DNA of 64,000 bases, from NCBI RefSeq assembly GCF_004346185.1, contig NZ_SMAI01000004.1, positions 62,001-126,000 on the forward strand. The letters are read 5' to 3'. Position 1 is the stretch's first letter. The number at the start of each line of letters is the position of its first letter. This DNA comes from Aquabacter spiritensis. Its GTDB lineage: Bacteria; Pseudomonadota; Alphaproteobacteria; Rhizobiales; Xanthobacteraceae. The notes beneath the pieces are model-generated. The model was not told where the DNA came from. It was given only the letters and a program-made list of their open reading frames with translations, and did not search any database. Of the stretch, positions 1 through 64,000 are shown piece after piece. A program made the position numbers and the translations under genes.

Positions 1-21
1 ATCTCAGAAAAGCATGGCCTC

Positions 22-912
22 ATGGATCTGCGGCAACTGCGCTATTTCGTGACGGTCGCCGAGACCGGCAGCATCAGCGCCGCCGCATCGATGCTGCACG
101 TGGCGCAGTCCGCGGTGAGCCGGCAGATGCGTCGCCTGGAAGAGGATGTCGGCGGGGCGCTGTTCAAGCGCAGCATTGCCGGAACGGCGCTGACCGACAG
201 CGGCACGATGTTGCTGGAGCGGGCGCGCTTCATCCTCGGCGAAGTGGAAAGCGCGGCCAACGACGTCTCCGTCTTCAACCGCGGCATGCGGGGCACCGTG
301 CGCATGGCGGCGCCGGGCAGCGTGGGGCGGGCGCTGTATGTGCCCACGGTGCAGCTCTTCCGCGCCCAATATTCGCACGTTCACCTGGAACTGACCGAGA
401 CCAACACGGCCGATGTGCTTCAGCGCCTGTCGGCCGGGATGCTGGACCTCGGCATCGTGTCCGATCCCGGCGCGCACGAGCACCTGTCCTTCATGCCGCT
501 GCTGCGGGAGGAAACGGTGCTGCTGTGTCCGCCCGGCGGCCCGCTCACGGCTGGCGGGCCGGTGCCGGTGGCGGCGCTGCGGGATCTGCCCATCATCATC
601 CCCGCCGGTCTGCGCCGCATCTTTCAGGAGCGCTTCGGCGATCTGCGCCCCGCGCTGCAGATCGACGGTGTCGGCGCGACCGTGCAATTGACCTTGGCCG
701 GTCTGGGCTATGCCGTGCTGCCGCGCTCGATCGTGTCGACGTCGGGGGCTCTGGAGCCGCTGGTCGCGGTGCCGATCGAAGGCTTCGCCATTTCCCGCAT
801 GCTCGCAACGGTCAAGGGACGGCCCGCGAGCCTCGCGGTCCGCGCCTTCCGGGCGGCCATCGAGGCCGAAGTTGCACGCGGCATCGAAGCCGGCCTGTTC
901 TTGGCCGTGTGA
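22..912 (+). CDS. LysR-family transcriptional regulator
   Basis: The 296-residue protein begins MDLRQLRYFVTVAETGS, the usual LysR winged-helix start, with the recognition helix around AQSAVSRQMRRLEED (about residues 29-43). The rest, from about residue 90, is a LysR substrate-binding domain; stretches such as LDLGIVSD and a TVQLTLAGLGYAVLP segment are typical of the Nac/Cbl-like group. Length is normal for the family. It ends close to the convergent VWA gene and its own upstream region lies outside the window, so its target genes cannot be named. The family assignment is secure; the effector is unknown. Confidence 0.93.
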   Translation: MDLRQLRYFVTVAETGSISAAASMLHVAQSAVSRQMRRLEEDVGGALFKRSIAGTALTDSGTMLLERARFILGEVESAANDVSVFNRGMRGTVRMAAPGSVGRALYVPTVQLFRAQYSHVHLELTETNTADVLQRLSAGMLDLGIVSDPGAHEHLSFMPLLREETVLLCPPGGPLTAGGPVPVAALRDLPIIIPAGLRRIFQERFGDLRPALQIDGVGATVQLTLAGLGYAVLPRSIVSTSGALEPLVAVPIEGFAISRMLATVKGRPASLAVRAFRAAIEAEVARGIEAGLFLAV

Positions 913-944
913 GACGCGCGCGCCCAGGCGCCACGGGCAAAAGG

Positions 945-968
945 GTGCCGCCGCCGGGGCGGCGGCAC
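945..968. terminator. GC hairpin between convergent genes
   Basis: GTGCCGCCGCC and GGCGGCGGCAC form an 11-bp perfect stem around a GG centre, just between the stop codons of the LysR gene and the convergent VWA gene. No clear T run follows on either strand, so a bidirectional terminator is likely from position but not proven. Confidence 0.45.
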
Positions 969-970
969 GA

Positions 971-3900
971 TCACTGCACGCCGGGGATCGGCAGGCGCGG
1001 GTTCGCCGGCGGATTTGCCGGGGAACTTGGCGTCGGCTTGGCCGGTCCTTGCGTCCCCACAGCGCCGCCTTTGGTGTCGGTTTGCGGCACGTCGGGCCGA
1101 CGGACGTCAGTGGGCGGGCGGGCCACCGGGCGGCAGGCATCGCCCTGCATCTGGGTGCCGCTCGGACAGACGCACTGCGTCCCGGCCGCGTTCGGCACCG
1201 CCGGCGGACGGCAGGCCAGCGTCGGCCCCTGGTTCGGCTTCACGCATTCCCGTCCGCGCTGGATGGTTCCCGGCGGACACTCGCAGGTGCCCTTCGGGGT
1301 CATCATGCGGGGCGGGGCGCAGGCGGGCGCCTTCACGCATTCCCGTCCGCGCTGGATGGTTCCCGGGGGACACTCGCAGGTGCCCTTGGGCGTCATCAGA
1401 AGCGGCGGGGCGCAGGCGGGGGCCTTCACGCATTCCCGTCCGCGCTGGATGGAGCCCGGCGGACACTCGCAGGTGCCCTTGGGCGTCATCAGCAAAGGCG
1501 GGGCGCAGGCCGGCGCCTTCACGCATTCGCGTCCGCGCTGGATGGTGCCCGGTGGGCATTCGCAGGCGCCGGTCGGGGTCATCATGCGGGGCGGGGCGCA
1601 GGCGGGGGCCTTCACGCATTCCCGTCCGCGCTGGACGGAGCCCGGCGGACACTCGCAGGTGCCCTTGGGCGTCATCAGCAAAGGCGGGGCGCAGGCCGGG
1701 GGCCGCACGCATTCCCGTCCGCGCTGGATCGAGCCCGGCGGGCACTCGCAGGTGCCCTTCGGGGTCATCAGCAAAGGCGGCGAGCAGGCCGGGGGCCGCA
1801 CGCATTCGCGTCCGCGCTGGATCGAGCCGGGCGGGCATTCGCAGGTGCCCATGGGGGTCATGACGAGGGGGGCGGCGCAGGCCGGGGGCCGCACGCATTC
1901 GCGTCCGCGCGGGGTCGAGCCCGGCGGGCATTCGCAGGTGCCGCGGGGGCTCAGGACGAGCGGCGCGGCGCAGGTGGGAACCTTTACGCATTCCCGTCCG
2001 CGCTGGACGCTGCCCGGCGGGCATTCGCAGGTGCCCTTCGGGGTGAGGACGAGCGGGGCCGCGCAGGTCTTGGGCGGCGGCGCGACACAGCCGCGGCCTG
2101 CGATGAAGGCCTGTCCGGCCGGGCAGCCGGCGACCATCGGCGCGGCGGCCGCGGCGAGGAACGGGGCGCAATGGCCCCAGTTTCCGCCGTTCGACGAACT
2201 GTTCGGGTTGATCTGGCCGTGGGCGGTCGGGAAGTCGGTCGCCACCGGGGCGAGGCCGTCGGCGACGAAGCAGTTGGAATAGGTCCCCGGCGGCACCGGC
2301 GATCCCAGCGTCACCGTGAAGGTCACGCTCTGATTGAGCGCGAGCTGGAAGTTCGGCACCGCGCAGGTCGCCGGGGTCGTGCCGCCCCAGGTGCAGGCCA
2401 CCGGCGGCGCGGCGGTGATCGAGGCGATCGGCAGGGGGGTCGCCGTGCCGCTCGCAAAGACGCCGTCTCCGAACAGGACCGGGCCGTCGAAGGCCATGCA
2501 GCGGGCGGTCACGGTCACCTTGAAGCTGCACGGGATGCCGCCTTCGCCGCCGGGCCGGCAGACCTCGTTCAAGGTCGTCTTCTTGACCCAGAGATAGGGC
2601 GCGGAGCAGGGCTCCGGCGGGGTCGCCACATAATCCTGCAGGCAGACCTGTCCGCTGGCCTCGTCGGGTTCGTGCACCGGCCCGGTTTCGGCATTGGCCA
2701 TATTGTTCGGGACATGTCCGACCGTGCCGGTGCCGACGGCGGTGACCTGCGCATAATTCTTCATGCACAGCCACGTGCCGTTGGTGGGGATCGGCGCGGT
2801 CGGGGCGAGCGTGACCTTGAAGCTCAAGGTCGCGGTGCCGCCGGCGGCCAGCGTCGGGATGGTCCACACCACGGGATCGCCGACCACCGCGCTGGTCGGC
2901 GGCACGGAGGCCGGGTTCGAGGTCGCGACCGGGTTGCTGGGGGTGGTGAGCTGAGGCGGCAGGTCGTCCTGCACCACGACATTGGTCAGCGCGCCCGCGG
3001 TGTTGGTCAAGGACAGGGTGACCGTCACCTCGGTCACCGGATTGGTGTGCATGTTGATGTAGGTCGGCGAGATGCTCTTGGTGAGATAGAGGCCGGGGCA
3101 CATTTCGCGGGCGAGGCCGGTGAGGGTGCTGTTCAAGGTCCCGAAGCTGCTGGAGAGGACATTGCCCCCGAGCAGCGCGTTGAGATGGGTGGACAGGCTG
3201 CCGATGCCGATGCCGATCACCGGGACGCCGGCCGCATAGAGCTGGTTGACCACCGGGATGGCTTCGTTGGTCGCGGTGACCGAGTCGGTGTACTGGGTCG
3301 TGCCGGCGGCATCGAGATAGGCGTTCGGCACGCCGTCTGTGATGAAGACCACGACGGTTCCCGGCGGCGGGCCGGGCAGCAAGGTCAAGGCGGCGGCGAG
3401 GCCGGCCTCCCAATTGGTGCCGCCGAACGGCGCATAGCCGGTCGCGATGCTGGAATAGGTCGTCGCCGCCATCGGCAGGACGGTCTGGGCGGAATCCGAG
3501 AAATGGATCAAAGCCGCCTGCGAGCCGTTGGCCCGGAAGAGGTTGGCGGCATTGTTCAGGGCGCCTTGCACGGTGCCCGCGGACGTGCCGACGCTGCCGG
3601 ATTCGTCGACGACGAAGATCACGTTCATGCCGCAGACCTTGGGCACTTCCGGGGGATCCTCGACCACGTCGAAGCCGTCGTCCTTGAGCGTGACGCAGGA
3701 CGTGTTGTCGGCGAGATTGGAATCGACGCCCGAAGCCGGCGCGATCGCCGCCGTCGCGCAATTCTCCCACGGGCCGGGTCCGGCCGCGGTGGCGGTGATG
3801 GTGATCGCGCCGAGCGCGTCGCCCGCCGCCGCCGGGCCCGCGCCGACATAAGTGCAGGTCAGGGTTGCGCCCGCGGCGATGGGCGCCGCGCCGCAGGTCC

Positions 3901-6289
3901 AGTCGGCGCCGCCCGCGACGGCGGTGAAGGTGAGGCCGGCGGGCACCGTGTCGGTGATGGTGATGGCGTTCGCGCCGGTGAAGCCCGGCCCGACATTGGT
4001 CGGGGTGAGGGTATAAGTGAGGGTCGCGGCGCCGGCGGCCGGCGCGGGGCCGGCAGGTGCCGCCGCCTCGATCTTCCCGGTCTTGACGAGCTTGACGTCG
4101 ACTTTGGGATCGGTCTTCACCTCGATGCCGGCGCAGCTGCGATTGTTGTCCAGCGTCGTTTCCCGCAGCCCGGCCGCGGGCGCGACGCCCACCAGGCCGC
4201 AATTCTCGTACTTCCCGGGATCCTTCACGGTGGCCGTGATGGTGAGCGGATCGGCGATCTGGCCGGTGCCGAAGGTGCCGGGGCCGAAGGCGTGGGTGCA
4301 GCTCAGGCTGCCGGTCGAAATCGGCAGCGCGGGCGCGCAGGACCAATTGGTGCCGGCGGCGGCGGCGAAAACCATGCCCGCCGGCACGGCATCGGTCAGG
4401 GTGATGCTGCCGCCGGGGGCGAAGGGGGCGCCGGCATTGGTGACGGCGAGCGTGAAGTCGATTGTCCACAGGCCGGTCGTGGGATCGCGCACCGACTTGC
4501 CGGCGACCTTGTCGAGCTTGAGGTCGATCTCGGTCGCGCCGCACAGACGGGGGTCGGGATTGGTCAGGCAGTCGGGCAAAACCGGCCAGCACAGGCCGTC
4601 GCGGGCGAAGCCCCAGGGGCAGCCGATCTCGACGAAGAAGCCGCAGGTGCCGTTCGGAAGCAGCGGCCAGGGGCAGGCGCTGATCACCACGACCGGCGGC
4701 CAGACGACGGTTTCGACATAGACATAAGGCGGTTCGGCCGGATAGCCCGGGCCGCCATACCAGGCGACGGGCGGCACGCACGGCACCTTGACGACGCGCA
4801 CGCCGCCGAGATGGCCGGCAATGCGCGGATCGTCTTCGCGGCGGTCGAAATCGATGAAATAGCTGGCCTCGGGCGGCGCGTTGAAGCCGCGCACCGGGCC
4901 GGCCGGGCTGCCCTGGAGGCCGGAGATCGCCAGCGGTCCGCCGGGCTCCATCCATTCGCGCAGGCTCGGATCGTTGCGCAGCTGCTGGCCGGTGGCCCAC
5001 AGCGCATATTCGCAGGCGCCGCCGGTCATGACGCCGTATTCGTCATAGCCATAGCCGAGATCGACGCCGCCATTGGCGTTGCGGTAGGGGCCGGCGAAGC
5101 CGACGGCATATTCCTCCGGCAGCTTGATCCAGCGGCTCGGCGTCGCCGGATCGTTGGGGTCTTCGAGCCAATAGCGCAGCACGCGCGGCTCGCCCGGCTG
5201 GGTCAAAGCGAGATAATCGTAGCTGCCGGTCGGGGCGGTGCGCTGGGCGAGGATCATCGCCCCCTTGTGGGAGAACACGATGTCGGAGACCGCATAGGCC
5301 CCGAACTCGACCGAGACGTCGAGTTCCCAGCGCGGATCGCCGGCGAAGCCGCCGTCGCGCGTCAGACCCACCGACCAGATCTGCGGCGGGGTGCCGTCCG
5401 CGCCGTCGCCGACCGAATAGAACAGCCGGCCCTCGTGAAGCGCGAGGCCCCATACGCGGCGCGGGGCCGGCGCATAGCCCCAGCTCGCGGGATCCTCGGA
5501 CTTGAAGCGCGGATCGGTGATCTCGACCCGGAACGCGGGATCGTACGGCACCGGCGGAAGGCCGGCGGCGGTCCGTCCGGCGGTGCCGTGGTCGAAGGCC
5601 GGCCCGGCCTCCCGGCCGTCGCGGATCGCAAGGCGGTGCACCATCCCGGTATGCAGATCGGAGACGAACAATTGCTGGTGCGCGGCGTCGAAGGCGAGAT
5701 TGCCGAGCGCCGCCCCCGGATTGGCGCGCCCGTTCAAGGCCACCTGCGCGAACAGGCTGACCGCGCCGGTGACGCCGTCCACCTTGTAGATGCTGCCCGG
5801 CCCGCCGCGCAGGTCGGTGCCGAACTGGCCCGGCATCCAGAGCGTGCCGGGACCGCCGGTCTTGCGGCGCTCCAGCGTCCGGTCGGGCAGGGGCGCGGCG
5901 AGGTTCAGGCCGAAGGCCGAGGTCGCGGCGAGATAGGCGTTCGGCGCGATGGCGTCGTCGATCGCGACGCCGAACACCTGGCCGACCGTCTTCGCCGGTA
6001 CGGCCAGCTTTTCCGGCGCGTCATAGACCCGCCCGTCCCACACATAGCCGGGCCGCGACGGATCGAAGAGCCGCGCCGAGATGCCGTCGGGATCGATGAA
6101 GGTCAGATCGTCGATCGTCTTGCCCGGCGGGAGAGGCCGGGCTGGATCGGGCGGCTGCACGCCGGCAAAGCCGGTGACCACCAGGTCGCCGGCCGCAAGC
6201 AGCGGCGGCGGGGTCTGGGCGTCTGCGAAACCGGAAAAGAGGGCCAGGAACCAAGCTGTCAGGGCGACGCGGACCAGAGGCCTGCACAC
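971..6289 (-). CDS. Giant secreted VWA/DUF11 protein with Cys repeats
   Basis: This protein of about 1772 residues has a signal peptide (MCRPLVRVALTAWFLALFSG, then ADAQT). An N-terminal region of about 400 residues looks like a beta-propeller. Two DUF11-like domains (about 600-700 and 736-866) have the TDAVPAGM/TDTVPAGL pattern. A von Willebrand A domain follows (about 885-1080) with a MIDAS motif DESGS at D895, then two more DUF11-like segments. Last come nine 31-residue Cys repeats (1409-1687), a degenerate tenth and a Pro-rich tail. The GTG at 6289 is chosen because AGGAG lies seven bases upstream; a GTG at 6310 is also in frame. A role as an extracellular adhesive or surface protein is inferred from domains. 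No LPXTG or autotransporter barrel is visible, so the export route is unclear. Confidence 0.85.
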   Translation of the reverse strand: MCRPLVRVALTAWFLALFSGFADAQTPPPLLAAGDLVVTGFAGVQPPDPARPLPPGKTIDDLTFIDPDGISARLFDPSRPGYVWDGRVYDAPEKLAVPAKTVGQVFGVAIDDAIAPNAYLAATSAFGLNLAAPLPDRTLERRKTGGPGTLWMPGQFGTDLRGGPGSIYKVDGVTGAVSLFAQVALNGRANPGAALGNLAFDAAHQQLFVSDLHTGMVHRLAIRDGREAGPAFDHGTAGRTAAGLPPVPYDPAFRVEITDPRFKSEDPASWGYAPAPRRVWGLALHEGRLFYSVGDGADGTPPQIWSVGLTRDGGFAGDPRWELDVSVEFGAYAVSDIVFSHKGAMILAQRTAPTGSYDYLALTQPGEPRVLRYWLEDPNDPATPSRWIKLPEEYAVGFAGPYRNANGGVDLGYGYDEYGVMTGGACEYALWATGQQLRNDPSLREWMEPGGPLAISGLQGSPAGPVRGFNAPPEASYFIDFDRREDDPRIAGHLGGVRVVKVPCVPPVAWYGGPGYPAEPPYVYVETVVWPPVVVISACPWPLLPNGTCGFFVEIGCPWGFARDGLCWPVLPDCLTNPDPRLCGATEIDLKLDKVAGKSVRDPTTGLWTIDFTLAVTNAGAPFAPGGSITLTDAVPAGMVFAAAAGTNWSCAPALPISTGSLSCTHAFGPGTFGTGQIADPLTITATVKDPGKYENCGLVGVAPAAGLRETTLDNNRSCAGIEVKTDPKVDVKLVKTGKIEAAAPAGPAPAAGAATLTYTLTPTNVGPGFTGANAITITDTVPAGLTFTAVAGGADWTCGAAPIAAGATLTCTYVGAGPAAAGDALGAITITATAAGPGPWENCATAAIAPASGVDSNLADNTSCVTLKDDGFDVVEDPPEVPKVCGMNVIFVVDESGSVGTSAGTVQGALNNAANLFRANGSQAALIHFSDSAQTVLPMAATTYSSIATGYAPFGGTNWEAGLAAALTLLPGPPPGTVVVFITDGVPNAYLDAAGTTQYTDSVTATNEAIPVVNQLYAAGVPVIGIGIGSLSTHLNALLGGNVLSSSFGTLNSTLTGLAREMCPGLYLTKSISPTYINMHTNPVTEVTVTLSLTNTAGALTNVVVQDDLPPQLTTPSNPVATSNPASVPPTSAVVGDPVVWTIPTLAAGGTATLSFKVTLAPTAPIPTNGTWLCMKNYAQVTAVGTGTVGHVPNNMANAETGPVHEPDEASGQVCLQDYVATPPEPCSAPYLWVKKTTLNEVCRPGGEGGIPCSFKVTVTARCMAFDGPVLFGDGVFASGTATPLPIASITAAPPVACTWGGTTPATCAVPNFQLALNQSVTFTVTLGSPVPPGTYSNCFVADGLAPVATDFPTAHGQINPNSSSNGGNWGHCAPFLAAAAAPMVAGCPAGQAFIAGRGCVAPPPKTCAAPLVLTPKGTCECPPGSVQRGRECVKVPTCAAPLVLSPRGTCECPPGSTPRGRECVRPPACAAPLVMTPMGTCECPPGSIQRGRECVRPPACSPPLLMTPKGTCECPPGSIQRGRECVRPPACAPPLLMTPKGTCECPPGSVQRGRECVKAPACAPPRMMTPTGACECPPGTIQRGRECVKAPACAPPLLMTPKGTCECPPGSIQRGRECVKAPACAPPLLMTPKGTCECPPGTIQRGRECVKAPACAPPRMMTPKGTCECPPGTIQRGRECVKPNQGPTLACRPPAVPNAAGTQCVCPSGTQMQGDACRPVARPPTDVRRPDVPQTDTKGGAVGTQGPAKPTPSSPANPPANPRLPIPGVQ
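1229..2065 (-). repeat. Nine 93-bp coding repeats
   Basis: There are nine head-to-tail copies of a 93-bp unit inside the VWA gene. Each encodes 31 residues with Cys at unit positions 1, 13, 15 and 26, for example CAPPLLMTPKGTCECPPGS followed by a RGRECV segment. Copies differ mainly at positions 3-11 and at the SVQ/SIQ/TIQ triplet. The regular four-Cys spacing suggests two disulfides per unit, which is inference. A divergent tenth unit (GTQCVCPSGTQM) follows on the C-terminal side. Confidence 0.95.
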
Positions 6290-6359
6290 TTTCCGTCTCC
6301 TAATGTTCACCCGATTGTGTTCTCGGGCGCAAACATTACACAGGATCGTGAATGTGGCT

Positions 6360-6600
6360 AGGACCGCACTTGCGTCACATGAGTCTTTATATTTTCAGTT
6401 TTCTGAGTATTTGTTTTGAATTCCGCTCTCGGCGAAAGCGTGAATTTCGTTAAAATTGTGAAAGGTGTATTTTTATGATGTCTTTTATGTAGCTTTATTA
6501 CATAAAACTTTACTCATATTTAAAGAAATATTTTTTATTGACGATTTTCTGGAGATAAATTGAACGGTGTAAATATTTATTCGTAATTTTATTGATTTTG
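6360..6600. promoter_or_regulatory. AT-rich island upstream of the VWA gene
   Basis: About 240 bases are strongly A/T-rich, with runs such as AAATATTTTTTATTG and GTAAATATTTATTCG, in a window that is otherwise very GC-rich. No convincing gene lies in it. It sits upstream of the minus-strand VWA gene, so it may hold that gene's promoter and be a target for H-NS/Ros/MucR-like silencers; this role is inference from composition. Confidence 0.4.
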
Positions 6601-6876
6601 GCGCGCAGGCGCCGCTCAAGGTTGGTCGCAGGCCGGATCCAGGACCAGGGACGTGTCCGGTCGACGGCCGGGCTGGTGCGCAGGCGCGATGCGGCGGCGT
6701 CGGGGATCCCTGCGCGGTGACGGGCCCGCCGGAGCGTCGGCTGTTTCGGTCCGGCGCGCCGCGCGATCTCCTCGCCCGTGTACGAACCCGCCCGTTGCCG
6801 GGGATCCGTCGAACGCCGCGGGGTGTTCGGGTCGCCCGGGGCATTCGACGAGGACGCCTGGCCTGGGGCCGACGGG

Positions 6877-7224
6877 TCAGCCCGTCACTTCGGATGCGGC
6901 CGCGCCGTGTGCGCCCTGGGCCGGGATGAAGCCGGTGTCGGACAGGCCGAAGGCCGACGCGGCGCGGGGGATGAGGCTGGCGACGTCGGGCGCCTGGATG
7001 GCCTTGCGCTCCAGATCGGGCGTCGTGACGACGAAGTCGCAGCCGGATTTGGCGAGGGCGAGGCTCAGCCTCTCTCCCCCGGCGGCCCGGCCGGTGAGGG
7101 TCCCCAGCGGATGCCGCCGCCGCGCCGGGGCGACGTGCGGGTCGGTGTCGGATCGCGCCCCGCTCGTGCGTCCTCGGGGGCAGGGATAGGCGGAAGGGAT
7201 CGGCGAACAGGTGTCCTCGGACAT
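6877..7224 (-). CDS. Doubtful small protein or gene remnant
   Basis: This is an open frame of 115 codons starting MSEDTCSPIPSAYPCPRG. Its last 60 or so residues (LSLALAKSGCDFVVTT, then IPRAASAFGLSDTGFIPAQ) read like real protein, while the first part is Arg/Pro-rich and looks like shadow coding. I do not recognise a family. It could be the 3' remnant of a decayed gene. The rest of 6601-7295 shows no gene I can support. Confidence 0.2.
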   Translation of the reverse strand: MSEDTCSPIPSAYPCPRGRTSGARSDTDPHVAPARRRHPLGTLTGRAAGGERLSLALAKSGCDFVVTTPDLERKAIQAPDVASLIPRAASAFGLSDTGFIPAQGAHGAAASEVTG

Positions 7225-7295
7225 CCCGCCGGTTCCAGCGCCCCCCGGCGCCGGCATCGTCGGCGCCCGTCTCCCCGTCACGAGGACCAACGCCC

Positions 7296-7739
7296 ATGCC
7301 CAGCACCATCCGCCTGCACCGCGTTCTGGCGACCCGCCCGGAGAAGGTCTACCGCGCCTTCCTCGAGGCGGATGCGCTCGCCCAATGGCTGCCGCCCAAC
7401 GGCTTCCTCTGCACCGTCCATCATCTCGACGCGACGGTCGGCGGGACCTTCAGAATGTCGTTCCGCAACTTCACGACCGGCGACAGCCATGCGTTCGGCG
7501 GCGCCTATGTCGAACTCGTCCGCGATGCGCGGGTGCGCTACACCGACACGTTCGACGATCCCAACCTGCCGGGCGAGATGCAGGTGACCGTGACGCTGAA
7601 GGCGGTGTCGGTGGGCACCGAGCTGGAGGTCGAGCAGGCCGGCATTCCCGATCTGATCCCCCCGGAGGCGTGCTATCTCGGCTGGCAGCAATCGCTGCGC
7701 AACCTCGCCCGGCTGGTCGAGCCGGAGATCACCCAATAG
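7296..7739 (+). CDS. SRPBCC/AHSA1-type protein
   Basis: The protein has 147 residues. The start MPSTIRLHRVLATRPEKVYRAF, the segment ALAQWLPPNGF and a C-terminal helix (GWQQSLRNLARLVE) are the signature of the AHSA1/START-like (Bet v 1 fold) family, which binds hydrophobic ligands. Length is normal. It is convergent with the triple-RidA gene and separated from it by two strong hairpins, so it is probably not part of that operon. No specific ligand can be read from the sequence. Confidence 0.85.
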   Translation: MPSTIRLHRVLATRPEKVYRAFLEADALAQWLPPNGFLCTVHHLDATVGGTFRMSFRNFTTGDSHAFGGAYVELVRDARVRYTDTFDDPNLPGEMQVTVTLKAVSVGTELEVEQAGIPDLIPPEACYLGWQQSLRNLARLVEPEITQ

Positions 7740-7759
7740 CGCGTCGAGACTGCCGGGCG

Positions 7760-7806
7760 CGGCGCAGATCCTGCGCCGACGGTGGCCGGGGCGCGGCCGC
7801 CCCGGC
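7760..7806. terminator. Two adjacent hairpins between convergent genes
   Basis: CGGCGCAG-ATC-CTGCGCCG (7760-7778) and GCCGGGGCG-CGGC-CGCCCCGGC (7785-7806) are perfect 8- and 9-bp stems with short loops. They lie between the stops of the SRPBCC gene and the triple-RidA gene. Position and stem strength suggest termination for both strands; no T run is present. Confidence 0.5.
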
Positions 7807-7812
7807 GCGCCG

Positions 7813-9063
7813 TCAGCGCACGCCGATCAGGTCGATCTCGATCAGGGTGTCCTTGATCAGGAGGCCCGAGGTTCCGATCGTCGTGCGGGGCGGGGGCACC
7901 GCGAAATATTCTCGCCACACCTCGTCGAAGCCGGCGAAGTCATTGAGGTCGGTCAGGAACACCTGGGCCTTGACGACCTGGTCGAGCGAGGAGCCCGCCG
8001 CCTCGAAGGTGCGCTTCAGGTTTTCCATGATGTAGCGGGTCTGCAGCTTGATGTCGGACCCGTAATAGGGAAAGGCGGGATGCTTGCGCGCTTCCGCCGG
8101 AACGCCGGTCTTGAAGTCGCTGGCGAGCTGGCCGGCGGCGAAGACGAAGGGGCCGACCGCGACGGCCTCGGAATAATTGGCGATGGGCTTGGCATTCGCC
8201 GAGGTGATGACCTCGTGCGTCAGCCCGTCCTTGGGCACATAGGCGATGAGGTCGATCTCGATCAGCGTGTCCTTTATGAGGAGGCCCGACGTGCCCACGG
8301 TCGTGCGCGGCGGGGGCACCTTGAAATAATCCCGCCAGACCTCGTCGAAGGCGGCGAAATCCTTCAGATCGGTGAGGAAGACCTGCGCCTTGACCACCTG
8401 CTCCAGCGAGGATCCGGCGGCGGCGAGGGTGCGCTTCAGGTTTTCCAGGATGTAGCGGGTCTGCAGCTTGATGTCGGAGCCGTAGAAGGGGAAGGCCGGG
8501 TCGCGGCGCGCTTCGGGCGCGACGCCGGTCTTGAAGTCGCTGGCGAGCTGGCCGGCGAGGAAGAGCAGGCCACCGATCTCCACGGCCTCGGAATAATTGG
8601 CGAGGGGCTTCGGGTTTTCCGACGTGACGACGCGATGGACGCCGAGATCCGGCGCATAGCCGACGAGGTCGATCTCGATCAGCGTGTCCCGGATCAGGAG
8701 GCCCGTCGTCCCCACGGTGGTGCGCGGCGGCGGCACCTCGAAATACTCCTTCCACACCTCGTCGAAGCCGGAAAAGTCGTTGAGGTCGGTGAGGAAGACC
8801 TGGGCCTTCACGACATTTTTCAGCGACGATCCCGCCGCCTCGAAGGTGCGCTTCAGGTTTTCCATGATGTAGCGGGTCTGCAGCTTGATGTCGGACCCGT
8901 AATAGGGGAAGGCGGGGTGCTTGCGCGCTTCCGCCGGAACGCCGGTCTTGAAGTCGCTGGCGAGCTGCCCGGCGGGGAACAGGAGGCCGCCGGCCAGGCT
9001 CGCCTCGGAATAATTCGCCAGCGGCTTGGGATTGCTGGACGTGACGCGCTTGATCTCGACCAC
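7813..9063 (-). CDS. Three RidA domains fused in one chain
   Basis: The 416 residues consist of three tandem RidA/YjgF/YER057c domains with a 139-140-residue period. Each carries NYSEA near its start, AGQLASDFKTG, VVKAQVFLTDL and a PPPRTT(V/I)G motif. The Arg of that motif (R114, R253, R393) matches the Arg that binds the carboxylate of 2-aminoacrylate-type substrates in RidA. Domains 1 and 3 share an identical run of 51 residues (31-81 and 310-360). RidA is normally a homotrimer of about 130 residues, so one chain may fold as a pseudo-trimer (inference). A GTG start with GAAGGGG upstream is used. It is the last gene of the livHMGF-binding-protein operon and would act on imine or enamine intermediates of that pathway. 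Confidence 0.93.
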   Translation of the reverse strand: MVEIKRVTSSNPKPLANYSEASLAGGLLFPAGQLASDFKTGVPAEARKHPAFPYYGSDIKLQTRYIMENLKRTFEAAGSSLKNVVKAQVFLTDLNDFSGFDEVWKEYFEVPPPRTTVGTTGLLIRDTLIEIDLVGYAPDLGVHRVVTSENPKPLANYSEAVEIGGLLFLAGQLASDFKTGVAPEARRDPAFPFYGSDIKLQTRYILENLKRTLAAAGSSLEQVVKAQVFLTDLKDFAAFDEVWRDYFKVPPPRTTVGTSGLLIKDTLIEIDLIAYVPKDGLTHEVITSANAKPIANYSEAVAVGPFVFAAGQLASDFKTGVPAEARKHPAFPYYGSDIKLQTRYIMENLKRTFEAAGSSLDQVVKAQVFLTDLNDFAGFDEVWREYFAVPPPRTTIGTSGLLIKDTLIEIDLIGVR

Positions 9064-9126
9064 GGCATTGCCCCTTCTTTCGGCCGGAAAAGCGCCCCGG
9101 CCGAAGCCAGCCGGGGCGGGTCCGGC

Positions 9127-10275
9127 TCAGTTCTGGACCGGGATGTTGCGGGCGTTGGTTTCCTTGCCCGCATCGATCTTCACGACATGGGTCACGAGCA
9201 GCGGATCGCCTTTTTCGTCGAACTTGAAGGCGCCGCGGGTGGAGCCGAATTCGACTTTGGCGAGCGCGTCGCGCACCGCCGCGCGGTCGGCCTTTCCGGC
9301 CTTCTCGATGCCGAGCATGGCGATGGTGATGGCGTCATAGGCTTCCGCCGCATACGCGTCGGGGGTGCGCCCGTAGGCGGCCTTGTACTTGTCGATGAAG
9401 CTCTTGGCGGCGGGGATGTCGGCCACCGTCGCCGGGCTGAAATGGGTGGTGAACATCACGCCGTCGACCGCATTGCCGCCGAGTTCGATGAATTTCGGGG
9501 TCGCGACGCCGTCTGAGGCGAAGCGCGGCAGGGTGAGCCCGATCTGGGCGAACTGCTTGGCGACCAGCGCGCCCTCGGTATAGCGCGACCATTCGATCAT
9601 GGCGTCCGCGCCGCTCGCCTTGATGCGGTTGAGCTGGGCCGTGAAGTCGAGATCGCCGCGCGCATAGCGCTCCTCGGCGACGATCTCGTAGCCGTATTTC
9701 GCGCCGGCCTTCTTGAAGGCCTCGAAGCCGCCGCGACCGAAATCGTCATTCACGTAGAGGAACGCGAACTTCTTGTAGTTGGGGAATTTCTCGTGGATGA
9801 AGTCGACCAGATCCGCGACCAGCTTGGTGTCGGGAACCGGCGAACGGAACACCCATTTGTTGCCCGCGGTGGTGATCTTCTGGGCGGTGCCCGCGACCAC
9901 GATCTGCGGCACTTCCATCTGCCGCGCCACCTGGGAGGCGGCGAGGCTGGCGGGGCTCGAAATCGAGCCGATCATCATCAGCACCTCATCCTTGGAAATG
10001 AGGCGCTTGGCCGAATTCACGGCTTCTTCCGGCTTGCCGGCATCGTCCGCATAGATGATTTCGATCTGCTTGCCGAGAAGGCCGCCGGCGGCGTTCTTCT
10101 CCTTGACCGCGAGATCGACGGCTTCCTTCTCGCTCTGCCCCATGGCGGCGGCATCGCCGGTCATCGGGCCGAACACGCCGATCTTGACCGTGTCGGCCAG
10201 AGCTGCCGTCGCGGCCCCTGACGCCAGGAGCCCCGCGAGAAGAAGCGATCGTAATTTTCTGTTCAATTTCGCCAT
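9127..10275 (-). CDS. Liv-type ABC substrate-binding protein
   Basis: The 382-residue periplasmic binding protein has a signal peptide (MAKLNRKLRSLLLAGLLASG, cleavage near ALAD) and the type I fold pattern DTVKIGVFGPMTGDAAAMGQ. Conserved Liv/Leu-binding segments include SSPASLAASQVA and VYVNDDFG-like FLYVNDDFGRGGFEAF. The ATG at 10275 has GGAG seven bases upstream; a GTG two codons earlier is less likely. It follows livF after 54 bases and precedes the triple-RidA gene by 63 bases. Ligand cannot be told from sequence; the linked oxygenase and RidA genes suggest a nitrogen- or sulfur-containing organic compound rather than a plain amino acid. Confidence 0.93.
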   Translation of the reverse strand: MAKLNRKLRSLLLAGLLASGAATAALADTVKIGVFGPMTGDAAAMGQSEKEAVDLAVKEKNAAGGLLGKQIEIIYADDAGKPEEAVNSAKRLISKDEVLMMIGSISSPASLAASQVARQMEVPQIVVAGTAQKITTAGNKWVFRSPVPDTKLVADLVDFIHEKFPNYKKFAFLYVNDDFGRGGFEAFKKAGAKYGYEIVAEERYARGDLDFTAQLNRIKASGADAMIEWSRYTEGALVAKQFAQIGLTLPRFASDGVATPKFIELGGNAVDGVMFTTHFSPATVADIPAAKSFIDKYKAAYGRTPDAYAAEAYDAITIAMLGIEKAGKADRAAVRDALAKVEFGSTRGAFKFDEKGDPLLVTHVVKIDAGKETNARNIPVQN

Positions 10276-10329
10276 GACCACACTCCGGAAGGTTTGAGTG
10301 GTGAATATCCCCGTTGACGGGTGCTTTTC

Positions 10330-11052
10330 TTATGTGTCTTCGAGCTCTTTCTCGCCGAGATAGCTGGCCCAGACTTTCGGGTGGGTGATCAGCGTCTGGC
10401 TTTCGTCCGTCAAGACGACCTGGCCGGTCTCGAGGACGTAGCCGCGCGCCGACAGGGTCAGGGCGAGTTCGGCATTCTGCTCCACCAGCAGGATCGTCAC
10501 CCCCTCGGCGCGAAAATGCGCGATGGCGCGGATCACCTCTTCGACGATGATCGGGGCGAGGCCCAGCGAGGGTTCGTCCAGCAGAAGCAGCGTCGGCTGC
10601 GCCATCATCGCCCGGCCGAAGGCGAGCATCTGCTGCTCGCCGCCCGACAGCGAGCCGCCCATCTGCTGGCGCCGCTCGCGCAGGCGTGGGAACAGCGCAT
10701 AGACCTCCTCGCGGATCCGCCGCCGGCGCATCGCGGCGCGCGCGGAATAGGCGCCCACTTCCAAATTCTGCTCGACGCTGAGGCGCGGGAAGATGCGCCG
10801 GCCCTCCGGCACGTGGACGATGCCGCGCTCGACGATGGCCTCCGGCTTCAGCCCGTTGAGGGTCTCGCCGAGGAATTCGATGGTCCCGCCAGACGGCGGC
10901 ACGAGGCCCGATATGGCCTTCAGCGTGGTGGATTTTCCCGCGCCGTTGGACCCCACCAGCGCGACGGTCTCCCCGGCCTCGACCGTGAGGTCGATGCCGC
11001 GCAGGGCCGCGACCGGGCCATAGCTGACCGAGAGATTGTTAATGCGCAGCAT
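10330..11052 (-). CDS. livF: Liv-type ABC ATPase, LivF subfamily
   Basis: The 240-residue cytoplasmic ATPase has Walker A GSNGAGKST (about 34-42), signature SLSGGEQQM, Walker B LLLLDEPSLG and the His switch in VEQNAEL (Gln-Asn type usual for LivF). It overlaps the end of livG by 14 bases, showing translational coupling. It would pair with LivG as the heterodimeric motor of the LivHM permease. The symbol names the family, not a proven leucine substrate. Confidence 0.93.
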   Translation of the reverse strand: MLRINNLSVSYGPVAALRGIDLTVEAGETVALVGSNGAGKSTTLKAISGLVPPSGGTIEFLGETLNGLKPEAIVERGIVHVPEGRRIFPRLSVEQNLEVGAYSARAAMRRRRIREEVYALFPRLRERRQQMGGSLSGGEQQMLAFGRAMMAQPTLLLLDEPSLGLAPIIVEEVIRAIAHFRAEGVTILLVEQNAELALTLSARGYVLETGQVVLTDESQTLITHPKVWASYLGEKELEDT

Positions 11053-11854
11053 GCGCGGCCTCCGCCTTGCGCACGGCGGCCGCCGCGGCGACCGCGCCCT
11101 TGCCGAGATAGGCGCCGATCACGGCCCCGTCCGCGCGGATCTCCTTGGGCGTGCCGCGTGCGAGCAGCTTGCCGTAATTGAGGACGGTGATGCGGTCGCA
11201 GGTCGGCATCACGACGTCCATGTGATGCTCGATGAGGATGATGGTGGTGCCGGCCGAGCGGATCCGGAAGATGAAGTCGACGAGATGGCGGCTCTCGCTG
11301 GCATTCAGGCCCGCGGCCGGCTCGTCCAGCAGCAGCAGGCGCGGCTCGGCGACGAAGGCCCGGGCGATCTCCAATAGGCGCTGATGGCCGTAGGGCAGGC
11401 TGCCGGCGGGCTGGTCGGCGAGCGCGGTGAGCCCGACGAACGCCAAGGCGGCGCGCGCTTTCTCCGCGATGTCGGCTTCCTCCCGCTTCTGGAAGCGGGT
11501 GCGCAGCAGAGCGTGGAAGATCTCCGCGCGGGTGGAGGCGTGAAGCCCCACCATCACATTTTCCAGCGCCGTCATCTCGCGAAACAGCTTGAGGTTCTGG
11601 AAGGTGCGGCGGATGCCGGCCGCGGCGCGGCGCTCGGAGGGCAGGCGGGTGATGTCGGCGCCGGCGAACAGGATCGTGCCGGTGGACACCGGCAGATGGC
11701 CCGAAAGAAGGTTCAGCATGGTGGTCTTGCCGGCGCCGTTCGGGCCGATGAGGCCGTGCACCTCGCCCTCCGTCACGTCGAGATCGACGCTGTCGACCGC
11801 CAGGAGGCCGCCGAAGCGGCGGGAGACGCCGCGGGTTTCGAGCAAGGCGGCCAT
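11039..11854 (-). CDS. livG: Liv-type ABC ATPase, LivG subfamily
   Basis: The protein has 271 residues, starting MAALLETRGVSRRFGGLLAV. Walker A is GPNGAGKTT, the signature is AGSLPYGHQ, Walker B is LLLLDEPAAGL and the switch region is IEHHMDV. It carries the extra helical insert of LivG between Walker A and signature (TRAEIFHALLRTRFQKREE). The C terminus has an Ala-rich tail. The start is fixed by a TGATG overlap with the stop of livM. It forms the ABC motor with LivF. Confidence 0.94.
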   Translation of the reverse strand: MAALLETRGVSRRFGGLLAVDSVDLDVTEGEVHGLIGPNGAGKTTMLNLLSGHLPVSTGTILFAGADITRLPSERRAAAGIRRTFQNLKLFREMTALENVMVGLHASTRAEIFHALLRTRFQKREEADIAEKARAALAFVGLTALADQPAGSLPYGHQRLLEIARAFVAEPRLLLLDEPAAGLNASESRHLVDFIFRIRSAGTTIILIEHHMDVVMPTCDRITVLNYGKLLARGTPKEIRADGAVIGAYLGKGAVAAAAAVRKAEAAHAAH

Positions 11855-12837
11855 CAGTTCGCCTCCCGCGGCTTGGAGACCCACGCCCGGGCAGAGGAGA
11901 ACAGGCCGAAGAGCTTGGCCGCAGCCAGAGAGGCGAGACCGACAATGCCGAGATTGCCGGCGGCCATGAGCAGGATGACGGCGAGGCCGAACAGGATCAT
12001 GCGCAGTTCGCCGGAGGAGCGCAGCACTTCCGGCATCAGCACCACGACGAAGGCGCCGACCACCGCGCCGGACAGGCTGCCGAGCCCGCCGATCACCGCC
12101 ATGATCATGATCTCGATGGATTCGTTGAAGGTGAAGTCGCTCGGGCTGAGATAGCGCGAGTGGTAGGCAAACAGCCCCCCGGCGACGCCCGCGGTGAAGG
12201 CCGCGACGAGGAAGCATTTGCTCTTGGACCAAGCGAGCCGGATGCCGCTGGCGCGGGCGGCCTCCTCGTCCTGGCAGATCGCCGAGAGCGCCCGCCCGAA
12301 ACGGGATTTGGAAATCCGGTCCATGGCGACGAAGACGAGGACCAGGATGACGAGGCACACCCAATAGAAGACGTCGTCATCGGCCACCGACACGCCGAAC
12401 AGGGTGGGCTTGGGGATGTCCATGAGGCCGAGGCTGCCGCCCGTGAGCCATTCCTCGTTCAGGATGACGAGGTGGACGATGATGCTGAAGCCGAGGGTGG
12501 CCACCGCGAGGCTGGTGCCCTTCAGCCGGACGATCGGGACGAGCAGCAGGCTCGCGGCGGCGGCGGCGAGGCCGCCCGCCAGCAGCGTGAGGAGGAAGGG
12601 CACGCCGTAATTCGCCGCGAGCGCCCCCGCCACATAGGCGCCGATGCCGTAGAAGGCGCCCTGGCCGAGCGACAGCAGGCCCGCCATGCCGAGAAGAAGC
12701 TGCATGCCGAGGGCGAGGATCGCGGCGATGAGCGCGAGGCTGAAGACGTGCAGCCAATAGGCATTGTGCTCGACCAGCGGCACCGCCACGAGGATCAGGA
12801 GCGCGATGAGGCGGGGCAGAGCGGGGGGCATCTTCAT
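11854..12837 (-). CDS. livM: Liv-type ABC permease, LivM subfamily
   Basis: This 327-residue inner-membrane protein has multiple hydrophobic helices from residue 5 on. It contains the LivM hallmarks GMAGLLSLGQGAFYGIGAYV and, later, AVIGGLGSLSGAVVGA. The start MKMPPALPRLIALLILV at 12837 is preferred because the upstream in-frame residues are Trp/Ser-rich and read like antisense of livH. It starts 10 bases after livH and overlaps livG by one base. Confidence 0.93.
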   Translation of the reverse strand: MKMPPALPRLIALLILVAVPLVEHNAYWLHVFSLALIAAILALGMQLLLGMAGLLSLGQGAFYGIGAYVAGALAANYGVPFLLTLLAGGLAAAAASLLLVPIVRLKGTSLAVATLGFSIIVHLVILNEEWLTGGSLGLMDIPKPTLFGVSVADDDVFYWVCLVILVLVFVAMDRISKSRFGRALSAICQDEEAARASGIRLAWSKSKCFLVAAFTAGVAGGLFAYHSRYLSPSDFTFNESIEIMIMAVIGGLGSLSGAVVGAFVVVLMPEVLRSSGELRMILFGLAVILLMAAGNLGIVGLASLAAAKLFGLFSSARAWVSKPREAN

Positions 12838-12847
12838 CGATCGCGCC

Positions 12848-13732
12848 TCAGACCTGCCGGCCGGCGCGGCCGAACAGGCCCATCGGCGCCACCAGCAGGA
12901 TGAGGATGAGCACGACCATGCCCACGGCATCCTTGTAGGAGGTCGAGATGAACATGGCGGAGAAGGTCTCGATCACGCCGAACAGGAGCCCGCCCACCAT
13001 GGCGCCCGGCACGCTGCCGAGCCCGCCCAGAACCGCCGCGACGAAGGCCTTGATCCCGGTGATGAAGCCCATGTTGAAGGAGGCGAAGAAGAGCGAGCCG
13101 AGCAGCACCCCGGCCGCCCCCGCCATCATGCCGGAGACGGCGAAGGTGTTCACGGTCGCCCGTTCCACGCTGATCCCCATCAGGCGCGCGGCATCCGGAT
13201 CCTGCGCCGCCGCCTGCATGGCGATGCCGGCGCGGCTGTAGCGGAAGAACACCGCGAGCGCGGCCATGATGAGCACGCTGAGCACGACGATGGTCGCGAG
13301 CTGCGGGGAGACGGTGAAGCCGGAAATGACGAGGCCCCGCGTCTCGAAAAGCGCGGGATAAGCGAGCGGTTCCGAGCCCCAGACGAGACGCGCCACGTTC
13401 TGCAGGACGATGGACACGCCGATCGTCGCGATGACCACGTTGATCAGGGGAACGCGCCGGGCGCGCAGCGGGCGATAGACGCCGAGCTCCACCGCGACCG
13501 CCATGAGGCCGCCGCCGAACGTGCCGCCGATCAGCGCCAGGAGCGGCGCGTTTCCGGCCCACACGCCGGACGAGAAGCCGGTCATCGCCCCGACCATCAT
13601 GACTTCGCCCTGGGCGAAATGAAGGATGTCGGTCGCCCGCACGATCATCGAAATGCCAAGTGCAATAAGGCTATAAATACAACCTATTGCGAGGCCGCCG
13701 AGTAGAGTCTGGAGGAATTGATCATAAATCAT
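12848..13732 (-). CDS. livH: Liv-type ABC permease, LivH subfamily
   Basis: The 294-residue membrane protein begins MIYDQFLQTLLGGLAIGCIY. LivH features include ILHFAQGEVMMVGAM near residue 50 and VLGGLGSVPGAMVGG near residue 220. It is the first gene of the minus-strand operon livH-livM-livG-livF-binding protein-triple RidA. A perfect TGCATGCGCATGCA palindrome lies 78 bases upstream of the ATG, so control by the nearby LacI-family regulator is likely (inference). Confidence 0.93.
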   Translation of the reverse strand: MIYDQFLQTLLGGLAIGCIYSLIALGISMIVRATDILHFAQGEVMMVGAMTGFSSGVWAGNAPLLALIGGTFGGGLMAVAVELGVYRPLRARRVPLINVVIATIGVSIVLQNVARLVWGSEPLAYPALFETRGLVISGFTVSPQLATIVVLSVLIMAALAVFFRYSRAGIAMQAAAQDPDAARLMGISVERATVNTFAVSGMMAGAAGVLLGSLFFASFNMGFITGIKAFVAAVLGGLGSVPGAMVGGLLFGVIETFSAMFISTSYKDAVGMVVLILILLVAPMGLFGRAGRQV

Positions 13733-13809
13733 CCGGACCTGAATCTTTCTTTTCGAAAGTGGCGCAGTTGGAAAGCGTAGCCCCCTTTGACCGAGCGGCA
13801 AGATCAAAT

Positions 13810-13823
13810 TGCATGCGCATGCA
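13810..13823. promoter_or_regulatory. Candidate LacI-family operator 1 (livH side)
   Basis: TGCATGCGCATGCA is a perfect 14-bp palindrome with the central CG typical of LacI-family operators. It lies upstream of livH. Two near-identical sites occur at 14012-14025 and 16078-16091, all in promoter regions around a LacI-family gene. Confidence 0.65.
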
Positions 13824-13923
13824 TTCTAAAAAATGAGCACGGCGCCGCGGATTCCGGAGTCTGCCGCGACGCGACGATCCCGCGGATCGCTGCACCGATC
13901 CCGCACGACGCGGCCGCAACGCC

Positions 13924-13979
13924 CCGCCCGCCTTTGGCGCGGGCGGAGCGCATCGCCTGACGGGCCGGCCCGTCAGGCG
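13924..13979. repeat. Hairpin plus perfect 26-bp palindrome
   Basis: In the livH/monooxygenase intergenic region, CCGCCCGC-CTTTGGC-GCGGGCGG (13924-13946) forms a hairpin. It is followed directly by a loopless perfect 26-bp palindrome at 13954-13979 whose arm is CGCCTGACGGGCC. The elements lie between operator sites 1 and 2. They may terminate or insulate the two divergent transcripts, or bind a second regulator; neither role is shown. Confidence 0.55.
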
Positions 13980-14011
13980 TATGGGGCAGGAATGGGTCGG
14001 CGCGATCAGAT

Positions 14012-14025
14012 TGGATGCGTATGCA
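14012..14025. promoter_or_regulatory. Candidate LacI-family operator 2 (monooxygenase side)
   Basis: TGGATGCGTATGCA matches the perfect palindrome of site 1 at 12 of 14 positions, keeping the central CG. It lies 94 bases upstream of the LLM monooxygenase start. Confidence 0.55.
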
Positions 14026-14119
14026 TAGGCGATCTGGCACCGTCATTGCACATCATGTCGAGTATCTACCCGCGCCGCGGCGCGAGTTGCCCAGTTTTAA
14101 GTCATGAGAGACCTGGATC

Positions 14120-15457
14120 ATGAAGAAAATCCACCTGGCCTTCGACATGTCCTGGACCAATGTGGAGACCCAGTGGCGTCAGCCGGGCTCCTGGGTCGGG
14201 CCCGACTACCCGTCCGTGGGCCTGTTCGAGGATATGGCGCGGCTCGCCGAGCGCGGCGGGCTGGACATGATCTTCTTCGGCGACGGCACCGGCATTCCCG
14301 ACACCTGGGAGGGCGGCATCGAGGATGCCGTGCGCTACGGCGTGGCCTGGCCCCGGCTCGATATGAGCCCCTGGATCACCCTGATGTCGCGGGTCACCAG
14401 CCATGTCGGCTTCGGGCTGACCTATGCCTCCACCTTCATGCATCCCTTTTATACCGCGCGCCTGCTCAATTCCCTCGACCACGTCACCAATGGGCGGATG
14501 GCGTTCAACGTGGTCACGTCCCAGCGCCGCTCGGATTATGCCAATTACGGCTATGACGAACTCGTCGACCACAATTCCCGCTACGACCGGCTGGAGGAGT
14601 TCGTCGATGTCTGCCGGGCGCTGTGGGACAGCCTCGATCCCGACGCCTTCGTCTGGGACCGCGCGACCGGCCAGGTGGCTGACCCCGCCAAGGTCCGGCC
14701 GATCAATCATCACGGCCAGTTCTTCAAGGTGAAGGGGCCGCTCAGCGTTCTGCCCTCGCCGCAGCGCCACCCGGTGGTGATCCAGGCGGGCGGCTCGCCG
14801 CGCGGCACCCGCGCCGCCGCCCACGTCGCCGATCACGTGTTCGGCCTGACCAAGTCCGTGCCGCTCATGCAGCAGCAGCGCAGCGACCTCGACGCCGCCT
14901 TGCGCGCCGAGGGCCGCGATCCGGAGGACGTGGGAATCCTTTGGTCGATGCGCGCAATCGTGGCCGACACCGAGGCCGAGGCGCAGGCGCTGCGCGAGCG
15001 GCTGATCGACGGCGTGTCGCGCGAGGCGGTCGGCGTGTGGCTGTCGCACAATACCGGCTTCGACATGTCGACCCTGCCGCAGCGCTTCACGCTGTCCGAG
15101 CTCCAGGCGCGGATCACCGCCGCGAACGCCTCGCCCGTGGGCTTCGTCGCTTTGCTGGCCAAGGAATATGGCCAGGACACCGAAATGAGCCTCGACGACT
15201 TCTTCGAGCACGGCCTGCGCCACGCCACCGGCTACGCGATCACCATGGCGGGAACGGCCAAGCAGGTGGCGGATCGGATGGAGGAAATGTTCGAGGGCAC
15301 GGGCAGCCGCGGCGGCTTCATGATTTCGATCTCGCAGGCGAGCCCGCGCGCCGTACCCTACAACATCGTCACCCAGCTCGTCCCCGAACTGCAGCGCCGC
15401 GGCCGGTACCGCACCGCCTATGAGGGCCGCACGCTGAAGGAGAATCTCGCGAGCTGA
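14120..15457 (+). CDS. LLM-class flavin monooxygenase, NtaA/SnaA/DszA type
   Basis: The 445-residue protein begins MKKIHLAFDMSWTNVETQWR. It shows NtaA/SnaA/SoxA-family hallmarks: GPDYPSVGLFEDMARLAERG, MIFFGDGTG, TYASTFMHPFYTARLLNSLD, GRMAFNVVTSQ and a phosphate-binding PVVIQAGGSPRG. Such enzymes use FMNH2 from a partner reductase to oxidise compounds such as nitrilotriacetate, dibenzothiophene sulfone or alkyl sulfonates. The partner is probably the convergent flavin reductase 24 bases downstream. It is divergent from livH, with a candidate operator 94 bases upstream. The substrate is unknown; family and cofactor are well supported. Confidence 0.93.
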   Translation: MKKIHLAFDMSWTNVETQWRQPGSWVGPDYPSVGLFEDMARLAERGGLDMIFFGDGTGIPDTWEGGIEDAVRYGVAWPRLDMSPWITLMSRVTSHVGFGLTYASTFMHPFYTARLLNSLDHVTNGRMAFNVVTSQRRSDYANYGYDELVDHNSRYDRLEEFVDVCRALWDSLDPDAFVWDRATGQVADPAKVRPINHHGQFFKVKGPLSVLPSPQRHPVVIQAGGSPRGTRAAAHVADHVFGLTKSVPLMQQQRSDLDAALRAEGRDPEDVGILWSMRAIVADTEAEAQALRERLIDGVSREAVGVWLSHNTGFDMSTLPQRFTLSELQARITAANASPVGFVALLAKEYGQDTEMSLDDFFEHGLRHATGYAITMAGTAKQVADRMEEMFEGTGSRGGFMISISQASPRAVPYNIVTQLVPELQRRGRYRTAYEGRTLKENLAS

Positions 15458-15481
15458 CCGCCGCCGCGCGGCTGCCGGAAC

Positions 15482-15973
15482 CTATCCGGCGGCCGGAAGG
15501 GCCTCGAAGCGGCCGTTGAAATAGAGCAGCGGCGGCGTCTTGATGTCCCGCATCGACAGGTGCTGGACCTCGCCGATGAACACCGTGTGGGAATGCACTT
15601 CCATGGCGGCGATCACCGTGCAGTCGAAGCTCGCGAGCGCGCTCGGCAGTGCCGGCGCGCCGGTGGCGAGACGGTCCCAGGCCTGATCCGCGAACCGCGC
15701 CTCGCGCAGATGCGATGCGGAGAAGCGGCGGGCCGTCTCCATGTCTTCGTGGCTCAGCACGTTGACGCAGAAGATGCCGGTGCGGTGGATCACGCCGTGG
15801 CTGTGGGCGCTGCGGTTGACGCAGACCAGAAGCGTGGCATTGGGCTCGGCGGCCACCGAACTGACAGCGGTCGCGACGAAGCCGTGGGGGCGGCCATCCT
15901 CGATCGTGGTGATGATGGTGACGCCCGCCGCCAGTCGGCGCATGCCCTGCTTGTATGCCTCGCTGTCGACCAT
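15482..15973 (-). CDS. Flavin reductase of a two-component monooxygenase
   Basis: The 163-residue protein has the flavin reductase split-barrel pattern: RRLAAGVTIITTIEDG, GFVATAVSSVAAEP, LLVCVNRSAHSH, FCVNVLSHEDMETA and a C-terminal PPLLYFNGRF. This is the NtaB/HpaC/RutF family, which reduces FMN or FAD with NAD(P)H and hands it to an oxygenase. The ATG at 15973 (MVDSEAYKQG) has AAAGG upstream. It faces the LLM monooxygenase tail to tail and is divergent from the LacI-family gene across candidate operator 3, which lies about 105 bases upstream. Confidence 0.92.
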   Translation of the reverse strand: MVDSEAYKQGMRRLAAGVTIITTIEDGRPHGFVATAVSSVAAEPNATLLVCVNRSAHSHGVIHRTGIFCVNVLSHEDMETARRFSASHLREARFADQAWDRLATGAPALPSALASFDCTVIAAMEVHSHTVFIGEVQHLSMRDIKTPPLLYFNGRFEALPAAG

Positions 15974-16077
15974 GGCACGCACCTTTCCGCAGACCGATTC
16001 CGCGCTTTACCGCCGCTTTGGCGCGCAGGACGGTGCAGAACACTAAAGTCACCTTTGAATTTTGCACAAGCTCATTA

Positions 16078-16091
16078 TGCATGCGTATGCA
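16078..16091. promoter_or_regulatory. Candidate LacI-family operator 3 (reductase/regulator)
   Basis: TGCATGCGTATGCA differs from the perfect palindrome of site 1 at one base. It lies between the divergent flavin reductase and LacI-family genes. A CATAAT hexamer (16074-16079, minus strand) overlaps its edge, and TTGCAC on the plus strand lies 18 bases before a TATGCA within it, so a bound protein would block promoters both ways. Confidence 0.65.
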
Positions 16092-16184
16092 AAGCCGGAT
16101 GAAGCTATTTTGTGCACACGGCTTTCCTTCGCCAGCTTTGTATGGCACCAACCCTGGGGGTCATGCACCGATGGGTGGTCCGGC

Positions 16185-17225
16185 ATGAAGGGGACGAAGG
16201 CGGGGCGGCGCGGTCTGGGTCGCGTCACGGCCGAGGAAGTTGCGCGGCGGCTCGGCGTTTCGCAATCCACCATTTCCCGCGCCTTTTCGCCGAGCGCGAG
16301 CATTTCCGACGAGATGCGCACCCGCGTCGCCAATGCGGCGATGGAACTCGGCTACCAGCCCAACATCATCGCCCGCAGCCTCATCACCCGGCGGACCGGG
16401 ATCGTCGCCATCGTCATCGGCAATCTGGTCGACCCGTTCTACACGACCCTTCTGGATATCCTCACCGACCGGCTGCAGGCCGGCGGCAAGCAGACCCTCC
16501 TGTTTTCCTCGTCGCGGGCCGGCGGCCTCGATGCGATCATGCCGACGCTGCTTCAGTATCAGGTGGACGGAATCGTCATCACCTCCGCCGCGGTGACCTC
16601 CGACATGGCGCGGATCTGCGCCAAGCGCGAGACCCCCGTGGTGCTGCTGAACCGCAACGTGCCGGGCCTCGATATCAGCGCCGTGTGCTGCGACAACGTC
16701 CAGGGCGGACGCCAGATGGCCCGGCATCTCGTCGGGCTCGGGCATAAGCGCTTCGCCTTCGTCGTCGGCCAGCCGGACGCCAGCACCAGCCTGGAGCGCC
16801 AGCAGGGCTTCGTCTCGGAACTGGCGCAGGCAGGCATCTCGTCCTGCGTCATCGAGCAGGCGGGGGAATATAGCTACGAGGCCGGATACGAGGCGGCGCT
16901 GCGTCTCGCCGCCGGCGCCAGCCGCCCCGAAGCGGTGTTCTTCGCCAGCGACATCATGGCGATCGGCGGCATGGATGCCTTCCGCAGCCGCGGCCTCTCG
17001 GTCCCCGGCGATATCTCCGTGGTGGGCTTCAACGACGTCCCCCTGGCCGCCTGGCCGACCTATGCCCTGACCACCGTCCGCCACCCCTGGGAGCAGATGG
17101 CGGCGCGGGTGGTGGACCTGCTGGGCGTCGACGCCGCCGCGGCGCCCGTCCGCAAAGCGGTGACGGAACTCATTCCCGGCGATCTGATCCTGCGTGGCTC
17201 CACCGGCCCGCGCCGGGACCAATAA
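16185..17225 (+). CDS. LacI-family transcriptional regulator
   Basis: The 346-residue protein has an N-terminal LacI helix-turn-helix (VTAEEVARRLGVSQSTISRA, then F) and a hinge segment NAAMELGYQPNIIARSL. A periplasmic-binding-like effector domain starts at TGIVAIVIGNLVDPFY and ends with LTTVRHPWEQMAARVV. Start MKGTKAGRRGLGRV at 16185 places the HTH at the normal distance; in-frame codons upstream to 16062 include operator 3 and are not family-like. It probably binds the three TGCATGCGCATGCA-like sites and controls itself, the reductase, the monooxygenase and the liv/RidA operon (inference). Confidence 0.93.
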   Translation: MKGTKAGRRGLGRVTAEEVARRLGVSQSTISRAFSPSASISDEMRTRVANAAMELGYQPNIIARSLITRRTGIVAIVIGNLVDPFYTTLLDILTDRLQAGGKQTLLFSSSRAGGLDAIMPTLLQYQVDGIVITSAAVTSDMARICAKRETPVVLLNRNVPGLDISAVCCDNVQGGRQMARHLVGLGHKRFAFVVGQPDASTSLERQQGFVSELAQAGISSCVIEQAGEYSYEAGYEAALRLAAGASRPEAVFFASDIMAIGGMDAFRSRGLSVPGDISVVGFNDVPLAAWPTYALTTVRHPWEQMAARVVDLLGVDAAAAPVRKAVTELIPGDLILRGSTGPRRDQ

Positions 17226-17237
17226 AGCGCGCTCAGA

Positions 17238-17288
17238 CCTGAGGGCCTCGCACTGAGACCGGTGGATGCGAGAGGCGCGGCCCTCAGG
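17238..17288. terminator. Long stem between convergent genes
   Basis: CCTGAGGGCC (17238-17247) pairs with GGCCCTCAGG (17279-17288), and inner CTCGCA/TGCGAG can extend the structure. It lies between the LacI-family stop and the RES-toxin stop, overlapping the latter. A bidirectional terminator is likely by position. Confidence 0.45.
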
Positions 17289-18060
17289 CTGTGCCGCGCT
17301 CCCAGTCCAGCACGGCGATCCGCGCATCCGCCGCGAACGCGTCGCGCGGGAATTCCAGGGCCTGCCGCGGAAATTCGCACAACGCCTGGACGCCGGACCG
17401 GCTCAGTCGCAGGCGCCAGGTCTGGCGGTCGACCGGCGCCGGCCGGGCGAAGGCCCGGCACAGGAGGAGTGCGAGATTGGCGCCGCCTGCCGGATCGCGC
17501 ACGGAGCGGTAGCGGATCGCATCGGCTTCGATTGCGCGCGCCGCGTCGGCGAAGGCCTGGCAGCCGCCATAATCGGTGCGGTCGGTCCAGATTTCCGCGT
17601 CGGCGGAAAGCGGGGGCTCGGTCAGATCGAGGAGGCGCTCGGTCGCGAGCGCGGCGGAAAAGGCGGTGAATTCCGCCGCATTGGCCGGCCAGGGCGTCCG
17701 CGGTGAGTCGGCGAAGAACAGGAGCCGGTAGAACGCCATTTCCGCAACCGCCGTCGCACAGGTCTCGGAGGCGTAATAGACGCCCGGGGTGCGCCCCGCG
17801 CGCCGGAAGCGCGAGCCGTGCGGGTAGGGCGCGCCATAGCGGAAGGGGGTCGCGAGCAGGAAGTCGAGATGCCGGCATGCCGGAGGGATCGCCGGCTTGG
17901 TGTCCTCGATCAGGTCTTCCAGCAGCGCCTGTTCCGCGAGCGTGTCGGTGAGCTTCAACGTCGACACACGGTGCTGCGCTTCGACGAGCCGCCAGCACGC
18001 GCCGTCGAACGGCCGGACCTCAGACGAGAGCGCGGCGGGCGTCCAGATAGGTGACGACAT
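17284..18060 (-). CDS. RES-domain toxin
   Basis: The 258-residue protein has the RES fold landmarks: an Arg in CWRLVEAQHRVS, GSRFRRAGRTPGVYYASE with the conserved Arg and Tyr/Glu, FYRLLFFADS, and a Ser-containing segment near RYRSVRDPAGGANLALL. RES toxins degrade NAD+ (MbcT and related). The ATG at 18060 (MSSPIWTPAALSSEVRPFDG) overlaps the antitoxin end by 41 bases, as often seen in these pairs. Further upstream in-frame codons read as antitoxin shadow. Family assignment is good; the enzymatic activity is inferred from the family. Confidence 0.88.
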   Translation of the reverse strand: MSSPIWTPAALSSEVRPFDGACWRLVEAQHRVSTLKLTDTLAEQALLEDLIEDTKPAIPPACRHLDFLLATPFRYGAPYPHGSRFRRAGRTPGVYYASETCATAVAEMAFYRLLFFADSPRTPWPANAAEFTAFSAALATERLLDLTEPPLSADAEIWTDRTDYGGCQAFADAARAIEADAIRYRSVRDPAGGANLALLLCRAFARPAPVDRQTWRLRLSRSGVQALCEFPRQALEFPRDAFAADARIAVLDWERGTA

Positions 18061-18400
18061 CGACCAGTCCGCTGACGGTTTGCAGTTTCTCGATCGGCCG
18101 GGCATCGAGCGCGATGTTCGCATTGACCAGCCAGTCCGCGGCCACGCTTTCGTCCCCGCCGACGATCGCGTCGAGCGACCGGAAGACGCGCAGGAACAGC
18201 ACGCCGAGTTCGAACGGCTTGGTGCCGGGCTCGAGCCCGAACGTGCCGCGCTTCATGCGGGACACCGTGGCCTCGCTGACGCCGATGATCGTGGCGAGGA
18301 CCCGCGCGGAGACCCGCAGCCGGTCGGCGGCCCGCAGAACGGCCTTGGTGACGACGGGGCCGGGGTCGGGACGGGCGGCGGTGGCGAGCGGATGGGTCAC
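18020..18400 (-). CDS. Xre/MbcA/ParS-type antitoxin
   Basis: The 126-residue partner of the RES toxin has an N-terminal helix-turn-helix (VSARVLATIIGVSEATVSRM) and a C-terminal MbcA/ParS/Xre toxin-binding domain with WLVNANIALDARPIEKL and VDVVTYLDARR. It precedes and overlaps the toxin gene, the usual antitoxin-first order. The GTG at 18400 is chosen because AGGAAG lies just upstream; an in-frame TTG at 18418 would coincide with the expected transcription start. It should neutralise the toxin and autoregulate. Confidence 0.88.
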   Translation of the reverse strand: MTHPLATAARPDPGPVVTKAVLRAADRLRVSARVLATIIGVSEATVSRMKRGTFGLEPGTKPFELGVLFLRVFRSLDAIVGGDESVAADWLVNANIALDARPIEKLQTVSGLVDVVTYLDARRALV

Positions 18401-18424
18401 GGCAATCTTCCTGTCCAAAGAAAG

Positions 18425-18446
18425 ATTATACCATGAAATTTTCTAT
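18425..18446 (-). promoter_or_regulatory. Promoter of the toxin-antitoxin pair
   Basis: On the minus strand a perfect TATAAT (18425-18430) sits 24 bases before the proposed GTG start of the antitoxin. Directly upstream, CCATAGAAAATTTCATGG is an imperfect inverted repeat that could be the autoregulatory operator. A -35 box is weak. This AT-rich patch stands out from its GC-rich surroundings. Confidence 0.5.
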
Positions 18447-18517
18447 GGAAAGCGCCATTCCCGGGTCATTGGCCGGCGCGGGCAATCTTTGGCCCGTTCC
18501 GCGCCATCCCGGAGGGT

Positions 18518-18541
18518 GCGGCGCCCGTATCGGGGCGCCGC
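18518..18541 (-). terminator. Hairpin after the autotransporter gene
   Basis: GCGGCGCCC and GGGCGCCGC form a 9-bp stem with a 6-base loop, just beyond the autotransporter stop at 18554. No T run is visible, so termination is inferred from position. Confidence 0.4.
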
Positions 18542-18553
18542 GGCCGGCCCATC

Positions 18554-21544
18554 TCAGAATGCCCAGGTGACGGTGCCCTTCACCGCATTCTCCTGCGCGC
18601 TGCTGGCGAATTCGCCGACATAGGAGACGCCGAGCTTCAAGGCCGCGCTGATGCGCAGGTCGGCGCCGATGTCGAGGAGCGCCGAATTTGTCGCGAGCGG
18701 CACACCGCTGATCGCGAAGGCCGAGCCGGCAAGGCCGGTGAAGCCCAAAGTGGCGGTCGGGGTGAGGTCGCCGAAGGCATATTGCCAGGCGACCGAGGCG
18801 CGCGGGGTGAATACCGCGCCGTTCGCCAGCGAGATGTCGGTGGTCACCCGCACGCCCAACGTGCCGTAGCCGACATCGGAGGCGGAGCTTCCGGCGGTCA
18901 GGCCCACGGCTGCGGCCTGCTCGGTGAAGCCATCGGTGTGGAGGTGCGCCCAGGCGAGCCCCGCAAAGGGTTCGACGGCGACCGACTGGAACGTCATGCC
19001 GTAGCCGATTTCGCCAAACACCTGCGTCAGGCCGGCATTGTATTGGCCCTGCGCGCTCTCAGTGAGGCCGGGGATCAGAATTGTGCGTGAGGTATCGACC
19101 TGGCTGAGCGTGTAGCTGACGCCGCCGCGCAGGTTCCAGGCGCCGAAACTGGTTCCTGCATACGCCGCGATCAGGCCGCTATCCGCCTGCGCCGAACTGG
19201 CGACCCCGCCGATGGTGCTGTTGGACTGCGAATAACCGAGCGCCACGCCGAGATAGGAGTGGGTGCCGATCCGCGCGTCGAAGCCGGTCACGACGCCGCC
19301 GAGCGTGGTGTCGACGGCCGAGGCATTGCTGTTGCCGTCGAAGCTGCCCCAGCTGCCATAGGCCGTCGCCCACATGGCGAGGCCGGGAGTGGAAGGCGCG
19401 GAGGGGGCATTCGCCGCGCGGGCGAGGGCGGCGGTGCCGGGGGCCGCCGCGGCCTTGGGCTCGGCGCTGTAGGCCAGCACGTCGCCGGCATAGCCGAGCG
19501 CGGCCACCGGCCCCGCCGCATTGCCGTAAGCGAGCTGGCGCAGGCGCCCGAGCACGGCCTGGCGGGTGAACAGGCCGTCATTGAGGAGCACCGAGCGCTC
19601 GCTGGCATAGGCTTCGCCGGACAGGCCGGCGAGCGCCGGACCCAATTGCGCCCCGCTCAGGCTGTAAAGCCCGTTCAGCGCGGCGGCGGTCGCGGTGCCG
19701 GAATTGGTCAGAACCCCGCTGTTGAAGGCGGCGTCCACCGTGCCGCCGACGGCGGACTGATTGGCGGTGAGGCCGATCTGCTGCGCCATGTGCGAGGTGA
19801 GGGTGAGGGCGACGCTCCGGCTCTCATACTCCAGCGCCGCGCTGACATAGCTCGGCAGGCCCGAGGTCGCCAGAGTGGTGAAGGTGCCGGTCATGCCGTC
19901 GGTGGCGACGAGCAAGGTGTAGCTGTTCGCCAGCGTCGAGGTCTGGAACGGGACTTCCAGCGTGCCGGCGAGCCGGGCGACGCCGGTGATGCCAAGGGCG
20001 TCATTGCCGTCCGCCCCGACGCGCAGCGACAGCGTGCCGGCCGCGGTCTGGGCATAGATTCCGCTGAGGAGATGGGTGATCGGAATGCCGGTGCCGGTGA
20101 CGCCGATCCAGCCGGAATTCTCGAACCGCTTCGCCGGCCCCGCGGTCGCGGCGATGCGGCCGTCGATGATGCCGGCATTCACGATGACGGTGCCGTAGCT
20201 GTCGGGTCCGGTGCGCAGCGCGTCGGCGACCGCCGGGGCCTGGATCGTGCCGTAATTCAGGAAGGTGCCGTACAGGCCGTGCATTTCCACTGCCGCGCCG
20301 ACGAGGCCGGTCGCGACCACGGTGCCGGTATTTGTCAGCACGCCGAAGGTCTCGCCGCGCATGCCGACGCCGCCTTTGCCGGTCATCTGGACGGTGCCGC
20401 TATTGACGATGTCGTCGCCCTTGCGGCCGGACAAAGCGGCGGTATCGGTGGCGGCGGAGGTCAGCGTCTCGGTGTTGCGGATGGGATTGTAGATGCCGGG
20501 AATGGTGGCGACATAGCCGTTCGGCGTGGTCGAGCCCGGCAGCAGATAGATGCCGACCACGGTGTCGCCATAGGCCGAGTTCGAGGACACCAGCGTGGCG
20601 CCGGGAATGTTGATTTCGTACCAGGTCGGAATGCCGAGGGCGTCGACATGGAGAACCCCGGCATGGACCACGCCGTCCGGCGTCACCCAGTCGGCGACCA
20701 TATTGTACTCACCCGACCGCCCGGCGCCGGTGATGCCTTCCAGATGGGTGATGATGGCTTCCGGGTGGTCGTAGGTGGTCCATTTCCCGGTGACCTGGTC
20801 GTAGAGATACCCGTGCTCGAAGCCGATCCCGCCGCCCGGTCCGACATTGGCGTAGCCGCCTGCGATCATGTCGCCATAGACGCCATAGGCGGTGGTGCTG
20901 ACCGCGTCGGGCTTGTTGTTGGTGACATAGGTGCCGGTGGAGATCGTGTAGATCATCGCATTGCCGGTCGCGAAGCGGGTATCGTAATTGCCGACGACGG
21001 TATTGCCGAACGTGCTGTGGGCGATCGTGTAGAGGGTTGGGTTGCCGGGCGCGCTGGGATAGGCCAGTTCCGTCAATTGCTGCCCGGGCGCCGATGCGGC
21101 GTCGTAGAGATAGCTGAGGTCGTAGGGCGAGGATGCCGCGGTGATGTAGCTGCCCACGGTGCGCAGCACGCCGCCTTGGTTGCCGAAGCTCGGCCCATAG
21201 GGCGAAGAGCCGATGGCGCCGGGATAGTTCACGCCATTGGCCGTGGCCACCGGCATCGCCGACCATTGGCCGGTGCTCGTATTGTACAGAAGCCCGCCGG
21301 TGGCGGTGGTGCCGGGGACGACATAATTGCCGACGATCGTGTTGCCGCGAATGCCGGTCAGAAAGGTGCCGGTGGTGCCGTAATTCAGCGTCGTATAGGG
21401 CGTGGCGGATGCGGCCTGGGCTCCCGCGCCGAGGCCGGCGTCCGCAAGGCAGGCCAACAGCCCGCCCGAAAGCACGCCCATGATGCCGAGCATCGGCAGA
21501 TGCGCGCAAGATGCGAGCAGACGCCCGCGAAACCCAGCTGTCAT
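18554..21544 (-). CDS. Autotransporter with repeated beta passenger
   Basis: The 996-residue protein has an extended N terminus and signal (MTAGFRGRLLASCAHLPMLG, cleavage near GAQAASA). The passenger has repeated short units such as GNTIVGNYV, GNTVVGNYD and GDTVVGIYLLPG, then a parallel beta-helix-like part (VNSGTVQMTGKGG, LTNTGTVVATGLVG). The C-terminal 270 or so residues form an autotransporter beta barrel (LAMWATAYGSWGSFDGN, FGAWNLRGGVSYTLSQVD) ending in WAF, the aromatic end expected for outer-membrane insertion. The ATG at 21544 is preferred over 21607 because it places a normal signal sequence near the start. A surface adhesin role is inferred. Confidence 0.9.
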   Translation of the reverse strand: MTAGFRGRLLASCAHLPMLGIMGVLSGGLLACLADAGLGAGAQAASATPYTTLNYGTTGTFLTGIRGNTIVGNYVVPGTTATGGLLYNTSTGQWSAMPVATANGVNYPGAIGSSPYGPSFGNQGGVLRTVGSYITAASSPYDLSYLYDAASAPGQQLTELAYPSAPGNPTLYTIAHSTFGNTVVGNYDTRFATGNAMIYTISTGTYVTNNKPDAVSTTAYGVYGDMIAGGYANVGPGGGIGFEHGYLYDQVTGKWTTYDHPEAIITHLEGITGAGRSGEYNMVADWVTPDGVVHAGVLHVDALGIPTWYEINIPGATLVSSNSAYGDTVVGIYLLPGSTTPNGYVATIPGIYNPIRNTETLTSAATDTAALSGRKGDDIVNSGTVQMTGKGGVGMRGETFGVLTNTGTVVATGLVGAAVEMHGLYGTFLNYGTIQAPAVADALRTGPDSYGTVIVNAGIIDGRIAATAGPAKRFENSGWIGVTGTGIPITHLLSGIYAQTAAGTLSLRVGADGNDALGITGVARLAGTLEVPFQTSTLANSYTLLVATDGMTGTFTTLATSGLPSYVSAALEYESRSVALTLTSHMAQQIGLTANQSAVGGTVDAAFNSGVLTNSGTATAAALNGLYSLSGAQLGPALAGLSGEAYASERSVLLNDGLFTRQAVLGRLRQLAYGNAAGPVAALGYAGDVLAYSAEPKAAAAPGTAALARAANAPSAPSTPGLAMWATAYGSWGSFDGNSNASAVDTTLGGVVTGFDARIGTHSYLGVALGYSQSNSTIGGVASSAQADSGLIAAYAGTSFGAWNLRGGVSYTLSQVDTSRTILIPGLTESAQGQYNAGLTQVFGEIGYGMTFQSVAVEPFAGLAWAHLHTDGFTEQAAAVGLTAGSSASDVGYGTLGVRVTTDISLANGAVFTPRASVAWQYAFGDLTPTATLGFTGLAGSAFAISGVPLATNSALLDIGADLRISAALKLGVSYVGEFASSAQENAVKGTVTWAF

Positions 21545-21909
21545 GACAAGCCCGCCCCACACTGCTTCAAAGCCAAAAGAATTAGCAGGTTCGTAGGTCA
21601 GCGCCACTTAATTGCTCAACATCGGCCGCTTGTGGCGGATGCGATTATAAAACATGCCTCTCTGTGATCTTTTCAGCACATTCGGCCAAAACTTTTCTGC
21701 ACCGGGGGCAGACATTTTCATTGCTTCGGATCTTAAAGTGCGAGCGGGGTAAGCAGCGATTCTGTGTGTGCGGTAACATGGGAGAGCCTTGGGGGCGGAA
21801 CCCCGGGACGCCGAGGATCATTCTCCCGACAAGGCATCGGATGCCGTCGTCGGCCCGCCGCAGGCGATGCCGCCTTGGGACAGGGTGAGCGCAGCGAAGG
21901 AGGCACGTC
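21545..21909. other. Intergenic region without a gene
   Basis: This stretch separates the divergent autotransporter and yqjG genes. It holds upstream sequences for both, with a moderately AT-rich part near 21630-21740 (TTATAAAACATGCCTC and similar) where promoters are likely. I see no gene, RNA or clear operator. Confidence 0.5.
21897..21903 (+). promoter_or_regulatory. Strong Shine-Dalgarno fixing a TTG start
   Basis: AAGGAGG lies six bases before the TTG at 21910, deciding that codon as the start of the glutathionyl-hydroquinone reductase gene, whose family N terminus (MGQLVEG) begins exactly there. Confidence 0.8.
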
Positions 21910-22866
21910 TTGGGGCAGCTCGTCGAGGGACAGTGGATCGCCGGGGACGCGTTCGCCGACAAGGCGGACGGCCGCTTCAAGCGCCAGGACAGCCGGTTTC
22001 GCAACTGGATCACGCCGGACGGCAGGCCCGGACCGACAGGGGAGGGCGGCTTTCCGGGGGAGCCGGGCCGATATCATCTTTATGTCAGCCTCGCCTGTCC
22101 CTGGGCGCACCGCACCCTGATCATGCGCCGCTTCAAGGGGCTCGAGGCGATGATCGGGCTCTCCGTGGTGCACTTCCTGATGCGCGAGGACGGCTGGACA
22201 TTCGCGCCGGACCCGTGCGTCACGGGCGACCCCATTCTCGGCGCCGCCTACCTGCACCAGATCTATACCGCGGCCGACCCGGCCTATACCGGCAAGGTGA
22301 CCGTCCCGGTGCTCTGGGACAAGACGCGCGGCACCATCGTCTCCAACGAATCCGCCGACATCCTCCGCATGTTCAACAGCGCCTTCGATGCGGTGGGCGC
22401 GGCGGAGGGCGATTACTATCCGGTTCCGCTGCGGGACGAGATCGATGCCGTGAACGACCGGATCTATCGCACCCTCAATAACGGCGTCTACCGCGCCGGC
22501 TTCGCGGCGAACCAGACCGCCTATGAGGAAGCGGTCGTCCCCCTGTTCGAGACCCTGGACTGGCTGGAGGCGCGGCTGGCGCAATCGCGCTGGCTGCTCG
22601 GCGACGCGCTGACGGAAGCGGACATCCGCCTCTTCACGACGCTGATACGGTTCGATCCGGTGTATCACGGGCACTTCAAATGCAACCTGCGTCGCATCGT
22701 GGACTACCCTGCCGTGTGGCGCTATGTCCGGGCTTTCCTGGCTCTGCCCGGCGTCGACGAGACGGTGAATTTCGCGCACATCAAGCGCCACTATTACGAA
22801 AGCCATCGCCAGATCAATCCCTTCGGCGTGGTTCCGATCGGCCCCGACATCGACTTCTCCGCCTGA
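21910..22866 (+). CDS. yqjG: Glutathionyl-hydroquinone reductase
   Basis: The 318-residue protein belongs to the Xi class of glutathione transferases (YqjG/ECM4/PcpF), which reduce glutathionyl-hydroquinones and so repair quinone adducts. Evidence is the start MGQLVEGQWIAGDAF, the catalytic Cys in YVSLACPWAHRTLIMRRF, the SNESADILRMFN glutathione site and the C-terminal WLLGDALTEADIRLFTTLI and YPAVWRYVRAFLALPGV segments. Length is typical. It starts with TTG behind a very strong Shine-Dalgarno. It stands 191 bases before the nitrilase gene and is probably a separate unit. Confidence 0.94.
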   Translation: MGQLVEGQWIAGDAFADKADGRFKRQDSRFRNWITPDGRPGPTGEGGFPGEPGRYHLYVSLACPWAHRTLIMRRFKGLEAMIGLSVVHFLMREDGWTFAPDPCVTGDPILGAAYLHQIYTAADPAYTGKVTVPVLWDKTRGTIVSNESADILRMFNSAFDAVGAAEGDYYPVPLRDEIDAVNDRIYRTLNNGVYRAGFAANQTAYEEAVVPLFETLDWLEARLAQSRWLLGDALTEADIRLFTTLIRFDPVYHGHFKCNLRRIVDYPAVWRYVRAFLALPGVDETVNFAHIKRHYYESHRQINPFGVVPIGPDIDFSA

Positions 22867-23057
22867 CGCCGGGAGAGCGTTAAAATCTTCATCTCATCCA
22901 TGGTTTAGGGCGCCGTCGGCGAGCGGCGGCGGTGTCGGAGGCGCGCCCGGGGTATGCGTGCAAGGGGTCGTGCGTTTTTTCGTTCTTCCGCCGCGCTGCC
23001 GTGTCGGCAACATGGGATCGGAGGCTGTCCTGCCCCGTCTCACCGGCAACGAGCCCA

Positions 23058-24119
23058 ATGACCGTCAGCTATCCCCGCTTCAAGGCCGCCGCCTGCCACA
23101 CCTCGTCCGTCTTCCTGGACGCTGAGAAGACGGCCGAAAAGGCCTGCGATCTCATCGCCGAAGCGGCCGCGGCCGGAGCCGCCCTGGTCGTCTTCCCGGA
23201 ATCCTTCCTGCCCGGCTTTCCGGTCTGGGCGGCGCTGCAGGCGCCGATCTACAATCACGCTTTCTTCCGCGCCCTGGTCGCGGAAGCCCAGAAGCCCTCG
23301 GACGGCGCGATCCGCACCATCCGCATGGCCGCGCGGCGGCACGGCCTCTATGTGTCGCTCGGATTTACCGAGGGAACGGACGCCAGCGTCGGCTGCATCT
23401 GGAATTCGAACCTGCTGATCGGCCCCGACGGCGCCATCCTCAACCATCATCGCAAGCTGGTCCCGACCTTTTACGAAAAGCTGGTCTGGGCCAATGGCGA
23501 CGCGCGCGGATTGCGGGTCACCGCCACCGATCTCGGCCGGATCGGCATGCTGATCTGCGGGGAAAACACCAATCCCCTCGCACGTTACGCGCTGATGGCG
23601 CAGGGCGAGCAGGTCCATATCTCGACCTACCCGCCGATCTGGCCGACCCGCCCGCCGGACGAAGACGGCGCCTACGATCTGCGGCGCGCCATCGAGATCC
23701 GCGCCGGCGCCCATGCCTTCGAGGCCAAGGTCTTCAACATCGTCGCCTCCGGCTTCGTCGACGCGGCCATGCGCGAGGCCATGGGCTCGGTCGGCGCAGC
23801 CAGCCTGGAGGTCATGGACAAGTCTCCCCGCGGCATTTCCATGGTGCTCGGGCCGGCGTCCCAAGTGGTCGGCGAGGTCCTGTCCGAACACGAGGGCATC
23901 CTCTATGCCGACATCGACACCGCGCTATGCGTCGAGCCGAAACAGTTTCACGACGTGGTCGGCTATTACAACCGGTTCGACGTCTTCCGCCTCGACGTCG
24001 ACCGTACCGCCCGCGAACCGGCTTATTTCTCGGAGGACGTCGCCATCGCCGAAGGCGCGGAGGACGGCGTGTTCGACGCGGTCGGCGACCTGGTGTTTGC
24101 AGGGAATGGGGCGCGCTGA
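23058..24119 (+). CDS. Nitrilase
   Basis: The 353-residue carbon-nitrogen hydrolase has the full Glu-Lys-Cys triad: E48 in VVFPESFLPG, K133 in NHHRKLVPT and C167 in LICGENTNPLAR. The CGENTNPLAR version is that of true nitrilases acting on aliphatic and arylaceto nitriles, not amidases. Such enzymes give the carboxylic acid and ammonia. The ATG at 23058 fits the family start (SYPRFKAAACHTSSVFLD). It is followed after 73 bases by a Liv-type transporter and then an aldoxime dehydratase, so its natural substrate is probably the nitrile made by that enzyme (inference). Confidence 0.93.
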   Translation: MTVSYPRFKAAACHTSSVFLDAEKTAEKACDLIAEAAAAGAALVVFPESFLPGFPVWAALQAPIYNHAFFRALVAEAQKPSDGAIRTIRMAARRHGLYVSLGFTEGTDASVGCIWNSNLLIGPDGAILNHHRKLVPTFYEKLVWANGDARGLRVTATDLGRIGMLICGENTNPLARYALMAQGEQVHISTYPPIWPTRPPDEDGAYDLRRAIEIRAGAHAFEAKVFNIVASGFVDAAMREAMGSVGAASLEVMDKSPRGISMVLGPASQVVGEVLSEHEGILYADIDTALCVEPKQFHDVVGYYNRFDVFRLDVDRTAREPAYFSEDVAIAEGAEDGVFDAVGDLVFAGNGAR

Positions 24120-24133
24120 CGCCCCTGCGCGTA

Positions 24134-24155
24134 CCGGCGCCGCCTAAGGCGCCGG
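24134..24155 (+). terminator. Hairpin between nitrilase and binding-protein genes
   Basis: CCGGCGCC-GCCTAA-GGCGCCGG is a perfect 8-bp stem followed by A-rich rather than T-rich sequence. It may be a weak terminator or an mRNA processing/stability element within the operon. Confidence 0.3.
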
Positions 24156-24192
24156 AAAATCACCAAAAACACATAATCCAGAGGGTTTAGAC

Positions 24193-25359
24193 ATGATGCG
24201 AAATCGAAACATCCTGCGTCTTTGTAGTGCCGTGCTCGCCGCGGTGTCGCTTGCCGGGGCGCCCGCCTTCGCCCGCGACACCGTGAAGATCGCCTTCATC
24301 GGCCCCCTGACCGGCGGCAATTCCGCCACCGGCCTCGGCGGACGCAATTCCGCGTCCCTCGCGGTGGATCTCCACAACGCCAATCCCGCCTCCAAATATA
24401 CTTATGAACTCGTGCCGTTCGACGATGAGTGCAAGCCGAACGTGGGCGTGCAGGTGGCGACCAAGGCGGCTTCCGACAAGTCGATCATCGCCGGCATCAC
24501 GCATTACTGCTCGGCCGTGGCGATCGCGACCGTCGACACCTACAACCGGTTCGGCCTGCCGGTGGTGGTGTGGGGCGCGGTGTTGCCCGAGATCACCTAT
24601 GGCAACGATTATCCCGAGATCCACCGGGTCAACGGGACCATGATCAACGAAGGCAAGATGGCGGCGGAGTTCCTGACCAAGCAGGGCTTCAAGACCTTCG
24701 TGGTGATCCACGACACCACCGATTACGGCAAGGGCCAGAACAAATATTTCGCCGAGAATCTGAAGCCCCAGGGCGGCGATATTCTCGCGACCTTCGCGGT
24801 GCCGCCGGACCAGCAGGACTTCACCGCGGAACTGACCAAGGTGAAGGAGTTGAAGCCGGACGTGGTGTTCATCGGGGGCCTGACGCCGCTCGGCGTGCGG
24901 GTGCGCTCGCAGATGGACCGGCTCGGCATTCCCGCGCAACTCGCCGGCGTCTCGGGCATCATGAGCGCGGGCTTCCTCGACGGCGCCGGCGCCGCGGCGG
25001 AAGGCACGATCTCGTTCCATAACGGCGCGCCGCTCACGCGCTATGCCGGCGGCAAGGCGTTCATGGACGCCTATGCCAAGGCCGGCTACCGCGAGGATCC
25101 CGACGCCTACGGGCCGTTCGCCTTTTCCGCCGCCAATCTCATCATGGACGCCATCGACAAGGTCGGGCCGGACCGCAAGAAGGTCCGTGCCCAGCTCAAC
25201 GGCACCAAGGGCTATCAGGCGCTCGTCGGCGAGATCAATTTCGACGATCACCGGCAGAATATCGTCTCCGCCAACGTCTACGTGGCGCAGGACGGCAAGT
25301 GGGTCTACTGGCCCGACAGCGCCTACGCCGCAGGCGCCAAGAAGCTGCCTGGGAAATAG
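24193..25359 (+). CDS. Liv-type ABC substrate-binding protein
   Basis: The 388-residue periplasmic binding protein has a signal peptide (MMRNRNILRLCSAVLAAVSL, cleavage near AFARD). Its type I fold landmarks include DTVKIAFIGPLTGGNSATG, IIAGITHYCSAVAIA and TTDYGKGQNKYF. It is the first transporter gene after the nitrilase and is followed by a terminator-like hairpin, a common way to give more binding protein than permease. Its ligand may be an aldoxime, nitrile or related aromatic compound, judged only from the neighbouring genes. Confidence 0.92.
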   Translation: MMRNRNILRLCSAVLAAVSLAGAPAFARDTVKIAFIGPLTGGNSATGLGGRNSASLAVDLHNANPASKYTYELVPFDDECKPNVGVQVATKAASDKSIIAGITHYCSAVAIATVDTYNRFGLPVVVWGAVLPEITYGNDYPEIHRVNGTMINEGKMAAEFLTKQGFKTFVVIHDTTDYGKGQNKYFAENLKPQGGDILATFAVPPDQQDFTAELTKVKELKPDVVFIGGLTPLGVRVRSQMDRLGIPAQLAGVSGIMSAGFLDGAGAAAEGTISFHNGAPLTRYAGGKAFMDAYAKAGYREDPDAYGPFAFSAANLIMDAIDKVGPDRKKVRAQLNGTKGYQALVGEINFDDHRQNIVSANVYVAQDGKWVYWPDSAYAAGAKKLPGK

Positions 25360-25377
25360 CGCCGGCTTGCGCGCGGG

Positions 25378-25406
25378 AAAGGCGCCGCTCGTGCGGCGGC
25401 GCCTTT
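25378..25406 (+). terminator. Attenuator-like hairpin after the binding-protein gene
   Basis: AAAGGCGCCGC-TCGTGCG-GCGGCGCCTTT is an 11-bp perfect stem ending in TTTCTT, 19 bases after the binding-protein stop and 44 before the permease gene. It probably terminates part of the transcripts or protects the upstream mRNA end. Confidence 0.6.
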
Positions 25407-25449
25407 CTTGCACCGCGTCCACCACTGCCCTCTCCCGGTGGAGACCGTC

Positions 25450-26370
25450 ATGGATCCCGGACTGCTCGCTCAATATCTTTTCAACGGGCTCATGCTCGGC
25501 ACCATCTATGCCATCGTCGCGGTTGGATTTTCCCTGTTTTTCGGGGTCCTCGACGTCATCAAGTTCTCGCATGGCGACGTCGTCGCGGTCGGAGCGTTCT
25601 CGGCCTTCGGTGCGGCCGGTCTGACCGCCGCGCTGGTTGCCCTGCCCGGGCCGCTGGCCCTCGCCGTCGGCCTCGTCGCGGCGCTCGGCGCCGGGGCGGT
25701 CTCGGGGGTGGTGATCGGGCGCGTGCTGGTGCTGCCTCTGAAGAACGCCCCCGCGGTCAACGTCCTGCTCGCCACCCTGATGGCGGGGACGGTTCTGCGC
25801 GAGGCGATCCGGCTCGCCGTGCCGAACGGCGGCAATCCCAAGCCGTTTCCCGCCTTGCTGCCGGACGGGGTGCTGGCCGCCGGATCCTTCAGCGTCGGCA
25901 TCGACAGCGTGATCATCCTCGTGGGCGGGCTCGCCGTGGTGCTCGCGACCCATCTCGTCATCACCCGAACCCGCCTGGGCCTCGCCATCCGGGCGGTGGC
26001 GCAGGACGACGAGGTGGCGCAGCTCGCCGGCGTGAACTTCACGAAGACCGTGCTCGGCACGTTCGCGCTCGGCTCGATGCTGGCGGGGCTCGCGGGCCTG
26101 ATGCTGGGGCTCTATTATCGCGAGATCAATTTCAACATGGGCATTCTCCTGGGGATCATCGGCTTTGCCTGCGCCGTCGTAGGCGGGCTGGGCAGCCTGA
26201 TCGGCCCGATCCTCGGCGGCTTCCTCTTCGCCGGGATCCAGACCCTCGCGACGGTCGTGCTGCCTTTCACCAGTGCCTACAAGGATGTCGTGGCGTTCGC
26301 CGTCATCATCGCGCTGATCGGCCTGTTCCCCACCGGCCTCATCGCCGAGAAATCCAGCGAGCGGGTCTGA
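25450..26370 (+). CDS. Liv-type ABC permease, LivH-like
   Basis: The 306-residue inner-membrane protein starts MDPGLLAQYLFNGLMLGTIY and carries FFGVLDVIKFSHGDVVAVGA and AVVGGLGSLIGPILGG, both LivH features, among about eight hydrophobic segments. The ATG at 25450 follows GGAGACCGTC. It ends one base before the LivM-like gene, showing tight coupling. It would form half of the membrane pore of the aldoxime-cassette importer. Confidence 0.92.
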   Translation: MDPGLLAQYLFNGLMLGTIYAIVAVGFSLFFGVLDVIKFSHGDVVAVGAFSAFGAAGLTAALVALPGPLALAVGLVAALGAGAVSGVVIGRVLVLPLKNAPAVNVLLATLMAGTVLREAIRLAVPNGGNPKPFPALLPDGVLAAGSFSVGIDSVIILVGGLAVVLATHLVITRTRLGLAIRAVAQDDEVAQLAGVNFTKTVLGTFALGSMLAGLAGLMLGLYYREINFNMGILLGIIGFACAVVGGLGSLIGPILGGFLFAGIQTLATVVLPFTSAYKDVVAFAVIIALIGLFPTGLIAEKSSERV

Positions 26371-26371
26371 G

Positions 26372-27571
26372 ATGGAAACCGCACAGCTCACCGGCACCCG
26401 GCCCGCCGAGGTCGTCAGGACGCAGGGCCTGCACCGCCTTCTCGTCGCGGCCATCGTGGCCCTTCTGTTCGCAGGCGGCGGCTTTCTGCTGCATTCCGAG
26501 GCGCAGGGCGAAGTCATCGCCTTGCTCGCCGCCTTCGTCGCGATCTTCGTCTTCGCGGAGCGGCTTTCGGCGGGACGCCGCGCGATCGCCCTCTGCCGCG
26601 CCCATCCGGGCACCGTGAACCTCGCCGCGGCGGTCTCGGTGCTCGCCATCGCGGCCGTCTTGCGGGAGGAACATTACACGCTGCTGATGATGGCCACGGT
26701 GGCGCTGTTCGCGACCGCCGCGGCCGGGCTGACCCTCCAGATGGCCTTCGCCGGCGTGCCCAATTTCGCCGGCGCGGGTTTCTTCGCCATCGGCGCCTAT
26801 GTCCCCGCCGTGCTCGGCGGAACCGGCATCCCCCATCTCGTGGTCCTGCTGATCGCGGGCTGCGCCGCCGCTCTGCTGGGGCTCGCGATCCTGCTCCCGG
26901 TGCTGCGCACACGCGGGCATTACGCGGCCCTGGTGACCATCGCCTTCGGCCTGCTGCTGCGATCCTTCCTGGAAGTGAACGACGTTCTCGGCGGCCCGCA
27001 GGGGATGAAGGTTCCCGCCTTCTCGCTCTTCGGCCTGTCCTTCGCCCGCATCACCGAGATCGGCCCGTACGACGTTTCGTTCTATCTGCCCTATGCCCTC
27101 GCCGGCTGCGCCTTGTTCGCGCTCGCTTTCTTCGTTGTGCGGCGGCTCGAGACGTCGTTCGTCGGTCTCGCCTTCGACGCCGTGCGCTCCGACGAGGTGG
27201 CGGCGAGCGTGTTCGGTCTGTCGATCGCCCGATGGAAGGCCACGGCCTTCCTGATCGGCAACGCCATGATCGGGGTGGCCGGCGCGCTCTATGGAATGAT
27301 GAACGGCTTCGTGAATCCCAACAGCGCCAATTTCGGCGACAGCCTCATCATGCTGTCCATCCTCGTTCTCGGCGGGTTCGGCAATCTCTGGGGAGCGGTG
27401 GTCGCATCGGTCGTGATCCTGGTGATCCCCGAGAAGCTCCAGGCGATCCAGGAATATCGCCTCGTCATCTTCGCGCTGCTCGTCATCGCCATCCTGCGTT
27501 TTCGGCCCTCGGGTCTGATGCCGCGGGCGACGCGGGACCTCTCCGCCCTCGCCATGGGAGGCCAGCGATGA
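26372..27571 (+). CDS. Liv-type ABC permease, LivM-like
   Basis: This 399-residue inner-membrane protein has a longer N terminus than usual (two extra hydrophobic segments before residue 100). It then has LivM landmarks such as MAFAGVPNFAGAGFFAIGAY and LVLGGFGNLWGAVVASVV. A cytoplasmic stretch RRLETSFVGLAFDAVRSDE fits the EAA-like loop that contacts the ATPases. It overlaps the LivG-like gene by four bases (ATGA). Confidence 0.92.
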   Translation: METAQLTGTRPAEVVRTQGLHRLLVAAIVALLFAGGGFLLHSEAQGEVIALLAAFVAIFVFAERLSAGRRAIALCRAHPGTVNLAAAVSVLAIAAVLREEHYTLLMMATVALFATAAAGLTLQMAFAGVPNFAGAGFFAIGAYVPAVLGGTGIPHLVVLLIAGCAAALLGLAILLPVLRTRGHYAALVTIAFGLLLRSFLEVNDVLGGPQGMKVPAFSLFGLSFARITEIGPYDVSFYLPYALAGCALFALAFFVVRRLETSFVGLAFDAVRSDEVAASVFGLSIARWKATAFLIGNAMIGVAGALYGMMNGFVNPNSANFGDSLIMLSILVLGGFGNLWGAVVASVVILVIPEKLQAIQEYRLVIFALLVIAILRFRPSGLMPRATRDLSALAMGGQR

Positions 27572-28344
27572 GCCCGCTGCTCGCCTGTTCGGGCCTCACC
27601 ATGCGGTTCGGGGGGCTTACCGCCCTCGACAGCCTCGACATCGCCGTCGGCACCGGCGAAACGGTCGGTCTCGTCGGACCCAACGGCTCGGGCAAGACGA
27701 CATTCTTCAACGTCCTCACCGGGCTTTATCGGCCGTCCGAGGGCGCCGTCCGGTTCGAGGCCTCCGACCTGTTCGGCCGGTCGCCGCAGGAGATCAGCCG
27801 GGCCGGGGTGGCGCGCACGTTCCAGCGCTCGCGGCTCATGCTCGACCAGACGGTGTTCGACAATATCGCCCTGGGCGCGCTCGGGCGCGTCGATCTCGGC
27901 CTGCTGCCCGCTCTGGTGTTCCGCAGCCGGTTCCGCAGGGACCTGTCGGCCCTGGTCGAGAAGGCGACGGCTCTGACCCGCCGCTTCAATCCGCACATCG
28001 CGGCGAGCCTGTTCAAGCCCGCGGGCAGCTTCACGATGATCGACCGCCGGCGGATCGAGATCTGCCGCGCCTTGATCGGAGGGCCTCGCCTCCTGCTCCT
28101 CGACGAGCCGTCCGCCGGCATGACCCACGAGGAAACGCGCCACCTGATGGACGATCTCCTCGCCTTCCGGGAGGAGATGCCCGATCTCGCCATCGTGCTG
28201 GTGGAGCACGAGATGGACGTGATCCGGCGGATCTCCGACCGGTGCGTCGTCCTCAATTTCGGCCGGAAGATCTTCGAGGGCGCGTTCGACGCGCTCCTCG
28301 CCGATCCCGACGTCCAGACCGCCTATCTCGGAGGCAGCCAATGA
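27568..28344 (+). CDS. LivG-like ABC ATPase with degenerate signature
   Basis: The 258-residue ATPase has Walker A GPNGSGKTT, Walker B LLLLDEPSAGM and switch His in LVEHEMDVI. The signature region reads KPAGSFTMIDRRRIEICRAL, where LivG proteins normally have a LAYGQQ-like C-loop. The Gly and Gln that contact ATP across the dimer are therefore replaced. With an intact LivF-like partner this would give one canonical and one degenerate ATP site (inference). The start is fixed by the ATGA overlap with the LivM-like gene, and it overlaps the next ATPase in the same way. Confidence 0.92.
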   Translation: MSPLLACSGLTMRFGGLTALDSLDIAVGTGETVGLVGPNGSGKTTFFNVLTGLYRPSEGAVRFEASDLFGRSPQEISRAGVARTFQRSRLMLDQTVFDNIALGALGRVDLGLLPALVFRSRFRRDLSALVEKATALTRRFNPHIAASLFKPAGSFTMIDRRRIEICRALIGGPRLLLLDEPSAGMTHEETRHLMDDLLAFREEMPDLAIVLVEHEMDVIRRISDRCVVLNFGRKIFEGAFDALLADPDVQTAYLGGSQ

Positions 28345-29084
28345 GCGCGCCCGACGGTTCTCCCAAAGGCGCCCGCCGCCTGTCGGTGATCGGCGTGACC
28401 ACCGGCTACGACCGGGCCGACGTTCTCCACGACGTCTCGATCGAGGCGAAGCCCGGCCGCATCACCTGCATTCTCGGCGCCAACGGGGCCGGAAAATCGA
28501 CCCTGATCCGCGCCATTCTCGGATTGACGCCGGTGCGGCAGGGGGAAGTCGCGTTCGGCGGCGAGACGATCACCAATCTCGCCACCCACCGCATCGCGGC
28601 TCTGGGGATCGCGACGGTCCCCGAGGGAAATCGCGTTTTCCCGCGCATGACGGTGCTTGAAAATTTGAAGGTCGGCGGTCTGCTCGAGCGGGATCGCACG
28701 CGTCTCGCGGCGCGGATGGAGGCGATGTTCGAAAGTTTTCCCCGTCTCAAGGAGCGGCGCAACCAACTCGCCGGCACGCTGTCCGGGGGCGAGCGCTCCA
28801 TGCTCTCGATCGCCCGCGGACTGATGACGGATCCGGAACTCGTCGTGTTCGACGAGCCGTCTCTGGGCCTCTCGCCTTTGTTCGTGGCCGAGGTCTTCCG
28901 CATCGTGCGGCGGCTCAAGGACGAGGGCTATACGATCCTCCTCGTCGAGCAGAATGTGCGGCAGACCCTCGATGTCGCCGATGACGGCTATGTCCTCGCC
29001 CAGGGCCGCGTCGTGGCGGCGGGCACGAGCCGGAGCCTCGCCGAGGACCGGGAATTGCACAAAGCCTATTTCGGCGTTCACTGA
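28341..29084 (+). CDS. Liv-type ABC ATPase, LivF-like
   Basis: The 247-residue ATPase starts MSAPDGSPKGARRLSVIGVT, with Walker A GANGAGKST, signature GTLSGGERSML, Walker B VVFDEPSLGL and the LivF-type VEQNVRQ switch. The start is fixed by an ATGA overlap with the LivG-like gene. It completes the five-gene importer (binding protein, two permeases, two ATPases). It ends 25 bases before the aldoxime dehydratase, so all are probably cotranscribed. Confidence 0.93.
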   Translation: MSAPDGSPKGARRLSVIGVTTGYDRADVLHDVSIEAKPGRITCILGANGAGKSTLIRAILGLTPVRQGEVAFGGETITNLATHRIAALGIATVPEGNRVFPRMTVLENLKVGGLLERDRTRLAARMEAMFESFPRLKERRNQLAGTLSGGERSMLSIARGLMTDPELVVFDEPSLGLSPLFVAEVFRIVRRLKDEGYTILLVEQNVRQTLDVADDGYVLAQGRVVAAGTSRSLAEDRELHKAYFGVH

Positions 29085-29109
29085 ACGCCCCAACGAGGTC
29101 CGCGCCACC

Positions 29110-30177
29110 ATGGGAATGCCCGTCTACGACCGTGTCCATCCGCTGCGCAAGCCGAAGGGGTTCGAACCCGTCGTGCAGCGCTGGTCCACCGCTTTTCCGA
29201 ACCGGTGCCGGGTCCTCTGCGTCGCCTTTCACGGCATCCAGGGCGCGAGCGCAGACGAGGTCTACGCCTCCCCCTTCTTCTCCTGGCTCGCCGCCGCCTT
29301 CGCCGCGCCCGACGGACCCACGGTCCGCGACGATGCCGCATTCGTCGACCGGACCGGGCTCTATACCCACATCGTCGCCGCTTATTGGGTGGACGAGGAG
29401 AGGCGCGACCGCTTCTTCGCGGATCCCGCGGTGACCGAATGGTGGGAGGACCGCGCCCGCCTCGCCGAGCCCACAGGCTATTTCCGCGAAAGCCTCACCG
29501 TGCCGGTCGAGCGGCAGGAGAGCATTTATTGGCTGGATTATCCCGGCGGGCTCTCGGCCTCGGCCGACGTGGCGCTCTATCCGACGCCCTGGTGCGGCTA
29601 TTACGGGGCGATGCGCGACCGCATCCCGCTCGCGGCCGTCGATACGCTCGACAGTCCGATGACGGGCCTTGTGCCGATCCCGCGGGAGACGAGGGGGGCG
29701 CGCTGGCAGCTGACCGCACCCCACAACCTCGCCGTGATCCGGTCCGCGGCCTCCTGGGGCCGCTGCGACCCCGAGCAGGCCGAGAATTATATGCGCGAGC
29801 TGCGCGCCCCTTTGATGCGCGGCATGGACTTTCTGAAGGAGAATTCCCAAGCCACGGGCTGCGCCTCCCTGCGCTTCCAGCAAACCTGCGGCGCGGCCGG
29901 CGCGCCGGTGCTCGAAACCCATGCGCTCGGCTATTTTCTCTCGCTCGGACATCTCGAAGCCTGGGCGGAGCATCACCCCACGCACGACGCCATCTTCACG
30001 GCGGCGATCGCGCGCTACCGCAAATACGGCAAGGCGAACCAACTTCGGACGTGGCATGAGGTCTTCATCCTGCCGGACACCGAGAAGCAGGTCTTCGACT
30101 ATCTCAATTGCGCGCCCGGAACCGGTCTCCTCGACTTCCTGCCCGGCACGGTCACGGCGGTCGCGGCAGGGTCATAG
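29110..30177 (+). CDS. Aldoxime dehydratase (haem lyase)
   Basis: The 355-residue protein matches the aliphatic/phenylacetaldoxime dehydratase family, which uses ferrous haem to turn R-CH=NOH into R-CN plus water. Landmarks are CVAFHGIQ near the N terminus, SIYWLDYPGG, WCGYYGAMRDRIP, SAASWGRC (212-219), ATGCASLRFQQ, the His-rich segment GYFLSLGHLEAW/HHPTHDAIF (H281, H292) and LRTWHEVFILPD. The haem ligand and catalytic His lie in this C-terminal part, but I do not assign them individually. The ATG at 29110 gives the family N terminus (MGMPVYDRVHPLRKPKGFEP). With the nitrilase it forms an aldoxime-nitrile pathway. It overlaps the convergent LysR gene by six bases. Confidence 0.93.
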   Translation: MGMPVYDRVHPLRKPKGFEPVVQRWSTAFPNRCRVLCVAFHGIQGASADEVYASPFFSWLAAAFAAPDGPTVRDDAAFVDRTGLYTHIVAAYWVDEERRDRFFADPAVTEWWEDRARLAEPTGYFRESLTVPVERQESIYWLDYPGGLSASADVALYPTPWCGYYGAMRDRIPLAAVDTLDSPMTGLVPIPRETRGARWQLTAPHNLAVIRSAASWGRCDPEQAENYMRELRAPLMRGMDFLKENSQATGCASLRFQQTCGAAGAPVLETHALGYFLSLGHLEAWAEHHPTHDAIFTAAIARYRKYGKANQLRTWHEVFILPDTEKQVFDYLNCAPGTGLLDFLPGTVTAVAAGS

Positions 30178-31065
30178 CTCGGTCAGGAGCGCCGTGTCGC
30201 GCTCGACGACTTCGGCCAAGTGCCGAAGGACCGCCTTGAACCGCCCCATGAATTCCAGATCGGCGTGCACGCTCGCATAGATGTCGCGCATCACGATCAC
30301 CTCGTCCGGCAGAACCGGCAGAAGGCGGGGATTGGTCTTGGCCGAGAACAGCGGCAGGAGCCCGATGCCGGCGCCGCGGGCGACCGCATTCTGCTGGGCG
30401 TGCATCGAGGTGGAGCGGAACGAGACTTTCGTTGGCTCCAGCACGTCGAGCAGCCAATGGACCGGCTGGATGGCGACGAGGTCTTCGACATAGTCGACGA
30501 AGGTGTGCGACGGCAGCTCGGCGGCCGACCGTGGTATGCCGAACCGCCGCGCATAGTCCGGCGAGGCATAGAGCGCGAGGCGGAAGCGGCCGATCTTGCG
30601 CACCGACAGCCGCTGGCCCTGGGGCGGAACGAAGGAGATGAAGATGTCCGCTTCGCGCTTGGTCAGGTTGATCAGGTGGCGCTCGGTCACGAGTTCCACC
30701 ACGAGGCCCGGCTCCTTCTGCGCGAGTTCGGCGAAGCGCTCGGCGAGATAAAAGGCGCCGATGCCTTCCATGGAGGCTACGCGCACATGTCCCTTCGGCG
30801 CGCTCGGGGCGGCCTGGATGGTCTCCTCGACCCCGACCGCCTCCTGTTCGATGCGCTCGGCGATGGCGAACAGGCGATGACCGGGCTCCGTCAGCACGAA
30901 GCCGTCCGGCTTGCGATCGAACAGTTTGAGCGAGAGGTCCTTCTCCAATTCGCTGATGCGGCGCGAGACGGTGGTGTGGTCCACCTTCAGGCGGCGGGCG
31001 GCGGGCAGCAGGCGCCCCTGACGCGCGAGTTCGAGAAAGAAGATCAGATCGTTCCAATTGAACAT
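30172..31065 (-). CDS. LysR-family regulator of the aldoxime cassette
   Basis: The 297-residue protein starts MFNWNDLIFFLELARQGRLL with a LysR winged helix (LKVDHTTVSRRISELEKDL). Its effector domain begins near GHVRVASMEGIGAFYLAERF and includes VARGAGIGLLPLF. The Met at 31065 is preferred over one nine codons upstream because it matches the family start. It lies convergent to and overlapping the aldoxime dehydratase gene, so it is the obvious candidate regulator of that operon, probably responding to an aldoxime or its product (inference). Confidence 0.9.
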   Translation of the reverse strand: MFNWNDLIFFLELARQGRLLPAARRLKVDHTTVSRRISELEKDLSLKLFDRKPDGFVLTEPGHRLFAIAERIEQEAVGVEETIQAAPSAPKGHVRVASMEGIGAFYLAERFAELAQKEPGLVVELVTERHLINLTKREADIFISFVPPQGQRLSVRKIGRFRLALYASPDYARRFGIPRSAAELPSHTFVDYVEDLVAIQPVHWLLDVLEPTKVSFRSTSMHAQQNAVARGAGIGLLPLFSAKTNPRLLPVLPDEVIVMRDIYASVHADLEFMGRFKAVLRHLAEVVERDTALLTEL

Positions 31066-31205
31066 GAGGCAGGGTCCGCATCTGCCCGGCAATGTTCAAG
31101 CAAAATATGGAACGCACGCTGACGCATGGCGCGCGGGGAGGAGGGGATCGTGTCGGCAGGCATTCCCGCGCCCGGCAGCGTCAACGGGTGAAGGTTCGCC
31201 GCCCT

Positions 31206-31715
31206 TCACCCTTCGCGTTGGATACTCAGCGGCTGCGGGACCGGCGGCGCCTTTTTGCGCGGCGCCCGGCGCTGTGGGACCGGCGGGTCGTAAACGTGGA
31301 GCACGGTGGCGGCGCGGGTCAGGACGGCGAAGATGAGCGCCGTCGACCAACCGAACAGAAGCATCCCGTTCGCGGCGGTGATGGGGCCGAGGACCCGCCA
31401 TCGCGGCTCGGGAACGATGTCGCCATAGCCCAGGGTCGTGAAGTTCACGAAGGCAAGGTAATAGCCGTCGCCCGGCTTCACCGCGCCGACCAGATTGTAC
31501 GCGATGGCCCAGATTTCCACCTGGATCGTGTGCGAGAAGGTCAGCGCGGCGCCGGTCAGCATCATAGTCGCGGCGAAGGCGAGGATGCGGTGTCGCTCCA
31601 CTTTGCGGGTGCGCAGGCTCCGCATGAAGCGGATCAGAAAGACGCTCATGACGGAATGGATGGCGATATTCACCATGCTCACGAGAATTCCGTACAGCAG
31701 TTCAAAGGGGACCAC
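31206..31715 (-). CDS. Small potassium channel (Ion_trans_2 type)
   Basis: The 169-residue membrane protein has three hydrophobic helices (about 5-30, 45-70 and 110-138) and a pore loop with the potassium selectivity motif TTLGYGDIVP before the last helix. The C-terminal tail is short and basic (PQRRAPRKKAPPVPQ), with no RCK domain. The GTG at 31715 (VVPFELLYG) is chosen because GGGGAGAG sits just upstream; a Met start further upstream at 31778 would add Gly/Ser-rich sequence of no known type. It stands alone between LysR and a divergent small gene. Confidence 0.85.
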   Translation of the reverse strand: MVPFELLYGILVSMVNIAIHSVMSVFLIRFMRSLRTRKVERHRILAFAATMMLTGAALTFSHTIQVEIWAIAYNLVGAVKPGDGYYLAFVNFTTLGYGDIVPEPRWRVLGPITAANGMLLFGWSTALIFAVLTRAATVLHVYDPPVPQRRAPRKKAPPVPQPLSIQREG

Positions 31716-31882
31716 GCTGCTCTCCCCGCTTGTCGAACCCCGGTCCGCCGGCACAGAGGCACGGCCGCCCACCCCCATGTGCCAATGAACCCCCGGCCCT
31801 CGGGGCGCAAGCCCGGCGGAACCCGGCGCGGCGTGCGGGGTTGATTTTTTGGCGGCTGGGCACCGAAAAGGGAGACGACGCG

Positions 31883-32128
31883 ATGAAGAGCGACACCGAT
31901 CCGCGCAACTCCGGAGCCGTAAAGCTGCAATATTGGTCGCCGTCGCATTCGGTCAACGCACCGGATGCGTGGCCCGATCCGCTCGCCTTCGACACCGTGG
32001 AGGACGCGGTCGCCTTCGCCATGACGCAAGCGCCATTCGGGCGCGAAGTCGCTTGGCTCCGCACGCCGGAGGGCGCCGTTCTGAAGCCGGACCAGATCCG
32101 CCGGGCCTATGAGATGAAGCGGAGCTGA
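31883..32128 (+). CDS. Small conserved-looking protein, unknown function
   Basis: The 81-residue protein starts MKSDTDPRNSGAVKLQYWSP, preceded by GGGAG. It contains DPLAFDTVEDAVAFAMTQAP and ends in RRAYEMKRS. It has no signal, membrane segment or known motif. Codon usage looks like that of its neighbours, so it is probably a real gene. I do not recognise the family. Confidence 0.65.
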   Translation: MKSDTDPRNSGAVKLQYWSPSHSVNAPDAWPDPLAFDTVEDAVAFAMTQAPFGREVAWLRTPEGAVLKPDQIRRAYEMKRS

Positions 32129-32262
32129 GCCGCGCGCCACCGCCGGGAATCGGCAGCAGGCGCGACCGCGCATTGATTCAGCGGCGCGCTCGTGTATTTT
32201 GCGCCGCAAAATGAAGCCAGCGGGCCCGAGTGTTCGGACCCGCCTTTTGCCGCTGGAATCCC

Positions 32263-34092
<1,830 letters not shown>

Positions 34093-34106
34093 GCGCGGAA
34101 CGGTGA

Positions 34107-34127
34107 CGGCCGGGCTTCGCCCGGCCG
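34107..34127. terminator. Hairpin between typA and paaK
   Basis: CGGCCGGGC-TTC-GCCCGGCCG forms a 9-bp stem with a tight TTC loop between the convergent stops of typA and paaK. This is a likely bidirectional terminator although no T run follows. Confidence 0.55.
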
Positions 34128-34163
34128 ATGCCCGCCGCGACGCGCGTGACGTCCCCCGCCGCC

Positions 34164-35498
34164 TCAGCTTTTGGGGCGCTTGTCGATCACCCGCTTCGCC
34201 TTGCCCATCGACCGTTCGAGCGCGCCCGGTCCCTGGACCACCACGCGCGTGGTGATGCCGATCGTATCCTTGATCCGCGACACCAGCCGCTCGGCATGGA
34301 CGAAGAGGCCGTGCCCGTCCCAATGCTCGGCGCGGGCCTCGGCGATCACGGTCATCTCGTCCATCCGTCCCTCGCGGGTCAGCTCGATGAGGAAATGGCC
34401 GGCGCACCAATCGGTGGCGAGCAGCGCCTCCTCGATCTGGGTCGGGAAGACGTTGACGCCGCGCAGGATCATCATGTCGTCCGAACGGCCCGTGACCTTC
34501 TCCATCCGCCGCATGCCGGGCCGCGCGGTGCCGGGCAGAAGCCGGGTGAGGTCGCGGGTGCGGTAGCGAATGATCGGGAACGCCTCCTTGGTGAGGGAGG
34601 TGAAGACCAGTTCGCCCTTCTCCCCGTCGGGAAGCACCTCGCCCGTCTCGGGATCGATGATCTCGGGATAGAAATGGTCTTCCCAGACGTGCAGGCCGTC
34701 TTTGGTCTCGACGCATTCCTGGGCGACGCCGGGGCCGATCACTTCGGACAGGCCGTAAATGTCGGTGGCGTCCATCGCGAAGGCGCGCTCGATCTCCTCG
34801 CGCATCGCGTTGGTCCAGGGCTCGGCGCCGAAGATGCCGTATTTCAGCGAGCTTTCGCGGGGGTCGAGACCGGCTTTGGCGAAGCCGTCGAGGATCGCCA
34901 GCATATAGCTCGGCGTCACCATGATGACTTCCGGCCTGAAATCCGTGATGAGCTGCACCTGGCGTTCGGTCATGCCGCCCGACATGGGAATGACGGTGCA
35001 GCCGAGCCGCTCGGCACCGTAATGCGCGCCGAGGCCGCCGGTGAACAGGCCGTAGCCATAGGCGACGTGCACCATCATGCCCGGACGTGCACCGGCGGCG
35101 CGGATCGAGCGCGCCATGACGTCCGCCCACATGTCGATGTCGGCTTTCGTGTAGCCGACGACGATGGGCTTTCCGGTGGTGCCGGACGAGCCGTGAATCC
35201 GCGCCAGCTTCTCGCGCGGCACGGCGAACAGGCCGAACGGATAATTGTCCCGCAGGTCGGTCTTCACCGTGAACGGGAATTTCGCGAGGTCGGACAGGGT
35301 CTTGAGGTCCGAGGGGTGGACCCCTGCGGCGTCGAACTGCTGCCGGTAGAACGGCACGTTCTCGTAGGCATGGGCGAGCGACCAGGCGAGCCGCTGGCGC
35401 TGGAGCGCCATGACCTCGTCCCGCGAGGCGCGCTCGATGGCGTCGAGGCCATCCTTGAGGCTGCGGTCGAAGCGATCGGCCGGTGCCGCCATATTCAT
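34164..35498 (-). CDS. paaK: Phenylacetate-CoA ligase
   Basis: The 444-residue adenylate-forming enzyme activates phenylacetate to phenylacetyl-CoA, the entry step of aerobic phenylacetate breakdown. Landmarks are the short PaaK-type size, HGSSGTTGKPIVVGYTKAD (ATP loop from about residue 104), FGAEPWTNAMREEIE, DIYGLSEVIGPGVAQEC and RTRDLTRLLPG with the adenylate-binding Arg. GGAGGAGA lies just upstream of the ATG. It is the last gene of paaG-paaI-paaK, 25 bases after paaI. Confidence 0.96.
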   Translation of the reverse strand: MNMAAPADRFDRSLKDGLDAIERASRDEVMALQRQRLAWSLAHAYENVPFYRQQFDAAGVHPSDLKTLSDLAKFPFTVKTDLRDNYPFGLFAVPREKLARIHGSSGTTGKPIVVGYTKADIDMWADVMARSIRAAGARPGMMVHVAYGYGLFTGGLGAHYGAERLGCTVIPMSGGMTERQVQLITDFRPEVIMVTPSYMLAILDGFAKAGLDPRESSLKYGIFGAEPWTNAMREEIERAFAMDATDIYGLSEVIGPGVAQECVETKDGLHVWEDHFYPEIIDPETGEVLPDGEKGELVFTSLTKEAFPIIRYRTRDLTRLLPGTARPGMRRMEKVTGRSDDMMILRGVNVFPTQIEEALLATDWCAGHFLIELTREGRMDEMTVIAEARAEHWDGHGLFVHAERLVSRIKDTIGITTRVVVQGPGALERSMGKAKRVIDKRPKS

Positions 35499-35523
35499 TG
35501 TCTCCTCCGCTCCTTGTGTAAAT

Positions 35524-35973
35524 TCAGGCCTGCGGGTGCAGGATTGTGCCGCCGATGGTGCGGGAATGCCCGCGGAATTCGGCGATCAGCACCCCGTCCT
35601 GGGTGACGCTCACGTCATAGATGCCGGACCGACCGGCGCGCGTGACCTCGCGGGCCGCGGCGATCAGAATGTGGCCGCGCCGGCCGGGGCGCAGAAAGCT
35701 GATCGAGCAGTGCGCCGCAACGGTCCGCTCGTCATAGGTGTTGCAGGCGAAGGCGAAGGCGCTGTCGGCCAAAGTGAAGATGAAGCCGCCATGGGCGGTG
35801 CCGTGGCCGTTCACCATGTGCTCGGCAAGGGTCATGGCCAGAACGGCCCGGCCGGGGCCGACCTCGCGCAATTCCATGCCGAGGCCGCGGCTGGCGCCGT
35901 CGCTCTCCCACATCGCCGCGGCGCACAGGCGGGCGATCTCCTCGGGCGTGCGCAATGCGGCGGCCTCGCTCAT
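35524..35973 (-). CDS. paaI: PaaI-type hotdog thioesterase
   Basis: The 149-residue protein has the PaaI motif pattern HMVNGHGTAHGGFIFTLADS with the catalytic Asp region, then AAHCSISFLRPGRRG. PaaI hydrolyses CoA thioesters that stall in the phenylacetate pathway and frees CoA. The start MSEAAALRTPEE is fixed by an ATGA overlap with paaG. The middle position between paaG and paaK supports the name. Confidence 0.94.
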   Translation of the reverse strand: MSEAAALRTPEEIARLCAAAMWESDGASRGLGMELREVGPGRAVLAMTLAEHMVNGHGTAHGGFIFTLADSAFAFACNTYDERTVAAHCSISFLRPGRRGHILIAAAREVTRAGRSGIYDVSVTQDGVLIAEFRGHSRTIGGTILHPQA

Positions 35974-36758
35974 GAGCCGCGTCCCGTGAAGGTGGGGGCC
36001 CGCTTTTCCATGAAGGCCGCGACGCCCTCCGCATAATCGGGCGAGCGCCCGGCTTCCCGCTGCAGGTCGCGCTCGAGATCGAGCTGCGCGTCCAAAGTGT
36101 TGGCGGCGGAGGCGTTGAGCGCCTGCTTGATCAGGCCGAGACCGAAGGTCGGCTGGGTCGCCAGATGGGTGCACAGCGCCTCGGCCTCACCCATCAGCGA
36201 GCCATCGTCGACCGCTTTCCAGATCATGCCCCAGGCGGCGGCCTGCTCGGCGGGCACCGGTTCGGCGAGCAAGGCCAAGGCGCGCGCCCGCGCATCGCCG
36301 ATGAGACGCGGCAGGAAATAGGTGCCGCCGGAATCGGGCACCAGGCCGATCTTGGAGAAGGCCTGGATGAATTTGGCGGATCTGGCGGCCAAAACGATGT
36401 CGCAGGCGAGCGCGATGTTCGCCCCGGCACCCGCGGCCACCCCGTTCACCGCGCAGACCACCGGCTTGCCGAGCGCGCGGATCGAGCGGACGAGCGGGTT
36501 GTAGAAGGTATCGATCGTGGTGCCGAGATCGGGGGCCTCGGCGAGCCCGACCCGCGCGGAGAGATCCTGTCCCGCGCAGAAGCCGCGCCCCGCGCCGGTC
36601 AGCAGAACCGCCCGGCAATCGGCATCCGCGGCGGCCGCGTCGAGCGCGGCGCGCAGGGCGCGATGCAGGTCCTCGTTGAAGGAGTTGAGCCGGTCCGGCC
36701 GGTTCAGGGTCAGCAGGGTCCAGCCGTCGCGGCGGTCCACGAGAAGCACGCTCTCCAC
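35970..36758 (-). CDS. paaG: Ring-epoxide isomerase PaaG
   Basis: The 262-residue crotonase-fold enzyme would convert 1,2-epoxyphenylacetyl-CoA to oxepin-CoA and later shift a double bond. Motifs are AGRGFCAGQDLSARVGL and CAVNGVAAGAGANIALACD (oxyanion hole), with the isomerase Asp in GLVPDSGGTYFLPRLIG. The start is GTG at 36758 behind GGGAGA. It is the first gene of its operon and faces the thiolase operon across a perfect TetR-type palindrome 39 bases upstream. Confidence 0.93.
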   Translation of the reverse strand: MESVLLVDRRDGWTLLTLNRPDRLNSFNEDLHRALRAALDAAAADADCRAVLLTGAGRGFCAGQDLSARVGLAEAPDLGTTIDTFYNPLVRSIRALGKPVVCAVNGVAAGAGANIALACDIVLAARSAKFIQAFSKIGLVPDSGGTYFLPRLIGDARARALALLAEPVPAEQAAAWGMIWKAVDDGSLMGEAEALCTHLATQPTFGLGLIKQALNASAANTLDAQLDLERDLQREAGRSPDYAEGVAAFMEKRAPTFTGRGS

Positions 36759-36796
36759 CCGTTTTCTCCCAGTCGGGGCCCTCAGGAGCCTCTTGA

Positions 36797-36818
36797 ATTA
36801 ACCGATCGATCGGTTAAT
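36797..36818. promoter_or_regulatory. PaaR-like TetR operator, perfect palindrome
   Basis: A 22-bp perfect palindrome with core TTAACCGATCGATCGGTTAA lies between the divergent paaG and thiolase genes. The ACCG...CGGT arms are the style of TetR-family PaaR sites known upstream of paa operons. No tetR/paaR gene is in the window, so the regulator must be elsewhere. Confidence 0.7.
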
Positions 36819-37008
36819 CTTTAGCCCAAGGGGCAAGCTTGTCAACAGACGCACAATGCCCCGCGCGCAGGGAGGATGCCATGGCCGACGATTTCCGGGC
36901 GCGCGCCGGACTGCGCCCCCGCGGGCCGCACTTCGTCCTTCCAATGCCCGGCGGGATCGGGCCATCTGCGCGCCGTCTTTCGTTCGAGCCCGTTTGCGGA
37001 GAGTTTTC

Positions 37009-38217
37009 ATGAGCCACGCTTTCATCTGCGACTTCGCGCGCACCCCGATCGGCCGCTATGCCGGCGCTCTCAAGGACGTGCGGACCGACGATCTCGCCGC
37101 GCACCCGATCCGGGTTCTGAAGGCGCGCCATCCCGGCATCGACTGGGAGGCCGTGGACGATGTGGTGATGGGCTGCGCCAACCAGGCGGGCGAGGACAAT
37201 CGCGACGTCGCGCGCATGGCGGCGCTGCTCGCCGGCCTGCCGGTCAGCGCGCCGGGCACGACCGTAAACCGGCTGTGCGGTTCGGGGCTCGACGCGGTCG
37301 GGATCGGCGCCCGCGCCATCCTCACCGGCGATGCCGACCTCATCATCGCCGGCGGTGTCGAGAGCATGACGCGCGCGCCCTTCGTGATGGGCAAAGCGAG
37401 CGAGGCGTTTTCCCGTCAGGCCGAGATCTTCGACACGACCATCGGATGGCGTTTCGTCAACCCGCTGATGAAGGCGCAATACGGCGTCGATTCGATGCCG
37501 GAGACCGGCGAGAACGTGGCGGCCGACTTCCAGATCGGCCGCGCCGATCAGGATCTCTTCGCCTATCGCTCGCAGCAGCGCGCCAAGGCGGCGCAGGAGG
37601 CCGGGTTCTTCGCCCGCGAGATCGCGCCGATCGAAATCAGGGGCAAGAAGGGCGCCGTCACGGTCGTCGATACGGATGAGCATCCGCGCGGCGACACGAC
37701 CCTGGAGCAGCTCGCCGCCCTGAAGACCCCCTTCCGTAAGGAGGGCGGGTCGGTGACGGCGGGCAATGCGTCCGGGGTCAATGACGGTGCCGGCGCGCTG
37801 ATCCTCGCCTCCGAGGCGGCGATCGAGCGGTATGGCCTGACGCCGCGGGCGCGCGTCGTCTCGATGGTCCAGGCCGGGGTGCCGCCGCGCATCATGGGGA
37901 TCGGCCCCGCGCCGGCGACCCTTAAGCTCCTGGAAAAAAACAAGCTGTCTTTGGACGATATCGACCTCGTCGAGCTCAACGAGGCATTCGCCTCGCAGGC
38001 CCTCGCGGTGCTCCGCCAGCTCGGTCTGCCGGACGATGCGGAGCATGTGAACCCGCACGGCGGGGCGATCGCGCTCGGCCATCCGCTCGGCATGTCCGGC
38101 GCGCGGCTCGCCATGACGGCGGTGAGCGCGCTCGAAGTGCGGGGCGGCCGGCGTGCGGTCGCGACCATGTGCATCGGCGTCGGCCAGGGCATCGCCGCCT
38201 TGATCGAGCGGGTGTGA
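37009..38217 (+). CDS. paaJ: 3-oxoadipyl-CoA thiolase
   Basis: The 402-residue thiolase cleaves 3-oxoadipyl-CoA to acetyl-CoA and succinyl-CoA, the last paa step. Evidence is the catalytic Cys in [14 protein letters not shown], the PaaJ/PcaF-type segment [24 protein letters not shown]-like [18 protein letters not shown], and the C-terminal active Cys in [12 protein letters not shown]. The ATG at 37009 follows CGGAGAG; longer in-frame starts read as non-coding. It heads the plus-strand paa operon, two bases or less from the next gene. PcaF is an equally valid name. Confidence 0.94.
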
Positions 38218-38218
38218 G

Positions 38219-40294
38219 ATGAGCGCCGCGCCCGTCACGATCACGCGCCACGGCGGCGTCGCCGTGGTGGAAATCGCCGCCCCGCCGGTCAATGCGCTGT
38301 CCCGCGCGGTACGCACCGGCCTTCTCGCGGCGATAGAGGCGCTCGGCGCCGATCCGGACGTCGCCGCGATCGTCCTCAGCGGCGGGCCGGGGCGCTTCAT
38401 CGCCGGGGCCGACATCCGTGAGATGAGCCTGCCGCCCGACGCCCCTGTCCTGCCGGACGTCGTGGCTGCCATCGACGCCCTCGACAAGCCGGTGATCGCC
38501 GCGATCGACGGCGCCGCGCTCGGCGGAGGGCTGGAGATCGCGCTGGCCTGCGATGCGCGCATCGGCTCCGCGAAAGCGCTCCTCGGTCTGACCGAAACGC
38601 GCCTCGGCATCATTCCCGGGGCCGGCGGCACGCAGCGTCTGCCGCGCCTCGTCGGCGTGGCGGCGGCGATCGGTCTGATCTGCGCCGGGCGGGTGCTGAA
38701 GGCGCGCGAGGCGCTGGACCTGGGCGTGCTCGACGCCATCGTGGCGGGCGACCCCATCGCTGCCGCTCTGGAGCGGGCGGCGGGGCAGGTGAAGCGACGC
38801 GTCTCGGCCCTGTCGGTGCCCGACAGCGAGGACGGCGCCGAGGACGCGGCGGCGGAGTCCGCTCTCAAGGGCGCGAAGGGCGTTCCGGCGATCGCGGAGG
38901 CGATCCGGGTGATCCGTGCCGCGCGGGCCGACAGTTTCGCGGAGGGGCTCGCCCGGGAGCGCGCCGCCTTCCTCGCTTTGCGCGAGAGCCCGGAGGCGGC
39001 GGCGCTGCGCCATCTTTTCTTCGCCGAGCGCGAGGCGGCCAAGGTGCCTGGCCTCGAGGGCGCCGCGGCGCGCCCGCTGGCGACAATCGGCGTGATCGGT
39101 GCCGGCACGATGGGCGCCGGCATCGCGGTCGCGCTGCTCGATGCCGGGCTTCATGTGATCCTGGTGGAGCGCGACGCCGCGGCGGCCGAGGCCGGGGGGG
39201 CGCGCGTGCGCGGCCTCTACGATCGGCCGGTCAAGAGCGGGCGTCTGGGTAGCGAAGAAGCGGAGGCCCGGCTCGCGCGCCTCGCCCCCACCGACGATTG
39301 GGACCGCCTCGCAACGGCCGACCTCGTGATCGAGGCGGCGTTCGAGGACATGGCGGTGAAGGTCGACATCTTCCGCCGCCTCGATGCCGTCGCCCGGCCC
39401 GGCGCGGTGCTGGCCTCGAACACCTCCTATCTCGATCTCGACGCCATCGCCGCGACCACCGGCCGGCCGCAGGACGTGGTCGGCCTGCATTTCTTCGCCC
39501 CGGCCAATCTGATGCGTCTTCTCGAAGTGGTGCGGGGGGCGGCCACGGCGCCGGACGTGCTCGCGACCGCGCTGGCGCTGGCGAAGAGGATCGGCAAGCA
39601 GCCGGTGGTCGCCGGCAATTGCGACGGCTTCATCGGCAACCGGATCTATGCCGTCTATCGCCGCCATGCGGAATATCTGGTCGAGGACGGCGCGACCCCC
39701 GAGGCGGTGGACGCGGCGCTCGAGGCCTACGGCTTCGCCATGGGCATTTTCGCCGTCTCCGACATGTCCGGCCTCGACATCGCCTTCGCCATGCGCCAGC
39801 GCCGGGCGGCGACCCGCGATCCGGCCGAGCGCTATGTCGCGATTCCCGACCGGCTGTGCGCGGCCGGCCGGCTCGGCCGCAAGACCGGCGCCGGCTGGTA
39901 TGCCTATGACGCGGCCGGCAAGAAATCGGTGGACCCGACGACCGGAGACATCATCGCCGCCGCACGCGCCGAAAAGGCCATCGCGCCGCGCGCCGTCTCT
40001 GCGCCGGAGATCCAGCGCCGCCTGGTCTGCGTGATGGCGAACGAGGGGGCGAAGGAATTGGAGGAGGGGATCGCGCTGCGCGCCTCCGACATCGATCTCG
40101 CCTTCGTCAACGGCTACGGCTTTCCCCGCTTGAAGGGCGGCCCGATGTTCGCCGCCGACCAGATGGGCCTTGCCGCCGTGCTCGACGAAATCGAAGCGGC
40201 CCACGCCGCCGGCGGGGCGGGTTCCGAGCCGGCCCCGCTTCTTCGCGACCTCGCCCGAACCGGCGGCAGCTTTTCCAGTTGGCGCCGCGCCTGA
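38219..40294 (+). CDS. Bifunctional enoyl-CoA hydratase/3-hydroxyacyl-CoA dehydrogenase
   Basis: The 691-residue protein has a crotonase domain (about 1-190) with both catalytic Glu in GAALGGGLEIALACD and LLGLTETRLGIIPG. An NAD-binding 3-hydroxyacyl-CoA dehydrogenase follows (GVIGAGTMGAGIAVALL from about 289; SNTSYLDLDAIA; VGLHFFAPANLM), then C-terminal dehydrogenase domains. This is the FadJ/FadB-alpha layout. In the paa operon it could supply the PaaF and PaaH steps together. It begins one base after the thiolase stop. A general beta-oxidation role cannot be excluded. Confidence 0.92.
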   Translation: MSAAPVTITRHGGVAVVEIAAPPVNALSRAVRTGLLAAIEALGADPDVAAIVLSGGPGRFIAGADIREMSLPPDAPVLPDVVAAIDALDKPVIAAIDGAALGGGLEIALACDARIGSAKALLGLTETRLGIIPGAGGTQRLPRLVGVAAAIGLICAGRVLKAREALDLGVLDAIVAGDPIAAALERAAGQVKRRVSALSVPDSEDGAEDAAAESALKGAKGVPAIAEAIRVIRAARADSFAEGLARERAAFLALRESPEAAALRHLFFAEREAAKVPGLEGAAARPLATIGVIGAGTMGAGIAVALLDAGLHVILVERDAAAAEAGGARVRGLYDRPVKSGRLGSEEAEARLARLAPTDDWDRLATADLVIEAAFEDMAVKVDIFRRLDAVARPGAVLASNTSYLDLDAIAATTGRPQDVVGLHFFAPANLMRLLEVVRGAATAPDVLATALALAKRIGKQPVVAGNCDGFIGNRIYAVYRRHAEYLVEDGATPEAVDAALEAYGFAMGIFAVSDMSGLDIAFAMRQRRAATRDPAERYVAIPDRLCAAGRLGRKTGAGWYAYDAAGKKSVDPTTGDIIAAARAEKAIAPRAVSAPEIQRRLVCVMANEGAKELEEGIALRASDIDLAFVNGYGFPRLKGGPMFAADQMGLAAVLDEIEAAHAAGGAGSEPAPLLRDLARTGGSFSSWRRA

Positions 40295-40311
40295 TGCGAC
40301 AGGGACAGATC

Positions 40312-42363
40312 ATGACACGCCTCCTCGAAAGCTATGCCCGCGATGCCTGGGTCGCGCCGACCGACGGGCTGGTCGACATCCCGAGCGCGATCGACGGGCG
40401 CATCGTCGCCCGGACCTCCACCCGCGGGCTCGATTTCGGCGCCATGGTGCGCCATGCCCGCGACGTGGGCGGCCCGGCGCTGCGGGCGATGACTTTTCAC
40501 GAGCGCGCCGACCGGTTGCGCGCGATCGCCAAGCATCTCGGCGAGAACAAGGAGCCGCTCTACGTCCTCTCGGCCGAGACCGGCGCCACCAAGCGGGACA
40601 ATTTCTTCGATATCGACGGCGGCATCGGCACGCTGTTCGCCTATGCCTCGCGCGGGCGCCGCGAATTGCCCAGCGAGCGCTTCTTTGTGGAGGGCGCGCC
40701 CGAGGGCCTGTCCAAAGGCGGCAGCTTCGTCGGTACCCATATCCTCACGCCGCTGAACGGCGTCGCGGTTCATATCAATGCCTTCAACTTTCCCTGCTGG
40801 GGCATGCTGGAAAAGCTCGCCCCGGCCATCCTGGCGGGGGTGCCGGTCCTCACCAAGCCGGCGACTGCGACCGCTTATGTCGCCGAGGCGGTGGTGCGGC
40901 TGATCGTTGAAACCGGCCTCCTCCCGGAGGGCGCGCTGCAATTCGTCTGCGGGGCGCCGGGCGATCTGCTCGATCATCTCGGCGGCCAGGACGTGCTGTC
41001 CTTCACCGGCTCGGCCGCGACCTCGCAGGCGCTGCGCGACCATCCGGCCGTGTCGCGCAACGCGGTGCGCTTCATCGCCGAGCGGGATTCCCTGAACGCC
41101 GCCGTGCTCGGCCCCGACGCGGTCGCCGGCACGCCGGAATTCGATCTGTTCGTCAAGGAGGTGGTGCGCGAGATGACGGTCAAGGCGGGCCAGAAATGCA
41201 CCGCCATCCGCCGCGTCTTCGTGCCCCGGCCGCTCGCCGATGCGGTCGGCGACGCGCTCGCTACGCAGCTCGCCGCCGTGACGGTCGGCGATCCGCGCCG
41301 CGAGGAGGTACGGATGGGGCCGCTCGCCAGCCTATCGCAGCGCGACAGCGTGCGCGCGGCGGTCGCGGAGATCGCGGGAGAGGCCGAGATCCGCTTCGGC
41401 GATCCCGAGGCCGTCTCCCCCGTCGGCGGGGACGCGGCGGCGGGCGCCTTCATGGCCCCGGTCCTTCTGACCTGCGCCGCGCCGCGGGCTGCCCGGGCGC
41501 CGCATGTGGTGGAAGCGTTCGGTCCGGTCGCGACCCTGATGCCCTATGACGGGCTCGAAGATGCGGTGGCTCTGGTGGCGATGGGGGAGGGAAGTCTCGT
41601 CGCTTCGGTTTTCACCTATGACGCGCAGGTCGCCGAGGCCCTGGTGTTCGGCATCGCCGCCTATCACGGGCGCGTTCTGGTGATCGACCGCGACTGCGCG
41701 AAGGAATCCACCGGCCACGGTTCGCCTTTGCCGGGTCTGGTCCATGGCGGCCCGGGGCGGGCCGGCGGCGGGGAGGAGATGGGCGGGCTCCGCGGCGTGT
41801 TCCATTACATGCAGCGCACCGCGCTCCAGGGCTCGCCGGCGCGCCTTGCGGCACTCACGAAAAGCTGGATCAAGGGGGCGCCCGCCCCCGCCCCGACCCA
41901 GCATCCGTTCCGGCTGACCTATGACGAGATCCGCGTCGGCGACACGGTGGAGACGCCGGCACGCACCATTTCGCTGGCGGACATCGAACATTTCGCCGAA
42001 TTCACCGGCGACACCTTCTATGCCCACATGGATGAGGAGGCGGCCAAGGCCAATCCCTTCTTCCCAGGGCGGGTGGCGCACGGCTATCTCATCCTGTCAT
42101 TTGCCGCCGGCCTGTTCGTCGATCCCGCACCGGGTCCGCTGCTGGCCAATTACGGGCTCGACACGCTGCGCTTCCTGAAGCCGGTCTCACCGGGCGACAC
42201 GATCCGCGTGCGCCTGACGGTCAAGCAGAAGCAGTCGGCGCGCAAACCCGAATATGGCGAGGTGCGGTGGGACGCCGAGGTGTTCAACCAGGACGGTGAC
42301 ACCGTCGCGCGCTATGATCTCCTGACGATGAGCGCGCGCGCGGCGGCGCCGACCGCGGCCTGA
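40312..42363 (+). CDS. paaZ: Oxepin-CoA hydrolase/semialdehyde dehydrogenase PaaZ
   Basis: The 683-residue fusion has an aldehyde dehydrogenase domain with catalytic E257 (FIAERDSL) and C296 ([11 protein letters not shown]), and a C-terminal MaoC-type hydratase ([33 protein letters not shown]). PaaZ opens the oxepin ring and oxidises the resulting semialdehyde. Residue positions match the E. coli enzyme within one residue. The ATG at 40312 is 17 bases after the previous stop; 11 upstream in-frame codons do not fit the family. It ends the plus-strand paa operon. Confidence 0.96.
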
Positions 42364-42383
42364 GGCCTGAGGCCGCGCAGGTC

Positions 42384-42644
42384 TTACTCCGGCTTCTCGT
42401 GCTTGCGCACGATGGTCGGGGTGTCGCTGGCCGGGAAGGTCTGCTTCAGTTCCTCGTCAAGCCGGTCGGACTCGCGTCGCGTTTCCTCTGTGCCGTCCTT
42501 CTCCCGCGCGACTTCCGCGCCGGTGAAGCTCGACGGATTGGTTGCGGCGGGCGGATCGCTGGCCGGAAAGGTGTCCTCCAGCGCTTCATCCAAATCGCGG
42601 TCCTGTTCGGCCGCCGTACGGCCCTTCGGTGCGTTCGGTGTCAT
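42384..42644 (-). CDS. Small acidic protein with duplicated TFPASD motif
   Basis: The 86-residue protein starts MTPNAPKGRTAAEQDRDL and contains two copies of one motif, LDEALEDTFPASDPPA (about 18-33) and LDEELKQTFPASDTPT (about 62-77), linked by a charged segment. It is highly acidic and likely disordered between motifs. Small proteins with this motif are widespread in alphaproteobacteria, to my knowledge without an assigned function. It lies 20 bases from the convergent paaZ stop and upstream of nothing obvious. Confidence 0.75.
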   Translation of the reverse strand: MTPNAPKGRTAAEQDRDLDEALEDTFPASDPPAATNPSSFTGAEVAREKDGTEETRRESDRLDEELKQTFPASDTPTIVRKHEKPE

Positions 42645-42726
42645 GTCTGCCTCCAGTGCGCAGCGGCTCGATGGAGCCGCGCGACGGTTCTTTTCGGAGC
42701 ATGCCGGCGTCAGCCGGATGCTCCCC

Positions 42727-45552
42727 TTATAACGCCGGCACTGCCGCTCCGGTTTCGGCCGACGCGGCGGTGCTTCGCCCCAGAAGGGCGGCGACCGGAA
42801 GCCGCCCAAACAGCCGCGCGAGGGGAATGCGCCCCGCCGCGGGCGCGAGCCTCTCGTCGCCGAGCAGATCGTCCAGACACGCCGGCAGCCCGTTCGGCAG
42901 CACCAGCGCGGTCTCGCCCCACGCTTCGGCGGAAATCAGCGGCAGCGCCGCTCCCGGACCCAGCATGGCGGCGGCGCGCCGCGTCACCGTCACCAGCAGC
43001 ACCGTCCCCGCGTGCCGACGCAGGAAAGCGAGCGCCTGCCCGGCGCCCGGACCTTCGATCGCCAAGGGTTCGTAGCTGCCATCGGCGAACAGAGCCGGGT
43101 TTGCAGCGCGCGCCTGGAGCAGCCGGGCAATCACAGCCTGCTTGATCCGCCCGTCGCGCCACGCCTCCAGAAGCGCCGCAGGCGCCGCGCCGGCCTCGAA
43201 AGCTGCGATCCGCGCGGGATAATCGACGGGCCGCCGGTTGTCGGGGTCGACCAGGCTGAAATCCCAGAACTCCGTGCCCTGATAGAGATCCGGCATGCCG
43301 GGAACGGTAAATTTGAGCACCGTCTGGGCAAGGCTGTTCACCGCGCCGGCCGGGGCGAGGCGCGTCGCGCATTCGGCGATCGCGGCGCGTGCGCTCTCGC
43401 CTTCCGGTGCGGTCATGAGGTCGGAGAGGAAGCCGGCGCACGCGCCCTCGTAGACCGTGTCGGGGAAGATCCAGTTGGTGTGCACCTTGGCTTCCCGCAT
43501 CGCCTTGAGCTGCCAGCCAGCCACCCGCTCGGCATAGGCGGCGAGCCCGGCGGCGTCGTCGGGGGAAAGCGTGGGCGGCCAGGCGCCGATCAGTGTCTGG
43601 AGCAGCATCACCGCGTCCGCCGGGGCGGGCGCCGATCCGCTGGGCAGCGCGCGCCGGAGCGGTTCCACGAGGGTCCGGAGCTCTTCGAGCATCCCAGACC
43701 ATTCGTTCGGGATTTCGCTCAGCACGGCCAGCCGCATGCGGGCATCCTCGCCGCGCTTGTGGTCGTGGGTCGCGGTGGCGAGCATCGCCCCCGGGAAGCG
43801 GGTGGCGCGGGCGGTGGCGGCGGCGTGGAAGCCGCTGGGCGAAAGCCCCATCTGCGCCGGGTCCGAACCGACTTCGTTGCGCGAGAGCAGGCGCCCATAG
43901 CGATAAAACAGCGTGTCCTCGACCGATTTCGCGGCGATCGGGGCGGTGAGCTGCTGGAATTTGGCGATGGCATAGCCCCGTGTGCCGGCCTCAAGAACGT
44001 CGCCGAGCCCGCGCTGGGCCTCGCCGCCGAGCCACCCGTCGATCAGATCGAGCACCGGATGGTCGATCGGTGGCAGACGGCGGCGCGCCTGGGCGAGGGC
44101 GGCGGAGAGATAGGTCCAGTCCTGGTCAGAACGGCCCGATGCGTCGACATAGGTCCGGTAGACCGGGAAGGCGACGACAAGCTCGTTCAGCGCGCGGCGG
44201 ATTGCGGCGAGAGTGATGTCGCGGGTGTCGAGATCCTCGCGGGCGACCCGATGAAACGCGCGGGTGGCGGTCTGCATCTCGGCGCCGAATCCGTCGCGCA
44301 GGACCTGCCGCCGCGCGGCTTCGAGCTGCGCGCCATAGGGCGTCGCATCGCCGGTGGCCCGGCTCCACACCAGATCGAGGGCTTCGTCGGCGTCCGGATC
44401 GTGCAGCACCGCGCCGACCTCGTCCATGAAATCGTAGCCGGTGGTGCCGTCGACCTGCCAGCCGTCCGGGAGGGGTTCGCCCTGATGCAGGATCTTCTCC
44501 ACCACGAGATAACCGCCGGGGGGCGCATCGTGCGGCCGTTTCGCGTCGAGCTGGTCGAGCCGGCGCCGAAGCCGGCGGCAATAGGCGGCGGGATCGGAGA
44601 TGCCATCCACATGATCCACGCGGAAGCCGTCGACGAGCCCGTCGGCATAGAGCCGGAACACCAGCGCATGCGCCTGCTCGAACACCTCCTGACGCTCCAC
44701 CTGGACGCCGGCGAGCTCAGTGATGTCGAAGAAGCGCCGCCAATTGAGATCGTCGTTCGCCGTGCGCCACCAGGCGAGGCGGAAATTCTGCTTTTCCAGC
44801 AGCAGATGCAGCCGTCTGCACCCGTCCGGCGCCGTGGCGTCGTGGGCTGCGATCACCGGCGCGAGCCAGTCGACGCCGGCATCGGCGACCCGCATCGCCA
44901 GCCGTTCCTTCAGTTGCAGCGCTTCCGCCTTGCCGGCGCGCTCGGCCGGCACCGCCGCGAAGGCGTCGCGCAGCGGCACGAGGTCGGGCATGTCGGCGGC
45001 CGCGAGCACCTCGCCGTAGAGGCGCGGGCAGATCGGGAAGACGTGGTCGTAATGGCGCGCCTGGAACTCGCCGCGCTCGGCGTCGTAGGCGAGCGTAATG
45101 GTGCCGTCGCGCAGCGCGTTGCCATAGGGCGCACCGAGGACGGGGACCAGAACTTTGCCTACGAGGGCGGCGTCGGCGGGTGTCCAATTGATGTCGAACA
45201 CATCCGCATAGGCGCTCTCGCGCCCCCATTCGAGAACGTCGAGCCAGACCCGATTGTCGGGGCCGCCGACACCCATATGGTTCGGCACGATGTCGAGGAT
45301 CAGCCCCATGCCCCGGCCGCGCAGCTTCGCCACCAGCCGGCCGAGCGCCGCTTCCCCGCCGAGTTCGGGATCCAACGTGCCGTGATCCACGGTGTCGTAG
45401 CCGTGATTCGAGCCCGGCCGCGAGGTCAGGAGCGGCGAGGAATAGATGTGGCTGATCCCGAGGTCGGCGAAATAATCCACCAGCGGGATCGCCGCATCGA
45501 GCGGAAAGTCGCGATGGAATTGCAGGCGCACGGTGGCGCGCGGCGTCCTCAT
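42727..45552 (-). CDS. treY: Maltooligosyltrehalose synthase
   Basis: The 941-residue GH13 enzyme turns the reducing end of maltodextrin into a trehalosyl unit. TreY features are RATVRLQFHRDFPLDAAIPL, PNHMGVGGPDNRVW, the nucleophile in GFRVDHVDGISDP, the acid/base Glu in VVEKILHQGEPLPDGW and TATHDHKRGEDARMR. The start at 45552 is fixed by the ATGA overlap with malQ; upstream in-frame sequence is malQ shadow. Its partner treZ begins at 63486, outside this operon. It is the last gene of the minus-strand glycogen/trehalose operon. Confidence 0.95.
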   Translation of the reverse strand: MRTPRATVRLQFHRDFPLDAAIPLVDYFADLGISHIYSSPLLTSRPGSNHGYDTVDHGTLDPELGGEAALGRLVAKLRGRGMGLILDIVPNHMGVGGPDNRVWLDVLEWGRESAYADVFDINWTPADAALVGKVLVPVLGAPYGNALRDGTITLAYDAERGEFQARHYDHVFPICPRLYGEVLAAADMPDLVPLRDAFAAVPAERAGKAEALQLKERLAMRVADAGVDWLAPVIAAHDATAPDGCRRLHLLLEKQNFRLAWWRTANDDLNWRRFFDITELAGVQVERQEVFEQAHALVFRLYADGLVDGFRVDHVDGISDPAAYCRRLRRRLDQLDAKRPHDAPPGGYLVVEKILHQGEPLPDGWQVDGTTGYDFMDEVGAVLHDPDADEALDLVWSRATGDATPYGAQLEAARRQVLRDGFGAEMQTATRAFHRVAREDLDTRDITLAAIRRALNELVVAFPVYRTYVDASGRSDQDWTYLSAALAQARRRLPPIDHPVLDLIDGWLGGEAQRGLGDVLEAGTRGYAIAKFQQLTAPIAAKSVEDTLFYRYGRLLSRNEVGSDPAQMGLSPSGFHAAATARATRFPGAMLATATHDHKRGEDARMRLAVLSEIPNEWSGMLEELRTLVEPLRRALPSGSAPAPADAVMLLQTLIGAWPPTLSPDDAAGLAAYAERVAGWQLKAMREAKVHTNWIFPDTVYEGACAGFLSDLMTAPEGESARAAIAECATRLAPAGAVNSLAQTVLKFTVPGMPDLYQGTEFWDFSLVDPDNRRPVDYPARIAAFEAGAAPAALLEAWRDGRIKQAVIARLLQARAANPALFADGSYEPLAIEGPGAGQALAFLRRHAGTVLLVTVTRRAAAMLGPGAALPLISAEAWGETALVLPNGLPACLDDLLGDERLAPAAGRIPLARLFGRLPVAALLGRSTAASAETGAAVPAL

Positions 45553-47624
45553 GGCTGTTTCCGGACTGCGTCGAGACGGGCGAGGCGTTGCTGCACGGAC
45601 GGATCCTCGAGCAGATCGGCCGCCTGGGGGCCAAGCCGCCGGCGCCAATTGGGATGTTCGTCGATGGTGCCCGGAAGATTCGGCTGCTCCTCCAGCGCCA
45701 GTGCGTCTTCGATCGGGATCACGACGAGGGGCGCCGGTGTCCGGCCGATGAAAGACAAGGCGGCGTCCACGACCCGTTCCGGATCTTCGGGCGGCGCATC
45801 CGGGTCGGCATCGTCCGGAGCGATCGCCTGCCAGATCGCCCGCCGGTCGCGCCCGCGCGCCTCGCGCTCGGTGCGCTCGGTCTGCCCCTCGCCGACAATG
45901 CCGAGGGGGACACGCCAGTCGATGTCGCGGCCCTTCCACCAGCCGGCGACCGTCGGCAGATCATGGGTGCCGGTGACGGCGATGGCGTCGCGGTCGTAAT
46001 CGGCGGCGCGCGCGAACCGGTCCTCGTGCCGCTCGAACCACAGGACCCGCATGCCCAGAATGCCGCGTGCCGCCAGCCGTGCGCGGAAGCCCTCCGGCAC
46101 CGTGCCCAGATCTTCGCCGATGAGGATCGCCCGGTGGCGATGGGATTCGAGCGCGACCAGCCGGGCGAGATCCTCGAACGGATAGGCGAGATAGGCGCCC
46201 TGCGTCGGCGGAAACCCCTCGGGTACCAGCCAGAGCCGCATCAGGCCCATAATGTGGTCGATGCGAACCCCGCCGGCATGGCCCATCACCGCCCGCAGCA
46301 TGTCGCGGAAGGCGGCGAAGCCGGTTTGCGCGAGGGCGCGCGGCGAGAAGGCGGCGAGGCCCCAGCTCTGGCCGAGCGCGTTCAGCAGATCGGGGGGCGC
46401 ACCGACCGAGAGCCCGATCAGCATGTCGGCCTGCCGGCTCCAGGCCTGGCTGCCGCCGCCGTCGGTGCCGACCGCGAGATCGCTGATCAGGCCGATCGGC
46501 ATGCCGGCCGCCCGCGCCGCATCCTGGGCCTGGCCGAGGCTGCGGTCGGCGACCCATTGCAGGAAGGCGTGAAAGCCGACCGCCTCGGGATTCTGGCGCG
46601 CGAAGCCGGCGACCGCGTCGCTGCGCGGGTCGGAAAGACCGCCGCCCCAGGTCCGCCAGTTCCATTGCGTCGGGTCGGCCGAAAATTGCGCGGCGTGGAT
46701 CGCCTCGAACCGGGCGTGATCTTCCAGCGCCGGCCCGTTGCGTGTTCGGAAGGCGGCGAAGTCGTCCGCGAGACCCGCCATGCGCGGCAGCGCATCCTGG
46801 TAGAGGCGCCGCAGGATCGCATATTTCAGCGGGGCAGCGGCCGGCCAATCCACCATATGAGCACGTTCCAGGCTCGCCACCTCGGCGCCGCAGCCGAGGG
46901 CGGCGATCGCCGCGTCGACGGGCGGGCCGCCGAACACGACGTGCGGATCGGCATGGAGGGGGTTGAGGAACTGGCGGCTGGAGGGCGCATAGGGGCTGAA
47001 ATGATGCGGATCGGCGGGGAAGCCGGCATGGACCGGGCTCATGACCAAGCCCGCCGCGCCGGCATTTGCCGCCTTCACGGCGAGTTGGGACAAAGCGGAG
47101 AAGTCGCCGATGCCGCAATCGCCGCTGCGGCGCAGGGCGTAGATCTGCACCGCCAGCGCCCAAAGCCGGCCCGCATCGCTGCCGGCGGCATCCGCGATCG
47201 AGAAACAGCGTGCAGGCGCGACGGCGAGCACCGTCCCTTGTCCGGCCATTTCGATCGTGTGATAGCCGGGGACGTCGAGGGCGGGCAAATGCAGATGGCC
47301 GGACTCGACCTCCGCCTCGCCGTCGATCACGCCCCCGCCCTCGAGCGCGATGCGATAGCGCAGGCGCCCGGTTGCACCGGACACTGGCAGGAGGACCGGT
47401 GCGCCGGCGTCGGCGGTGACGAGCGGCGGCAGGGCGCCCGCGTGCTCACCTGCCGCGCGCTCGATGCTGTCGGCAAGGTCCGAGGGACTGGCGGCGGGCA
47501 GGCCCAAAGCGGCCAGAATCGCCCTCAGTGCATCCGGCGGCACCGTCTGCGGCCGCCCGAAGGCGTCGTGCCAGTGGGGGGAAATGCCGGCGCGACCGGC
47601 CAAGTGCATCAGCGCGTCGTCCAT
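45549..47624 (-). CDS. malQ: 4-alpha-glucanotransferase
   Basis: The 691-residue GH77 amylomaltase has an N-terminal extension of bacterial MalQ type, then LWALAVQIYALRRSGDCGIG and APSSRQFLNPLH. The nucleophile lies in VRIDHIMGLMRLW, the acid/base in AILIGEDLGTVP, and the third carboxylate in TGTHDLPTVAGWW. It rearranges maltodextrins, probably those released by GlgX, and feeds TreY. It lies 42 bases after glgX and overlaps treY by four bases. Confidence 0.95.
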   Translation of the reverse strand: MDDALMHLAGRAGISPHWHDAFGRPQTVPPDALRAILAALGLPAASPSDLADSIERAAGEHAGALPPLVTADAGAPVLLPVSGATGRLRYRIALEGGGVIDGEAEVESGHLHLPALDVPGYHTIEMAGQGTVLAVAPARCFSIADAAGSDAGRLWALAVQIYALRRSGDCGIGDFSALSQLAVKAANAGAAGLVMSPVHAGFPADPHHFSPYAPSSRQFLNPLHADPHVVFGGPPVDAAIAALGCGAEVASLERAHMVDWPAAAPLKYAILRRLYQDALPRMAGLADDFAAFRTRNGPALEDHARFEAIHAAQFSADPTQWNWRTWGGGLSDPRSDAVAGFARQNPEAVGFHAFLQWVADRSLGQAQDAARAAGMPIGLISDLAVGTDGGGSQAWSRQADMLIGLSVGAPPDLLNALGQSWGLAAFSPRALAQTGFAAFRDMLRAVMGHAGGVRIDHIMGLMRLWLVPEGFPPTQGAYLAYPFEDLARLVALESHRHRAILIGEDLGTVPEGFRARLAARGILGMRVLWFERHEDRFARAADYDRDAIAVTGTHDLPTVAGWWKGRDIDWRVPLGIVGEGQTERTEREARGRDRRAIWQAIAPDDADPDAPPEDPERVVDAALSFIGRTPAPLVVIPIEDALALEEQPNLPGTIDEHPNWRRRLGPQAADLLEDPSVQQRLARLDAVRKQP

Positions 47625-47666
47625 GCGCAGCCTCTCACGAACCAGAAGGAAAGGGACCCGGGCCCC

Positions 47667-49789
47667 TCATAGGCGGGGGTCCACCGGGCGCGGGTCCACA
47701 AAGGCGGCGAGCAGGCGGACGCTCGACGCTTCGAGATAGGTTTCGGTGCTGATCGCCCGCTCCTCCGAGACCAGCCCCGAGGCGCTGTCGACCAGCAGCC
47801 GCCAGGTGAGCGCAGGCCCCGGCAGCTTGAAGGTGACGGGGTTCGCGGAGGCATTGAGCAGGAGCAGCAGCACCTCGACGCCTCCCGTGCGCGTGCGGCC
47901 GGCGCGCCGCAGGGCCAAGGTGTGCGCGCCGTCGAGATGCCAGCCCTCGGGCGGCATTTCGGCACCGTGCTCGTCGAACCATCCGATATCCCGCAGGCCG
48001 GGAACGAACTCTTCCTTCGCATGCAGGAAACGCGGTGCGCGGAGCGTTGCGAACCGCTTTCGGATTTCGGCGAGCCGGGCGACGAAGGCGGTCAAGGCCC
48101 GTCCGTCCGGGCTGCGCGCCAACTCCCAATCGATCCAGGAAATCTCGTTGTCCTGGCAATAGGCGTTGTTGTTGCCGTTCTGCGTGCGGCCGAATTCGTC
48201 ACCGGCGAGCAGCATCGGCGTGCCCTGGGCGAACATCACCGTCGCCAACATCGCGCGGGTGACGCGGGACCGGACCGCGCGGATATTGGGATCGTCGGTC
48301 GGCCCCTCGGCGCCCCAATTGAAGCTGTAATTGGCGTCGTGGCCGTCGCGGCCGTCTTCGCCGTTGGCGGCGTTGTGCTTCTCGTTGTAGGCGACGACAT
48401 CGGCCAAGGTGAAGCCGTCGTGCGAGGCCACGTAATTGATCGAGGCCCACGGCTTGCGGTGGCGCCGGTCGAAGGCGTCGCTCGATCCCGAGAGGCGTCC
48501 GGCGATCTCGCCGCGCATGCCCGGATCGCGCTTCCAGAAGCGCCGGACGCTGTCGCGGAAGCGGTCGTTCCATTCGACGAAGCCGGGCGGCAGGCGGCCG
48601 AGCTGGTAGCCGTCCGGGCCGATGTCCCACGGCTCGGCGATCAGCTTGCAGCGGGCAAGAACGGGGTCCTGCCGGACCGCGTCGAAGAAGCCGGAACCAG
48701 GATCGAAGCCGGTCCCTTCGCGGCCGAGGGTCACGCCGAGGTCGAAGCGAAACCCGTCGACATGGAACGCCTCAACCCAATAGCGCAGCGAATCCATCAC
48801 CATCTGCAAGACCCGCGGGTGTGACAGGTTCACCGTGTTCCCGCAGCCGGTATCGTTGATGTAGTAGCGCTCGTTCCCCGGCACGAGCCGGTAATAGCTG
48901 GCATTGTCCAGCCCTTTGAAAGAAAAGGTCGGGCCGAGTTCGTTGCCCTCGCAGGTATGGTTATAGACGACGTCGAGGATCACCTCGATGCCGGCCGCGT
49001 GCAGCCGCCGCACGGCGGCGCGCAGTTCCTGCAGCGAGCCGGTCGAAAGGAAGGCGGGCTCCGGCGCGAAGAAAGAGAGGGTGGAATAGCCCCAATAATT
49101 GCGCAGTCCGCGCTCCACCAGGAAATGGTCCTGGAGGAAAGCGTGGATCGGCATCAGCTCGACCGCGGTGACGCCGATGCGCAGCAGATGGTCGATGAAG
49201 CGCGGATGGGCGAGGGCGGCGAACGTCCCACGCTCGTGCGGCCGCACGTCCTGGCGGCGCATCGAGACGCCGCGCACATGGGTCTCGTAAATCACGGTGT
49301 CGGACCACGGCACGTCGGGCGGCCGGTCGTCACCCCAATCGGCCCAGTTCGACACGACGACGCCCTTCGGCACAGCGGGCGCGCTGTCGCGCCGGTCGAT
49401 CGAAAGATCGCCGCGCCCGCCGCCCATGCGATACGCGAACAGCGTGTCGGACCAGCGCAGCGCGCCCGAGAGCTGGCGCGCATAAGGATCGATCAGCAGC
49501 TTTGCCGGATTGAAGCGGTGGCCGCGGGCGGGATCATAGGGTCCGTGTGCGCGATAGCCGTAGATCAGACCGTCGAAGGCGCCCGGAAGATAGCCGTGCC
49601 ACACCTCTTCGGTGCATTCCGGCAAAGCGAGCCGCGCCACCTCGCGCCGGCCACGCGGATCGAACAGGCACAGCTCGATCTTTTCCGCATTGGCCGAAAA
49701 CACCGCGAAATTGGTGCCGAGCCCGTCCGGCGTCGCCCCGAGAGGATACGGGCGTCCCGTATCCAACCGGTCGGGCAGCGGAGGCAGGG

Positions 49790-49793
<4 letters not shown>
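47667..49793 (-). CDS. glgX: Glycogen debranching enzyme
   Basis: The 708-residue GH13 isoamylase-type enzyme cuts alpha-1,6 branches. Features are an N-terminal CBM48 ([20 protein letters not shown]), [13 protein letters not shown], the nucleophile in [13 protein letters not shown], the acid/base in [16 protein letters not shown] and the third Asp in [13 protein letters not shown]. The start at 49793 overlaps the glgB stop by four bases. It acts in the cytoplasm on glycogen made by GlgB. Confidence 0.95.
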
Positions 49794-52003
<2,210 letters not shown>

Positions 52004-52081
52004 GCGCGCCTCCTCGCCCGGGCGTTACGCCGGGGCCGCCGCCGTGCCGCGCGGCGCAGGTGGCGCCGTCCGTCGGGTGTG

Positions 52082-55000
52082 TCATGCGGGGGCTCCTTCG
52101 AGTTCCGGGGCGACGGGCAGTTCCGCCGCGCCCGCGTGTTTGATGGCCATGGTGTAGAGGCTGCGCACGGCATAGGCGAAAGCGGCGGGGCGACCCGCGG
52201 CCTCCGCGCCGATGGTCTCGGCGGCGCGTTCGAGGAGGAACAGATCGAGCAGTTGGCGGTCGGAGGGGGACGTCGCGGTGACGGCCTCCTGATAGCCTGA
52301 CAGGAAGGCCCGCACGGCCCGGCCGGAAAAATGCTCGAACACGGCGTGGCGCTGCCACGCCTCTGCCAGGCCGTGGACCTCGCTGCCGGTATAGTCGACA
52401 TGTGCCGCGGCCGCATCTATCGAGCGGATCAGGCCGGCGACATCACGCCATGGGCTGTCCTTGGTGCGGCGGGCTTCGATCGGGGTGTGCGCGTATCCGT
52501 CGAAATTGACGATATAGGCATCGCCGCCCGACACCAGGACTTGGCCGAAATGGAACGCGCCATGGATGCGCGAGAGCGGTGCGCCCTCGCCGGCCGCTGC
52601 GAGGCGCGCGGCGGCGGCTTCGAGGGCGTCGCCGGCGGAAAGTATGGCTTCGGCTTCCCGGCGCACCTGGTCGGACGACCATGCGCGGGTTGCGGAGAGG
52701 ACCGCGCATGCATCGCGCACCGCGGCGCGGGCCGCGTTCGCCCAAGCCTGGACCTGATCGGCATCGGCGGCTGCCGGGCCGAAGGCGGGGTTCGCACTTG
52801 GCCGGGCCATTACCGTGTGAAACTCGGCCAGCCGGCGGCCGAGCGCGCGGAGGAAGGGGGGCACGCCCGAAAGCTGCTCCTCGAAGCTCCGCTCGATGTC
52901 GGTGCCGCCTTGGGTGCTGGCAGTGAGCGCGCGGCGAAGCTGGTCCACCAGCCAGTTCCAGGCATCGCCTTGATTGCGGACATAGCCGAGCAGCAAGGCC
53001 AGCACGGCGGGACGCCCCTCCGGATCAAACCGCACCACCTCGCCGAGAAGCGGAGCGGTGTTGGCATAGTCCTGCTCGGTAAGGTAGCGGACCATTTCGG
53101 ATTCGGGGTGAAGGCCGAACAGGGTGCGGCGGATCACCTTGAAGCTCGCGCAGTCCTCGATGACGATCGAGGAGGTGGCTTCCTCGGCGGCGACGCGGTG
53201 GATTGGCGCGTCGGGTGAAATCTCCACGTCCGCGAGGCGCGGGGTCGCCACGAAGCGTAGTTCGCCGCCGTCGGGCAGGGGCAAAGCGGTGCCCGACCGC
53301 ATGGCGCGCACGACGGCGTGTGGCATGGAATCGAGCGTGAGCGCATCGGTGAGAAACCCGACCCGCCGTCCCTGGCGCACCCGCGTCAGCGCGAGCTGGA
53401 CCGCCAGCGCGGAGGGCTGCTGGTCTTCCCAGGCGATGGCGAGCGGCACGACGTAGCGCTCGGTCCCGCTGGGCAGGTCGATCGCGATCTCCGCGAGGAA
53501 GACATTGTTGCCGGCGCGCGGGAGCGGCATGGCCCATGCCACCCGCACGCCGCCGACCGGTTCGTTGCGTGAGGCGAACCAGCGGCGCCGGCGCACATAG
53601 GCCGGCAAGGCCTCGCGCTCCAGGGTCGGGCGATGCCGCTCGGACACGACGTCGGCGAGGCCGCCGCGCAAGACCAAGGTCACGAATTCCGGCAATTGCT
53701 CCGGCGGCGGGGAGTGCCAGCTCGGCTCGGCCATCTGGGTCGAGAGATTGAAGGCATAGAAGCCATAGGCCGGCACGGTCAGGAGATAGGGGAGCCGGCC
53801 GACCGGCGGGAACGGCGTGCCCCCGGCCATCTCCACGGGCACGCGCTGGTCGAATTCCGAGAGGTCGAGTTCGACCGCCTGGAGGGTCTGCGAAAGGTTC
53901 GCGACGCACAGGATGGTCTCGCCCTCGTAGCTGCGCAGATAAGCGAGGATCTTCCGGTTGCCGGGATAGAGAAGTCGGAAGGTGCCGCGCCCCATCGAGG
54001 GGTGGCGTTTGCGGATCGCCAGCACGCGCCGGGTCCAGTTGAGCAGCGAATGCGGGTCGCGCAACTGGGCTTCGACGTTCAGCGCGTAATAGCCGTAGAG
54101 CGGATCCTGGATCGGCGGCAGGACGAGCAGCTCGGGATCCGCCTTGGAGAATCCGCCATTGCGGTCGGGGGACCATTGCATAGGCGTGCGCACGCCGTCG
54201 CGGTCGCCGAGATGGATGTTGTCGCCCATGCCGATCTCGTCGCCATAATAGATCACAGGCGTTCCCGGCATCGAAAGCAGCAAAGCGTTCATCAGTTCGA
54301 TGCGGCGGCGGTCGCGCTGGAGGAGGGGGGCGAGGCGGCGGCGGATGCCGAGATTGAGCCGGGCCCGCCGGTCGGCGGCATAGACCGTCCAGAGATAGTC
54401 GCGCTCGGCATCGGTGACCATTTCGAGGGTCAGCTCGTCATGGTTGCGCAGGAAGATGGCCCATTGGCAGCTTTCCGGGATTGCCGGGGTCTGGCGCAGG
54501 ATGTCGGTGATCGGGAAGCGGTCTTCCTTGGCGATCGCCATGTACATGCGCGGCATCAGCGGGAAGTGGAACGCCATGTGGCATTCGTCGCCGTTCTCGC
54601 CGAAATATTGCTGCGTGTCCTCCGGCCACATATTGGCCTCGGCGAGCAGCATGCGCCCAGTATAGCGCTCTTCGAGATGGGCGCGGATACGCTTCAGGAT
54701 ATCATGGGTCTCGGGCAAGTTCTCGTTCGAGGTGCCCTCACGCTCGATCAGATAGGGGACCGCGTCGAGCCGCAGCCCGTCGACGCCGATGTCGAGCCAG
54801 AATCGCATTACGGACAGGATGCGCTCCAGCACTTCGGGATTATCGAAATTGAGATCCGGCTGATGGGAATAGAAGCGGTGCCAGTAATACTGGCCGGCCA
54901 CCGGATCGTATGTCCAGTTCGACTTCTCCGTGTCGAGGAAGATGATGCGGGTTCCGGAATAACCTGCGTCGTCGTCCGCCCAGACATAATAATTGCGTTC

Positions 55001-55390
55001 CGGCGAGCCTTTGGGCGCGGCCCGGGCGGCCTGGAACCAGGGGTGCTGGTCCGAGGTATGGTTGACGACCAGTTCGGTAATGACGCGGATTCCACGGGCG
55101 TGGGCGGCCTCGATGAAGCGCCGGGCGTCCTCCATGGTGCCGTAATCCGGCGAAACACCCTCGTAGAGCGCGATGTCGTAGCCGTCGTCGCGCCGCGGGG
55201 AGGGGTAGAAGGGCAGCAGCCAGATCGCGGTCGCACCGAGATCGGCGATATAATCGAGCTTCGAAATTAAGCCCGGAAAGTCGCCGATTCCGTCGTTATT
55301 CGCGTCGAAAAACGACTTCACGTGCAGTTGATAAATGACCGCATCCTTATACCAGAACGGGTCGTCGCCAGCGGTGATGGGCGCGTCCAT
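52082..55390 (-). CDS. treS: Trehalose synthase-maltokinase fusion
   Basis: The 1102-residue protein joins two enzymes. The first 545 or so residues are GH13 TreS, which interconverts maltose and trehalose: FWYKDAVIYQLHVKSFFDAN, D209 in GLRLDAVPYL, E251 in MLLAEANMW and D318 in LRNHDEL. The rest is a maltokinase/aminoglycoside phosphotransferase-like domain (YVRRRRWFASRNEP; SRIHGAFHFGQVLVSGGDAYIV-type catalytic loop with HGAFHFGQV). Maltokinase makes maltose-1-phosphate, the GlgE donor. The ATG at 55390 fits the TreS start. It is the first gene of the five-gene operon. No glgE is in the window. Confidence 0.95.
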   Translation of the reverse strand: MDAPITAGDDPFWYKDAVIYQLHVKSFFDANNDGIGDFPGLISKLDYIADLGATAIWLLPFYPSPRRDDGYDIALYEGVSPDYGTMEDARRFIEAAHARGIRVITELVVNHTSDQHPWFQAARAAPKGSPERNYYVWADDDAGYSGTRIIFLDTEKSNWTYDPVAGQYYWHRFYSHQPDLNFDNPEVLERILSVMRFWLDIGVDGLRLDAVPYLIEREGTSNENLPETHDILKRIRAHLEERYTGRMLLAEANMWPEDTQQYFGENGDECHMAFHFPLMPRMYMAIAKEDRFPITDILRQTPAIPESCQWAIFLRNHDELTLEMVTDAERDYLWTVYAADRRARLNLGIRRRLAPLLQRDRRRIELMNALLLSMPGTPVIYYGDEIGMGDNIHLGDRDGVRTPMQWSPDRNGGFSKADPELLVLPPIQDPLYGYYALNVEAQLRDPHSLLNWTRRVLAIRKRHPSMGRGTFRLLYPGNRKILAYLRSYEGETILCVANLSQTLQAVELDLSEFDQRVPVEMAGGTPFPPVGRLPYLLTVPAYGFYAFNLSTQMAEPSWHSPPPEQLPEFVTLVLRGGLADVVSERHRPTLEREALPAYVRRRRWFASRNEPVGGVRVAWAMPLPRAGNNVFLAEIAIDLPSGTERYVVPLAIAWEDQQPSALAVQLALTRVRQGRRVGFLTDALTLDSMPHAVVRAMRSGTALPLPDGGELRFVATPRLADVEISPDAPIHRVAAEEATSSIVIEDCASFKVIRRTLFGLHPESEMVRYLTEQDYANTAPLLGEVVRFDPEGRPAVLALLLGYVRNQGDAWNWLVDQLRRALTASTQGGTDIERSFEEQLSGVPPFLRALGRRLAEFHTVMARPSANPAFGPAAADADQVQAWANAARAAVRDACAVLSATRAWSSDQVRREAEAILSAGDALEAAAARLAAAGEGAPLSRIHGAFHFGQVLVSGGDAYIVNFDGYAHTPIEARRTKDSPWRDVAGLIRSIDAAAAHVDYTGSEVHGLAEAWQRHAVFEHFSGRAVRAFLSGYQEAVTATSPSDRQLLDLFLLERAAETIGAEAAGRPAAFAYAVRSLYTMAIKHAGAAELPVAPELEGAPA

Positions 55391-55659
55391 GTCAGCTCTC
55401 CGAAAGGCGGCTGGCGGCGCGCGAGGCGCACTCGAAAACGGGAAGGACCGGCAGTTTGGGCATGGTGCTCGTCGCGACGGGAAATGGAGCGACGGGTCTC
55501 CTCCCGGCGTGCCGAGAGACCCCCTCCATCTCGGCCAACGCGCGGCCGAGCTTCCGGTTCCCCGCGGGGCGGCGATTTCTTGCCGCACCGCAGGGTGCCG
55601 GAACTGGTCTATGCCGAGACCGGTTTTCCGTGCGGACGGCGAAATCGAGGAGACGCATC
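55391..55659. promoter_or_regulatory. Divergent promoter region of treS and alpha-glucosidase genes
   Basis: These 269 bases separate divergent starts, so both promoters should lie here. I see an inverted repeat GGGTCTC...GAGACCC near 55495-55525 but no confident -35/-10 pair or known operator. Confidence 0.4.
55647..55652 (+). promoter_or_regulatory. Shine-Dalgarno fixing a TTG start
   Basis: GAGGAG lies seven bases before the TTG at 55660 and supports that codon as the start of the GH13 alpha-glucosidase; no ATG lies close by in frame. Confidence 0.65.
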
Positions 55660-57261
55660 TTGGAGCACCCTCCTGAGCGGAGTTCGGCGCCCTGGTGGCA
55701 GCGCGGGACGATCTATCAGATCTATCCGCGCTCGTTTCAGGACACCAACGGGGACGGCATCGGCGACCTCGCGGGCATTGTCCGCCGGCTCGATTATCTC
55801 GTCGAACTCGGCGTCGATGCCGTCTGGCTGTCGCCTTTCTATCCCTCGCCCATGGCCGATTTCGGTTATGACGTGGCCGATTATGTGGATGTCGATCCGA
55901 TCTTCGGCACCCTCGCCGATTTCGACGCCCTGGTCGCGGCGGCGCACGACAAGGGCCTCAAGGTCCTGGTCGACCTGGTTCCGAACCATACGTCGGACGC
56001 CCACCCCTGGTTCCAGGAGGCGCGGACCGGGCGGGACAGCGCGAAGCGCGATTGGTACATCTGGCGCGATCCCGCCCCGGACGGCGGGCCTCCGAACAAT
56101 TGGCTGTCGGAATTCGGCGGCAGCGCCTGGGCCGAGGATGCGGCGAGCGGGCAATATTATTACCACGCCTTTCTCGACCGCCAGCCCGACCTCAACTGGC
56201 GCAATCCCGCCGTCGCCGAGGCGATCTTCGAGGTCATGCGGTTCTGGATGCGGCGCGGCGTCGACGGCTTTCGGGTCGACGTCATCTGGCACATGCTGAA
56301 AGACCCGGAATTCCGCGACAACCCGCCGAACCCGGACTATCGCGCCGGCCGCAATCCCTATCAGAGCCTGCTGCCGGTCCACACGACCGACCTCGCGGAG
56401 GTGCAGGAGGTGGTCGCGCGGCTGCGGCGGGTGGTCGACGAATTTCCCGACCGGGTTCTGATCGGCGAGATCTATCTGCCGCTGGAGCGCCTCGTCGCCT
56501 ATTACGGCCGCACTCTCGACGGCGCCCATCTGCCGTTCAATTTCGCTTTGCTGGAGACGCCGTGGACGGCCCGGGACATCGCGGATCTGGTGGCGCGCTA
56601 CGAGGCCGCGCTGCCCGCGGGCGGGTGGCCGAACTGGGTGCTCGGCAATCACGACCGGCCGCGGATCCTGAAGCGCGTCGGGCCGGACCAGGCGCGCGTC
56701 GCCGCCATGCTGCTTCTGACTTTGCGCGGGACGCCGACGCTCTATTACGGCGACGAGATCGGCATGGCGCAGGTCGAGATTCCGCCGGAGCGCGTGCAGG
56801 ACCCTTATGAGAAGAATGTCCCCGGCCTCGGCCTCGGCCGCGACGGCGTGCGCACCCCGATGCAGTGGGATGCCGGCCCCCAGGCCGGCTTCTCCGAGGT
56901 CGAGCCGTGGCTGCCGGTCTCGCCCGATTTCACCGAGGTCAATGTGGCGGCGGAGACCCGCGAGGGCGAGTCCCTTCTCACGTTGTATCGCCGCCTTCTG
57001 GCGCTGCGGCGTGGGTCTGCGGCCTTGTCCCTGGGGGCCTATGTGCCGATGGCGGCCGAGGGCGACCTGTTCCTGTACGGGCGCGCGGCGGAGGGTGAAA
57101 GCCTGGTGGTCGCGCTCAATCTCGGCGGCGATCCCATCCTCGTCGCGGCGCCGGTCGAGGGGCAGATTCTGCTCTCCACCTCCGGCGACCGGGAGGCGGA
57201 GCGGGTGGCAAGCGAGATCTCGCTCCGGCCCCACGAGGGGGTGATCGTCCGGCTTCGCTGA
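55660..57261 (+). CDS. GH13 alpha-glucosidase
   Basis: The 533-residue enzyme begins near WWQRGTIYQIYPRSFQDTNG, typical of the oligo-1,6-/alpha-glucosidase branch of GH13. Motifs are DLVPNHTSDAHPWF, the nucleophile in GFRVDVIWHMLKD, the acid/base in LIGEIYLPLERLV and the third Asp in VLGNHDRPRILKR. A C-terminal beta domain ends in VIVRLR. No signal peptide is visible with the TTG start, so it is probably cytoplasmic and acts on maltose or short dextrins. It is divergent from the treS operon, with which it probably shares substrates. Confidence 0.92.
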   Translation: MEHPPERSSAPWWQRGTIYQIYPRSFQDTNGDGIGDLAGIVRRLDYLVELGVDAVWLSPFYPSPMADFGYDVADYVDVDPIFGTLADFDALVAAAHDKGLKVLVDLVPNHTSDAHPWFQEARTGRDSAKRDWYIWRDPAPDGGPPNNWLSEFGGSAWAEDAASGQYYYHAFLDRQPDLNWRNPAVAEAIFEVMRFWMRRGVDGFRVDVIWHMLKDPEFRDNPPNPDYRAGRNPYQSLLPVHTTDLAEVQEVVARLRRVVDEFPDRVLIGEIYLPLERLVAYYGRTLDGAHLPFNFALLETPWTARDIADLVARYEAALPAGGWPNWVLGNHDRPRILKRVGPDQARVAAMLLLTLRGTPTLYYGDEIGMAQVEIPPERVQDPYEKNVPGLGLGRDGVRTPMQWDAGPQAGFSEVEPWLPVSPDFTEVNVAAETREGESLLTLYRRLLALRRGSAALSLGAYVPMAAEGDLFLYGRAAEGESLVVALNLGGDPILVAAPVEGQILLSTSGDREAERVASEISLRPHEGVIVRLR

Positions 57262-57319
57262 GCGAGGACGCGCGCCTGTCTCCGGCCGCGCCACAACGCC
57301 GTTCGGCCGGGCAGCGCCC

Positions 57320-57730
57320 TCACTGACACAGGAACAGGTGCATCCTGTTGGTGTCGGGAACCGCATTGACGGCCGCGAATGCGCCCGGGTCCGTCGAGGA
57401 CATGAAGCAGTATTTGTCGCTCTCCTCCACGGGGTGGAAGCACGACACGACGTTCGGGGCCAAAGTGATCATCTTGACACCGTCGATCCGGTGCACTGTT
57501 GCCGTGGCCGCACGCGTCGAGACGCTGTTCGGGTTCTTTCGAAAGACGATCCCGGTATGGGGCGGGGCGACGTCGATGGTCGTGACGCGCGTGCAATCGG
57601 GGCTGAACGGCAGTTCCACGGCCAGAGCCGGGAGACCGAGGCCCGCAAATCCGAGGCCCAGCGCCACATGCACCCCGCCTTTGCGCAGGAAGCGGAGCGC
57701 GGGCGCGATGCGATGTCGAAGGCGTCCCAT
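57320..57730 (-). CDS. Small secreted Cys protein, paralogue A
   Basis: The 136-residue protein has a signal peptide (MGRLRHRIAPALRFLRKGGV, then ALGLGFAGLGLPALAVE). The mature part of about 95 residues has four Cys, with shared blocks TGIVFRKNPNS, TRAATATV, VVSCFHPV, DKYCFMSS and a C-terminal LCQ. A very strong GGAGGAGA precedes the ATG. It is a clear paralogue of the divergent gene at 58231. I do not recognise the family; four conserved Cys suggest two disulfides in the periplasm or outside. Confidence 0.8.
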   Translation of the reverse strand: MGRLRHRIAPALRFLRKGGVHVALGLGFAGLGLPALAVELPFSPDCTRVTTIDVAPPHTGIVFRKNPNSVSTRAATATVHRIDGVKMITLAPNVVSCFHPVEESDKYCFMSSTDPGAFAAVNAVPDTNRMHLFLCQ

Positions 57731-58230
57731 CGAATTCTCCTCCCTCGGCTCTGTGTAACCATGTCCCGGCGGGCCGGAGGCGGGATCGAATGATCGGGGG
57801 GACGGACGACCCCTCCCTGCGCGCGGACCTGGCAAAGTCAATCATGAACGGCGTTGTCCTGCCAGACGAAGATACCGTCCAGATCGAGCCGGTGCCGGAC
57901 CTTCCGCGCGGCGGTTGCGCCGCCAGCTTGTCCTCGCGAGAGCGGAGCCGCGAACCCGCCCGTTGAACAGGTCGGCCATCGCGACCGTCTCCTTGATCGG
58001 CAAGGCCGGGAGGATCATGCGCCCCGGCGGCTTCGGATCTTCGCCCGGCAAAAGATCTTCGACTGCTGCGGGGTTGCGCAACCAGAAATAGACCGGCTGG
58101 AATCCAGCGATTTAAAGTTGAACAATCTCCCTTTTGCATCTATAGATTGCGTCGCGGAGGGGTTGCCCATCGGCGCGTGCGCGCCTCCGCCGGAAGCATC
58201 GGGTGATCGCGCCGCCTGGGGGGATGTGCG
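57731..58230. promoter_or_regulatory. Intergenic region between divergent paralogues
   Basis: This 500-base gap holds a good promoter for the plus-strand paralogue: TTGAAC (58118-58123), 17 bases, TATAGA (58141-58146), in a locally AT-rich stretch. I see no convincing gene here; a 79-codon minus-strand frame at 57842-58081 lacks protein-like features. Confidence 0.5.
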
Positions 58231-58644
58231 ATGAGGACGTTCAGGCAATGTGCGCGCCACAAGGGCCGCCAGTTCCGCAAGGGCGCCGTGTCCGCTGCTT
58301 TGGGTCTCGGCCTCGCGGGGCTCGGCAGTCTCCCGGCTTTGGCCGTGGACCTGCCCTTCAGCGCGAATTGCACGAATTACACCGCCATTACGGTCGATGG
58401 GTCCAATACTGGAATCACATTCCGCAAGAACCCGAACAGCTCCGCCACGCGCGCGGCGACCGCGACGGTGTTCCGCGTTGTCGGTCTCAACAACATCGTC
58501 TTGGCCGTAAACGTCACATCGTGCTTCTACACGGTGACGGGAACCGACAATTACTGTTTCCAGGCCTCCAGCAACCCGGCCGCCTTCATGAACATCAATG
58601 CGGTCGCCGGAACCAATACGATGGCGCTGCCCGCCTGCCAGTGA
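58231..58644 (+). CDS. Small secreted Cys protein, paralogue B
   Basis: The 137-residue protein has a signal peptide (MRTFRQCARHKGRQFRKGAV, then SLPALAVD) and a mature domain parallel to paralogue A: LPFSANCTNY, TGITFRKNPNS, TRAATATVFR, VTSCFYTV, DNYCFQAS and a final ACQ. All four mature Cys are conserved. GGGGGG precedes the ATG and a TTGAAC/TATAGA promoter lies upstream. Function is unknown. The pair arose by duplication with inversion. Confidence 0.8.
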   Translation: MRTFRQCARHKGRQFRKGAVSAALGLGLAGLGSLPALAVDLPFSANCTNYTAITVDGSNTGITFRKNPNSSATRAATATVFRVVGLNNIVLAVNVTSCFYTVTGTDNYCFQASSNPAAFMNINAVAGTNTMALPACQ

Positions 58645-58939
58645 GGTCGTCCAGCGGGACGGACCGGTCGCGTAGCGCGGCGCCCGGCTGCCTTTAGGCG
58701 GGCGGCTGGAAATCGGCCGCGCCAGGGCCCGGCCCCAGTGTCGCGGGAAGCCGCGGCCTCCGACGTGACACGAGCACCGCGACGCGGGGCGGGACCGCCC
58801 GGATCGTCCGCAGGCGCGTGCCTGCGTCGACCGGCGGCGTCCCGTGACCAGCTTCGCGCCGCGGCGGCCCCACATCACCCGAATTCAAGCTGACTCGCAT
58901 TCTCAACCGCACGTTGAGATCATCTGGGGAGAGGGTTTC

Positions 58940-59929
58940 ATGGGCAAGACACAGACCATTGCCGACAAAGAGCGCCAGGATGCCGAATTCAAGGCTTTCA
59001 TGGAGAAGCTGGCCTCCGATTCGAGGAAAAAAGAAACGGAGATGCTGGAAGCGATCCAGGCCGTCGTGAGTGATTTTTATACGAAGAACGGCTGGAAATT
59101 CTCCCGTTTCTTCGGCGATCGCCGCTCCGATTACCAGAATTACAGCGACTGGTCGCTCCAGCGGGTCGCGGACATCATCACCACCATCGGCAAGGCCATT
59201 TCGGCCGCCAAATTTCCCTCACCCGAGGTTCCCGGCTCCGAAAAGGCTTCACCCGAGACCAATGCCGAGGTGAAGCAGAATCTGCCGGCCTTCGTGGAGG
59301 ACATCAACCTCACCATCAACCGCGTCGTGGCGCTGCTGAACGGCTTCCTGACCCAGTTCGCGTCCCATTCCAGCGTCAGCCAGAAGGCCGCTTTCCAGGA
59401 CCTGCCAATGTCCGGCGGCCTGCATTTGTTCATCGCGCAGAGCGGCAGCGTCTATCACGAGAAAAAATTCTTCGAGACGCAGTTTATCGGCTCGTTCCAG
59501 ATCGTCTTCGAAGCCTATATGAGCGTGGAGGAGGCCCGCGCCATCTCCATCCAGCAGATCCTCAAGACGACGCAGAAGGAAATCGAGATCGTCAACGCGC
59601 AGATCCTCGACATTCGGGAGGTGCAAGGGGAGACGCTCAAGCAATATATTCGAGAGCCGAAGATGTACAAGGAAACGAAGCTGGATTTCGATGAGATGAT
59701 CGCGATGATGAAGGTCAGCCGAGACGAGCTGGTCAAGGAGTACGACAAATACAAGACGGTCTCCGAAATGGTCGACGACCTCCTGCCGGTCATCGACCTC
59801 GCGCCGCTCGGCATCTCCTTCGCGACGGCCCCCGGCCATGAGGCCAAGGTTCCGCTGTCCGAAATCTTCGAGGATGCGTGGGAGGCACGGCTGGCGGAGC
59901 GGATGATCCGCGAGAAGATCGGCGCCTGA
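58940..59929 (+). CDS. Helical protein of unknown function
   Basis: The 329-residue protein starts MGKTQTIADKERQDAEFKAF behind GGGGAGAG. It is rich in charged heptad-like stretches (for example MLEAIQAVVSDFYTKNGW, IQQILKTTQKEIEIVNAQIL and YDKYKTVSEMVDD), with one weakly hydrophobic segment (INRVVALLNGFLTQF). No signal peptide or known motif is seen. The Lys/Glu content and lower GC set it apart from the neighbouring genes, which may point to acquisition. I do not recognise the family. Confidence 0.75.
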   Translation: MGKTQTIADKERQDAEFKAFMEKLASDSRKKETEMLEAIQAVVSDFYTKNGWKFSRFFGDRRSDYQNYSDWSLQRVADIITTIGKAISAAKFPSPEVPGSEKASPETNAEVKQNLPAFVEDINLTINRVVALLNGFLTQFASHSSVSQKAAFQDLPMSGGLHLFIAQSGSVYHEKKFFETQFIGSFQIVFEAYMSVEEARAISIQQILKTTQKEIEIVNAQILDIREVQGETLKQYIREPKMYKETKLDFDEMIAMMKVSRDELVKEYDKYKTVSEMVDDLLPVIDLAPLGISFATAPGHEAKVPLSEIFEDAWEARLAERMIREKIGA

Positions 59930-59940
59930 CAGGGCGCCGG

Positions 59941-59964
59941 GGCCGGGGCCGTCAGGCCCCGGCC
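59941..59964. terminator. Strong hairpin between convergent genes
   Basis: GGCCGGGGCC-GTCA-GGCCCCGGCC is a perfect 10-bp stem with a four-base loop, overlapping the stop codon of the ABC-F gene and lying just after the stop of the helical-protein gene. It is a likely bidirectional terminator. Confidence 0.6.
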
Positions 59965-61802
59965 GTCTCCGGGCTGGCGGTCGCCTCGAGCCAGGCTTCC
60001 TCGGCCGCCGCAAGCGCCGCCTCCGCCTCGGCGCGCTGCTTGGTCAGGCGGGCGCCGTCGGCGGGAAATTTCTGGATCTTGGGATCGGCCAGACGCTTGT
60101 CGATGGCGGCGATGTCCTTCTCCAGCTTCGCGACCTGGGTTTCGATCTCCAGCAGGCGCTTGCGGTGGGCGCTCGCGGCGTCCGCCGGATCGGACGCGCC
60201 TTGCTTGTCCTTCCGCCCGTCGCCGGTCATCCGGCCGGAGCGGCCGAGGACGTCGCGGCGATATTGGTCGAGATCGCCGTCGTAGGGCTTCACCGTGCCG
60301 TCGCCGACCATCCACAAGCGGTCGACGCAGGCTTCCAGAAGATGCCGGTCGTGCGACACCAGGATCACGGCGCCCGGAAAGTCGTTGATGCCGTTGATCA
60401 GGGCTTCGCGCGACTGGATGTCGAGATGGTTGGTCGGCTCGTCCAGGATCAGCAGATGCGGCCCGTTGAAGGCCGCGAGGCCGAGCAGAAGACGGGCCTT
60501 CTCGCCGCCCGAGAGCGACGACACCTTGGTATCGGCCGCCTGGCCGGAAAAGCCCATTTCGGCCGCGCGGGCGCGCACCCGCGCCTCGGGCGCGTCGGGC
60601 ATCAGCTTGCGCACATGTTCGGCGGGGCTGTCGCCGGGCACCAGTTCGTCGAGCTGGTGCTGGGCGAGATAGGCGACCTCCAGCTTGTCGGCCCGCACCA
60701 CCTTGCCGCGCTGCGGCTTCAGGCGGTCGGCGATCAGCTTGGCGAAGGTGGATTTGCCGTTGCCGTTCGGCCCGAGCAGCGCGATCCGGTCGTCTTCGTC
60801 GATGCGCAGTTCGAGATTGCGCAGGATCGGCTTGTCGTCGACATAGCCGACATCCACCCGGTCCAGCACCACGATCGGCGGCGAGAGCAGCTTTTCGGGA
60901 TGGCGGATGGAGATCGAGGCCGCCTGCTCGCCGACTTCCGGGGTGATCGGCTCCATGCGGGCGAGCGCCTTGACGCGCGACTGGGCCTGCTTGGCCTTGG
61001 AGGCCTTCGCCTTGAAGCGGGCGACGAAGGCTTCCATATGCGCGCGCTGGGCTTCCTGCTTCTTGCGGTGCTTCTGGTCCAGCAGCATCTTTTCGCGGCG
61101 CTGGCGATCGAAGGCGGTGAAGCCGCCGCGATACAGCGTCAGCTTGCCGTTGAAGAAATGCAGGATGTGGTCGACGCTGGTGTCGAGCAGGTCGCGGTCA
61201 TGGCTGATCAGGATGACCGTGCGCGGATAGTTCGCGAGATAGTCCTGGAGCCAGAGCGTGCCTTCGAGGTCGAGATAATTGGTCGGCTCGTCGAGCAGGA
61301 GCAGGTCCGGCTCGGTGAACAGCAGCGCCGCGAGCGCGACGCGCATCCGCCAGCCGCCGGAAAATTCCGCGCAGGCGCGGGCCTGCGCCGCCTCGTCGAA
61401 GCCGAGGCCGGCGAGGATGCGCGCGGCCCGCGCGGGGGCGGAATGGGCGTCGATGTCGACGAGGCGCATCTCGACCTCGGCGATCCGCATCGGATCATGC
61501 GCCGTCTCGCGCTCGATCAGGAGCGCCGCGCGCTCCTCGTCGGCGGCGAGCACGCGTTCCAGAAGACTGTCCGGTCCGGCCGGCGCCTCCTGGGCGACGC
61601 GGCCGATGCGGGTGCGGTTGGGCAGGCGCACCGAGCCGGTCTCCAGCTCCAGCTCGCCCATCACGGCCTTGAACAAAGTGGTCTTGCCCGCGCCGTTGCG
61701 GCCGACCACGCCGACGCGCGCGCCCTCGGGGATGGCGGCGGAGGCGTGATCGAGCAGCAGGCGCCCTGCGAGGCGCAGCGAGATGTCGTCGAGAACGATC
61801 AT
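59952..61802 (-). CDS. ABC-F family ATPase
   Basis: The 616-residue protein has two ABC domains in one chain and no membrane part. The first has Walker A GRNGAGKTT, signature EFSGGWRMR and LLLLDEPTNYLD. The second has GPNGNGKST, SLSGGEKARLLLG and LLILDEPTNHLD. A charged linker between them (MEAFVARFKAKASKAKQAQS) is the P-site tRNA interaction motif region, and a C-terminal coiled coil (KRLLEIETQVAKLEKD) is present. This fits YheS-like ABC-F translation factors rather than EttA. The ATG at 61802 gives the family start MIVLDDISLRLAGR. Confidence 0.93.
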   Translation of the reverse strand: MIVLDDISLRLAGRLLLDHASAAIPEGARVGVVGRNGAGKTTLFKAVMGELELETGSVRLPNRTRIGRVAQEAPAGPDSLLERVLAADEERAALLIERETAHDPMRIAEVEMRLVDIDAHSAPARAARILAGLGFDEAAQARACAEFSGGWRMRVALAALLFTEPDLLLLDEPTNYLDLEGTLWLQDYLANYPRTVILISHDRDLLDTSVDHILHFFNGKLTLYRGGFTAFDRQRREKMLLDQKHRKKQEAQRAHMEAFVARFKAKASKAKQAQSRVKALARMEPITPEVGEQAASISIRHPEKLLSPPIVVLDRVDVGYVDDKPILRNLELRIDEDDRIALLGPNGNGKSTFAKLIADRLKPQRGKVVRADKLEVAYLAQHQLDELVPGDSPAEHVRKLMPDAPEARVRARAAEMGFSGQAADTKVSSLSGGEKARLLLGLAAFNGPHLLILDEPTNHLDIQSREALINGINDFPGAVILVSHDRHLLEACVDRLWMVGDGTVKPYDGDLDQYRRDVLGRSGRMTGDGRKDKQGASDPADAASAHRKRLLEIETQVAKLEKDIAAIDKRLADPKIQKFPADGARLTKQRAEAEAALAAAEEAWLEATASPETAGA

Positions 61803-61879
61803 GATCGCGCCTTCTCGCAGGCGCGAAGGCGAAGGGCAAGCCCGGATGCGCAAGCGCGGCACCGCAGCGCGGCTTTCTC

Positions 61880-63346
61880 TCAGGCGCGCGCCGCCGCCTC
61901 CCGCGCCGCACCAAGCGCCAGCGTCGCCTCCACCAGCCGCTCGAGATCGGCCGCGCGGGTGCGGTGATTGACGAGGCAGACCCGGATCGCGGTGCGGCCG
62001 GACAGCGTGGTGAGGGAGGGCGCCGCGATCCCCTGCTCCTGGAGGTCGGCGACGATCTCGGCATTCAGCGCGTCCGCGTCGCTCCCGTCGGCCGGGACGT
62101 AGCGGAAGCAGACGATGTTGAGATTGACCGGCGCCAGCAGGGCGAGACGGGGGGCGTTCGCCGCGATCAGGTCGGCGAGGAATTGCGCCTGGCGGCAATT
62201 CTTCTCGATCATCGCCGACAGTCCGGACAGACCGTGGGCCTTGAAGGTGAACCAGATTTTCAGGGCGCGGAACGAACGGGAGAGTTCGGGGCCGTAATCG
62301 CAGAACCAGGGGGCGCCGGCGGCGAGGCCGCGCGCGGCCGGGGCGAGATAGTCCGCCGGCGCCGCGAAGGCGGCGCGGTGGGCCGCGGCGTCGCGGATCA
62401 GGACGATGCCGGCGTCGTAGGGCACCTGGAACCATTTGTGGAAGTCGAACGCGATCGAATCGGCGCGCGCCAGCGGTGCGGCGCGGGCGCGGTGCGCGGC
62501 GGTCAGGAGCGCGCCGACCCCGAACGCGGCATCGACATGGAACCACAGCCGCGCGCGGGCGCAGATGTCGGCGACCCGCGCGAGGTCGTCGATCGCCCCG
62601 GTATTGATCGTGCCGCAGGTGGCGATGGCGCAGAACGGCCGCAGGCCGCGCGCCCGGTCGGCGGCGATCATCGCCTCCAGCGCGGCGCAGTCGAGTCTGT
62701 GGTCGGCATCGACCGGCACCCGGCGCAGATGGGCGCGGCCGAGGCCGAGCGTCGCGAACGCCTTGGCGAAGCAGCCATGGGCCTCGGTCGAGGCATAGCC
62801 GACGAGGCCGCTTCCGGCCGCCGCGACGCCATATTCCCCGATCTCGCCCGCCGTCGCGGCCTCGCGCGCCACCGCGAGCGCGATCAAGGTGCCGAGCGAG
62901 GTGCCGCTGGTGAGCAGGCCGCTCGACCCGGCGGGGAAGCCGGTCATCTGCCGGCACCAGTCGATCACCTGGCGCTCCAGGTCGGCGGCGATCTGGTCCC
63001 AGCCGCCGAGATTGCAGTTCATGAAGGCGGCGAGCATCTCGCCGAGGACCCCCTCCGCCGTGCCCGCGCCGAGCGCCCAGCCGAAGAAGGCGGGATGCAC
63101 ATTGCCGGTGCCGTAGGGCAGGATATGGGTCTTGAAGGTGTCGTAGATGGCCGCGACCGGCTGGCCGGCCTGCGGCACGGGCTCGGCCAGTGCCGCGCGC
63201 GCGGCGTCCGGCGGGCGGGTCCAGACCGGGCGGGCGCGGGCCTGGGCGAGATGCGCGAGGCCGTCATCGGCGGCGGCGTGGAAAATCGCGCGCATCGCCG
63301 CCCAATCGGCCGGATCGAGCGCGGCGTCGAAGGCGTCCTGCGTCAT
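61880..63346 (-). CDS. PLP-dependent aromatic amino acid decarboxylase family
   Basis: The 488-residue enzyme has the group II decarboxylase fold: HPAFFGWALGAGTAEGVLGE, TSGTSLGTLIALAVA, H190 in STEAHGCFAKAF, D272 in WFHVDAAFG and the PLP lysine K304 in FDFHKWFQVPYDAG. The likely reaction is decarboxylation of an aromatic L-amino acid, but some relatives are aldehyde synthases; sequence alone does not decide. The start MTQDAFDAALDPADWAAM follows GGGAGATCCG. It is 77 bases upstream of the ABC-F gene on the same strand and may be cotranscribed. Confidence 0.9.
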   Translation of the reverse strand: MTQDAFDAALDPADWAAMRAIFHAAADDGLAHLAQARARPVWTRPPDAARAALAEPVPQAGQPVAAIYDTFKTHILPYGTGNVHPAFFGWALGAGTAEGVLGEMLAAFMNCNLGGWDQIAADLERQVIDWCRQMTGFPAGSSGLLTSGTSLGTLIALAVAREAATAGEIGEYGVAAAGSGLVGYASTEAHGCFAKAFATLGLGRAHLRRVPVDADHRLDCAALEAMIAADRARGLRPFCAIATCGTINTGAIDDLARVADICARARLWFHVDAAFGVGALLTAAHRARAAPLARADSIAFDFHKWFQVPYDAGIVLIRDAAAHRAAFAAPADYLAPAARGLAAGAPWFCDYGPELSRSFRALKIWFTFKAHGLSGLSAMIEKNCRQAQFLADLIAANAPRLALLAPVNLNIVCFRYVPADGSDADALNAEIVADLQEQGIAAPSLTTLSGRTAIRVCLVNHRTRAADLERLVEATLALGAAREAAARA

Positions 63347-63485
63347 CGGATCTCCCGTCAGTCCGCCGGTCAGGATAGAAGGCGCGCTCCGCGCCGCAAC
63401 CGCGGGCGGAACAGAGGGTTTGCGGTGGGGTTTATTGCCGTGGCCGGACGCGGTCGAGACCCTCCTACGGCGATGGGCTATTTCC

Positions 63486-64000
63486 ATGATCCCTGACGAC
63501 GACCGGCCGGATGCGGCGACCTCCCGCTTCCCTGCAATGCCGTTCGGCGCGGCAGTCACGCCCGCGGGCGTGCGCTTCCGCTTCTATGCGCCCGCGCAGC
63601 GGCGGGTGCTGTTGCATGTCGGCGGCGCCACGGTCGAGATGGCGGCGGCGGCGGAGGGTTGGCACGCGCTTCTCCTGCCCGAAGTCGAGACCGGGGCGCG
63701 CTACCGCTTCGAACTGGAGGACGGGCTCCTGGTGCCGGACCCCGCCTCGCGCTTCCAGCCCGAGGATTGCCACGGCCCCTCCGAGGTGATCGATCCCGCC
63801 CGCTATGCCTGGCGCGACACCGACTGGACCGGGCGGCCGTGGCACGAGGCGATCCTCTACGAGCTGCATGTCGGGACCTTCACCTCCGAAGGCACGTTCC
63901 GCGCCGCGATCGACCGGCTCGACGACCTGGTCGAACTGGGGATCACCGCCATCGAGCTGATGCCGGTCGCCGATTTCCCCGGCCCGCACAATTGGGGCTA
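63486..64000 (+). CDS. treZ: Maltooligosyltrehalose trehalohydrolase, 5' part
   Basis: The open frame runs from the ATG at 63486 off the window end, giving the first 171 residues. It shows the TreZ N-terminal CBM48-like domain ([13 protein letters not shown]-type start [18 protein letters not shown]), [17 protein letters not shown], and the start of the GH13 barrel ([38 protein letters not shown]). TreZ releases trehalose from the product of TreY, encoded about 18 kb away at 42727. The gene is truncated only by the window edge. Confidence 0.93.
   Translation, partial: [171 protein letters not shown]

Follow-up and report, generated by a model that had tools for sequence, protein, structure and literature searches.

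A single-chain triple RidA protein encoded beside Liv-type transporter genes in Aquabacter spiritensis

A gene in Aquabacter spiritensis encodes three RidA domains fused in one chain, an arrangement known as 3x-RidA. The architecture is known and the setting is informative, with uptake genes beside the gene and the three copies alike. Structure prediction indicates that the chain very probably folds as a built-in pseudo-trimer. The reading preferred here is that of a 3x-RidA pseudo-trimer with near-equivalent sites, acting as a deaminase in a Rut-like pathway for an imported nitrogen compound; its probability is put at roughly 0.6. The window referred to throughout is the whole stretch of DNA analysed, 64,000 nucleotides of contig NZ_SMAI01000004.1, and its main features are listed in Table 1.

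Table 1. Features of the window in and around the 3x-RidA gene
Feature	Position	Strand	Basis
3x-RidA gene, 416 aa	7813..9063	(-)	ORF, PF01042 scan
RidA domain 3, residues 282-416; Arg393, Glu409, Lys365	7816..8220	(-)	domain scan, site table
RidA domain 2, residues 143-276; Arg253, Glu269, Lys225	8236..8637	(-)	domain scan, site table
RidA domain 1, residues 4-137; Arg114, Glu130, Lys86	8653..9054	(-)	domain scan, site table
Long loop preceding first large helix of domain 1, residues 41-57	8893..8943	(-)	alignment, low pLDDT blocks
Counterparts of this loop in domains 2, 3	8476-8526, 8056-8106	(-)	
RBS-like AAGAAGGGG, just 5' of GTG start	9071..9079	(-)	by eye
Liv/HAAT-type periplasmic substrate-binding protein (Peripla_BP_6)	9127..10281	(-)	family scans, solved relatives
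LivF-type ATPase	10330..11052	(-)	family scans
LivG-type ATPase, start not fixed	11039..11863	(-)	GPNGAGKT in translation; 66% to L032 frame
LivM-type permease, start not fixed	11854..12840	(-)	family scans
LivH-type permease, start not fixed	12848..13807	(-)	family scans
NtaA/DmoA-family FMN-dependent monooxygenase (luciferase-like), divergent	14120..15457	(+)	family scans, solved relatives
Flavin reductase; best model RutF, 128.7 bits, under cut-off 254.75	15482..15982	(-)	family scans
LacI-family regulator	16062..17225	(+)	family scans

Gene and protein features

The frame opens with GTG at 9063 and runs to 7813 without an internal stop as a single chain. Three stretches of it are matched by the Pfam model PF01042, with 264.1 bits over the whole chain and 98.3, 88.0 and 82.2 bits for the individual domains (cut-off 27.3), which places the protein in the Rid superfamily. 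The best NCBIfam model is TIGR00004 (Rid detoxifying hydrolase subfamily), with 248.8 bits summed over the three domains against a cut-off of 106.25. The catalytic Arg and Glu of the RidA subfamily occur in each domain, and with three such domains fused in one chain the protein falls under the definition of 3x-RidA. The RutC equivalog cut-off was missed (158 bits, summed over three domains, against 169.1). Matches to the Cas_Csx9 and SfbI models lay under their own cut-offs and were taken as chance.

In the DNA the repeat appears as three 300-nt copies at spacings of 420 and 417 nt; with one copy taken as reference, the other two match it at 84% and 89% identity. Identity of the whole domains is 78% (1-2), 83% (1-3) and 80% (2-3). 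A collapsed repeat or other assembly error, the objection raised in the first-pass annotation, was ruled out because the copies differ and all 24 related loci of other assemblies encode the triple in one open frame; the gene is taken to be genuine.

Besides the Lys, Arg and Glu of Table 1, the three domains carry Tyr18/157/297, presumably the equivalent of Tyr17, and Thr116/255/395. The first-pass annotation had described three RidA domains in a single chain, each with the Arg of the PPPRT motif, and both statements are borne out by the profile matches and the site table. It had also remarked that domain 2 differs at several positions. This is true, but it is a weak sign of divergence: none of the seven tabulated site and core positions differs among the three domains, and functional divergence of domain 2 is unsupported because the tabulated site residues are all the same. 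For Arabidopsis RidA, passages of PMC4960622 describe Arg165 as binding pyruvate, Lys136 and Glu182 as an inter-subunit salt bridge and Thr167 as lying at the site; the site residues given there for TdcF are Arg105, Cys107 and Glu120. On our own reading of the motifs, the Arg, Thr, Lys and Glu of the window protein would be the equivalents of these residues.

Predicted structure

The whole chain was modelled with AlphaFold2 from 25 aligned sequences, giving a mean pLDDT of 86.3 and a pTM of 0.89; for three unconnected domain beads a much lower pTM would be expected in our judgement. The best seven Foldseek matches in the PDB are chorismatases, aligned over 383-390 columns and ranked ahead of single RidAs (TM 0.61-0.63 by target and 0.49-0.51 by query, rmsd 4.6-5.7 Å). 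VIA-align also ranked a chorismatase first (5a3k_C; Z 25.1, rmsd 3.0 Å, 284 residues, model residues 25-415), followed by single RidAs at about Z 17, and matched the FIST protein FBXO22 (8ua6_C) over 260 residues at Z 15.8. Chorismatase identity to the window protein is 14-18%. Cyanuric acid hydrolase was not among the matches listed by Foldseek and VIA-align against the PDB. The 56 PDB sequences matched include no solved 3x-RidA: all are chains of 115-165 residues, none with more than one matched stretch. The first-pass annotation had proposed that one chain forms a built-in trimer and had suggested predicting its full-chain structure; the prediction supports the proposal through the pTM and the rank of the chorismatases.

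Occurrence of related proteins

A pattern-based scan of a genome collection with a stated 84,980 species returned the 24 homologous triples (designated below by L numbers), so the search for other proteins with three RidA domains that had been suggested with the first description was positive. Their hosts are Bradyrhizobium, Pseudolabrys, Beijerinckia, a Hyphomicrobiales bin, Defluviicoccus, a Rhizobium bin, Betaproteobacteria, Candidatus Rokubacteria and Acidimicrobiia. Among 385 genomes sampled from the class, copies at E <= 1e-60 were found in the source genome and one other, and a close copy was absent from four same-genus genomes searched (E no better than 2e-10). It is a rare gene with a patchy distribution, and the patchiness suggests horizontal transfer. 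The locus on a contig titled Thermoflexus hugenholtzii (L052) is nearly identical to two betaproteobacterial loci, and this bin may therefore be mislabelled.

Arg, the interface Lys and Trp are present in all three domains of all 25 proteins, the window protein included; Glu is kept in 25/25, 25/25 and 22/25 proteins for domains 1, 2 and 3, respectively. In L051-L053, which are 46-47% identical to the window protein, domain 3 has Gln for Glu and Phe for Tyr, and domain 2 has Ile for Thr. A distant set of ten stretches was also compiled, from which L064 was dropped as a single RidA domain; the other nine (L055-L063) hold triple-like frames. L055-L061, whose host family is that of the source genome, give three domain matches that are 17-32% alike within the protein (L060 with a masked run), and L062 and L063, which belong to different families within the order, give weaker, partial matches. 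In a MAFFT alignment inspected by eye, Arg is absent from all three domains in all nine frames. Judged by these residues, the sites have diverged in L051-L053 and in the distant triples.

Likeness among the domains

Core identity is 92% between window domains 1 and 3 and drops to 78-85% when these domains are compared with their positional counterparts in L031, L032 and L049. By dS, the window domains stand 0.39-0.54 from one another; comparison with the domains at the same position in these three loci gives 0.68-1.87, where the higher values approach saturation. A run of 45 codons in domains 1 and 3 contains two silent differences and no amino-acid difference. From these comparisons domains 1 and 3 look homogenised, and we infer that exchange between domains, not repeated triplication, made the window domains alike. 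The expectation of the first-pass annotation that fusion would allow the three sites to diverge is thus not borne out in this protein, whose sites are intact and whose domains 1 and 3 have such similar cores.

The same tendency is seen in L038 (dS 0.17 between domains 1 and 2) and L033 (within-protein dS 0.49-0.56). Repeated independent triplication could also make domains alike. In L038, the 25 columns at the N-terminal end of domain 3 are closer to Defluviicoccus domain 3 (81%) than to domains 1 and 2 of L038 itself (68 and 72%), but the core of domain 3 is closer to the other domains of L038 (94-95%) than to Defluviicoccus domain 3 (75%). These figures make triplication less likely for L038.

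Homogenisation is not general. The Bradyrhizobium proteins L031 and L049 have a within-protein dS of 0.73-1.73, with 0.53-1.18 between their same-position domains; by these values they are without homogenisation, which is counted against the preferred reading. In the pairs L040/L043 and L036/L054 the domains are closer between species than within the protein, and over the first ~27 columns likeness by position exceeds within-protein likeness (four groups averaged). Of the 75 domains, 60 have their nearest match at the same position of another protein, 4 at a different position of another protein, and 11 within their own protein. These 11 are made up of every domain of the window protein, L033 and L038, plus two from L034. 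The statement that domains always cluster by protein is ruled out by this count. In a tree of the 75 domains, built from few columns and with 24 open forks, no position stands as one group (domain 1, 12 changes; domain 2, 13; domain 3, 10) and the domains of a lineage mostly stand together. All but one of the domains in Rokubacteria, Acidimicrobiia and Defluviicoccus have their nearest match at the same position in a different species, so exchange would be occasional and not continuous.

Genome neighbourhood

3x-RidA is the final gene of a Liv-type uptake operon with the minus-strand order LivH-LivM-LivG-LivF-binding protein-3x-RidA. Solved relatives of the binding protein gave no readable substrate. 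The best solved relative of the divergent monooxygenase is dibenzothiophene desulfurisation enzyme A (250 bits), along with dimethyl-sulfide and alkane monooxygenases; solved RutA scored 42.8 bits. The gene does not have a rutA equivalog beside it, the monooxygenase reaching 62.7 against the RutA cut-off of 498.3, and no rutB homologue was found among the window neighbours scanned. A CN_hydrolase (nitrilase) at 22932-24119 lies in the window and is not adjacent to 3x-RidA.

Elsewhere in the window, a second possible uptake cluster at 21910-27571 (+) encodes a GST-like protein, a nitrilase-like CN_hydrolase and a Liv-type binding protein and includes two frames at 25408-27571. An autotransporter of 1017 aa with a clear beta-barrel domain (PF03797) is encoded at 18554-21607 (-). 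A 1779-aa frame at 971-6310 (-) shows, by eye, stretches resembling DUF11 and von Willebrand A together with nine Cys-rich repeats, nearly identical and each ~31 residues long; it is overlapped on the opposite strand by a long open frame at 710-6361.

An ABC-transporter gene directly abuts 3x-RidA on the same strand in 10 of the 24 related loci, or 11 of 25 with the window (raw count). The transporter is Liv-type in L032, L042, L044, L045, L046, L048 and L050, and BMP/PnrA-type in L031, L034 and L049, as named from a scan of L031 and by BLAST for the other two. For L045 the longest neighbour frame is an overlapping one, its start being unsettled; L048 has only the binding protein of the transporter on its contig, and the transporters of L045, L046 and L048 are distant from that of the window (24-41%). 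No transporter abuts the gene in the remaining 14 loci; several of the 24 are short. Liv-type genes occur only at a distance of 3.6-6.2 kb in L033, L038 and L041, and TctC-type binding proteins lie ~1.2 kb off in L051-L053, where a 2-hydroxyacid dehydrogenase adjoins. The transporter set used had no match in the five Defluviicoccus loci or in L040, L043 and L047. The neighbours in Defluviicoccus are cell-wall genes and RNase E (L036 by scan, the other four by clustering).

Both L032 and L050 repeat the LivHMGF-binding protein-RidA order and its divergent monooxygenase. L032 carries the set seen in the window, including monooxygenase, flavin reductase, LacI regulator and transporter; for L050 the flavin reductase and regulator were unmatched in a stretch ending 1.6 kb past the monooxygenase. 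The monooxygenase (74-77%) was found in three of the 24 loci, the third being L034, where it stands (77%) beside the BMP/PnrA-type transporter. The LacI regulator was also found in three (L031, L032, L049). The 14 loci lacking an abutting transporter, the low count of the monooxygenase and the Defluviicoccus neighbours are counted against the preferred reading, as are the solved relatives of the monooxygenase with the low RutA score, the lack of a rutB hit among the scanned neighbours and the RutC score under its cut-off.

Proposed role and alternatives

RutC is described in passages of PMC8113886 as a RidA-fold 3-aminoacrylate deaminase of the rut operon, in which RutA/F opens the uracil ring. 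By analogy with RutC, 3x-RidA would act on the enamine or imine formed from an oxidised import. The chain would fold with three inter-domain clefts, each like a normal RidA active site, in which Arg would take the carboxylate and Glu would sit by the reacting group; the three sites would be near-equivalent, kept alike by occasional sequence exchange between the domain cores. The Liv-type transporter would import a nitrogen compound, the monooxygenase, supplied by the flavin reductase, would oxidise it, and the enamine or imine so formed would be hydrolysed by 3x-RidA, yielding ammonia and a carbonyl compound, a step parallel to that of RutC after RutA/F and RutB in uracil breakdown. The analysis itself shows the domain composition, the conserved sites, the predicted fold of the whole chain, the neighbourhood and how alike the domains are; deaminase activity, a pathway shared by the neighbours and the class of the substrate are all inferred, and the pathway role with transporter and monooxygenase is offered tentatively, at somewhat below even odds.

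A more general function in damage control is unlikely, though it has points in its favour. The protein would then remove 2-aminoacrylate-like imines from PLP enzymes degrading imported amino acids, with no specific link to the monooxygenase. The domains are of the archetypal type by their TIGR00004 score, and the adjoining transporters are Liv- or BMP-type, with the monooxygenase in a minority of loci. On the other hand, the genome holds PF01042 at five other places, and the synteny of L032 points to a dedicated pathway.

The loop preceding the first large helix of domain 1 is 11-12 residues longer than in five solved RidA chains aligned with it, which raises a reading compatible with the preferred one: two pseudo-trimers may pair back to back (six domains) as in the 2-aminomuconate deaminase AmnE, with a larger enamine from ring cleavage as substrate. 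AmnE can be aligned with domain 1 (131 against 130 residues). As stated in passages of PMC6742747, TdcF, YEO7 and p14.5 lack the Ala49-Pro59 segment of AmnE (beta3-alpha1 loop), which the hexamer requires. A short query of the loop, however, matched AmnE only past the loop (26-66 of 66, E 0.0048, rank 38 of 52), so likeness loop to loop is not established, and the loop has low pLDDT in the AlphaFold2 model. Such pairing is judged improbable. That the protein is not an enzyme and serves in binding, regulation or as a chaperone, activities of the kind reported in the family (background passages of PMC4433059), is very improbable, given that all three sites retain the residues tabulated for deamination.

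Extending the preferred reading to evolution, the transporter-linked branch might perform the Rut-like deaminase step, with gene-conversion-like exchange keeping its sites alike in some lineages, other branches having lost one site or every Arg; this extension is doubtful. If it is true, linked RidA trimers would serve as a natural experiment on whether active sites become free to diverge once subunits are concatenated. The triples, with sites all kept, one eroded, or Arg lost in all three, allow a direct test of linked-subunit evolution. The tight gene neighbourhood suggests where the substrate of 3x-RidA may be sought.

Comparison with known systems

The novelty implied for a fused trimer in the first-pass annotation does not hold, because both the name 3x-RidA and the reading as presumably covalently linked trimer units were published by Niehaus et al. 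in 2015, with EF_0115 as an example (PMC4433059, in part). Those proteins and the window protein alike have three RidA domains in tandem, EF_0115 being likened by its description. The excerpted account of 3x-RidA in PMC4433059 does not touch on linkage to transporters, homogenised domains or lost sites in triples. In full-text literature the term was found in PMC4433059 alone, with similar phrases also in a DUF71-family paper; the literature searched yielded no 3x-RidA described as purified and nothing relevant on RidA with nitrilotriacetate monooxygenase and an ABC transporter.

RutC resembles the window protein in its RidA fold, in being encoded with an FMN monooxygenase and a flavin reductase and in keeping the essential Arg (PMC8113886, in part). 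It differs in being a single-domain protein of its own subfamily, and the monooxygenase of the window is of the NtaA/DmoA type. AmnE shares the extra residues in the loop preceding the first large helix, but is a single-domain homohexamer (PMC6742747, in part). Chorismatase (4bps, 5a3k, 5ag3), the cyanuric acid hydrolase AtzD and the FIST domain of FBXO22 are, like the window protein, single chains of three repeats, and are related to or possibly derived from a YjgF trimer. In the excerpted text of a preprint (PMC11185555) the single-chain chorismatase fold is one that the pseudo-threefold FIST domain also has and that may stem from YjgF trimers, and for AtzD Peat et al. argue for concatenation (PMC3758960, in part). 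The site of AtzD is placed in the central barrel in the same part of PMC3758960, whereas RidA-type pockets lie between subunits.
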